33,641 bases of DNA from positions 1 through 33,641 of the IMG/VR virus record IMGVR_UViG_3300021961_000334. One strand, written 5' to 3'. The DNA is from a virus. A program made the position numbers and the translations under genes. Every line of letters begins with the position of its first letter. The stretch's first letter is position 1. The notes below the pieces were generated by a model. The model did no database searches. It had not been told where the DNA came from and was given only the letters and a program-made list of their open reading frames with translations. Of this stretch, positions 1 through 33,641 are shown one piece after another.

Positions 1-1075
1 CATTAGCAGTTACTCCTCCAGGAGTAAACTGTCCTGCGTTAAAGATACCTCCATTACCTAAACCATCATTTAATGAGTTAACAACAGTAACATCAAAAGG
101 TTTTACATAATAATGTCCTGATTCATCAAATGTTCTTCTTGCTAAAACATCAGTAAGATCATTATAAAATACAGCACCTACACCACTATATCCTTGTCCA
201 GATTTTTTAGATGTCTGAATAACACCATTGATTATCGTTGCAAGTAAAATAAAATTATCATCATTAAAATCGTCAAGAGGTTTTTTAAATAAACTTGTTG
301 ATATTCTAAGTCTATCTGCTCCTGGAGCAGCATAATTATTATATCCCTGAGAGTTATCGTTTAAAGTTTCGTCTAAATCTGCTGTTACAATTTCTTCATT
401 AATAAAAAGACCAACTCTATAACTTGGATTGGATGAATATTGATCTAATATTAAATTTTCTCTATTTACATTTACAAAGTTTCCTCTAATAAAATAAACA
501 CCACTTTCTATCTGAAAAGAAGAACCAGTAGCAGATGCCCCTTCAGCTAAAGTTGATGCGACAGGAGAACCTGCAGAAATAATGGAGTTTCCAAGTAGTC
601 CAGAGGAAAGAGTTTCATTACAAGTTATAAACTCTCCATCAGAAAAAGTTTGTGTAGAATTATTTGAAGTACTGGAAGTTAAGTAGTTTACATATAAAGT
701 AAGATTGCCATTTACTGAATCTTCTGGAAGTAAAATATTATCAACAAACGCAGTTACCCCAGATGTCTGTCCTGTTATCTTTGTTCCAACCAACTGGTCC
801 GCATATGCAGACACAGGAACCCCTTGATAAGTATTTTCTAATTGAACACAGTAGTAAATTCTATTATATCCAGTGTTTCCTGGAATTACCTTAGCACCTT
901 CTTTAAAGAAGTGTTGACCAAACCTTTCAATTTGATTTTGCAGTATTGATTGAAGAGAAGTTAATTCTCTTGCCTGTACTGGGTATCCTGGTTTGAATAA
1001 TACCTTGTGATAATCATTAGCTGGATCAAAATCATCAAAGTATGGAGATACATTGAGGTTAGTTTGTTGAGGCAT
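1..1075 (-). CDS. Virion structural protein, DUF4815-like (C-terminal part outside window)
   Basis: An open reading frame of 358 codons starts at an ATG (1075) and runs off the left edge, so only the N-terminal part is visible. The protein starts MPQQTNLNVSPYFDDFD and continues with a stretch containing YHKVLFKPGYPVQARELTS and LQSILQNQIERFG. I recall this N-terminus from DUF4815-type structural or tail proteins of T4-like cyanophages, next to the baseplate wedge genes. It lies 6 bp downstream of gp8 and probably shares its late transcript. Likely role: baseplate-proximal or tail-fibre-associated virion component. The exact T4 counterpart (gp9/gp10 region) cannot be settled from the visible part. 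Confidence 0.8.
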   Translation of the reverse strand, partial: MPQQTNLNVSPYFDDFDPANDYHKVLFKPGYPVQARELTSLQSILQNQIERFGQHFFKEGAKVIPGNTGYNRIYYCVQLENTYQGVPVSAYADQLVGTKITGQTSGVTAFVDNILLPEDSVNGNLTLYVNYLTSSTSNNSTQTFSDGEFITCNETLSSGLLGNSIISAGSPVASTLAEGASATGSSFQIESGVYFIRGNFVNVNRENLILDQYSSNPSYRVGLFINEEIVTADLDETLNDNSQGYNNYAAPGADRLRISTSLFKKPLDDFNDDNFILLATIINGVIQTSKKSGQGYSGVGAVFYNDLTDVLARRTFDESGHYYVKPFDVTVVNSLNDGLGNGGIFNAGQFTPGGVTAN

Positions 1076-1081
1076 AATTCT

Positions 1082-2635
1082 TTAGAACTGCAAAATAACT
1101 TTTATGTCTTCCTTTTGGTTTGACGATCTTGTAATAGATGGTCTATTATCAACGTAGATTATACTACCAGAGTGTTTCTTGACCTCAGGATTGGCAATAC
1201 CACTCGTAAAAGTTTGACCAAGATAGTATGTACGATTATTTATTACGGTAGATATACCAGTAAAGTTTGAATCAATATTTAAATCAACACCTACGGTTGG
1301 AGTGATAGTCAATGATCCACCAGTTCCGGGTGATGCAGTAAATTCTGTTAAATCAAATCCATATGTTGGTTGAGTCTGTGCAGTTCCAACTGTATTAAAT
1401 CCAGCAAGACTTCTATCTTGCCAATATTTTAAAACTCCTGTGGTTTGATTGTAACTTACAACTCTACCGACAGCAGTCGTTCCTGTTGAAACTGTTTGTG
1501 TAAAATAAGAATCTGCAGTGAAAGTTGCAGTGCTATATCCAGCTCCTACAAGTTTCAATGCACCAACTGCACTTGCTTTATCCGCAGATAAAAGAGTTGT
1601 TGATCCAAATTGTTGTGGGTTTTCCACAACACCAACTCTAGCAATTTGATTTCCAGTTATAAAATCTGGATTTGTATTGTCATTTTCTATTCTGGAATAT
1701 AGAAGAACATTATATGCACCAAGTTCTCTGTAAATATCATATCCATGTCCACCTTGAGGAGGTATGATAACATTAAAAGTTGGTCTAGTTGTACCAGTTG
1801 GAACTCCACCAGCAACCAAATCAACGTTTCCGTAAGTATATCCAGATCCTTGATTTGAAACGGTAACAGAACTTACCTGTTGGTTTCCATCAATAACAAT
1901 AGTACACTGTGCTCCAGAACCATCACCTTTAATTGGAACCGAAGTATAAATGCTATTTGCTGTTCCTAAACCTACTCCTTTATTGGTTACAGTTACAATC
2001 TTAATAGAACCATCAACTGCGTTATCCCTTACTGCAGAATTATCTGTTGATGTTGCCCAGTCAGAAGGAACTGGCATATAATCAGTAGATTCAAATTTAG
2101 CAACGTCACTTGGTTTAATGGTATAAAGATATTTCCAAATATATCCATCACCACTGGTTCCTGCAGATCTTGGTTCTAAATCCGTAAAAGTTGGTTCGTC
2201 AAGAGATGGTCTACCGGAAGTATTATCCGGATCAACACCATTTTGAAGGCAAATATAAACTCTGAAATCACTATTCATTACAAAATAGTTTGCCAAATAC
2301 AGAGAAGTAGATCCAGAAACTACAGCAGTGTTTGACCTACTATAGTCATGCCTGTACATGTCATATGTTGTTCCAGAAGACCACACTCTTTTAGGAACTA
2401 CTTGTTTGGCATCAGATGAGTTTATTTTTTTCAAAGCAACCATCGTATCCCAATAATCGGATTCTTGGTTGAAGTTATCTTTTGGGGAGGGAGGATTTTC
2501 ATCCCAATCAGTTTGATAATCTGCAGGATTAGTCAGACCAATAAAAGAGTAGTAAGAGTTGCTGGAGTTGGTTACTCCAGCAACAAAATTACTTGCATTT
2601 AATATCCTAATCTGATCAGTTATAATAGCAGACAT
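1082..2635 (-). CDS. 8: Baseplate wedge subunit gp8
   Basis: A 517-residue protein in the T4 order gp6, gp7, gp8. The N-terminal half has features I associate with phage gp8: an early segment with ILNASNFVAGV, then YSFIGLTNPADY, a conserved DGYIWKYLYTIKPSD stretch around residue 165, and the ATG context just after a late promoter. T4 gp8 is 334 residues; cyanophage versions are longer. Around residues 250-275 there is a glycine-rich beta module (SNQGSGYTYGN) that also recurs in the giant neighbouring protein. It would form part of the baseplate wedge. It starts 31 bp downstream of the gp7-position stop, with a NATAAATA late promoter in that gap. Confidence 0.88.
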   Translation of the reverse strand: MSAIITDQIRILNASNFVAGVTNSSNSYYSFIGLTNPADYQTDWDENPPSPKDNFNQESDYWDTMVALKKINSSDAKQVVPKRVWSSGTTYDMYRHDYSRSNTAVVSGSTSLYLANYFVMNSDFRVYICLQNGVDPDNTSGRPSLDEPTFTDLEPRSAGTSGDGYIWKYLYTIKPSDVAKFESTDYMPVPSDWATSTDNSAVRDNAVDGSIKIVTVTNKGVGLGTANSIYTSVPIKGDGSGAQCTIVIDGNQQVSSVTVSNQGSGYTYGNVDLVAGGVPTGTTRPTFNVIIPPQGGHGYDIYRELGAYNVLLYSRIENDNTNPDFITGNQIARVGVVENPQQFGSTTLLSADKASAVGALKLVGAGYSTATFTADSYFTQTVSTGTTAVGRVVSYNQTTGVLKYWQDRSLAGFNTVGTAQTQPTYGFDLTEFTASPGTGGSLTITPTVGVDLNIDSNFTGISTVINNRTYYLGQTFTSGIANPEVKKHSGSIIYVDNRPSITRSSNQKEDIKVILQF

Positions 2636-2653
2636 TTGACACAGGTTTTTCTT

Positions 2654-2661
2654 TATTTATT
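2654..2661 (-). promoter_or_regulatory. Late promoter candidate for gp8
   Basis: On the minus strand this reads AATAAATA followed by AAG. It matches the NATAAATA late promoter of T4-like cyanophages (TATAAATA in T4). It sits in the 31-bp gap between the gp7-position stop and the gp8 start, about 20 bp before the ATG. Confidence 0.6.
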
Positions 2662-2666
2662 AAAGG

Positions 2667-5600
2667 TTAAAGGATATAATTTTTAAACTTCAAGAAATTA
2701 GATCTAGTTATCATTGTTGATGTGGAAATACCAGTTCCTTCAGAAATACCAATTCCAGATTGAGTATATGCTGTATACGAATTCAATCCAGATCTTGCAG
2801 TTAAATCAATTCTTCCCCAACTAAATGTTCCAAAATAATCCGATGTTGTTATTCCAGAGAATCCGTATGTAAAGTTATCAACTTTAACAAACAATCTTCT
2901 TACATAAGTCGTTATTCCAGATACACTGGTAGATATAGACTCCGCACTTGCAACTTCATAAACATTGTCGGCAAAGGAAGTTCCAACACCAACGGTATTA
3001 TCGGAAGAATCGAGTGAAGTTACTGAAGTAGAACCAAGACCAACATTAGAATTTTTAATGATGAAATAATCATTTACACTAATAGAACTAATCGTCAAAG
3101 CAGTTCCTGCAACAGTTGAATTTCTTAAGAATGAATCATATGGAATATGTACATCAAATATCAACTGAGTTCCGATACCGACTGTCGTAGTACCAAATCC
3201 AACAATAACTCCATTTTCACCAGCATAAGTGTTCACACTCACTTCTTCTTCTACATGAGTAGGGGGTGCAATCAGAACTGGTGGTGGATTTGTATTTGTG
3301 TATCCAGTGCCAGCATTTGATAAGGTGATTGTGGTAACTATGCCAGCAGTAATGGAAGAAACTCCAACTGCTGTTGTTCCCAATCCAACTGCCTGTAAAG
3401 TACTACCAATAGTAACGGTTGGTGCTGTAATGTATCCAGAACCACCATCGGATATAGAAATAGACGAAATAGTTCCAAATCCAGAAACAATTGCAGTTGC
3501 AGCTGCAGATGTCTTAGATTCTTGGGGTATAAACTTAACTTTTTTCTGGAAAGTTAAATCTGTATCATTTTCATTCTGAGAATTAAATATTGGTCTCAAA
3601 GTATCAACATATATTGTTGTTGATCCTATTCCGACAGACTTGATAATGTATGCAGATGGATTAATAACTGGTTCATAAAGTTCTCTGTCTTTTCCAACAG
3701 CAATCTGGTCAATGAACTTATCTTCGGTTTGTCGGCACCAAATGACTGGTCTTTCTAATGTCACATCTGTAACATTACCTGGACCTTCATATGGATTTGT
3801 TCCAACAATATTGGTAGATTTGACCTGATCTACAACCCTCTTATCTTCACTGAGAGATGATGCTTGTCCAATAGATGGATCATTTATAATCTGCAAGGTG
3901 TCACCAACTTTGACAGTTTCAATTACATTTCTAAAGACAACATCAGCATCACCACTTCCCTTGTAGAAGAGAATGTTTACAGAATCACCAACCCTCAAAG
4001 CTTCGGTGAAAGTAATAATACTTCCTCCATTAAATGTATATCCATCTCCAGGAACTTGTAATATATCATTAACAAATATAAGCAAAACATCCTGAACATT
4101 AATCTTAGAACCTTTTGCTGCTACAATGGAAACCTGAGTTCCTGATTGTAGTAATGGGAAGTCTTTTCTTTCCCCATCAATATACTCACCAATATTGTCA
4201 AATGCTTGTAAGGTTCCTATAGACCATCCAGTAAATTCATCATTATATATTTCATCGATGGTTATTTGGAATTCATTTCCAGAATAAGATGATGTTGTTG
4301 GAATTCCAGTTGTTCCACCAATAGCAACTGTAAGTATTTCACCATTTCCATAGGCATATCCAGTGTTTTTAATTTCAAAACCAATGACACTGGAACCTTG
4401 ACCGACAACTATATCTATGGTTGCCTCTGTTCCAAATCCAGTAACAGAATCGGAACTATATTGCAGTGCTATATCCGAATAACTAAGTGGAGCATCAAAG
4501 AAGACATATGGTTGATTTGTTGAAGTATATCCAGAACCTGGATTTGTAATAGCAACACTGACAATGTGACCACCACTAATAGCAGCAGTTCCAATAAACT
4601 CTAAGTTTGAAACTCCAGTGCTTGAAGTTCCAACACCAACGTTTACTACAGTTTGAACACCGACTCGATAACCAGATCCACTGTTACCAATACTGATAGA
4701 TTGAATTGTTCCGAGACCAGAAATAATTGCAGTTCCACCAGCAGAAACTAGTGGTTGATAACCAAATCCTTCTGTAGATCCAACGGAAACAATGATTCCA
4801 CCTCTAGGATAACTAGAAATACCGACATCAGGACCTAATGGTGTTGTATTAGTTCCTTGGAAGGTAATTGAAGTTATTCCAGAAGATTCACTTAAAACGT
4901 ATTGATCCGAAATACCAGGTGCTTGGAAAATATCATTGATCAGAATGATTGCATTTTCAGTAGAAATTCCTGTTACATCAGATGAATTTTGTTTCAGAGT
5001 AAACTCACTCTTAGTTGCATTAAACTGATCAGAAATATCGTCAAAGATATAATTTCTATAATAAGACTCATTAGAACTATTTGTAATACCAGATCTGATA
5101 AATGTTCTTCCTTGGAAACTAGATGATGTGGTAATTCCCGTCCAATCTCTTTCGTCTGGGGGATTTGTTGTACTTCCAATAGGAGTATTTCCATATGGAG
5201 CTTCGGTGAAGTTTAAGTGATTATCTACAATATTGTAATTACCAACAATCTTCGTAACCAGATCTCCAGTAGAAGCTGTTCCAATCTTTGTTCCCAGCCA
5301 AGGTCTACGAACTCTTATCGCATTTGTGCTACCAATACCAACACCTTCAATTTTCATAATCTCGTCACCAATCTTAATCAAGTCAGATCCAAAGAATGAT
5401 GTAATACCACTAAAGTATACAATATTGTCCAGAACAGTTAATTGATCTGACAGAGATGTTGTTACTGCAGTAGAAACGATTGGTGATTGAATAATGTTGT
5501 CTAAAGCAACAATAACCTTTGCATTTTGATTTGTTGCAATAAATCTATGAGAAGTTCCAATACCAACACTTTCAAGGTCAACAACTTCTGGAATAGATTT

Positions 5601-8600
5601 GAGTGCATTTTCAGCACTGGTTGCAATCTTGATATTGTTATCATCAACCTTTACTGCATAAAGATTTTCACCAGGTAAGAATGTTGTATTAGATGCACCG
5701 ACAAAACTGGTTGTTGCAATTCCAATAGCAGAATTTGTGTTACCAACATGGTTGTATCTAATTTTTTCACCACTTACAAAGAAGTGATTTGGTATTTTAA
5801 TCGTGTTGGTCGTAACATCAACAATAGAACCATCATTTGCTTCAAAATACCTTTCAAAGATCTGCAGATTTTCGTGCTTAAGTTCAAATTCTCTCTTAAC
5901 GTCAGATTCTGTCCCGGTATAATCTCCAAACCCACTATTAATAGATCCATTTGTAAAATCTATTTCATTTGATAAAGTTGTATCTTCATTAAGGGACAAT
6001 GCATTCATGTATACATTGACTACGGTATCAATACTTGCATTAGGAGTAAATACGAGAGAGACTGTTCCAGCAGCAGATACTCTTGAACCAAAAGTTCCTA
6101 ATCCAGAAACAGTTTCTACAATACCAAATTCGGTTTGGTATGTTTCATAACTACTTAATGCATCAACATAATCATCAACAACAACAATCTCAGACATTTG
6201 GAATCTGGTGTTTGTTGTATCTGCAACTTGTACTATAAAGTATGCCGCATCATAATTGTCTGGATATTCTGCAACAGTGTTGATTCCAGGAGATCCAGAA
6301 GAAGTTATACTTGTTGTTTTTGCTTCAATTCTTGATCTAGTGAGATCAACAGTTCCAATACCAGTGAAGGTATCACTTGCAAGTCCAACTTGAATTGTAT
6401 TAATAACTCCAGTTGTTGCAATACCAACTGCTGTTGGAATAAAATCAACATTGAGAGAATCTCCACTAAAATACGCATGATATGTTCCAAGACCAGTTGC
6501 AGAGTATTCACCAAGATTTGTTGTCAGTCTTCCGTATTCCAGAAGTTCAATATTTGCACCATCATGAACAATATTGAGTTCTATTGCCTCATATTCTTCA
6601 TTTCTAGTGGTGTCTGGATTAATAGCAACTAAAATTTTAGCAGTAGTAAACGTATTTGCGATAGAAACAATCGTAGTAGTAACGCCAGAAGTTACTGGAG
6701 AACTTGCTGAATCAATAAGTGCGATTCCACCCAGAGATGTTGTTCCAATACCCAAGAAAACATCGTTTAGGTTGTATGATAGTAAACTTACATCATAATC
6801 ATTTACAGTATATCTTGTTGGATAGAACTGAAGTTGTCCATTAGTACCGGAAATAGCAAAATCAAAAGATCCTTGATCATATGTAGTTTCAATTCTTCCA
6901 TATTGATTTAAATATCCAAAAGATCCATCATGCAGCAAGTCAACAAGGAGTAACTGTCTTTGTGCAGTGTATCTCTTGTCTCTTACATACGTAATATACT
7001 TTTGGAAAGTAATGTCAGACAAACTAAAGGCATTGACAATACTAAATGGAGTAGATCTTGGGTTACTATTAAACTGACCTCCAAGATCATCAATGGAAAG
7101 AACTCTATTTCCTACAGACTCAAAATAATCAGTTAAAACTCTATTTGAGAAAATAATTTCATCTGAAACAACTTTTGAGTTTTGATTCAGATTATTTTCC
7201 GTAACCAGATCAAAGTCATATACACAATGCAAACTTGCAAATCCATCAAGATTATAAACAGAATCCAGATTTGTAGTATTTGTAGTAAGACCTACAATCA
7301 TACTATTGCTATTTTGAGTTTCTAACTGATAATCTGAAAACTTTTTAAATCCTAAGGTGTGGTTCAAACTCGCAACAGTTTCATTCCAAGTATCGTAAGG
7401 AATTTCTGATTTAAGAGAATATGAGAAGTTTTGATAGTAGAAACTATCTTGAATCTTTTGAAGTTCAAAGTTAAGACGACCAGAATCCTCTTGCCATCCC
7501 GTTATTACTTTTGATATTGGATTGAGACTTACATAAGATTCAAAAGATTTAATGGATGATGCAATTCCCTGCAACTTAGAGGTTGATCCTTCTATGATAT
7601 CTCCAACAACAAAAGAGTCATCGGATGAGACAGTTAGGGTGGTAATCTTTGCATCCCAATCATCAACAATTCCAGTTGCATTATCAGAAACTACAATTTC
7701 TCCTTTTACATAATTTCTTACACTTAAAGTAGATTCAAAAATTGGGAAATGTTTTTCTGCAAGTATTTTGCCCGATGAGTTTATCGCATCAAACTGACCT
7801 GGAAACTCTCCATTTTCAAACAATCCAGACATGCTATATGAAACACTTCCAATACCACCAAGATTTTCAGTGACTGCCGTTACAGTAAATCTATTGTAAC
7901 CATACTCTGCTGAATTATATCCCTTTCCGGTAGACCCAACACCAACACTGACATTTTCAACCAGGACTTTATCCCCAACTGCAAATGGGAAGGAGTTTTG
8001 AGTGCTGAATCCAACGGATAAGGTTGCTGTTGCAACTTCAGTTAAAGAATCAAATGTAATTGTATTAATTCCAACTCCAGCACCACTTCTTGTAGGAATG
8101 ATTACTGGAGAAACATTACTCATCCCCTTAGTATTCTCTAATATTTCAACATTGTTGCTTCCAAGAGTTACTTTCAGTGCAACGTCAGAAACTACTTCTC
8201 CGGTTTTTCCATCAAAAACAACTAGTGTTGGTGGGACAGAAAATCCTCTACCAAAAGAAGTGATTCCAACACTTTCAAAAGATGCAAGAGAATCAATTTT
8301 TATTACTTGTGGTAAAAGAATTGTTGGGTCTAAAGTTGGATCGGAGGGGAAAGTATATCCAATATCTTTCAATCTCATTTTTTTGAGAGATCCAACACTG
8401 GAACTCTTAGATTCTAAAATAGCACCAGATCCAGAGGAAGTAGTTACTGTTGTTATTCCTGGAAGTGAATAATAGTTTTTACCTGGATTGGTAATATTAA
8501 CACTTGCTATTGGACCATAAGTGTGAGTACAATCTGTTTCATAAGATATGATAGAAGTGCTACCATATGAGGATTCTTCTGGAACATCTTTTATACTATA

Positions 8601-11600
8601 GGTGAATGCATTTGTCGCACCAACACTTATTGTGTGTTTTCCATTATATACACTCTCCAATACTTCTAGCTTGGAACCAGATACCACTTCATTATCTGAT
8701 AAAATTTCAGATTTAACTACTGGGAGATCACTCTCATAAATTGGGGTTAGTTTGTAATATAAAGATCTTGGAATATTTCCATTGACTGTTAAAGTTGCAG
8801 TAGCACCAGATGTTCCTACTTTTCCAGATCTTGTTAATTCGAAGACATTGCTGTCTTTTGATTTATCCCATTCTTTGGTAAATTTTTCATCTGTGTATAA
8901 TTCAAACTCAAAAGCAGAGTACGTTGTTCCTTGTTTTACATAAGAAAGTGACCCATCAGATAAATCAAACGTTACTGTTGAATTCTTGTAAAGTTTAATC
9001 TGTGGATTTACTGGATTAATAGTTCCATACGATGCACTTGTTATTCCTACAACATCTGGTTTAGGTTTGACAGAATCGTAATAGGTGTTAGATAGTTTGA
9101 TAGTGTTGTCATCAACTCTAACAATATAGTACATACTATCACTGGAGAGTCCAACTGAAGATGAATCAGATGTGTGTATAATCTTATCTCCAGTCTTAAA
9201 TCCGTGAGATGCAATTGTTATTTCATTTGTAGTTGTATTAACCCCTGCAGTAACAAATCCAACTGGATTGACAACTAACCTTCTATTAAAATCGTTATAT
9301 TTTAATGTTAATGTTTTTGCATTTTGTGGGTTGACGTTTACAAAAACATTATGAAGTGGGCTAAGTCCATGAGTTTCTGCTGTTGATACAGTAACTAAGT
9401 TTCTCTTTACTGTGCCAGTAATAATATCATAGTTTGTTGTAAAACTATGCGTATCCCCCGATCCAACAGTTCTAAATGCTAAAGTCGTTGAAGATCTATG
9501 AGTGCTTGCAATACCAACAAAAGTTCCTGTTGTACCCAAACCAACTCTGACAGTAGCAATACCGATCAAATCTTCATCAATTTTGGCAACAAATAAAGTT
9601 TGTCCATCAGAGAGTGTAGTGCCGACACCTACATTTGTTTCGTCTTGTACTATTATTCCACTTCCACCAGTTCCTGAAGAATATGTAAGTTGATCTCCAG
9701 TTCTCAGGTTGTGATTTCTAATAAAAATAGTTTTTGTTGGAATAAACTTCTGAGTCAATCCAGCACCTGGATTTGAGAAAGTAATAGTTGTACCAATACC
9801 CACACCAGAAGTTGTTCCAAGACCAACAGACTCTGAAGGATCAAAGTAGATTTGTTTGTTTAATCTGTAAGAATAATCTGTCTTAAATCCGGCATTTATT
9901 TTTATTTTTCTCGAATCTTCATATACAAATTTTCCTATTGTATGAGAAGATCCTGTTGATCCATCTACCTCTCTAAGAACTCTAATTCTTGATGACAATG
10001 GGTCTACATTTAAGACTTTAATTCTTTCAGTACCAACTTTAAGAATATCATTCTCTCTAATATTTGGATAAGACAAGTCTCCAGTAACTCTAAAATAAGT
10101 TACTATTCCAGTTGTTGCTGTATCTCCAATAGCAACTCCTGTTGTTCCAACCCCAGCTATTGCTAATCTATTAGTTTGGATTCCTGCAGAATAAAATCCC
10201 TCGATGTTAGATGAAGTTGTTGATAGTCCAGAAATTGATATTGTATCCAGATTGATAAAGTTGTGGGGATTATCTGCAAATAGTAAATATTCTCCTGCAG
10301 ATTCTCCTGGATAGAATTCAACATTGTTAATAGTGCTGGAAGCAACACTAATGCTACTTACAGATCTTCCTTTCAGTCTACTAACCTTTGCATATACACT
10401 ATCACCTTTGGTTCCTTCATTGTCGAATACCAGAGTTTCTCCAACTCTATATCCACTACCACCAGTAACAATACCAATACTTTCAATCGTTCCTGGAGAA
10501 ACTGCAGTTATTGTTGCGGTTTGCTTTAACTCATTTGGTATATAAAGATATTCATATTGGGAATCACCCTCTATAAGATTATGAGGTTGTGTATTTCTAC
10601 GCCAACCACTACTAATATCAAATGACTCTAAGTTAGAGTCTGGAGTAAAGTTAAACTGATCTGGAACTCCCTTATAATTTTGTCCAACAATATATGGGAA
10701 TACTGGTTTACGATATTTTTCAAAAACTCCAGATGTTTCTGAAAACTTATCATTGATGGTTGTAAAATATGCATATGTACCATTTGGAAACTCTGGTGTT
10801 ATACAGAATCTACCATTGTTCTCATCAAGAATTGTATCATCAAAAACTTTATTGTGAGTGTAGTCTTCAATAAAAAATCCTTCTGGGAAAATTGATGTTG
10901 GTGGTCTATTTTCTTTAATATCTAAAGAATATCCCGATTTCATTTGTGAAATTACCCCACCATCCTTATTTCTAAATCCATATGGACCATAGATTGGATG
11001 TCCATCATAAGCAAATCCTAAAATTGGAGAATGCTTTCTTGAAGGTTCTTCAATTCCATTGACTCTTCTTAAATCCTTTTCTCCATATAAAACATTGCCT
11101 GATTGATCTGATGCATAGACAATTTCTCTAAGTTTTCTGGGAGCATACAAGTGAGAATACTGCAATCCAAAATCATTAGATTTTAATCCATTAACAACAA
11201 CACCATCATCAGAAGCAAAATATGGGTAATATTTTTCAAACAGATTAACTCTCCAAGATTGGATGTTTGCTTTAAACTCTGGAAGAATTCGAATAGATCC
11301 TGCTGGAATTACATCAATAGTTGTGCTATTTTGATCATATCCTGCACCAGGTTCTATTATTTTAACTGAAGTTACTGATCCGTTTTCTAAAACTGGTGTA
11401 AGAACTGCTCCAACACCACTACCATTGATTCTAAGGTCTGGAGTTGAAAGATATCTACTTCCAGTTTTTAGAACAATAACCTGAGATATTTTACCATTAA
11501 CAATAATTGGTTTTAGTTGGCACTCTGATCCAGAATCGATTGATATTTTTGGTTGTCTATCAAGATTGAGAATTTCTGAAGATCCATATCCAACTCCATT

Positions 11601-14600
11601 ATTTTCAAGATGAATAGAAGTTACAGTTCCTCTGACAATCGGTTGTAAGGATCCCTTGAACGTCTCCAGTCCAATAGAAGATATGCCGACATTACCTAAA
11701 ACGGATACAGTGATTTCTGGGTAGTTAAAGATGTGAGTTCCAACCCCAACAGAGGTCATATTAACATATTGTCTGGTTCTATAATAAAACTCTCTATCAG
11801 AAGAAACTCCGACCTGAGATAATTTAAAAGAGTCTCTATCTATTCTTGTTACATAATATTCCGTATCTGTAGTAAGACCAGAAACTGGGGTTCCATTGCA
11901 GGTGTATTTTACTTTTTCTCCAGACTTATAATCGTGGTTAGATAATACAACCAAGTTTGATGCTGTATTGATTCCGGTCAATGCTGCAGTGGTTCTTTTC
12001 TTATTTTCATATCCAATTCCAGATCTAGTAATATTAACAGATTGGATTACGGACTTCTTGCTTTCAGATTGTAAAGAGTGCTTACCAATACCATAGTCAG
12101 TCAAGAATACGGTATTAATTCCTGAAATTGCATCACCTTCGGTTTTGTGAAGACGAACTGTGATGTTGTCAAGAACAGAAACATAATAAGAAGAATTTGT
12201 AACTATTCCACTAATGCCATCTTGAAGTTTAGTTCTGTATATTACTTTTTCTGCATTTCTAAACTTGTGATAAGTCGAAAAACCAATTCTTGATTGAGTT
12301 GATGCTGTGCCAACAATAATATTAGCAGAAACTGCATCTGCGAAAAACTCTACCTCATGATTGATCAACTTCATGTTGACCTGGCCAATAGCTCCTGTGC
12401 CATTTCCACCTTCAATCTTTAACGTAGGAGTTCCAATAAAATCAAATCCAGGATCAACAACTCTTATCTCTTTGAATGATCCAGAAACTGCAAGATATCC
12501 AGTTGCTCCAGTTCCTACGGCATCATTGATTATTAAGTTCGGAATATTAATAACATCGATGTTAGTTCCTGGAGAGAGAACGTCAATACTATTAATTTTT
12601 CCGTATTTAATAATATCTTTTGACTTGTAGTTAAGAATCTCTACACCATTGACCAAGATACCTGTAAATCCTGGTTTCGTTTCGGAGGTGGTTTCGTTGA
12701 TTAATGGAGTGGATAATTTTCTAAGAAGTTTTTGAGGACCTAATGATTTACCTTTAAACTCAAATGGTCTTATAGTACTGTTAGCAACTGTAACTGCATT
12801 ATCTACGGAAACAAACTTTGAGTTGTAAATATCATCACTACTTCTTGAAAACTTTAAAGTAGAAGAATTTACTCTCTTAACAAAATATAGACCATCAGCA
12901 AACAAACCAGTGTCTCTTACTTGTCTGGTGGAACTATTACCAGAATCATCAATGTATGTTTTATTAATTAATTGTGCTTCATAATAAACAGCATCTCCTG
13001 TATAAAATCCATGCTCTACACCAGGAGATATTTCAAACTCATCTCCAACAAATGTCCCCGAAAAAGAAAATACTCTTGGTGAAACGTTCGTTGGTTCAGA
13101 ATCATAATGTGGTATTGATGGAGAAGAAATCAGATAATCCCCATTTTCATTTTTATATACATTGTTAACATCAGTGGAATATATTACTGCGGAAGGAAAT
13201 GTTGTTGAGGATACTTTTTGAATACTTCTTTGGATTTTATATGTTTGATTTGTATTTAATACACCTTGTCCCCTTATTTCAAAAGTTTTTTCTCCAGATA
13301 TTGATACAATTTTGGTTTGTACTTTAGTTCCATTAGAGAGAATAATATTTGCAAAATCTCCAGATCTAAACTGATTTGCCACATTTACAGTGACTTTGTA
13401 AGTGCTGTTTGAAGAATCTATCAGTTCAATTTTGCCGATTTTATATGTTGGTGCAACATTATAAAACCACTTATTTGTTTTGAAATTATTTTCACTTACT
13501 CCAAGCGTTGTTACATTAACTATGCCATTATTTCTCAGATTATTTGTATTCTTTGGAAGACGTAAATCTCCCAAAACAGAATTTATTCTTACCTCAATAA
13601 TCTCATCTTGATTTAAATTAGATCTTCCATAAGCAAAGGTATTAACCCCAACAACAGATCCATCAGATATGCCCAAATTTAAATTACTAACACCATAAAA
13701 TTGAGTTAGAGATTTTGAAGTATAAGATACTACACCAATACTGTTGTTTGAATAGTTAAAATAAAGTTCTCCTGTTGTTCCAAATCCAACGGTTGAATCG
13801 ACATCAAGAACTGTAGATCCAGCAGCAACTTGACCAATTACTCTTGTCGTTGGATTTGTTCTAAACTGACCATAAACAGATCCGTTTACTCTAATATCTT
13901 TATCATATCCACCATCAATACTGAGTTTATAATAGGTCTTTCCATACCCAACAGATATTTTTTCAACATCTGTAATTGGAGCATATGCTTTTTTTATATT
14001 TGTTCCAAACTTATATTCATCTTGATATAAAGTAGCATTCTTTAAATTTTCTGGATCTCCTTGAATTGCCTCTACTACTAATTGATTTACAATTTGATAT
14101 TGGGCATTTGATGGAGTAAACAGAAAATCTTTTGGTTTTACAATCTTTACTTCTTTATTATAAAGTGCTTTGAATAATATTTCAAAAGAAACATCCGTAC
14201 CCTTGCTCAGATAAAAATCTTTTGCCTGCTTTATAAAAAGATTTTGATTGAGGTCTGAAGTTAGTTGCTTGTTTTGCAATCCAGGAAAAACTTGATGTTT
14301 TGTTTTAAGTAAAAACTGCTTTAAAAATAAGCAACTTAAATTGGTAATCGTTGACTGATCCTTATGATCATCGGATTCAGTTTCTTTAAAAACTACTTCT
14401 TCTTTATTAATTTCACTTCTATATGAAGTTATTCCAACAAATCCCCTAATACATCCAGTGAAGGAAAAATCAGTTTTTCCTGTATAAGTTATTACTTCAT
14501 CATTTATTTTTAAAAGACCATAAGAGTTTGGAAATCCTATGGTTCCACTTGGAGACTCTGTAGGATCTACAGGAATCGTTGTTGCATCAAAATCAAGATC

Positions 14601-14813
14601 TCCTTGCAATACAACAGACTCAGTGAGATTTGTTGTATTATCTAACTTAATATAACGATCAATATTCTGAATTAAGTCAACAGGTCCACCTTGATACTCT
14701 TGTCCAAGATAATACTGCTTTAAAACTTCTGCTATTAGTGGGAAGTCCTCCCTTACAAATGTAGGAAGTTGATTTGCTACAATAGTATTAAACTGAACTC
14801 TGGTTTCTGTCAT
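2667..14813 (-). CDS. 7: Giant baseplate wedge initiator-position protein (gp7-like), 4048 aa
   Basis: A single uninterrupted frame of 12.1 kb sits between gp6 and gp8, where T4 carries gene 7 (1032 aa). The N-terminus (residues 1-60, with LPTFVREDFPLIAEVLKQYY) is the conserved phage-structural part. Around residues 1263-1287 is a YHYH-like motif (FAYDGHPIYGPYGF). At least six copies of an 80-110-residue module (about 580-674, 846-914, 951-1028, 1693-1791, 1861-1931, 3004-3091) share an HGFxTGDxVxY-type opening and a YYVxxVDxxTIKLS-type ending. About a dozen shorter GSGY modules (for example around 3784-3799) and many GVGTT or GIGTT turns fill the rest. This is beta-rich, extracellular-type architecture. 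Assignment to gp7 is mostly by position. It could combine wedge and host-contact functions. Confidence 0.8.
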   Translation of the reverse strand: MTETRVQFNTIVANQLPTFVREDFPLIAEVLKQYYLGQEYQGGPVDLIQNIDRYIKLDNTTNLTESVVLQGDLDFDATTIPVDPTESPSGTIGFPNSYGLLKINDEVITYTGKTDFSFTGCIRGFVGITSYRSEINKEEVVFKETESDDHKDQSTITNLSCLFLKQFLLKTKHQVFPGLQNKQLTSDLNQNLFIKQAKDFYLSKGTDVSFEILFKALYNKEVKIVKPKDFLFTPSNAQYQIVNQLVVEAIQGDPENLKNATLYQDEYKFGTNIKKAYAPITDVEKISVGYGKTYYKLSIDGGYDKDIRVNGSVYGQFRTNPTTRVIGQVAAGSTVLDVDSTVGFGTTGELYFNYSNNSIGVVSYTSKSLTQFYGVSNLNLGISDGSVVGVNTFAYGRSNLNQDEIIEVRINSVLGDLRLPKNTNNLRNNGIVNVTTLGVSENNFKTNKWFYNVAPTYKIGKIELIDSSNSTYKVTVNVANQFRSGDFANIILSNGTKVQTKIVSISGEKTFEIRGQGVLNTNQTYKIQRSIQKVSSTTFPSAVIYSTDVNNVYKNENGDYLISSPSIPHYDSEPTNVSPRVFSFSGTFVGDEFEISPGVEHGFYTGDAVYYEAQLINKTYIDDSGNSSTRQVRDTGLFADGLYFVKRVNSSTLKFSRSSDDIYNSKFVSVDNAVTVANSTIRPFEFKGKSLGPQKLLRKLSTPLINETTSETKPGFTGILVNGVEILNYKSKDIIKYGKINSIDVLSPGTNIDVINIPNLIINDAVGTGATGYLAVSGSFKEIRVVDPGFDFIGTPTLKIEGGNGTGAIGQVNMKLINHEVEFFADAVSANIIVGTASTQSRIGFSTYHKFRNAEKVIYRTKLQDGISGIVTNSSYYVSVLDNITVRLHKTEGDAISGINTVFLTDYGIGKHSLQSESKKSVIQSVNITRSGIGYENKKRTTAALTGINTASNLVVLSNHDYKSGEKVKYTCNGTPVSGLTTDTEYYVTRIDRDSFKLSQVGVSSDREFYYRTRQYVNMTSVGVGTHIFNYPEITVSVLGNVGISSIGLETFKGSLQPIVRGTVTSIHLENNGVGYGSSEILNLDRQPKISIDSGSECQLKPIIVNGKISQVIVLKTGSRYLSTPDLRINGSGVGAVLTPVLENGSVTSVKIIEPGAGYDQNSTTIDVIPAGSIRILPEFKANIQSWRVNLFEKYYPYFASDDGVVVNGLKSNDFGLQYSHLYAPRKLREIVYASDQSGNVLYGEKDLRRVNGIEEPSRKHSPILGFAYDGHPIYGPYGFRNKDGGVISQMKSGYSLDIKENRPPTSIFPEGFFIEDYTHNKVFDDTILDENNGRFCITPEFPNGTYAYFTTINDKFSETSGVFEKYRKPVFPYIVGQNYKGVPDQFNFTPDSNLESFDISSGWRRNTQPHNLIEGDSQYEYLYIPNELKQTATITAVSPGTIESIGIVTGGSGYRVGETLVFDNEGTKGDSVYAKVSRLKGRSVSSISVASSTINNVEFYPGESAGEYLLFADNPHNFINLDTISISGLSTTSSNIEGFYSAGIQTNRLAIAGVGTTGVAIGDTATTGIVTYFRVTGDLSYPNIRENDILKVGTERIKVLNVDPLSSRIRVLREVDGSTGSSHTIGKFVYEDSRKIKINAGFKTDYSYRLNKQIYFDPSESVGLGTTSGVGIGTTITFSNPGAGLTQKFIPTKTIFIRNHNLRTGDQLTYSSGTGGSGIIVQDETNVGVGTTLSDGQTLFVAKIDEDLIGIATVRVGLGTTGTFVGIASTHRSSTTLAFRTVGSGDTHSFTTNYDIITGTVKRNLVTVSTAETHGLSPLHNVFVNVNPQNAKTLTLKYNDFNRRLVVNPVGFVTAGVNTTTNEITIASHGFKTGDKIIHTSDSSSVGLSSDSMYYIVRVDDNTIKLSNTYYDSVKPKPDVVGITSASYGTINPVNPQIKLYKNSTVTFDLSDGSLSYVKQGTTYSAFEFELYTDEKFTKEWDKSKDSNVFELTRSGKVGTSGATATLTVNGNIPRSLYYKLTPIYESDLPVVKSEILSDNEVVSGSKLEVLESVYNGKHTISVGATNAFTYSIKDVPEESSYGSTSIISYETDCTHTYGPIASVNITNPGKNYYSLPGITTVTTSSGSGAILESKSSSVGSLKKMRLKDIGYTFPSDPTLDPTILLPQVIKIDSLASFESVGITSFGRGFSVPPTLVVFDGKTGEVVSDVALKVTLGSNNVEILENTKGMSNVSPVIIPTRSGAGVGINTITFDSLTEVATATLSVGFSTQNSFPFAVGDKVLVENVSVGVGSTGKGYNSAEYGYNRFTVTAVTENLGGIGSVSYSMSGLFENGEFPGQFDAINSSGKILAEKHFPIFESTLSVRNYVKGEIVVSDNATGIVDDWDAKITTLTVSSDDSFVVGDIIEGSTSKLQGIASSIKSFESYVSLNPISKVITGWQEDSGRLNFELQKIQDSFYYQNFSYSLKSEIPYDTWNETVASLNHTLGFKKFSDYQLETQNSNSMIVGLTTNTTNLDSVYNLDGFASLHCVYDFDLVTENNLNQNSKVVSDEIIFSNRVLTDYFESVGNRVLSIDDLGGQFNSNPRSTPFSIVNAFSLSDITFQKYITYVRDKRYTAQRQLLLVDLLHDGSFGYLNQYGRIETTYDQGSFDFAISGTNGQLQFYPTRYTVNDYDVSLLSYNLNDVFLGIGTTSLGGIALIDSASSPVTSGVTTTIVSIANTFTTAKILVAINPDTTRNEEYEAIELNIVHDGANIELLEYGRLTTNLGEYSATGLGTYHAYFSGDSLNVDFIPTAVGIATTGVINTIQVGLASDTFTGIGTVDLTRSRIEAKTTSITSSGSPGINTVAEYPDNYDAAYFIVQVADTTNTRFQMSEIVVVDDYVDALSSYETYQTEFGIVETVSGLGTFGSRVSAAGTVSLVFTPNASIDTVVNVYMNALSLNEDTTLSNEIDFTNGSINSGFGDYTGTESDVKREFELKHENLQIFERYFEANDGSIVDVTTNTIKIPNHFFVSGEKIRYNHVGNTNSAIGIATTSFVGASNTTFLPGENLYAVKVDDNNIKIATSAENALKSIPEVVDLESVGIGTSHRFIATNQNAKVIVALDNIIQSPIVSTAVTTSLSDQLTVLDNIVYFSGITSFFGSDLIKIGDEIMKIEGVGIGSTNAIRVRRPWLGTKIGTASTGDLVTKIVGNYNIVDNHLNFTEAPYGNTPIGSTTNPPDERDWTGITTSSSFQGRTFIRSGITNSSNESYYRNYIFDDISDQFNATKSEFTLKQNSSDVTGISTENAIILINDIFQAPGISDQYVLSESSGITSITFQGTNTTPLGPDVGISSYPRGGIIVSVGSTEGFGYQPLVSAGGTAIISGLGTIQSISIGNSGSGYRVGVQTVVNVGVGTSSTGVSNLEFIGTAAISGGHIVSVAITNPGSGYTSTNQPYVFFDAPLSYSDIALQYSSDSVTGFGTEATIDIVVGQGSSVIGFEIKNTGYAYGNGEILTVAIGGTTGIPTTSSYSGNEFQITIDEIYNDEFTGWSIGTLQAFDNIGEYIDGERKDFPLLQSGTQVSIVAAKGSKINVQDVLLIFVNDILQVPGDGYTFNGGSIITFTEALRVGDSVNILFYKGSGDADVVFRNVIETVKVGDTLQIINDPSIGQASSLSEDKRVVDQVKSTNIVGTNPYEGPGNVTDVTLERPVIWCRQTEDKFIDQIAVGKDRELYEPVINPSAYIIKSVGIGSTTIYVDTLRPIFNSQNENDTDLTFQKKVKFIPQESKTSAAATAIVSGFGTISSISISDGGSGYITAPTVTIGSTLQAVGLGTTAVGVSSITAGIVTTITLSNAGTGYTNTNPPPVLIAPPTHVEEEVSVNTYAGENGVIVGFGTTTVGIGTQLIFDVHIPYDSFLRNSTVAGTALTISSISVNDYFIIKNSNVGLGSTSVTSLDSSDNTVGVGTSFADNVYEVASAESISTSVSGITTYVRRLFVKVDNFTYGFSGITTSDYFGTFSWGRIDLTARSGLNSYTAYTQSGIGISEGTGISTSTMITRSNFLKFKNYIL

Positions 14814-14830
14814 TTTATGAATCTATCGTC

Positions 14831-16879
14831 TTAGTATGAAATTGAACCTGATGAAGATGCTCCAGCTGTTGATACAGTTGAAGATGTGTTTGTGTTTGGA
14901 GTGGTTGTCGGAGTAGATGAACTTGATGTTGTGGTAACTGATGTTTCAGGTCCACCTTGACGAACTAAGTTTCCATTAGGATAACTAGAAGACACAATGT
15001 AATTGGAAGCAGAAGGATCCAATCCAGAAGAAATTTCGTCCACAATAGTTTCATAGTTACTGCTACTATTATCTAGCTGCAAATAAAGATCCTGTAATCC
15101 GACAACATCATTTGAACTTGGAGTTGCTTCAATTTCAATGATTGGTTGCCCATCCTTAAGTTTCGCATCAGTAATGTTGACTGGGTTAATTGTTATTAAA
15201 CCACTACTATAATTAATAATTCCCACATTTCTCCTAACAATAGTTGGAGATTGTGAACCAAGACTGGGAACCCTAAAGAAAAACAGAGATCCAGTTACTC
15301 TGTTTGTATCTGGAACATCTGCCAAATAAACATTTTCTTGTATTCCAGCAACTCTAAATGCACTGGTTTTAATATTATACCCATTTAGTGATTTGATATG
15401 AAAAGCATTACCAAATGCAATTTGATATTCTGCAAATGCATTTGCAACGACTCTTAAATCTCTTCTCATCGAAATAGTCGTTATGTTTGAAGTAATTGAT
15501 TCATGACTATCATCAATGATTTTCAGCAATTTGCTATACTTAAGTCTAGCACCATACTTATTCAATTCCGATGATTCTGAGTACTTTGCAACGTTATTTT
15601 GAACAATTGACGACACAAATGCGGAAGATGGTGCAAGGTTTGTGTTATAGTAAATTTTACTATTGATTTCTAAGTAAAGATATTTAAGATCAAGTATTTC
15701 TGGAACAATTCCTGCAACAGAATACTTTTTAAGTTTTCTTTTAATATTTTCCTTAATCAGATTTGGGATAAAATCTCCAAATCTTGGTTTTATGCTGATA
15801 AAAACTTTACCGTATTGAGGAGGAACCAATTCTTCTCCACCAAAAACAGAAATAGACTCTGTTTCTGGATATATTTTTGAAGGAATTATTGATTCATAAT
15901 CATTTGAGGTCAATGCTCTGTTTTGTGATGCATATATTCTTGGAGCAAACTTTTTAATTGATTCAACTCCCTCAATAGATTCACCACCTCTAGCAGTAAG
16001 TCCTGTTGTCAAAAGAGAAATTCCAGTAGTAACAGAATATTCTTGAGAATTTCTTGTATATACTAATCTACCCGCAAATGTGAAGGAATTGATTCCGTTT
16101 GCAGAATCTCCGTTTGATGTGATATAGTCTACTGTAATATAATTGTTATCTTCAAGTTTTTTCCCAAAAATACCATCACCAAATATGACTTGATATCTTT
16201 CATCATCAACTTCTTGCAAATAATATACTTTAGAGTCGGACTTGACTTCAAATAAACTATCTTGACGACTATATTTTACACTTCTTGTGGATGATTGGTT
16301 TGGTCTTACTGTTACTCCAATCAAATCCGTGTCAATTCCAATATTATCTAATATAAACTTCTGTTCTGGATTTCTAGCATTATATGTAAAGTTGGAGGTT
16401 AGTAAACTTCCCTCATAAATTGGAATATTGTTAAATTCTGCGATTCCATCATAAACTGGAACCGTTATATCATCTAAAATAGAAAAGACAAAGGATTGTC
16501 CACCAAAAGTTCCTGCAGCAGTGGCAACAGGTCCTTTTTTAAGGGTAATTGTTGCTGGTGTAGGAGTAATATTTGTTGTGCTGATGAAAAATGTTATTGT
16601 TGCCGCAGCAGATTTTCTTGATCTTGGCAAATATCCAATATTTCTTGCAAGAGAAACAACATTTTCTCTTAATGTTGCACTATCAATAAAAACCTCATTT
16701 GCGACCATGTTCGCATTGTATGAGGTAATATAGGTATTATATGCCAGAACATCAAGTATTGCTGAAAGGTTTGAACCCTCAAAATCATAGTCGGTGAAAT
16801 TGGAGTTTTCCTTCAGATATTCTCTGAGTGTTGTTTTAACCTGATTAAAATCCAGGTTAGTGAAATTAGCTAACGGCAT
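14831..16879 (-). CDS. 6: Baseplate wedge subunit gp6
   Basis: A 682-residue protein, close to T4 gp6 (660 aa). The N-terminus carries the typical gp6/baseplate-J pattern: LDFNQVKTTLREYL, then YDFEGSNLSAILDVLAYNT and ANEVFIDSATLRENVVSLAR, ending near residue 85. Baseplate J-like proteins form the inner ring that holds the baseplate wedges together. The C-terminal 38 residues are a Ser/Thr-rich low-complexity tail (TTTSSSSTPTTTPNTN) not expected in the folded core. The stop lies 17 bp before the giant gene. The start is an ATG 3 bp after the gp25 stop, so the genes are probably translated from one message. Confidence 0.92.
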   Translation of the reverse strand: MPLANFTNLDFNQVKTTLREYLKENSNFTDYDFEGSNLSAILDVLAYNTYITSYNANMVANEVFIDSATLRENVVSLARNIGYLPRSRKSAAATITFFISTTNITPTPATITLKKGPVATAAGTFGGQSFVFSILDDITVPVYDGIAEFNNIPIYEGSLLTSNFTYNARNPEQKFILDNIGIDTDLIGVTVRPNQSSTRSVKYSRQDSLFEVKSDSKVYYLQEVDDERYQVIFGDGIFGKKLEDNNYITVDYITSNGDSANGINSFTFAGRLVYTRNSQEYSVTTGISLLTTGLTARGGESIEGVESIKKFAPRIYASQNRALTSNDYESIIPSKIYPETESISVFGGEELVPPQYGKVFISIKPRFGDFIPNLIKENIKRKLKKYSVAGIVPEILDLKYLYLEINSKIYYNTNLAPSSAFVSSIVQNNVAKYSESSELNKYGARLKYSKLLKIIDDSHESITSNITTISMRRDLRVVANAFAEYQIAFGNAFHIKSLNGYNIKTSAFRVAGIQENVYLADVPDTNRVTGSLFFFRVPSLGSQSPTIVRRNVGIINYSSGLITINPVNITDAKLKDGQPIIEIEATPSSNDVVGLQDLYLQLDNSSSNYETIVDEISSGLDPSASNYIVSSSYPNGNLVRQGGPETSVTTTSSSSTPTTTPNTNTSSTVSTAGASSSGSISY

Positions 16880-16882
16880 TTT

Positions 16883-17284
16883 TTACCTTGTTGGTTGCAA
16901 AACAAACTGTAACTCTTGTGGAGGCACATCTGCTCCAATAATCTCATAAACAATAGTCACATTAAACTCATTATTATCATAGTTTGGTGTAACATCAACT
17001 CTTTTTACGTTAACTCTTGGTTCGTAATTTTTTAATGAAGATTTGATCTCACCTCTTATAATAGAAGCAGAAATATCATTTATATTCTCAAAAAGAGATT
17101 CACTTATTCTGGATCCGAAATTTTCGTTAAAAAACTTCTCTCCAGGATTTGTAAGAACAATATTTTTTACAGAACGAGCAATCGCAGATTCATTTTTGAG
17201 CGCAATCAAGTCATTTGTCAGAGGATGTCTCTGAAAAGTCATGCTAATGTCTTTAAACCCCTGACTGACTCGTTCTAAAGGCAC
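16883..17284 (-). CDS. 25: Baseplate wedge protein gp25 (lysozyme-like fold)
   Basis: A 133-residue protein, similar in length to T4 gp25 (132 aa). It contains NPGEKFFNENFGSR and an NYEPRVNV segment carrying the EPR motif of the gp25/W family, which nucleates the baseplate wedge on gp6. The family start MPLERVSQGFKD is encoded with a GTG start at 17284. The next ATG would remove 14 conserved residues, so I keep GTG. No strong Shine-Dalgarno sequence is visible. A late promoter lies about 22 bp upstream, so gp25 heads the late wedge operon. Confidence 0.92.
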   Translation of the reverse strand: MPLERVSQGFKDISMTFQRHPLTNDLIALKNESAIARSVKNIVLTNPGEKFFNENFGSRISESLFENINDISASIIRGEIKSSLKNYEPRVNVKRVDVTPNYDNNEFNVTIVYEIIGADVPPQELQFVLQPTR

Positions 17285-17305
17285 AAAAATAGAGCAATTA
17301 TAACT

Positions 17306-17313
17306 TATTTATT
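17306..17313 (-). promoter_or_regulatory. Late promoter candidate for gp25-gp6 operon
   Basis: The minus strand reads AATAAATA followed by AG, matching the NATAAATA late motif. It lies in the 40-bp gap upstream of gp25, the only non-coding space for the gp25, gp6 and gp7-position genes, which are otherwise nearly contiguous. Confidence 0.6.
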
Positions 17314-17324
17314 AGGGTATCCAA

Positions 17325-17525
17325 TCAAAATTCGTTCAATGGGATGGGTTCAGTGCCATATTCCCAGTCATCATAATCTTCATCATTACGAATTTTTTCA
17401 TGAAGTTCATTTTGAACCTGAAAATCATGCTTTTTGGGTGTTAGATCATCATTTGCAATTTCACGGAGCATTTTTTGATGCTGATGATTTGCTAAATTGT
17501 CTAAAAAATCGTGTTGAGTGCTCAT
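17325..17525 (-). CDS. Conserved small cyanophage protein, 66 aa
   Basis: The sequence opens MSTQHDFLDNLANHQHQK and ends in a very acidic tail (NDEDYDDWEYGTEPIP). It has no transmembrane segment and is probably a soluble helical protein. Its ATG overlaps the stop of the upstream 224-residue gene by 4 bp (ATGA), which points to translational coupling. I recall similar proteins next to gp25 in other T4-like cyanophages, but no function is known to me. Confidence 0.75.
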   Translation of the reverse strand: MSTQHDFLDNLANHQHQKMLREIANDDLTPKKHDFQVQNELHEKIRNDEDYDDWEYGTEPIPLNEF

Positions 17526-18196
17526 TTTTTGTCCTCTTGAGGTAAATTTTCTCTTTCTTTAGCAGTTTTCCAAAAATATTCGTCCTCACGACCCATTCCG
17601 AGTCGATCAAAACCATTTTCAACTTGATAATAACGAGTGGAAACCTTAAAATCGGGCATTTTTGGTTCAACAGGAGTCAAACTATTATCAAAAATACGCA
17701 TTCTGTTGTTTGGATAGAGTGCATACTGTCCATTATTCAGTTCAATCAAGTTATGAGACTTATGTTCAGCTGGATTCTCTGCAGTATAGCAGTCAATTGC
17801 ATCAATGTCTTGATGGTAATTGTCTAAAGTACAAACATAGGTGCCTTTTTGAATACCAAAGTCTCTTGTGTATAGTTCATAGTCCATACTACCAATAAAT
17901 TGCTTCTGAACAGCAACTACACCATAATCCATACAGTTCCAGAACTGTAGGTTAGGAAGGTCCAGATCGGGGTCTGGAAGGACCGGAGACGAGAGAAACG
18001 CACTAATAGGTAGTTTATCATACATTGCAGCGTATTCTGGTAAATACGTCTCAAAATAAAAAGTGCGTCCAGGTATCGACTTTGCCGATACCCAAACGCC
18101 TTTAACAAATTCACCATGACCACTTTGATGGTCAGTAAGATATTCTTTTCGTACCCATACTTCAACTGAAGGTAGGTTACAGATAAGAGCAGACAT
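17522..18196 (-). CDS. Conserved cyanophage protein of unknown function, 224 aa
   Basis: A soluble protein rich in aromatic residues, with segments such as CNLPSVEVWVRKEYL, KGVWVSAKSIPGRTFYFETYLPEY (residues about 32-55), FWNCMDYGVVAVQKQF and a Lys/Glu-rich C-terminus. There is no signal peptide or obvious catalytic motif. The start at 18196 is an ATG without a clear Shine-Dalgarno sequence. A GTAAATAAG sequence upstream resembles the late motif imperfectly. It is paired by ATGA overlap with the 66-residue gene and lies beside the wedge operon, which suggests a virion-related or late role. That is inference only. Confidence 0.8.
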   Translation of the reverse strand: MSALICNLPSVEVWVRKEYLTDHQSGHGEFVKGVWVSAKSIPGRTFYFETYLPEYAAMYDKLPISAFLSSPVLPDPDLDLPNLQFWNCMDYGVVAVQKQFIGSMDYELYTRDFGIQKGTYVCTLDNYHQDIDAIDCYTAENPAEHKSHNLIELNNGQYALYPNNRMRIFDNSLTPVEPKMPDFKVSTRYYQVENGFDRLGMGREDEYFWKTAKERENLPQEDKK

Positions 18197-18214
18197 TAAA
18201 TCAATGTAACTGTC

Positions 18215-18355
18215 TTATTTACCCTGTCCACGATACTTCTTCTTTGCTTTATTACGAGAAGTCGCAGATATCAAAGTATTCTTTGACTTTCCTTGACGAG
18301 TCTTTTTGGGTTTACCGGGCACATAAGTACCACCTTTCATCATTGCCTTAGCCAT
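18215..18355 (-). CDS. Small highly basic protein, 46 aa
   Basis: Reading the minus strand from the ATG at 18355 gives MAKAMMKGGTYVPGKPKKTR and so on to QGK and a TAA stop. It has 12 Lys and 3 Arg in 46 residues and no Asp or Glu, so it should bind nucleic acid or another acidic partner. An AGGAG Shine-Dalgarno sequence lies at 18362-18366, 6 bp before the ATG, which supports the gene. It follows the glycosyltransferase-like gene by 14 bp. I recall comparable short basic proteins in cyanophages but know no function. Confidence 0.75.
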   Translation of the reverse strand: MAKAMMKGGTYVPGKPKKTRQGKSKNTLISATSRNKAKKKYRGQGK

Positions 18356-18369
18356 AATAATCTCCTAGA

Positions 18370-19140
18370 TCAAATAATACGAGTCTTTTCGTGACCCACA
18401 CGAATACGAGGATCACACCAGATATCAAATCCTTTCTCCTTAGCATCAAGGCAGAATGAGACATCCTCACCACACATGTCCTGAACGTTCCCACTCTCAA
18501 AGACTTGCATCTTAGGAGCAAACCAAGGATACTCAAGATTCTCAAATACACCTTTCTTGATCAGTACCCAACCAAAACCAGTGTAATCAACAGTAAATGG
18601 TACACGACGTTTCTGAATGGAATCGACAGTTTCGTGATTCATCACTCCACCATTCTTACGGAAATCATCCTCTTCTAACCAGTGTGCGACAGAAGTTGTG
18701 TGTCCATCTTCAGTTGCATACCAACCAGCAACGACTTCCTTCTCCGAACCATCCTCTGCAATTGCCATATCGCACAACTGCCAGAACTTGTTAGTATCAA
18801 ATACAATGTCTGAGTCAATCCACAGTTGATAGTCATATTCCAGTTTACCGTCCCATGGAATCTGGTTAGGTCCACGAAGAACATTTGCACCAAGACACTT
18901 ACAACGTGCAAAGTTAACCATAGAAGAGTAATCCTGACTAATCTGAATACTCATTCCATTCTGTACCATATCAAAGCACAGTTGTACAAAGTTCTTCAAA
19001 AATGTGAAAGAACACCCACGTCCTGGAAGGCAAAATACAATGGTCTTACCTTTCATTCGTTCCTTAATTGCTGCAATGTCCCACTCCTCTGCCTTTTTTG
19101 GTTTGGGTGCAGTTGCCTTTACAGTAAATCCTTTTGCCAT
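18370..19140 (-). CDS. Glycosyltransferase-like protein (GT-A type), 256 aa
   Basis: Residues 34-38 (IVFCL) begin a Rossmann-like strand. A DSD metal-binding motif lies at 109-111 in QLWIDSDIVFD. A GED motif at 224-226 is followed by FCLDAKEKGFDIWCDPRIRVGHEK with His250. This order (DxD, then GED, then a C-terminal His) is the signature of inverting GT-A glycosyltransferases that use UDP- or GDP-sugars with a divalent metal. In a phage it could modify host surface glycans, virion proteins or DNA; the acceptor cannot be read from the sequence. A canonical sigma70 promoter lies just upstream, so it is probably early. The N-terminus is Lys/Pro-rich. Confidence 0.7.
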   Translation of the reverse strand: MAKGFTVKATAPKPKKAEEWDIAAIKERMKGKTIVFCLPGRGCSFTFLKNFVQLCFDMVQNGMSIQISQDYSSMVNFARCKCLGANVLRGPNQIPWDGKLEYDYQLWIDSDIVFDTNKFWQLCDMAIAEDGSEKEVVAGWYATEDGHTTSVAHWLEEDDFRKNGGVMNHETVDSIQKRRVPFTVDYTGFGWVLIKKGVFENLEYPWFAPKMQVFESGNVQDMCGEDVSFCLDAKEKGFDIWCDPRIRVGHEKTRII

Positions 19141-19162
19141 AAGTCTTAAAAACTTCAGTTCA

Positions 19163-19191
19163 ATTCTATCAGTGTCTATCTATAATGTCAA
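19163..19191 (-). promoter_or_regulatory. Sigma70 promoter for the glycosyltransferase-like gene
   Basis: Minus strand: TTGACA (19191-19186), a 17-bp spacer, then TAGAAT (19168-19163). The -35 is perfect and the -10 matches 5 of 6. It overlaps the stop codon of the upstream 73-residue gene and lies about 23 bp before the ATG at 19140. Such a promoter would be read by host RNA polymerase early in infection. Confidence 0.7.
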
Positions 19192-19409
19192 TAAGAGTCG
19201 GATCCTTCTGGTTCTGTTCTGTTAACCGAACCACCTCCATGGGTGCGCGTACATTCCTCATATGACAAATCCTCAGGTTGATAATCAGTCTGCATAAGAC
19301 CAACCATCCCCTTGAGGGAGTTCCATGTATTTTTGAATTGCTCTTCTGTTAGATTGCTATATAAACACTCTTTCTTTGCATAGATGTGATAAACCTTAGT
19401 TGATTTCAT
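19188..19409 (-). CDS. Conserved small cyanophage protein, 73 aa
   Basis: Segments KVYHIYAKKECLYSNLTEEQF and NTWNSLKGMVGLMQTDY (N-terminal 45 residues) are of a type I recall from many T4-like cyanophages. The C-terminus is polar (ECTRTHGGGSVNRTEPEG). No catalytic motif or membrane segment is visible. A strong GGAGGT Shine-Dalgarno sequence for this ATG is formed by the last codons of the HNH endonuclease gene upstream (CGG AGG TAA, then A and ATG). The function is unknown. Confidence 0.8.
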   Translation of the reverse strand: MKSTKVYHIYAKKECLYSNLTEEQFKNTWNSLKGMVGLMQTDYQPEDLSYEECTRTHGGGSVNRTEPEGSDSY

Positions 19410-19410
19410 T

Positions 19411-19836
19411 TTACCTCCGGGATTTTTTACTCACCCATCTCCCATGATAGTCTCTCTGAGAAGGTGCTGCTTTTTTCCAGTTTTCTGCTTGAGTAGTCCA
19501 CTCTAAGTTATTTACCATATTGTTCTGTTTATTATTATCAATATGATTTACTGTCTCATAGTTATTTGGATTATCAATAAAAGTTTCTGCGATTAATCTG
19601 TGCGTATAATACTTTATCTGTTTGAGAGTTTTTCCACTCTCGTCCCGTAAAGAGATATTCACAGAAAAATATCGCCCATCCTTAGCATTACCTCCACGTT
19701 CGTGTGAGTTGACCTCTATAAACCCCTCTGCATCTGCTCTGTGGGCAAAACTATCATTTACCTTACCTACCGTTCGATATACTCTACCATCCTCTGTGAC
19801 ATAATATCCTGCGAACCTTGTGGGGTGTTTTTTCAT
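19411..19836 (-). CDS. Free-standing HNH homing endonuclease
   Basis: A 141-residue protein. An N-terminal region with DGRVYRTVG (an NUMOD4-like segment that introduces a position-specific DNA-reading part) is followed by an HNH core: HRLIAETF at 79-86, NHIDNNKQNN at 97-106 and NLEW at 110-113. This is the usual order for phage HNH homing enzymes, which cut DNA to spread their own gene. The basic C-terminus (KKSRR) fits DNA contact. It is inserted between conserved small genes, and its end supplies the Shine-Dalgarno sequence of the next gene, so the insertion has become integrated in the operon. No intron is apparent. Confidence 0.85.
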   Translation of the reverse strand: MKKHPTRFAGYYVTEDGRVYRTVGKVNDSFAHRADAEGFIEVNSHERGGNAKDGRYFSVNISLRDESGKTLKQIKYYTHRLIAETFIDNPNNYETVNHIDNNKQNNMVNNLEWTTQAENWKKAAPSQRDYHGRWVSKKSRR

Positions 19837-20151
19837 ACCGGAAATTTTTTTTATGAGAGTGAAATAGAGGTCGAAAAAGACATACAGTGTAGGTTAGGGT
19901 AGTTATCGTTTTTTATATACGGGGGCAACGCCACGTTTATTATAATAACCCCGCAATAATAATACTGTCTATAACGAATAACAAACTAATCGTAATTACT
20001 GGTTTATACTAATATCATACCACATTTAATTGCTGATGTAAAGAATTAAACAAGAGTTTGCATTACTGACCACGGAAAAGTTCGGTAGTCAGTAACACGA
20101 ACTGGTAGGGGGACTAAGTATAACGAACTGCCCCCCTACGGTTTGTGATAC
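19837..20151. other. Non-coding region of 315 bp with several hairpins
   Basis: No supportable gene. It holds a perfect 12-bp palindrome TTATTATAATAA (19937-19948) inside a C/G-bounded stem (GGGG near 19922 and CCCC near 19950), a hairpin TTACTGAC/GTCAGTAA (20063-20070 and 20088-20095), and the interlocked stems listed separately at 20105-20155. No long T-run follows these stems, so classic terminators are not obvious. Confidence 0.6.
20063..20095. other. Hairpin, perfect 8-bp stem
   Basis: TTACTGAC at 20063-20070 pairs with GTCAGTAA at 20088-20095, with a 17-nt loop. It lies downstream (minus strand) of the 75-residue gene ending at 20152. It lacks a T-run, so it may be an RNA 3'-end stabiliser or a protein-binding site. 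Confidence 0.5.
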
Positions 20152-20155
20152 TTAG
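20105..20155. other. Interlocked stems: possible pseudoknot or switching structure
   Basis: GTAGGGGG (20105-20112) pairs with CCCCCTAC (20132-20139). CTAAGTAT (20114-20121) pairs with ATACTTAG (20148-20155). The two 8-bp stems interleave, so they can form a pseudoknot or exclude one another. The direct repeat ACGAACTG occurs at 20097-20104 and 20123-20130. The right end overlaps the stop codon of the gene at 20152. Confidence 0.5.
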
Positions 20156-20379
20156 CACTCGCAAGATTGCCAGGTTTCGTAGAACATATCCCACGCATAG
20201 TTATCAGCAACAAAGGATGCACATTCTGCCTGATCACATACCCAATCGTATGCCATGTCGCAATCTGCGTTGTTATCAAGAACGAACGATTGCAGTCCTT
20301 GGATTGCACTCAGGAAGGCATTATCCTCTACCAGGGAGAGGTGAACTTTACCAGTTGCGATGTTGCGAATGACGGTCAT
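20152..20379 (-). CDS. Conserved small cyanophage protein, 75 aa
   Basis: The sequence starts MTVIRNIATGKVHLSLVEDN and ends with a Cys/Trp-rich tail (AWDMFYETWQSCEC). Five cysteines in 75 residues is notable but they form no recognised metal site. It is acidic and has no membrane segment. The ATG at 20379 follows GTTAATC without a strong Shine-Dalgarno sequence; the neighbouring 75-residue gene has the same GTTAATCATG start context. The stop codon is inside the structured element at 20105-20155. No function is known to me. Confidence 0.75.
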   Translation of the reverse strand: MTVIRNIATGKVHLSLVEDNAFLSAIQGLQSFVLDNNADCDMAYDWVCDQAECASFVADNYAWDMFYETWQSCEC

Positions 20380-20431
20380 GATTAACAGGGAAAAGTGTAG
20401 TAAACTGGTGGACGAGTGAGTGATACTTAAG

Positions 20432-20659
20432 TCACAGATCTTGCAGCATTTCGTTGACTGCCAGACCGTCGATCTTTACGTCGTCCCACTTAACACCATC
20501 GCGGGTCTCTGTCGAACCACAATCATACAAAAGATCGACGAGTTCCTGATAGTTTCTGCACTGCTTTGCAACGTTATACAAACCCTCATCATTCTGAATC
20601 CACAGAGTAACATTCCAGGTCTCGTAATTTGCCCAACCGTTGTAGGTAGCAGTGGTCAT
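20432..20659 (-). CDS. NYETWN-motif small protein, 75 aa (DUF7249-like)
   Basis: The N-terminus NGWANYETWNVTLWIQNDEG (residues 7-26) is a recognisable motif found in small proteins of many phages and some bacteria; I recall it as DUF7249 but am not certain of the number. The middle has YNVAKQCRNYQELVDLLYD and the end is acidic (VKWDDVKIDGLAVNEML). Probably a soluble early protein with unknown role. It starts at an ATG with the same GTTAATCATG context as its downstream neighbour. A stem-loop with a TATATT sequence lies about 60-90 bp upstream. Confidence 0.82.
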   Translation of the reverse strand: MTTATYNGWANYETWNVTLWIQNDEGLYNVAKQCRNYQELVDLLYDCGSTETRDGVKWDDVKIDGLAVNEMLQDL

Positions 20660-20717
20660 GATTAACTGGTGTTTGGGTTAGTGTCGGTTGGGGTGTTCTT
20701 CCCTCCCGATGAAACCA

Positions 20718-20775
20718 ATATAGGGCATTTTGACCCCCGTGCCTATATCGTGTGCCAATATTATTTCCGCACACT
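20718..20775 (-). promoter_or_regulatory. Stem-loop/promoter element and inverted cassette remnant
   Basis: ATATAGG (20718-20724) pairs with CCTATAT (20742-20748) around a loop. The minus strand carries TATATT at the arm, followed by a leader to the gene at 20659. Just to the right, the minus strand reads TTAGTGTG, 9 nt, then TATTGGCACA. Those two blocks also occur on the plus strand of the right-hand cassettes (10 nt apart), so this looks like a flipped remnant of the same stem-loop. Confidence 0.4.
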
Positions 20776-20830
20776 AATCACTCCATTCTGCAAAAAATGT
20801 GCTTAGTTCTTTATACTAACCCCTGCACAA

Positions 20831-21007
20831 TCACCAACGGACAGGTTTACTCAAGTCCTCAACGTAACTATCAATGACCCTCTCAGATCCTTGAAGTTCG
20901 AATAGATCTTCCCAGTTAATCTGATGTGGGTCAAAATCATCCATCACCTCAAGATCTAGGGTGATTCTATAACGTTGCTTCTGTGCTTGACTGTAAACAA
21001 CTGACAT
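20831..21007 (-). CDS. Conserved small cyanophage protein, 58 aa
   Basis: Translation from the ATG at 21007 gives MSVVYSQAQKQRYRITLDLE, then DDFDPHQINWEDLFELQG and a C-terminal DSYVEDLSKPVRW. I recall a close relative in many T4-like cyanophages. It is soluble and acidic with no catalytic motif; function unknown. It is driven by a canonical sigma70 promoter at 21038-21066, whose transcript would start about 24 bp before the ATG. The short leader contains a TTTAAGTATCAC and GAGCACAG pattern related to the stem-loop cassettes found further right. Confidence 0.82.
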   Translation of the reverse strand: MSVVYSQAQKQRYRITLDLEVMDDFDPHQINWEDLFELQGSERVIDSYVEDLSKPVRW

Positions 21008-21037
21008 GAATCTGTGCTCCGTTGGTGATACTTAAAC

Positions 21038-21066
21038 ACTATAAGATGTCTGAGAGATATTGTCAA
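21038..21066 (-). promoter_or_regulatory. Sigma70 promoter for the 58-aa gene
   Basis: Minus strand: TTGACA (21066-21061), 17-bp spacer, TATAGT (21043-21038). It faces left from the candidate origin region. The predicted transcript start near 21031 lies close to the gene start. Confidence 0.7.
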
Positions 21067-21141
21067 TCGTCCAGTGAGTATTTATCAGAAAGACTTATAT
21101 TTTTGTGTTGTCAATCCCTGGGAAAACTTATATCGGGGTGC

Positions 21142-21170
21142 TTGACATTTCTGCGAGAGTGTGATAGATT
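21142..21170 (+). promoter_or_regulatory. Plus-strand sigma70 promoter, facing away from all genes
   Basis: TTGACA (21142-21147), 17-bp spacer, TAGATT (21165-21170). No gene in the window lies on the plus strand. The transcript would begin near 21177 and run about 210 nt through the DnaA-box and AT-rich repeats to the terminator at 21363-21390. See the findings for a possible primer or small RNA. Confidence 0.5.
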
Positions 21171-21199
21171 GCGGGCAAAGATCACTATAAGATCAGACA

Positions 21200-21345
21200 T
21201 TTATAAGCACCTTTATAAGCACATAAAATAACACTCAAACACATACTTTTCCACAATTACTAACACCTTCTGTGGAAACTGTGGAAAACAATATAATCAA
21301 CACATATACATTTTTTAATACATTTTTAATACAAAAAAAGGGTAA
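21200..21345. other. Candidate replication origin: DnaA boxes, iterons, AT-rich repeats
   Basis: TTTTCCACA occurs at 21247-21255 (plus) and 21280-21288 (minus), and GTTTCCACA at 21271-21279 (minus). TTTTCCACA is the DnaA-box form I know from Synechococcus chromosomes. TTTATAAGCAC is repeated at 21200-21210 and 21212-21222 with a 12-bp period. An AT-rich tandem TACATTTTTTAA / TACATTTTTAA follows at 21307-21329. Boxes, iterons and an AT-rich unwinding-type stretch in a non-coding gap flanked by divergent promoters are the usual parts of an origin. The boxes can also pair as a hairpin, which is the main alternative. Confidence 0.45.
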
Positions 21346-21362
21346 TCTTTATCTATAAGCAT

Positions 21363-21390
21363 AAAAAAAGGGGGTTTTTTGCCCCCTTTT
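21363..21390. terminator. Two-way intrinsic terminator
   Basis: AAAAGGGGG (21366-21374) and CCCCCTTTT (21382-21390) form a 9-bp stem with a 7-nt loop. On the minus strand the stem runs into seven T residues and closes the operon that ends with the 54-residue membrane protein. On the plus strand it ends in four T residues. Confidence 0.85.
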
Positions 21391-21403
21391 CATCTATACT
21401 GAA

Positions 21404-21568
21404 CTATCGTGTTGTTCGTTGGATAAGATCACCAGTCAAGTGAAATGCTTCACCAGTGTTGTAACGAACCCCAGGAAAAAGAATGAATGAAACAATGAAG
21501 ATAATGCCAATGAGTTTCACTTTTTTAGGGTTAATTGGTTTGAAAGTAAGATACTTCCGTCTGGACAT
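21404..21568 (-). CDS. Single-span membrane protein, 54 aa
   Basis: Translation from the ATG at 21568 gives MSRRKYLTFKPINPKKVK, then a hydrophobic stretch LIGIIFIVSFILFPGV (about residues 19-34) and a polar tail ending IQRTTR. The positive N-terminus and single helix suggest a type II-like inner-membrane protein with the tail outside the cytoplasm. It lies 8 bp after a 47-residue gene and ends 14 bp before a strong terminator, so it is the last gene of that operon. No family is recognised; a host-membrane role is inference. Confidence 0.72.
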   Translation of the reverse strand: MSRRKYLTFKPINPKKVKLIGIIFIVSFILFPGVRYNTGEAFHLTGDLIQRTTR

Positions 21569-21576
21569 TTGTTATA

Positions 21577-21720
21577 TCAGAAGTCAATAGGTTGACTGGT
21601 TGGGATAACAGTTTCAGACTCATTATCTCCGAAGATAATACTCAGAATTTCAAGCATTTCGTTTCCATTCTTAGCACCTTGAAGAGCACCAATGTAAAGA
21701 TCACGATCAGTAAAAGACAT
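21577..21720 (-). CDS. Small acidic protein, 47 aa
   Basis: Translation from the ATG at 21720 gives MSFTDRDLYIGALQGAKNGN, then EMLEILSIIFGD and an end of TSQPIDF. A helical, soluble small protein with no recognised domain. It is flanked on both sides by genes with spacings of 8 and 67 bp and no competing frame, which supports it as real. Function unknown. Confidence 0.65.
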   Translation of the reverse strand: MSFTDRDLYIGALQGAKNGNEMLEILSIIFGDNESETVIPTSQPIDF

Positions 21721-21787
21721 TGAGTTTGTGTTAGTTAAGAGAGGGAACTTGAGCAGTTTTAAGTCATACTCAGGACTATCAAATTAC

Positions 21788-22129
21788 TCAGGCAAGAGTC
21801 ATGCCAGAGACGAAAGGTACGGTCACATATCCTTCTTCACCTACGATACCTTTGTAATAACAAATGAACCATTCTCCTGCTTTTTGAAATACTTTCTCAC
21901 CAATGATTCCGTGCTTTTGAAGAATAGCATTGAGACGTGATTTGGTAGTATTTGAACGCCAACCACCATCAAAGATTTGGATTGTAGTTTCACCAACTGT
22001 TGCAATGTGATTGCCGTGAAGATATACAGCAGAATCACCATTGGCAAGAAGTTGAACAGAAGTGTTTGCAGATTGCCAGTTCACATTGTTAGAAATGGCA
22101 TCATTCATCTGTTGTTCGATCTTACACAT
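21788..22129 (-). CDS. Hypothetical phage protein, 113 aa
   Basis: The protein begins MCKIEQQMNDAISNNVNWQS, has beta-like segments (GDSAVYLHGNHIATVGETTIQIFDGG split by turns), then TTKSRLNAILQKHG and KAGEWFICYYKG. I recall a similar layout in a common cyanophage and bacterial-phage protein of unknown role. Cassette copy A stands upstream with a 45-nt leader containing a hairpin that covers the AAAGGAG sequence. No Shine-Dalgarno sequence is close to this ATG, which makes its translation unusual. Confidence 0.78.
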   Translation of the reverse strand: MCKIEQQMNDAISNNVNWQSANTSVQLLANGDSAVYLHGNHIATVGETTIQIFDGGWRSNTTKSRLNAILQKHGIIGEKVFQKAGEWFICYYKGIVGEEGYVTVPFVSGMTLA

Positions 22130-22160
22130 TGGAGTGAAATGTGGTGAGGTTGGTGTTAGA

Positions 22161-22178
22161 AAAGGAGTGAACTCCTTT
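22161..22178 (-). promoter_or_regulatory. Leader hairpin covering the Shine-Dalgarno-like AAAGGAG
   Basis: The minus strand reads AAAGGAGT-TC-ACTCCTTT: an 8-bp self-complementary stem just after the cassette. It would hide the AAAGGAG in the leader of the 113-residue gene, about 42 nt from its ATG. It is unique to this copy. Confidence 0.55.
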
Positions 22179-22245
22179 GACTCTTTAACAATACAGGAAA
22201 TTGATCCCTGTGCTCTTTTAGTGTGACACTTAAACTATTGGCACA
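22174..22245 (-). promoter_or_regulatory. Stem-loop/promoter cassette, copy A
   Basis: Minus strand order: TGTGCCAATAGTTTAAGTG with TGTCACA (stem TGTGCCA/TGTCACA), AAAAGAGCACAG, then CCTGTATTGTTAAAGAGTC and AAAGG. The left part forms the last codons and stop of the upstream 54-residue gene. The right part is the conserved promoter-like block of the gene at 22129. Confidence 0.7.
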
Positions 22246-22394
22246 TCAATATAATTTTTGTAGAGAATACTCAGATAATCGAAGGGCCAAAGAACAGGAT
22301 TTTCCAGGAAAAAATCATCATCAGCATCCGTCAGTTCTGGATACTTTTCCCGACACATTTTCAGGATTTCTTGATTCGTAGGCATCAGATTCAT
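22230..22394 (-). CDS. Small acidic protein ending inside cassette A, 54 aa
   Basis: Translation from the ATG at 22394 gives MNLMPTNQEILKMCREKYPE, an Asp-rich LTDADDDFFLENP and WPFDYLSILYKNYIDVPIV. The last four codons (GTG CCA ATA GTT) and the TAA stop are the cassette sequence, identical to the end of the metalloprotease-like gene at 23185. No domain is recognised. The alternative is that the original C-terminus was replaced when the cassette arrived. Confidence 0.72.
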   Translation of the reverse strand: MNLMPTNQEILKMCREKYPELTDADDDFFLENPVLWPFDYLSILYKNYIDVPIV

Positions 22395-22403
22395 GATAAA
22401 CTA

Positions 22404-22595
22404 TCAAATGGTGGAAGTAAGATCGTTAATCGTTACAATCTCAACCTCAGTTATACTCTCATCGAAATGTTCTTCCCATTCTTCATACAATGCAACTGCA
22501 TCATCAAGTCTACCTTCTTCAGTCAAATACATGATCTGTGAATGTACTTGCTCCAGAATGTTGGCAAGCATTGTATCCTTTTGAATGTCAGTCAT
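22404..22595 (-). CDS. Small helical acidic protein, 63 aa
   Basis: The sequence starts MTDIQKDTMLANILEQVHSQ and continues LTEEGRLDDAVALYEEWEEH (a TPR-like helix pair in appearance), ending ITEVEIVTINDLTSTI. It is highly acidic. The ATG at 22595 is preceded by AACTC without a strong Shine-Dalgarno sequence. It lies 9 bp upstream of the 54-residue gene in the same operon. Function unknown. Confidence 0.75.
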   Translation of the reverse strand: MTDIQKDTMLANILEQVHSQIMYLTEEGRLDDAVALYEEWEEHFDESITEVEIVTINDLTSTI

Positions 22596-22616
22596 GAGTT
22601 AAATGAGTGAATGAAA

Positions 22617-22697
22617 TTACTTGAGAATCTGACGCACAATGAGCACTTGACTTGCACCCATGATGTAACCAATGAGAAAGAAGATTCCGATAGTCAT
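22617..22697 (-). CDS. 26-residue membrane mini-protein
   Basis: Translation from the ATG at 22697 gives MTIGIFFLIGYIMGASQVLI, then VRQILK and a TAA stop. The first 16 residues form a hydrophobic helix. Its ATG overlaps the stop codon of the upstream 61-residue gene (TAATG), so it should be translated by coupling. The rest of the 100-bp gap has no other use. I recall similar mini-proteins in cyanophages. Role unknown. Confidence 0.6.
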   Translation of the reverse strand: MTIGIFFLIGYIMGASQVLIVRQILK

Positions 22698-22882
22698 TAG
22701 AACTCAATCTCCCAATCTTTGTCGTTAGTGAGTGATACCCAGAAATGGTTTTTGTTGTTGACAGATGTTAGAAATACTCGATCACCTTTGTTCTGTTCAA
22801 TGATACATTCTGGGTTCGATTCCATCAGATTACAGAACCGATTCTTTGCCTTTTTGGACTTGGGTGATACAAATGCAGTCAT
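22697..22882 (-). CDS. Conserved small cyanophage protein, 61 aa
   Basis: Segments MTAFVSPKSKKAKNRFCNLM and NPECIIEQNKGDRVFLTS, then FWVSLTNDKDWEIEF. I recall this family from several T4-like cyanophages. It is basic at the N-terminus and beta-like in the second half, so a small nucleic-acid- or protein-binding fold is possible. The stop overlaps the start of the 26-residue mini-gene. Function unknown. Confidence 0.82.
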   Translation of the reverse strand: MTAFVSPKSKKAKNRFCNLMESNPECIIEQNKGDRVFLTSVNNKNHFWVSLTNDKDWEIEF

Positions 22883-22887
22883 GATTT

Positions 22888-23118
22888 TCAGGGTTCGTTG
22901 ATAACTTGAGAGAAAACTACACCTTGAGACTTACACCATGCTTCTGCAATTTCATCCTCAACAACAATAGGATCATCATCATGGTCCTCACTATCAACAA
23001 TCACACTGATAGTTTCAAACCCATTAGGAATCCAATGTGGTGCATCAGTAGGAAGAAAGAACTCCACACCAATCTCAATCTCTTTTGGGTTGGTTGTGTG
23101 TTGAATGAGTGTTTGCAT
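22888..23118 (-). CDS. Small acidic protein, 76 aa
   Basis: The sequence begins MQTLIQHTTNPKEIEIGVEF and continues WIPNGFETISVIVDSEDHDD (acidic patch), ending SQGVVFSQVINEP. No motif of known function. It is preceded by cassette copy B, with the AAAGGA of the cassette about 10 bp before the ATG at 23118, a normal Shine-Dalgarno spacing. It heads the operon continuing with the genes at 22697 and 22617. Confidence 0.75.
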   Translation of the reverse strand: MQTLIQHTTNPKEIEIGVEFFLPTDAPHWIPNGFETISVIVDSEDHDDDPIVVEDEIAEAWCKSQGVVFSQVINEP

Positions 23119-23128
23119 CGGTTGTGTT

Positions 23129-23200
23129 CCTTTGACTCTTTAAGAATACAGGAAATTGGGGACAGTGCTCTTTTAGTGTGACACTTAAACTATTGGCACA
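23129..23200 (-). promoter_or_regulatory. Stem-loop/promoter cassette, copy B
   Basis: Same layout as copy A, with the constant block CCTGTATTCTTAAAGAGTC and AAAGGAAC before the ATG. The stem-loop part (TGTGCCAATAGTTTAAGTG then TCACACT) is also the 3' end of the metalloprotease-like gene, which ends with VPIV and TAA here. Confidence 0.7.
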
Positions 23201-23541
23201 CATTGTTGTTCACAACTGTAGAGAAACTCACTATAAAGAACTCCCTCCATTCTGTATGCTTCTTCTTCTCTCTTTTCATCATCATATTCTCCTCTTTCAT
23301 TCTGAACAACATGGACAAGTTCGTGCAGTAATGTAATCACATAGTCAGTCTGATTCAGATTGTTATGAATCTGCACAAACTGTTCTTCACCATTCTCTTC
23401 TGTAAATCCAAAGGCATTGTCATCACTTAGGTCAGTGTGATAAACCTCAACATCTCGCGCAATCTCATACTTTGATGTAAAGAACTCATACACTTGATGA
23501 GTGAGATTCAGATCAGGGGATTGTCCAGAAACAAATAACAT
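23185..23541 (-). CDS. HELVH zinc metalloprotease-like protein, 118 aa
   Basis: The start is placed at the ATG at 23541 because a GGAGG Shine-Dalgarno sequence lies 5 bp ahead; longer versions would need a TTG start and run into the upstream gene. Residues 73-77 are HELVH (His73, Glu74, His77), followed by EEEAY at 92-96 as the possible third ligand. This is the HExxH zincin layout seen in ImmA/IrrE-like and SprT-like proteins, though it is far shorter than either. It may act on a host or phage protein early in infection. The last residues VPIV come from cassette B. Enzyme activity is inferred. Confidence 0.7.
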   Translation of the reverse strand: MLFVSGQSPDLNLTHQVYEFFTSKYEIARDVEVYHTDLSDDNAFGFTEENGEEQFVQIHNNLNQTDYVITLLHELVHVVQNERGEYDDEKREEEAYRMEGVLYSEFLYSCEQQCVPIV

Positions 23542-23542
23542 C

Positions 23543-23770
23543 TCAACCTCCAAACATTTCATCGAACAGATCACCCATCTCTTGCATTTCGTTGTGACGA
23601 TCGAGTTGATCACGAGCAGCAATCAGTGCTGCTTGCTTTGCTTTGATCTTGGACAATTCTTCGTTGATGTAATGCAAACGAGTGTTAATCTGGCAACGAT
23701 CCATACCATCAACGGTGGGCATTTCGTAAGTGTTTCCGTTGATGATTCGGGGTTGGTTGATGACAGTCAT
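23543..23770 (-). CDS. Small coiled-coil-like protein, 75 aa
   Basis: Start placed at the ATG at 23770 after cassette C. The sequence begins MTVINQPRIINGNTYEMPTV, then a long helix LHYINEELSKIKAKQAALIA (residues about 34-53) with Asp/Met-rich end MQEMGDLFDEMFGG. The helix looks like a coiled coil. Its stop TGA and the Shine-Dalgarno sequence of the next gene overlap. Function unknown. Confidence 0.75.
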   Translation of the reverse strand: MTVINQPRIINGNTYEMPTVDGMDRCQINTRLHYINEELSKIKAKQAALIAARDQLDRHNEMQEMGDLFDEMFGG

Positions 23771-23782
23771 CTGAGTGCAATT

Positions 23783-23840
23783 CCTTTGACTCTTTAACAA
23801 TACAGGAAATTGGTGCTTGTGCTCTTTTAGTGTGACACTT
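23783..23840 (-). promoter_or_regulatory. Stem-loop/promoter cassette, copy C
   Basis: CCTGTATTGTTAAAGAGTC and AAAGGAATTGCA lead to the ATG at 23770. To the right the minus strand reads AGTGTCACACT and AAAAGAGCACAAGCACC, matching copies A and D, but the outer stem arm differs (CCAGTTGGGCA), so this copy is partly diverged. Confidence 0.65.
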
Positions 23841-23851
23841 GCCCAACTGGT

Positions 23852-24130
23852 TCAGTTCTCTACACTTTCAACCAAATCTTCCCACACTTCGGTATCATAA
23901 AGATCCACAATTTCTTCCTTCAGATCTTCCTCTGTGCAATCTTGGTATGCATCCATTAACAAATCATGGCACATCTGCACAAGGCAATCCATATCCATCC
24001 CGTCGATGATAAGGTTGCAATAGTTCTCTTTAAGAGTGAAAAGATCAGACTCGTTCATGATGTTAGGATCAGAAATGTGCGAAACGAAAGACATTCGTTG
24101 TTGATGCAAATACGTTTTGATCAGTGACAT
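23852..24130 (-). CDS. Hypothetical acidic protein, 92 aa
   Basis: It begins MSLIKTYLHQQRMSFVSHIS and is then dominated by acidic helices (DMDCLVQMCHDLLMDAY, EEDLKEEIVDLYDTEVW). It has no membrane span and no motif of known function. Highly acidic small proteins of this type in phages often mimic DNA or bind host proteins; this is speculation here. It follows the 78-residue gene by 3 bp and probably shares its transcript. Confidence 0.75.
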   Translation of the reverse strand: MSLIKTYLHQQRMSFVSHISDPNIMNESDLFTLKENYCNLIIDGMDMDCLVQMCHDLLMDAYQDCTEEDLKEEIVDLYDTEVWEDLVESVEN

Positions 24131-24133
24131 GAA

Positions 24134-24370
24134 TTAACATGCAGCAGGGAAGTATTCTTGAGGTTCAGTCAGGAAATCAGTCACCTCATAGTTTAGATCA
24201 AGACGTGCATTTACAGTCTCAATCATTTCCTTTTTGTTCATCAATCGCATCGACTTGGTTTGCTCATCTCCCATAAACTTGAGAGTATAAACAAACTTAT
24301 CGGTCAGAATGTTGTGAGGGCGGAACTCAACAACCATTGCACGAGATTGACCTTGAGAAGTAAGTTGCAT
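24134..24370 (-). CDS. Hypothetical protein, 78 aa
   Basis: It begins MQLTSQGQSRAMVVEFRPHN and continues DKFVYTLKFMGDEQTKSM and NARLDLNYEVTDFLTEP. Mixed alpha/beta, soluble and conserved in appearance, but not identified. Cassette D stands immediately upstream with AAAGG about 10 bp before the ATG. It is the first gene of a two-gene unit with the 92-residue protein. Confidence 0.75.
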   Translation of the reverse strand: MQLTSQGQSRAMVVEFRPHNILTDKFVYTLKFMGDEQTKSMRLMNKKEMIETVNARLDLNYEVTDFLTEPQEYFPAAC

Positions 24371-24380
24371 TGGTGAAAAA

Positions 24381-24452
24381 CCTTTGACTCTTTAACAATA
24401 CAGGAAATTGGTGCTTGTGCTCATTTATTGTGACACTAATACATGTGGCACA
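24381..24452 (-). promoter_or_regulatory. Stem-loop/promoter cassette, copy D
   Basis: The constant block CCTGTATTGTTAAAGAGTC and AAAGG is preceded by GAGCACAAGCACC and a stem TGTGCCA/TGTCACA with loop CATGTATTAG. The right end lies after the stop of the 47-residue gene. Confidence 0.7.
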
Positions 24453-24466
24453 AATTGTTTATACTC

Positions 24467-24610
24467 TCAGTTGAACTTTGCTGTCACTCCTATCACTTTT
24501 GCATTAGGATTGCGAGCAAGTGCAACTTCTCTTGCATCTTGGTAGTCTTTGGCATACACTTCCTCAGTGAAGACTTTGCCAGCAACATACAACTTAACTT
24601 CGCATTTCAT
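24467..24610 (-). CDS. Conserved small cyanophage protein, 47 aa
   Basis: Translation from the ATG at 24610 gives MKCEVKLYVAGKVFTEEVYA, KDYQDAREVALARNPNAK and a tail VIGVTAKFN. I recall this short beta-alpha-beta family (with DYQDAREVALARNPNA) in many T4-like cyanophages. Its start overlaps the stop of the upstream 62-residue gene by 4 bp (ATGA), so the two are coupled. Function unknown. Confidence 0.8.
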   Translation of the reverse strand: MKCEVKLYVAGKVFTEEVYAKDYQDAREVALARNPNAKVIGVTAKFN

Positions 24611-24795
24611 TGGGGGAATTGATACTCTTTGATGTTGGAATCGTAATACTTCTGGATGATAGAATCAATCACAGAATACCAGGATTCGTTACTACTTGGA
24701 TAACCACATTCTCGTGCTTGATTGAGAAATCGTAGGATGCAAGTTTCCTCGTCTTGAGTGAAATTAACGCGGTTGAGAGTGTAACCAGTAGTCAT
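24607..24795 (-). CDS. Hypothetical protein, 62 aa
   Basis: Starts MTTGYTLNRVNFTQDEETCI and continues FLNQARECGYPSSNESWYSV, ending KYYDSNIKEYQFPQ. Polar and soluble, no motif recognised. It lies 5 bp after the 66-residue gene and overlaps the next gene by 4 bp, giving a compact four-gene unit with 25007-25348. Confidence 0.72.
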   Translation of the reverse strand: MTTGYTLNRVNFTQDEETCILRFLNQARECGYPSSNESWYSVIDSIIQKYYDSNIKEYQFPQ

Positions 24796-24800
24796 GAGTT

Positions 24801-25001
24801 TCAGTTAAGAATGTGATGATAATCAATGGACTTGATGCACCAACCTGATGCACTTGTGATCTCTTCAACTAGATCATCTCCATCATCTGCCTCCCAAAAC
24901 GTACCAATGTAATCATCATAAACTTCACTCATCTCCACCTCAGTCATGGGGTGGAGAGCATCATCAAAGTCAAACTCGATTTGTGTAACTTGGAATTGCA
25001 T
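24801..25001 (-). CDS. Hypothetical acidic protein, 66 aa
   Basis: The ATG at 25001 is chosen over an in-frame GTG at 25010, which overlaps the upstream stop. The sequence starts MQFQVTQIEFDFDDALHPMT and has EADDGDDLVEEITSASGWCI, so it is strongly acidic. It sits 5 bp downstream of the 113-residue gene. No family recognised. Confidence 0.72.
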   Translation of the reverse strand: MQFQVTQIEFDFDDALHPMTEVEMSEVYDDYIGTFWEADDGDDLVEEITSASGWCIKSIDYHHILN

Positions 25002-25006
25002 GTTGA

Positions 25007-25348
25007 TCACCGAATGTAGAGGAAAGAACCGTATTGATCACAAGCATCAGGATGATCTGCCAGTTGATCAATATAGAAACGAATACCCTTCGCAGGTGCT
25101 TTAACCGATGCAGGTTTGTAACATGCACCAGTGGTATTGTCCACAAACATGTAAGCAGAACGACCACGTTGACGAACACCACCAGAGACCAAATAAGTCA
25201 TCAGTTTGGTGTACTTACGACCGACTTCTGCCTCAACTTGGTAATAACAAGAGTGACCAGATTCAATGGAATTAACTTTCCACTCATTGTTCAGCACTTC
25301 GATGAGTGCATCAGTCAAGAATTGAGGTTTGGTTTGAGTAATCGTCAT
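25007..25348 (-). CDS. Hypothetical protein, 113 aa
   Basis: The ATG at 25348 is preceded by the AAAGG of cassette E at normal Shine-Dalgarno distance; the longer upstream reading frame is merely translated cassette DNA. The protein has segments FLTDALIEVLNNEWKVNSIE, QVEAEVGRKYTKLMTYL, an Arg-rich GGVRQRGRSAYMFVDN and YIDQLADHPDACDQYG. I recall similar proteins in cyanophages; no enzymatic motif is visible. It heads the operon 25007 to 24467. Confidence 0.8.
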   Translation of the reverse strand: MTITQTKPQFLTDALIEVLNNEWKVNSIESGHSCYYQVEAEVGRKYTKLMTYLVSGGVRQRGRSAYMFVDNTTGACYKPASVKAPAKGIRFYIDQLADHPDACDQYGSFLYIR

Positions 25349-25358
25349 GGGTGCGATT

Positions 25359-25432
25359 CCTTTGACTCTTTTAATATACAGGAGATTGATGCCACCAGGG
25401 GGATTGGTGGACAGTTCAATCAACTGGCACAC
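25359..25432 (-). promoter_or_regulatory. Stem-loop/promoter cassette, copy E
   Basis: Second cassette version: CCTGTATATTAAAAGAGTC and AAAGGAATCG, preceded by CAGTT-GATTG-AACTG and by CCACCA/TGGTGG, both hairpin-forming. The right end encodes the last codons and TGA of the ligase-like gene (TGT GCC AGT TGA). Confidence 0.7.
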
Positions 25433-26307
25433 TGGTGTTTCGTATTGTTAAAGTTTGCATGAGAGAATTGCTCACGATTGACAAGTTTGAACATACCAAA
25501 CTCATTCATGCGAACATAACCCTCACCACCACATTGTTCGTTGTCGATGTATGCTTCGGGACCGTTATTGCGGCACAGGTAGAGCATGTCCTCTTTGATT
25601 GATTTGATCAGGAACCAGTAACTAATCAACAAAGAGTTGTTGAACGTTTCGGGCACAACTTCGTGTCCTTCACGAATACAAGCATTAAGTTGCTTCTTCA
25701 ATTCAGTTGCTTCCTTTTCATTCACGAAAGTAACCAACTGGGACATCTGTCGCGCAAAACCAACAATCTCAGAGAAATCTTCATCGAGTTGCCATGCACG
25801 AGGTTGCACGAACTTGCAGGTCTCAGTATCTTCAAAGATCTCCATGTCCACCATGTCATTGATAACATAGCAGTCCTTCATTTCATCATCAGTTGCATAC
25901 AATGTGTGTGGTGCAATGATAATGTTCTGATCAATTATTTCATCAAAGACATAAGTAATCGTATTGGGGCAAAAAGTATCATCACCACCAAACCCAATAA
26001 AATCACCTTGAACAATCCCGTCGAAATCAGGAAGGCAATCAAAACAGTGGTGTAAAATATCAGCAACAACCCCAGAATGGTTGCGATCAATGTCATCGTG
26101 CGTTTCATTGATCTTGATTAGTTTTTTGTTGAATACAGATTTGGTGCCACAGAAGAAATTACCAGTGGCAGGATTGGTGCCCCAAACAATAGCGGGAGAA
26201 CCGTCAATCTTCACGGAAAGATCACTCTCAGCAAGGAACCAATCCAGGACAGTGAGATCCCCAGTCAGAATAGAATCTTCGGGGTGTTGCAGATGTGTGT
26301 TTTTCAT
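25420..26307 (-). CDS. Ligase/nucleotidyltransferase-superfamily protein, 295 aa (DUF6267-like)
   Basis: Residues 33-36 are KIDG in SVKIDGSPAIVWG, the KxDG motif I of ATP-dependent DNA/RNA ligases and capping enzymes, with Lys33 as the expected adenylation site. A later EGYV (262-265) and FKLV (273-276) fit motifs IV and V of the same superfamily. The middle (GDFIGFGG, NTITYVF) is consistent with the same fold. I recall related phage proteins under DUF6267. Whether it joins nucleic acids or modifies protein is unknown. It directly follows the nuclease-like gene by 3 bp. The C-terminus QCAS is cassette E sequence. Confidence 0.72.
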   Translation of the reverse strand: MKNTHLQHPEDSILTGDLTVLDWFLAESDLSVKIDGSPAIVWGTNPATGNFFCGTKSVFNKKLIKINETHDDIDRNHSGVVADILHHCFDCLPDFDGIVQGDFIGFGGDDTFCPNTITYVFDEIIDQNIIIAPHTLYATDDEMKDCYVINDMVDMEIFEDTETCKFVQPRAWQLDEDFSEIVGFARQMSQLVTFVNEKEATELKKQLNACIREGHEVVPETFNNSLLISYWFLIKSIKEDMLYLCRNNGPEAYIDNEQCGGEGYVRMNEFGMFKLVNREQFSHANFNNTKHQCAS

Positions 26308-26310
26308 TGA

Positions 26311-26862
26311 TCAGAACTCCAGGTAAGATTCGATTGCGTTGTTGATGCCTTCAGACAAAAGTGTGGGAGGTTTGACTACATTGAACTTTCCAAGATCACA
26401 CTCATAGTAGTCACCGAGTTTGAGTTCAATCATAGCACCATCTGCACCCTCTTGGTACAAAGATCGTGCTTTCTCATCCTCAACAACTACCACACGACGA
26501 GCAGTAAGATCTACCACCAACATGTAGTCGAAGGTTTTAGTTTGCCTGAAATCTTCAACGGTTTTCTTTTCACTGAGAAAAGATTTGACTTTGAACTTTT
26601 TAGTGGCATGAATGTCCTTACGTTTGAAGAACAAGTTCTTGCCCATTTTCATTTCGATCTTGTCATCATTGTAGACAAAATCGTAACCTGTCTGATCTAC
26701 ACGAACGAGACCAGAATACTTTGCAAGTGCTTTCTCAACAGCAGTTGCACGGGCAAAGTTATCAGCATTAGAGGAGAATCCTGGATCGTTGTAGAGAGAA
26801 TCCACGACTCCAAACACTTTGCCCCATTCAACCTGGGATTCAAGATGATCAATTAAGTGCAT
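26311..26862 (-). CDS. PD-(D/E)XK nuclease-like protein, 183 aa
   Basis: The ATG at 26862 is chosen because the AAAGGAG of a cassette-type leader lies about 8 bp upstream; the longer frame reads into the methyltransferase gene end. Residues 61-72 read DFVYNDDKIEMK, giving Asp61 and the ExK pair Glu70/Lys72 of a PD-(D/E)XK nuclease core. Basic stretches (KRKDIHATKKFKVK) follow. It lies between the DNA methyltransferase and the ligase-like gene. It could be a homing or restriction-type nuclease or a DNA-degradation enzyme. The catalytic assignment is from motif spacing only. Confidence 0.6.
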   Translation of the reverse strand: MHLIDHLESQVEWGKVFGVVDSLYNDPGFSSNADNFARATAVEKALAKYSGLVRVDQTGYDFVYNDDKIEMKMGKNLFFKRKDIHATKKFKVKSFLSEKKTVEDFRQTKTFDYMLVVDLTARRVVVVEDEKARSLYQEGADGAMIELKLGDYYECDLGKFNVVKPPTLLSEGINNAIESYLEF

Positions 26863-26873
26863 GAGGTTGTGCT

Positions 26874-26897
26874 CCTTTGACTCTCTTAAGATATAGC
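26874..26897 (-). promoter_or_regulatory. Reduced cassette, copy F (promoter half only)
   Basis: The minus strand reads TATATCTTAAGAGAGTC and AAAGGAG. The TAA inside it is the stop of the methyltransferase gene. No stem-loop block is present, so the element is minimal or degraded and the gene at 26862 may start transcription inside the methyltransferase end. Confidence 0.5.
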
Positions 26898-27650
26898 ATC
26901 CATCAACGGATTGCAAGTGATAGTGTCCTGTTCGGCAACTGTCACACTCCCTATTCTTTCTTTTGCTTTTGCAAAATAGTCTGCATCTTTTTCAATGCCA
27001 ATAAAATTGCGATTACACTTAACAGCAGCAACTCCAGTTGTACCCGATCCCATTGTATTGTCCAGCACAGTATCACCTTTGTTAGTATATGTTTTGATAA
27101 GATACTCCATCAAATCTACAGGTTTTTGTGTAGGATGCAGACCTTTTTGCTGCTTGAACTTTAGAACAGTTTTAGGGTATCTTGAACCCTCAGGATTATC
27201 ACGATGCTTAGATTGTGCTTCACCATAAACCTCACCAATCTTTGCAGTATCTGACTTAAACCCACTGTAAGGAGTAGAATACCACATCTGAGGATTGTAG
27301 GTAGGTTTCTTCCTATAAAACACCAGGATGTTTTCATGACTCTTAAGAGGCATGACTTTGGCGTTCATAGGATTAGTTCCCTGAGGTTTTTCCCAAATCC
27401 ATTCATACTTAAGATTCTGAATGTTGGATGCTGCTAGTATAGTTGTGAAAGGTTGTGCAGCAGTGAATACCATTGCTGCGTTTTCTTTACAGATACGATT
27501 ATATTGTTCCCACAACTTATCCAATGGAATGATACTATCCCATTTGCAAGCAGTTGTACCATAGGGCAAATCTACCAGCAACATATCAACAGAATTGTCT
27601 GCAATAGTAGGCAGCAATTCCAGACAATCACCCAGCAGTAGATTCACCAT
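26886..27650 (-). CDS. Site-specific DNA methyltransferase (adenine-type), 254 aa
   Basis: DLPY at residues 27-30 is a variant of the DPPY catalytic motif IV. HPTQKP at 172-177 is followed by DNTMGSGTTG at 197-206, the S-adenosylmethionine-binding FxGxG-type motif I. With the catalytic motif first, this is the beta class of N6-adenine/N4-cytosine methyltransferases. It would methylate a specific DNA site and protect phage DNA or mark it. It overlaps the upstream nuclease-like gene by 7 bp and is followed by a second nuclease-like gene, so a restriction-modification-like role is worth testing. Motif DLPY favours adenine methylation. Confidence 0.88.
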   Translation of the reverse strand: MVNLLLGDCLELLPTIADNSVDMLLVDLPYGTTACKWDSIIPLDKLWEQYNRICKENAAMVFTAAQPFTTILAASNIQNLKYEWIWEKPQGTNPMNAKVMPLKSHENILVFYRKKPTYNPQMWYSTPYSGFKSDTAKIGEVYGEAQSKHRDNPEGSRYPKTVLKFKQQKGLHPTQKPVDLMEYLIKTYTNKGDTVLDNTMGSGTTGVAAVKCNRNFIGIEKDADYFAKAKERIGSVTVAEQDTITCNPLMDAIS

Positions 27651-28180
27651 TCAGCAATATCCTTCACGAAGTCACATTCTAGCAGAGCAGCAACATTTGT
27701 GCAAATATAGTCATCGTTGCCCACTTTCTTGCCACCTTGTTGCACATTGAAATAGCACTTGTCGCTCTTCAGGTGTGCTTCAAAGTCTTCCTTAGTGATA
27801 AACACAATGCGAGCATCTTTCTCGTCAGGGTTAATGCCACAGAAGATAAGACGCTCCCAATCCTTACCCTTAGAAACGTGATTGATGATAAACTTATCAA
27901 TACAAACACCACCCTTCTTATCACGGGTAGCAAGAGCAAACTTAATCTCAGTTAGAATATCATCAATCACACGATCATGACCAGCAGTAGAAGTCTTTGC
28001 TCGCTTAACTTTACGTCCAGCAAGTGTCATGAACTTAGACACAAAACGCTCACCAAACTCACCTTTCTGTTTGGGAGACATGAACACATAACCCTCAAAG
28101 TTTGTACCCTTCCAAGGATCTTTTAGGTTGTCATCAATGTACTCACGGAGAGATCCGTCTTCAAAAATAGAATCAAACAT
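27644..28180 (-). CDS. Restriction-endonuclease-like PD-(D/E)XK protein, 178 aa
   Basis: The ATG at 28180 follows cassette G; the longer reading frame is translated cassette. Residues 36-50 (PKQKGEFGERFVSKF) are a Type II-like helix with Glu41/Glu44. GHDRVIDDILTEIKF gives Asp69 and Glu78-Ile-Lys80 of the PD-(D/E)XK core, followed by FIINHVSKGKDWERLIFCG (core beta-strand with basic loop). A signature of this kind is seen in many Type II restriction enzymes. Its 3' end overlaps the methyltransferase start by 7 bp, giving a nuclease-methyltransferase pair on one transcript. Confidence 0.68.
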   Translation of the reverse strand: MFDSIFEDGSLREYIDDNLKDPWKGTNFEGYVFMSPKQKGEFGERFVSKFMTLAGRKVKRAKTSTAGHDRVIDDILTEIKFALATRDKKGGVCIDKFIINHVSKGKDWERLIFCGINPDEKDARIVFITKEDFEAHLKSDKCYFNVQQGGKKVGNDDYICTNVAALLECDFVKDIAEW

Positions 28181-28189
28181 GGTGGATTT

Positions 28190-28261
28190 CTTTGACTCTT
28201 TTAATATACAGGTTTTAAGTGCCCATGGGGAGAATAGTGGACACTTCAATCAACTGGCACA
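28190..28261 (-). promoter_or_regulatory. Stem-loop/promoter cassette, copy G
   Basis: CCTGTATATTAAAAGAGTC and AAAGAAATCC lead to the ATG at 28180. AAGTGTCC pairs with GGGCACTT (one G-U pair) around a 14-nt loop. The right end has TGTGCCAGTTGATTGAAG, as in copy E, directly after the TGA of the 67-residue gene. Confidence 0.7.
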
Positions 28262-28465
28262 TCACCCCCAGTTTTCCATCCATTCATCTAAAGTATAACC
28301 TTCACCCGTGCTAGTTTCTTCTACTAACTCTTCTAAAGTCATTTCTATCAAGTCCTCACGATATTCTTCAGTTGTCTGATCATTTTCAGGATCAAAATCA
28401 TCATGGCAGAGATAGTCCCACTCTGCACATAGTGCATCAATCAGTTGTGCTTTAGTGTACTTCAT
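28262..28465 (-). CDS. Small acidic protein, 67 aa
   Basis: It begins MKYTKAQLIDALCAEWDYLC and continues DFDPENDQTTEEYREDLIEM and TSTGEGYTLDEWMENWG. Strongly acidic and helical. Its ATG overlaps the helicase stop by 4 bp (ATGA), so it is coupled to the helicase. Similar acidic proteins are common in cyanophages; the role is unknown. Confidence 0.8.
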   Translation of the reverse strand: MKYTKAQLIDALCAEWDYLCHDDFDPENDQTTEEYREDLIEMTLEELVEETSTGEGYTLDEWMENWG

Positions 28466-29655
28466 CGTCTAATCTCCGAAATTGCAGGTTGACCTTGATT
28501 GAACACGACATCAACAACTGCCTGAACTTTGCGAGCAGTGCTGATACCAACAGAATCATAAGTTGGGACGCAAACTAAACCAAATGTCTTCTCAGTGCTG
28601 CCAAGTCTGATAACTCGTCCAATACTTTGAGAAATACCAATATAGTCCATGTTACGCATGAAGATAACTGCCTCAAGACCTGAAACATTGATACCTTCAG
28701 ACAGAATAGAGTGGTGGATGACAACAAACTTCTTCTCAGGATCTTTGCCCCAAGTGTTTAGTGTGTTGAAGAACTCTTCACGGTTGACTTTCTTGCCATC
28801 AATAATTGCACCTGTCTTAGATGTGATTGTCATCCAAGAATAACCACGTTGTGCAAGTTGAACACAAAAGTCAGAGTTGCTGATCAGTCCAATGATTTGC
28901 TTGGTAGTACGCGCACAGATCAAAGTCTTGTCGATGTTGTTGTCATCAATCGTTTCCAATAGATTGACACTATCCTCTGCCCACATTACTTTGCGACCTT
29001 TGATCAAAGGCAGTTGCTTGACTACAACTTTGGGAGGAAGAATGTAACCCTGTTCGACAAGTTCAGGAGCAGGAACATTACACAGCACCTGACCATAAAC
29101 ATCTCCCCAGTTCATGCCTGGTTTCTTAGGAGTGAGAGAATGTTTGGGAGTTGCAGTGTAGAAGTAGCAACGATCTGCTGCACCAGCAAAGAACTCAGTA
29201 GCACCGAAGAAGTTCTTCTTCACGGAATTATGTGCTTCATCGAAGTAAATGGTATTCACCTCAATATCTGCTTGACGAACACGATCAAGAGAATTGTAAG
29301 TGGTAAAGATGATTACATTCTCACCAGCAGTTCGTGCAGTGTTAGCAAACAGGTGAATGTGTTCTGGTTTGGTAGAAGAATAGTGATGTGTCTCACCACT
29401 ATGAACATGCATCACATGCACATTCTTGGTATCAATAACTTCCAGAAACTCAGAACACAGTTGTTCTGCCAGAAGAATACGCGGAGCAACAACAACTGTG
29501 GTTGTGCCATTGTTGATACGATCATAACGATCTTTAGTATCAACAATCATAGTCAATGTTTTACCACCACCAGTAGGAACAACAATTTGACCCTTAGCAT
29601 AAGCAAGCATACGATCAAGGATGCGTTCTTGATGTGGTCGAAGAGTCAGTGTCAT
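28462..29655 (-). CDS. SF2 DEAH-box helicase, 397 aa
   Basis: The start is the ATG at 29655 after cassette H. Walker A PTGGGKT at residues 27-33, DEAH at 139-142, TAT (motif III) at 167-169, SEGIN (motif V) at 319-323 and QSIGRVIR (motif VI) at 343-350 define a two-domain superfamily 2 DNA helicase/translocase. It resembles the COG1061/SSL2 or restriction-subunit type. It lacks the extra N-terminal DNA-binding domain expected for T4 UvsW and is shorter than UvsW (503 aa), so I do not name it uvsW. It probably unwinds DNA during replication, recombination or repair. Confidence 0.85.
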   Translation of the reverse strand: MTLTLRPHQERILDRMLAYAKGQIVVPTGGGKTLTMIVDTKDRYDRINNGTTTVVVAPRILLAEQLCSEFLEVIDTKNVHVMHVHSGETHHYSSTKPEHIHLFANTARTAGENVIIFTTYNSLDRVRQADIEVNTIYFDEAHNSVKKNFFGATEFFAGAADRCYFYTATPKHSLTPKKPGMNWGDVYGQVLCNVPAPELVEQGYILPPKVVVKQLPLIKGRKVMWAEDSVNLLETIDDNNIDKTLICARTTKQIIGLISNSDFCVQLAQRGYSWMTITSKTGAIIDGKKVNREEFFNTLNTWGKDPEKKFVVIHHSILSEGINVSGLEAVIFMRNMDYIGISQSIGRVIRLGSTEKTFGLVCVPTYDSVGISTARKVQAVVDVVFNQGQPAISEIRR

Positions 29656-29659
29656 GCGT

Positions 29660-29723
29660 GTTGCCTTGATGTAGATAATATAAAGCACAGAGAGACCTCC
29701 AGGAGACCCTCTGTGCCACTTGT
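29660..29723 (-). promoter_or_regulatory. Stem-loop/promoter cassette, copy H (diverged)
   Basis: GCACAGAG (29685-29692) and CTCTGTGC (29709-29716) form a perfect 8-bp stem with an inner CTCC/GGAG pair, on the right side of TATATTAT at about 29676-29682 (minus strand). The usual GAGTCAAA is absent. The right end has TTGAACAAGTGGCACAG, similar to the other cassettes. Confidence 0.6.
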
Positions 29724-29951
29724 TCAATCGTCCAGGTCTTCTTGTACTGGTTCTGCCTTTTTAGTCACTTTGGGACCAACTTGAACCAAACCGTTGTCGT
29801 AAAAGTATTTGACACGTTCCCGACGTGCTTGCAAGAGAATATCATATTCTTCTTGCTGTTCTTTAGTGAGTCGGAAATCTTGCTGCCTCCACTTCTCACG
29901 AAGTTCTTTAAGATGAGGCAGGACATTAACAGTGGAGGTGGGAGGATTCAT
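29724..29951 (-). CDS. Conserved small cyanophage protein, 75 aa
   Basis: The first ATG in frame is at 29951; an upstream TTG at 29966 overlaps the neighbouring stop and is less likely. The sequence begins MNPPTSTVNVLPHLKELREK, has WRQQDFRLTKEQQEEYDILL and a long helix with QARRERVKYFYDNGLVQV, ending in an acidic tail (KAEPVQEDLDD). It looks like a helical adaptor-like protein. I recall similar ones in cyanophages; function unknown. Confidence 0.78.
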   Translation of the reverse strand: MNPPTSTVNVLPHLKELREKWRQQDFRLTKEQQEEYDILLQARRERVKYFYDNGLVQVGPKVTKKAEPVQEDLDD

Positions 29952-29955
29952 TAGA

Positions 29956-30093
29956 TCAGTAATCAATGTTGGAGTTAAGGTATTCGTTCATGCTGAAGTC
30001 TTGTTCTTCTTCAATCAAGTCTGCAAGATCTTCACAAACATAATCAAAGTTGATCAGTTCTTCAATTTGTTGATCGTTGATGAAATAATCCAT
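29956..30093 (-). CDS. Very acidic small protein, 45 aa
   Basis: Translation from the ATG at 30093 gives MDYFINDQQIEELINFDYVC, EDLADLIEEEQDFSMNEYLN and SNIDY. About a quarter of the residues are acidic. It stands directly behind cassette I and 4 bp before the 75-residue gene, filling the gap without competition. No family recognised. Confidence 0.68.
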   Translation of the reverse strand: MDYFINDQQIEELINFDYVCEDLADLIEEEQDFSMNEYLNSNIDY

Positions 30094-30104
30094 AGGTGTC
30101 AGTT

Positions 30105-30176
30105 GTTTGACTCTTTTAATATACAGGAATCAGGTGGCAGTGGTCAAATTAGTGGACAGTGATCTGAGTGTCCACT
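30105..30176 (-). promoter_or_regulatory. Stem-loop/promoter cassette, copy I
   Basis: CCTGTATATTAAAAGAGTC followed by AAACAACTGACACC before the ATG at 30093 (no clear Shine-Dalgarno). AGTGGACA and TGTCCACT (30169-30176 and 30151-30158 on the plus strand) form a perfect 8-bp stem. The stem spans the last codons and TAA of the 48-residue gene. Confidence 0.7.
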
Positions 30177-30295
30177 GCATCCAGGTTTTTCTTTACATGT
30201 TCTTCCCAGAAGATTGCGTCTTCAATCTTTAGAAAGGTTGCAGTTTGTTTTGCATAACCTTTCTTCTTTGGTTTGAGATAGTTCACTCGGTACAT
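30149..30295 (-). CDS. Conserved small cyanophage protein, 48 aa
   Basis: Translation from the ATG at 30295 gives MYRVNYLKPKKKGYAKQTAT, FLKIEDAIFWEEHVKKNLDA and VDTQITVH. I recall a cyanophage family with the same basic N-half and IEDAIFWE segment. It overlaps the membrane-protein gene at 30222 by 74 bp in another frame. The C-terminal VH and stop lie in cassette I. Function unknown. Confidence 0.72.
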   Translation of the reverse strand: MYRVNYLKPKKKGYAKQTATFLKIEDAIFWEEHVKKNLDAVDTQITVH

Positions 30296-30464
30296 CATTC
30301 CAGTGTCGAATTACTCCAGCAACAATAAAACAGTTAGTAGTGAGATAAGTGAAAAATATAACAGTCCGTACAATAGCAACGACATCTGATTCTTTGTCAT
30401 CTTTACTTGCCTTCTCTCCTATTGCCTTTGCCCACCATCGCCATGCATTTTTTCTTTTTGACAT
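30222..30464 (-). CDS. Single-span membrane protein, 80 aa
   Basis: It begins MSKRKNAWRWWAKAIGEKAS, then a membrane helix (about 30-52) with VRTVIFFTYLTTNCFIVAGV and a tail VIRHWNDVPSELSQ. I recall close relatives in cyanophages that end shortly after IRHW, so the final residues may be an extension. Its start lies inside the upstream 91-residue gene (46-bp overlap) and its end overlaps the 48-residue gene by 74 bp. Confidence 0.78.
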   Translation of the reverse strand: MSKRKNAWRWWAKAIGEKASKDDKESDVVAIVRTVIFFTYLTTNCFIVAGVIRHWNDVPSELSQTKEERLCKTNCNLSKD

Positions 30465-30694
30465 TTCCTACTCTTGATGTATTCTAACTCGTGCCAATGC
30501 TCTGGATAGCATAAGACCAAACAATGAGTCTTCCTATGTATAGGACATGCCTCTATATTTTCTTGATCCTTACAGGTAACACCAATCTCAATAGTGGTGT
30601 ATTCTTTATCACAAAAATACACCCAACCCTCAGTAACTTTGCCAAGTGAATCTGTCCACTTGACATAATCATTTACTTTGGGTCGGTAAGTCAT
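30419..30694 (-). CDS. Conserved small cyanophage protein, 91 aa
   Basis: Starts MTYRPKVNDYVKWTDSLGKV and continues EGWVYFCDKEYTTIEIGV, then CPIHRKTHCLVLCYPEHW and HELEYIKSRK. I recall this family with the KVNDYVKW and HWHELEY segments in other cyanophages. Four Cys and several His could bind metal, but the pattern is not a known site. The end overlaps the membrane gene by 46 bp. Confidence 0.78.
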   Translation of the reverse strand: MTYRPKVNDYVKWTDSLGKVTEGWVYFCDKEYTTIEIGVTCKDQENIEACPIHRKTHCLVLCYPEHWHELEYIKSRKCQKEKMHGDGGQRQ

Positions 30695-30987
30695 ACAAAT
30701 GCTGCCTCCAATGGGTTGAGATTGAGTTTCATTGCAGAATAAGGTCTTGTGTTACTTATATCTACTTGATCTCCGTGCTTGGTTGAATTGATTGGTGCAT
30801 GGTATGCACATTTTTTTGTATTGTAGAATCCCCAGATGGACTTCGGAGGTGTGTCAGTATAAGAGAACCTGCCATGATTGATAATCCAAATAGCAATAAA
30901 GTTCGTCCTATATTCAGTGACTTCGTAGGAGTATCCTTTAGGGGGTTGATGGGGGAAATCATGAGGAAGTTTTAATAGGTTCATCAT
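30691..30987 (-). CDS. Conserved small cyanophage protein, 98 aa
   Basis: I place the start at the tandem ATGs at 30987/30984 inside the end of the previous gene; the longer frame has a TTG start. Segments LLKLPHDFPHQPPKGYSYEV, YRTNFIAIWIINHGRFSY, SIWGFYNTKKCAYHAPINS and MKLNLNPLEAAFV match a family I recall in cyanophages, roughly a beta-sandwich-like protein. No catalytic motif. The stop overlaps the next gene by 4 bp. Confidence 0.8.
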   Translation of the reverse strand: MMNLLKLPHDFPHQPPKGYSYEVTEYRTNFIAIWIINHGRFSYTDTPPKSIWGFYNTKKCAYHAPINSTKHGDQVDISNTRPYSAMKLNLNPLEAAFV

Positions 30988-31195
30988 CAACAGAGAGTGA
31001 CTCATAATCAGGATACATTGTAGCAACAATGTACTGTGCCAGTGCTTGTGTGGGTGACACTACATGAACCTCTACAGTGTAAATGTAGGGTTCTTCTCCT
31101 GGTGTATCTTTCATGGAGAGTTCAACAGTTACTCTCCACAAGTTTCCATTCTTGAGATGTTTATCCCAAGAGACAATCATATCAGGTTTCAGCAT
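30959..31195 (-). CDS. Hypothetical protein, 78 aa
   Basis: Starts MLKPDMIVSWDKHLKNGNLW and continues RVTVELSMKDTPGEEPYIYT and PTQALAQYIVATMYPDYE. Alternating beta strands and one helix suggest a small domain with no recognised function. It overlaps both neighbours (14 bp and 29 bp), typical of this compact operon. Confidence 0.72.
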   Translation of the reverse strand: MLKPDMIVSWDKHLKNGNLWRVTVELSMKDTPGEEPYIYTVEVHVVSPTQALAQYIVATMYPDYESLSVDDEPIKTSS

Positions 31196-31481
31196 GATGT
31201 GCTTTCAAATCTGGGTTTGGTTGTGATGGTTCAAATGGAGAACGATCAAGGTTCTTGATTACAATAAATGCATCTTTATTGTACTTGCGAGTGCCAATGG
31301 GAGATTGCCATTTTTCATTGTAGTTTTCACCTACATCAATTCCAGACACACAAGTGCCCCCAATTTCTACAGAAATGTTTGCATCTTTTTCCCAACCAAG
31401 TTGTTCAAGAGCAATGGCAAGTTGACCTAACCAACTGCCTTTAGACATAACAGATTCCTCTGGTTCAAGATTGCCAATCAT
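31182..31481 (-). CDS. Hypothetical protein, 99 aa
   Basis: The ATG at 31481 overlaps the previous stop (ATGA). A second ATG at 31448 has a GAGGA Shine-Dalgarno sequence 8 bp ahead and may be the real start (MSKGSWLGQLAIALEQLGWE). The protein contains ISVEIGGTCVSGIDVGENYN and FIVIKNLDRSPFEPSQP. I recall this layout in cyanophages. Function unknown. Confidence 0.72.
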   Translation of the reverse strand: MIGNLEPEESVMSKGSWLGQLAIALEQLGWEKDANISVEIGGTCVSGIDVGENYNEKWQSPIGTRKYNKDAFIVIKNLDRSPFEPSQPNPDLKAHHAET

Positions 31482-31723
31482 GTAGTAAATTCCTCAACAA
31501 CTTGAGATTCAAGATCTTCTGAAAGTGCATAAGTACGCGACTTCAGAATATTTTCACGAAGGTTTCCATAGTATTGTTGATTGAAACCTTCTTCATCCGT
31601 ACCAGTGATGAGATCAAAACACTCATCATCATCTTCTGCAATTACATTCCAAATACCACCATATTCACTGGAAGGAAATGGAATATAGTGATCAACAATG
31701 TAAAGAAACTTTTGTGCCATCAT
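31478..31723 (-). CDS. Conserved small cyanophage protein, 81 aa
   Basis: Starts MMAQKFLYIVDHYIPFPSSE and continues with WNVIAEDDDECFDLITGTDE and LRENILKSRTYALSEDLE. FLYIVDHYIPFPSSEYGG is a recognisable conserved phage segment. Acidic, soluble, no known role. It starts with two ATGs in tandem and overlaps the next gene. Confidence 0.78.
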   Translation of the reverse strand: MMAQKFLYIVDHYIPFPSSEYGGIWNVIAEDDDECFDLITGTDEEGFNQQYYGNLRENILKSRTYALSEDLESQVVEEFTT

Positions 31724-31749
31724 TTTGTGTAGATTACTCTATGATTATA

Positions 31750-31875
31750 TCATGAACAGAAGAACTCTTCAAGATAGTAATCAACAGTAACCTCATTCTC
31801 TGCTGCTTCTTGTTCAATCATCAACCAAAACTCTTCAGCAATTTGTTGTGCGTTCATCTTTTCTTGTTCAGTCAT
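31750..31875 (-). CDS. Very acidic helical mini-protein, 41 aa
   Basis: Translation from the ATG at 31875 gives MTEQEKMNAQQIAEEFWLMI, EQEAAENEVTVDYYLEEFFC and S. A single long acidic helix. It is 5 bp after the 125-residue gene, so likely part of the same transcript. Function unknown. Confidence 0.65.
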   Translation of the reverse strand: MTEQEKMNAQQIAEEFWLMIEQEAAENEVTVDYYLEEFFCS

Positions 31876-31880
31876 GATAA

Positions 31881-32258
31881 TCAAGCAGCAAGGTTTCCAG
31901 AGGGGATTTCAACGATTTCAGGGTCTTTGTCGTTGAACTCATTCATATTGTAGCAGACCCACTCACCTTTACGGAAGACATAGGAGTACTCTTCATTGTC
32001 AGAAAAATACTCCTCCAGGTTTTTATCAAGACGAGGAGGGCAATTTTCACCACGAGCAGAATAATACTCGGGTTGATTATTCTCATCCCAGCAAGTGCTC
32101 ATGTCACCACCATCAATCAGTTCGGCAGCAAGTTCTTTGCTATTGTAGTGAGTTTTCAGGATGCGACCCAACCAGGACTCATATCCATCCCAGTGGTGGT
32201 AAGCAGAAAGAACAGAACCGTCAGAGAGTTCAATTCCGATGCGTGAACGAGTTGCCAT
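31881..32258 (-). CDS. Conserved protein with HWDGY motif, 125 aa
   Basis: The ATG at 32258 follows cassette J; the longer frame is translated cassette sequence. It begins MATRSRIGIELSDGSVLSAY, then HHWDGYESWLGRIL, a Cys/Asn-rich middle (MSTCWDENNQPEYY) and KGEWVCYNMNEF. The ATRSRIGIE and HWDGYE motifs are of a family I recall in phages and bacteria, role unknown. Confidence 0.8.
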   Translation of the reverse strand: MATRSRIGIELSDGSVLSAYHHWDGYESWLGRILKTHYNSKELAAELIDGGDMSTCWDENNQPEYYSARGENCPPRLDKNLEEYFSDNEEYSYVFRKGEWVCYNMNEFNDKDPEIVEIPSGNLAA

Positions 32259-32270
32259 TAGTGGTTTGCT

Positions 32271-32347
32271 TTTGACTCTTTTAATATACAGGAGATCCTG
32301 GTGGAAGGGGGAAAAGGTGGTCAGTTCAACCACCGTCCACCTGGCAC
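32271..32347 (-). promoter_or_regulatory. Stem-loop/promoter cassette, copy J
   Basis: CCTGTATATTAAAAGAGTC precedes AAAAGCAAACC and the ATG at 32258. GGTGGT pairs with ACCACC around TGAACTG. The right side overlaps the end of the glycine-zipper gene. No Shine-Dalgarno sequence is visible. Confidence 0.7.
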
Positions 32348-32742
32348 CCCACCATGCTGCCTCCAACGATACCCAGAGGGATTGCCCACCAACGTCCATT
32401 ACCACGAGACAGAGCAGCACCTAATCCACCGCCAGCAATACCACCGAGCACAGAACCTTCAATGCAAGAGTTATCATCAACTCGTCCTACATCTGGTGTA
32501 TGACTATCATGAATGTGTCTTTCTCTCTGACTATTATAGAGTGAACTGCAAGGGATTCTTTTTCTTGTAGTTTTTACTCTACCATCTCTCCAGTTACCGA
32601 AGTCATCATAATAACCTGGAATATATCTCTCTACATTTCTATAGCAATTCTCTTCATAACGAACACTTCCATGCCTATGATCAGCAAATGCGGGAGCAGA
32701 TGTCGCACCAATTAAAAGTAATGCTGCAAATGCTAATTTCAT
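32326..32742 (-). CDS. Secreted or envelope glycine-zipper protein, 138 aa
   Basis: An N-terminal signal peptide (MKLAFAALLLIGATSAPAFA, cleavage after residue 20) is followed by a basic/aromatic part with Cys33, Cys65 and Cys93, then a glycine-zipper hairpin (GSVLGGIAGGGLGAALSRG, about 96-114, and PLGIVGGSMVGC, 122-133). Glycine-zipper 2TM domains insert in or associate with outer or inner membranes. I recall relatives in marine cyanobacteria. It is the only clearly exported protein in the window. A host-derived envelope factor is possible; its job in infection is unknown. Confidence 0.78.
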   Translation of the reverse strand: MKLAFAALLLIGATSAPAFADHRHGSVRYEENCYRNVERYIPGYYDDFGNWRDGRVKTTRKRIPCSSLYNSQRERHIHDSHTPDVGRVDDNSCIEGSVLGGIAGGGLGAALSRGNGRWWAIPLGIVGGSMVGCQVDGG

Positions 32743-32763
32743 GAGACTAATTTAACTAATAAT

Positions 32764-32792
32764 AATTTATATAAAAAAGGGGAGTCTGTCAA
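32764..32792 (-). promoter_or_regulatory. Promoter overlapping the terminator hairpin
   Basis: TTGACA (32792-32787) and TAAATT (32769-32764) with a 17-bp spacer; a TATAAA also lies 15 bp downstream of the -35. The -35 box spans the hairpin loop of the terminator. A TATAAATT late-type match lies in the same stretch. It could drive the glycine-zipper gene. Confidence 0.5.
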
Positions 32793-32800
32793 GACTCCCT
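32773..32800 (-). terminator. Intrinsic terminator after the 49-aa gene
   Basis: Minus strand GGGAGTCT-TGAC-AGACTCCC, an 8-bp perfect stem with a 4-nt loop, followed by CTTTTTT. It ends the transcript of the 49-residue gene 7 bp after its stop. Confidence 0.88.
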
Positions 32801-32806
32801 GTGACA

Positions 32807-32956
32807 CTATTCAGATTGTCTTGCCTGCCTCACAAGATATTCAGCAAATTCCTCCATTTTATCTGGATGAATTGCTCTGATACCCGCCTGCTCTACAGCA
32901 ATCTTCATTGATTCAATGTGTCTTTCATCAATTTGTTTCTGTTTAGGCAGAGTCAT
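32807..32956 (-). CDS. Small helical protein, 49 aa
   Basis: Translation from the ATG at 32956 gives MTLPKQKQIDERHIESMKIA, VEQAGIRAIHPDKMEEFAEY and LVRQARQSE. A GGGAGGAAC Shine-Dalgarno sequence stands before the ATG, supporting the gene. It resembles a small helical DNA- or protein-binding fold; no family identified. It ends just before a terminator and a stem with the cassette-like TAGTGTCACA. Confidence 0.72.
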   Translation of the reverse strand: MTLPKQKQIDERHIESMKIAVEQAGIRAIHPDKMEEFAEYLVRQARQSE

Positions 32957-33052
32957 GGTTCCTCCCAAGTGCAAGCATATGCTAACATATCTATTTCCAA
33001 ATAGTTATAAATTTAATAATCTATTCAGAATTGCTTAATATCCCTTAGGATT

Positions 33053-33454
33053 CTATGGGGTATATTCATAACCGTACTGAGATAGCATCATATCAAATTC
33101 ATCATCAGTAGATTTACCTTCCCAAAAATCAGTCCAATCTTTACCTGTTGCCGCACTGATTGCATCAAGACGAGCACGTTTGTCATAATACGATTGTTCT
33201 TTCATATTATATTCACGTTGTTTGTTTTTAGATACGGAAGATTCTGGATGACACCAATCAATCTTATCTGAATTGAAATGTGTCAATACTTTATTTGCTT
33301 TGTTAAGTTGATCTCTGTGATAGTTTGCCCAGTCACGAACTTCTTCAGTTAATTCAGTACAAAACTTCTCTGCACTGACTTCTTCATCACCAAGATAATC
33401 TGTAACAACATCAGAAAGTCTTCCCCGACGTTGTTGATCGTAAGTGTCATTCAT
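33053..33454 (-). CDS. Hypothetical protein, 133 aa
   Basis: I place the start at the ATG at 33454, which overlaps the end of the next gene upstream (GAATGA region); the longer frame would overlap that gene for over 100 bp. The protein begins MNDTYDQQRRGRLSDVVTDY and has EEVRDWANYHRDQLNKANK, KIDWCHPESSVSKNKQ and an acidic Trp-rich end (TGKDWTDFWEGKSTDDEF). Soluble, helical, no identified function. Confidence 0.7.
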   Translation of the reverse strand: MNDTYDQQRRGRLSDVVTDYLGDEEVSAEKFCTELTEEVRDWANYHRDQLNKANKVLTHFNSDKIDWCHPESSVSKNKQREYNMKEQSYYDKRARLDAISAATGKDWTDFWEGKSTDDEFDMMLSQYGYEYTP

Positions 33455-33641
33455 GATCTTTTTTCCAAGATTTACGAATCTTTTTGAGTTCTTTGAGTTC
33501 CATCTTGATGTTTTTATAGGCAGTTTCAGCATTGATTCTTCCACCCATTTCCATCGCACAGATAACATCTACGCGAGTGCCAAAGTGTGAAAGTGCTTTC
33601 TCAAAACAATCAAGATCTTCGTACATATCAGTAAAGGTTTT
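33447..33641 (-). CDS. Conserved small cyanophage protein, N-terminus outside window (64 residues visible)
   Basis: The frame is open to the right edge: KTFTDMYEDLDCFEKALSHF, GTRVDVICAMEMGGRINAET and KMELKELKKIRKSWKKDHE before a TGA stop. It may start at the internal ATG (residue 6 of the visible part) or further right. I recall the LDCFEKALSHFGTRV segment in cyanophage proteins of unknown role. Confidence 0.75.
   Translation of the reverse strand, partial: KTFTDMYEDLDCFEKALSHFGTRVDVICAMEMGGRINAETAYKNIKMELKELKKIRKSWKKDHE

Follow-up and report, generated by a model that had tools for sequence, protein, structure and literature searches.

Unrelated genes of a T4-like cyanophage end in the same codons, which lie within a repeated promoter-like inverted-repeat cassette

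The window, by which we mean the whole stretch of 33,641 nucleotides (33.6 kb) of IMG/VR record IMGVR_UViG_3300021961_000334, is a fragment of a T4-like cyanophage with its genes on the minus strand. Its closest isolates are S-SM2, Bellamy, SynMITS9220M01 and S-RIM8; contig 3300021962_003110 is a duplicate of the window and is not independent of it. A 4048-aa ORF (2667-14813, minus strand) occupies the gp7 baseplate position and contains many short internal DNA repeats. The analysis started from three genes (Table 1). Two of them, an orphan of 54 aa and an M78-like metalloprotease (PF06114; its start is most likely 23541 rather than the TTG at 23622), both terminate in GTG CCA ATA GTT TAA and thus in VPIV-stop, and are otherwise unrelated, as the first-pass annotation had noted. 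The third, described there as a ligase-like gene that ends in a cassette in the same way, does so through TGT GCC AGT TGA (CAS-stop); its identity as a ligase was not borne out; the family is DUF6267/phrog_455, and the protein has a KxDG-like motif.

The VPIV codons form part of an identical run of 36 nt, TGTGCCAATAGTTTAAGTGTCACACTAAAAGAGCAC, found at minus 22245-22210 and again at minus 23200-23165, which encodes VPIV-stop and runs on into what looks like a promoter core (TATNNT...GAGTCAAAGGA, followed by ATG). To the left of this run the adjacent 20 nt are only 15% identical between the two loci, and to its right the successive 20-nt blocks are 85%, 85% and 75% identical (about 60 nt) before identity falls to 30-50%. 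Such a run within a common frame of 75 nt is not due to chance. Eight cassettes lie in the window, along with one degenerate copy. C1, C2, C5 and C8, at least, contain the stop codon of the upstream gene, and in C3 and C6 that stop sits at the left edge. At 26872-26960, where the degenerate copy is located, the last ~20 codons of an N6/N4 DNA methylase gene (26886-27650, minus strand) seem to span GTGTGACAGTTGCC...AGGACACT, and the TAA of this gene seems to overlap the promoter-like core of the next one. A 49-aa ORF (30149-30298, minus strand) ends TQITVH-stop in C7 and overlaps the gene at 30222-30464 in another frame; in relatives there is a 64-aa ORF that ends likewise. No structured RNA of Rfam 15 matched the window at the gathering score.

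Table 1. Cassettes of the window and the genes that adjoin them
Feature	Position	Strand	Remarks
Gene 3' of C1	21788..22129	-	Kyano_Gp96, PF23790
Cassette C1	22172..22246	-	inverted-repeat arms, TATTGT -10-like box, GAGTCAAAGGA leader
54-aa gene, no family	22230..22394	-	ends ...YIDVPIV-stop; last 4 codons and stop within C1
Gene 3' of C2	22888..23118	-	76 aa, no family
Cassette C2	23127..23201	-	36-nt identical run in common with C1
M78-like metalloprotease gene (PF06114)	23185..23541	-	ends ...QQCVPIV-stop; last codons and stop in C2
Cassette C3	23781..23855	-	upstream gene 23852-24130 (DUF7326) stops at left edge
Gene 3' of C4	24134..24370	-	resembles a downstream family seen behind 22 unrelated upstream families
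Cassette C4	24379..24453	-	stop of upstream 47-aa gene (24467-24610) falls outside
Gene 3' of C5 (MTITQTKPQFL...)	25007..25348	-	
Cassette C5	25357..25431	-	GTGCCA/TGTCCAC type
DUF6267 gene (phrog_455)	25420..26307	-	ends ...CAS-stop inside C5
Degenerate cassette	26872..26946	-	core GAGTCAAAGGA at 26883; methylase 3' end reads through
Cassette C6	28187..28261	-	upstream gene 28262-28465 (phrog_734) stops at left edge (TGATGTGCCA)
Cassette C7	30102..30176	-	perfect arms AGTGGACA/TGTCCACT
Cassette C8	32267..32341	-	upstream glycine-zipper gene 32326-32742 ends GCQVDGG-stop inside

For a wider comparison we used IMG/VR loci that carry relatives of the three proteins or the pattern GTGCCA-N44..72-AGAGTCAAAGG, together with stretches of five named isolates; because the contig scan required GTGCCA, this sample is biased towards cassettes that bear it. 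A search with the core returned at least 324 unique and at least 288 non-redundant cassettes among the matches listed, the latter flanked by at least 85 upstream and at least 67 downstream protein families as delimited by single-linkage BLAST. Counted from GAGTCAAAG, identity profiles and information content place the cassette between about -63 and +11 (~75 bases): when neither flank is related, a pair of cassettes shows only background identity (0.25-0.28) until -63, and identity drops again after about +11, with an indexing flaw in the profile that touches only cassettes near contig ends. From left to right on the coding strand, the cassette consists of an outer arm (GTGCCA, GTGACA, GTGGACA or ACCAGT), a loop, an inner arm (TGTCCAC, TGGCAC, TGCACA or TGTCAC), a variable stretch in which a second stem is often possible, TATNNT, GAGTCAAAGGA and ATG. 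Among the 288 cassettes listed, the -10-like box reads TATATT in 134, TATTAT in 72 and TATTCT in 63, an ORF follows in 283, and the next ATG mostly lies 18-25 nt past the start of GAGTC. This fixed box, the leader and their spacing suggest that the cassette may act as a promoter; a -35 box that matches at 4 or more of its 6 positions is present in 26% of cassettes, compared with 11% of shuffled ones. The exact core had no match in bacterial genomes. In the window, Bellamy, Syn9, S-RIM8 and S-SCSM2R the cassettes are concentrated in the small-gene region upstream of gp25/gp6, and the Syn9 and Bellamy isolates show the same layout as the contigs.

A perfect stem of 7 bp or longer is found in 33% of cassettes and in 2% of shuffles and coding controls, and the mean fold z is -1.1 for cassettes versus -0.29 for controls. 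The stem is followed by a T-run in 72 and by an A-run in 80 of the 288 cassettes listed. The inverted repeats may be a terminator hairpin or an operator (binding site): folding had no bias towards the sense or antisense strand when the cassettes were checked for RNA hairpins versus DNA operators, and the tolerance of stems for G-U versus A-C pairs favours neither. Two alternative stems (outer with inner arm, or inner arm with a third site) can be drawn in the cassettes generally, for example in C5 and in that of locus L118; the perfect stem is one alternative in some and the other in others, and reaches about 15 bp in L118.

The upstream stop codon falls inside the cassette in 190 of the 275 listed cassettes with a recognisable upstream ORF, with peaks at the left edge (-66), at the TGA of GTGACAG (-61/-60), at GTTGA (-54) and at TAAGTG/TAGTGT (-50); stops at -62 to -36 are used by 51 of 86 upstream groups. 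Among the matches listed, CAS-stop ends at least five unrelated families and CDS at least three, and ELV, ASR and PIV are each the tail of at least two, where the PIV count comprises the 54-aa gene and one other family and the VPIV pair itself was read directly from the sequence. CAS-stop is always encoded by TGTGCCAGTTGA (31/31). In 25 DUF6267 genes the final three codons and the stop do not vary at all, the four preceding codons vary in residue, and codons -4 to -6 are synonymously different in about half of the pairs with the same residue. Frames 0, 1 and 2 of the in-cassette stops are used by at least 27, 22 and 17 families, respectively. With three frames in use, and with invariant end codons beside varying neighbours, what is conserved is therefore the nucleotide sequence and not a protein signal. 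A built-in three-frame stop in the arm region was rejected, as stops in all three arm frames are at the level of shuffles (1.18 versus 1.11 frames per cassette; all three in 1%).

The first-pass annotation had proposed that homologues be aligned to see where conservation stops relative to the cassette, and in such alignments the homologous 3' ends of both the metalloprotease and DUF6267 genes diverge exactly at the cassette border. These two families provide the comparison with cassette-free loci; the relatives of the 54-aa gene all bear a cassette, the one other type being six near-identical contigs in which the protein ends DRTLVEVAQ in a different, diverged cassette. Metalloproteases with a cassette end in VPIV (only the window and its identical contig), VPHVLVAQ (three), CAS (three) or CASR (four), and those of eight cassette-free loci end in FTN, FTASN, FTAAN or KLQ; a cassette-free homologue ending in VPIV, which had been named as the case that would refute this reading, did not occur among the relatives collected. 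In the VPHVLVAQ relatives the metalloprotease is 97% identical, the arms are kept and better paired, the loop differs and the stop is shifted by 12 nt, so that with the change of loop and the moved stop the tail was free to change.

The tail of DUF6267 is CAS in 32 of 32 loci with a cassette. Among the 47 called cassette-free, 33 end in ANV and three in CAS; two of these three, L064 and L066, keep a bare arm, and the third (L067) is cut by the contig end. At least five changes of tail state are forced by well-supported branches (11 by parsimony), including changes among close relatives (CAS in L040 and ANA in L044; CAS in L041 and ANV in L043), and sister alignments of such pairs lose similarity at the arm. 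There are also DUF6267 genes without a promoter core that end in SAS (L080 and L082, where the core is degenerate) or CAN (L055 and L110). The CAN ends of L055 and L110 and the CAS ends of L064 and L066 are either footprints of cassette loss or ancestral ends that resemble the arm. Past the DUF6267 stop, L064 and L066 have an arm, TGTGCCAG(C/T)TGA, no promoter core and then a terminator-like stretch with a T-run; this bare arm is possibly the footprint of a lost cassette or of an insertion beside one.

We then compared junction pairs in which one flank is recently common (80% or more) and the other is unrelated. Where the upstream gene is the same and the downstream genes are unrelated (21 families), mean identity along the cassette is 0.91 in the left arm (baseline 0.58), then 0.82, 0.71 and 0.74, and 0.67 past the promoter, where it is not raised over the baseline of 0.62 (p=0.11). 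Where the downstream gene is the same and the upstream genes are unrelated, identity past the promoter is 0.83 versus a baseline of 0.62, and the left arm is slightly raised (0.68 versus 0.58, p=0.012), which may mean that some whole-cassette transfer or common ancestry remains. The left half thus tracks the upstream gene and the right half the downstream gene; the halves differ in history, and the points at which they were joined are within the cassette. This linkage, together with the switching of tails, supports the earlier suggestion of insertion or recombination at the cassette with an in-frame stop reused, and either a fresh insertion or a cassette-to-cassette crossover would fit the data. 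The further claim of a direct trace of module shuffling holds for the mosaic halves and the tail switching, but not for the cassette as its cause. At matched divergence, cassette-free junctions of the same loci change partner about as often, and higher turnover at cassettes was not found beyond a small excess in the family means of most classes, which is reversed in most pooled counts; the cassette therefore need not be the driver of exchange. It is a place of past exchange with a recognisable footprint, and a raised rate is not implied.

We suggest, with a probability of roughly 0.77, that the common C-termini are a by-product, at the coding level, of a conserved and exchangeable ~75-bp DNA cassette, at which genes have been joined anew by homologous recombination inside cassettes, presumably by the phages' own recombination. 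In this model the cassette begins on the left with two or three half-sites of the inverted repeats, followed by a putative phage promoter core made up of TATNNT and the almost invariant GAGTCAAAGGA leader, which includes the ribosome-binding site; its left 10-25 bp overlap the 3' end of the preceding gene. A gene that is open into the cassette would be ended by the first in-frame stop of the arm or loop, with the arm setting its last 1-8 residues; a crossover inside cassettes would then join the upstream gene and left arm to a new promoter and downstream gene, and unrelated genes would thereby keep identical tails. The odds seem to us slightly better than even that in Synechococcus T4-like phages the regulatory cassette serves as a joint and at the same time as the 3' end of protein genes, where recombination re-pairs genes and the arm supplies both stop and common tail, such that part of the viral proteome has C-termini dictated by regulatory DNA.

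The recurrence of downstream families behind many upstream ones, and the linkage of the promoter side to the downstream gene, could also be explained if the cassette and its downstream gene moved to gene ends as a promoter-gene unit (moron-like), with internal crossovers secondary. We consider this unlikely, as whole-unit transfer does not predict the strong linkage of the left arm to the upstream gene (0.91). Convergence, in which regulatory demands led each gene independently to a 3' hairpin or operator beside a promoter, with no exchange between loci, is less probable still; the half-sites are short, and loop and arm type differ in many cassettes, but the 36-nt run is identical at two loci, one downstream family stands behind at least 22 upstream families, and the junction mosaics, with their two halves linked oppositely, indicate that the halves follow the neighbouring gene and not the phage lineage. 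A protein-level explanation, in which several proteins evolved or took up a selected tail such as a degradation or localisation signal, would be consistent with CAS ending five families and VPIV two, but is very improbable and largely refuted by the use of all three frames of the same DNA, by the invariant codons and by the switch from VPIV to VPHVLVAQ between close relatives. Finally, although stop-overlapping inverted-repeat arms at gene 3' ends resemble gene-cassette architecture, site-specific recombination as at integron attC sites is the least probable explanation: the core motifs RYYYAAC and GTTRRRY show no enrichment (2% and 5% of cassettes, respectively) and never occur together (0/288), and the junction alignments suggest that break points are scattered through the cassette, not confined to a single fixed dinucleotide.

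The nearest known units to the exchangeable cassette that we favour are the promoter-early stem-loops (PeSLs) of T4-type phages, of which the cyanophage cassette is a variant that has idea and position in common with them. PeSLs, reportedly from work by Arbiol in 2010 and Comeau in 2014, are said to be small units of promoter and stem-loop that are repeated between genes of the hyperplastic region and to have been proposed as gene-exchange sites. The cyanophage cassettes likewise sit between genes of a hyperplastic region, carry a stem-loop or inverted repeat and contain the break points of gene exchange. Of 18 gaps of the same size in RB49, many show TTGACA, place the stem within the promoter spacer and have GGAG ahead of the ATG; the preceding gene usually stops (mostly with TAA) just before the unit, tails differ, and no cassette-derived common tails were seen in these gaps. 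The cyanophage cassettes differ in that their arms are upstream of the -10 box and not inside the promoter spacer, they have a weak -35 box or none, and the unit usually contains the upstream stop. Archaeal viruses have comparable layouts with different sequences: in HGTV-1 a conserved promoter-like region with an inverted repeat precedes most ORFs of one genome arm, and these inverted-repeat/TATA motifs have been likened to PeSLs (PMC3950731), and the class I/II intergenic repeats of halovirus HF2, whose host also belongs to a different domain, are 29-58 bp long and proved to carry promoters when tested, the text of that paper making no mention of stop-codon overlap (PMC8707807). Integron attC cassettes are alike in having a repeat at the gene 3' end where genes join, but their core motifs are absent here.

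A limited literature search found no earlier description of common protein ends that derive from such cassettes. The identical end codons of unrelated proteins offer a footprint by which past promoter-cassette gene exchange can be spotted in cyanophage genomes, and they caution against taking the C-terminal residues of these proteins, on which protein-level selection does not act, for functional motifs. The finding also extends PeSL-like shuffling to marine cyanophages. Only a few PeSL-like units were described in S-PM2, where they were judged too sparse to explain the acquisition under study (Puxty et al. 2015, PMC4503421); in contrast, Syn9, Bellamy, S-RIM8 and S-SCSM2R all carry cassette units.
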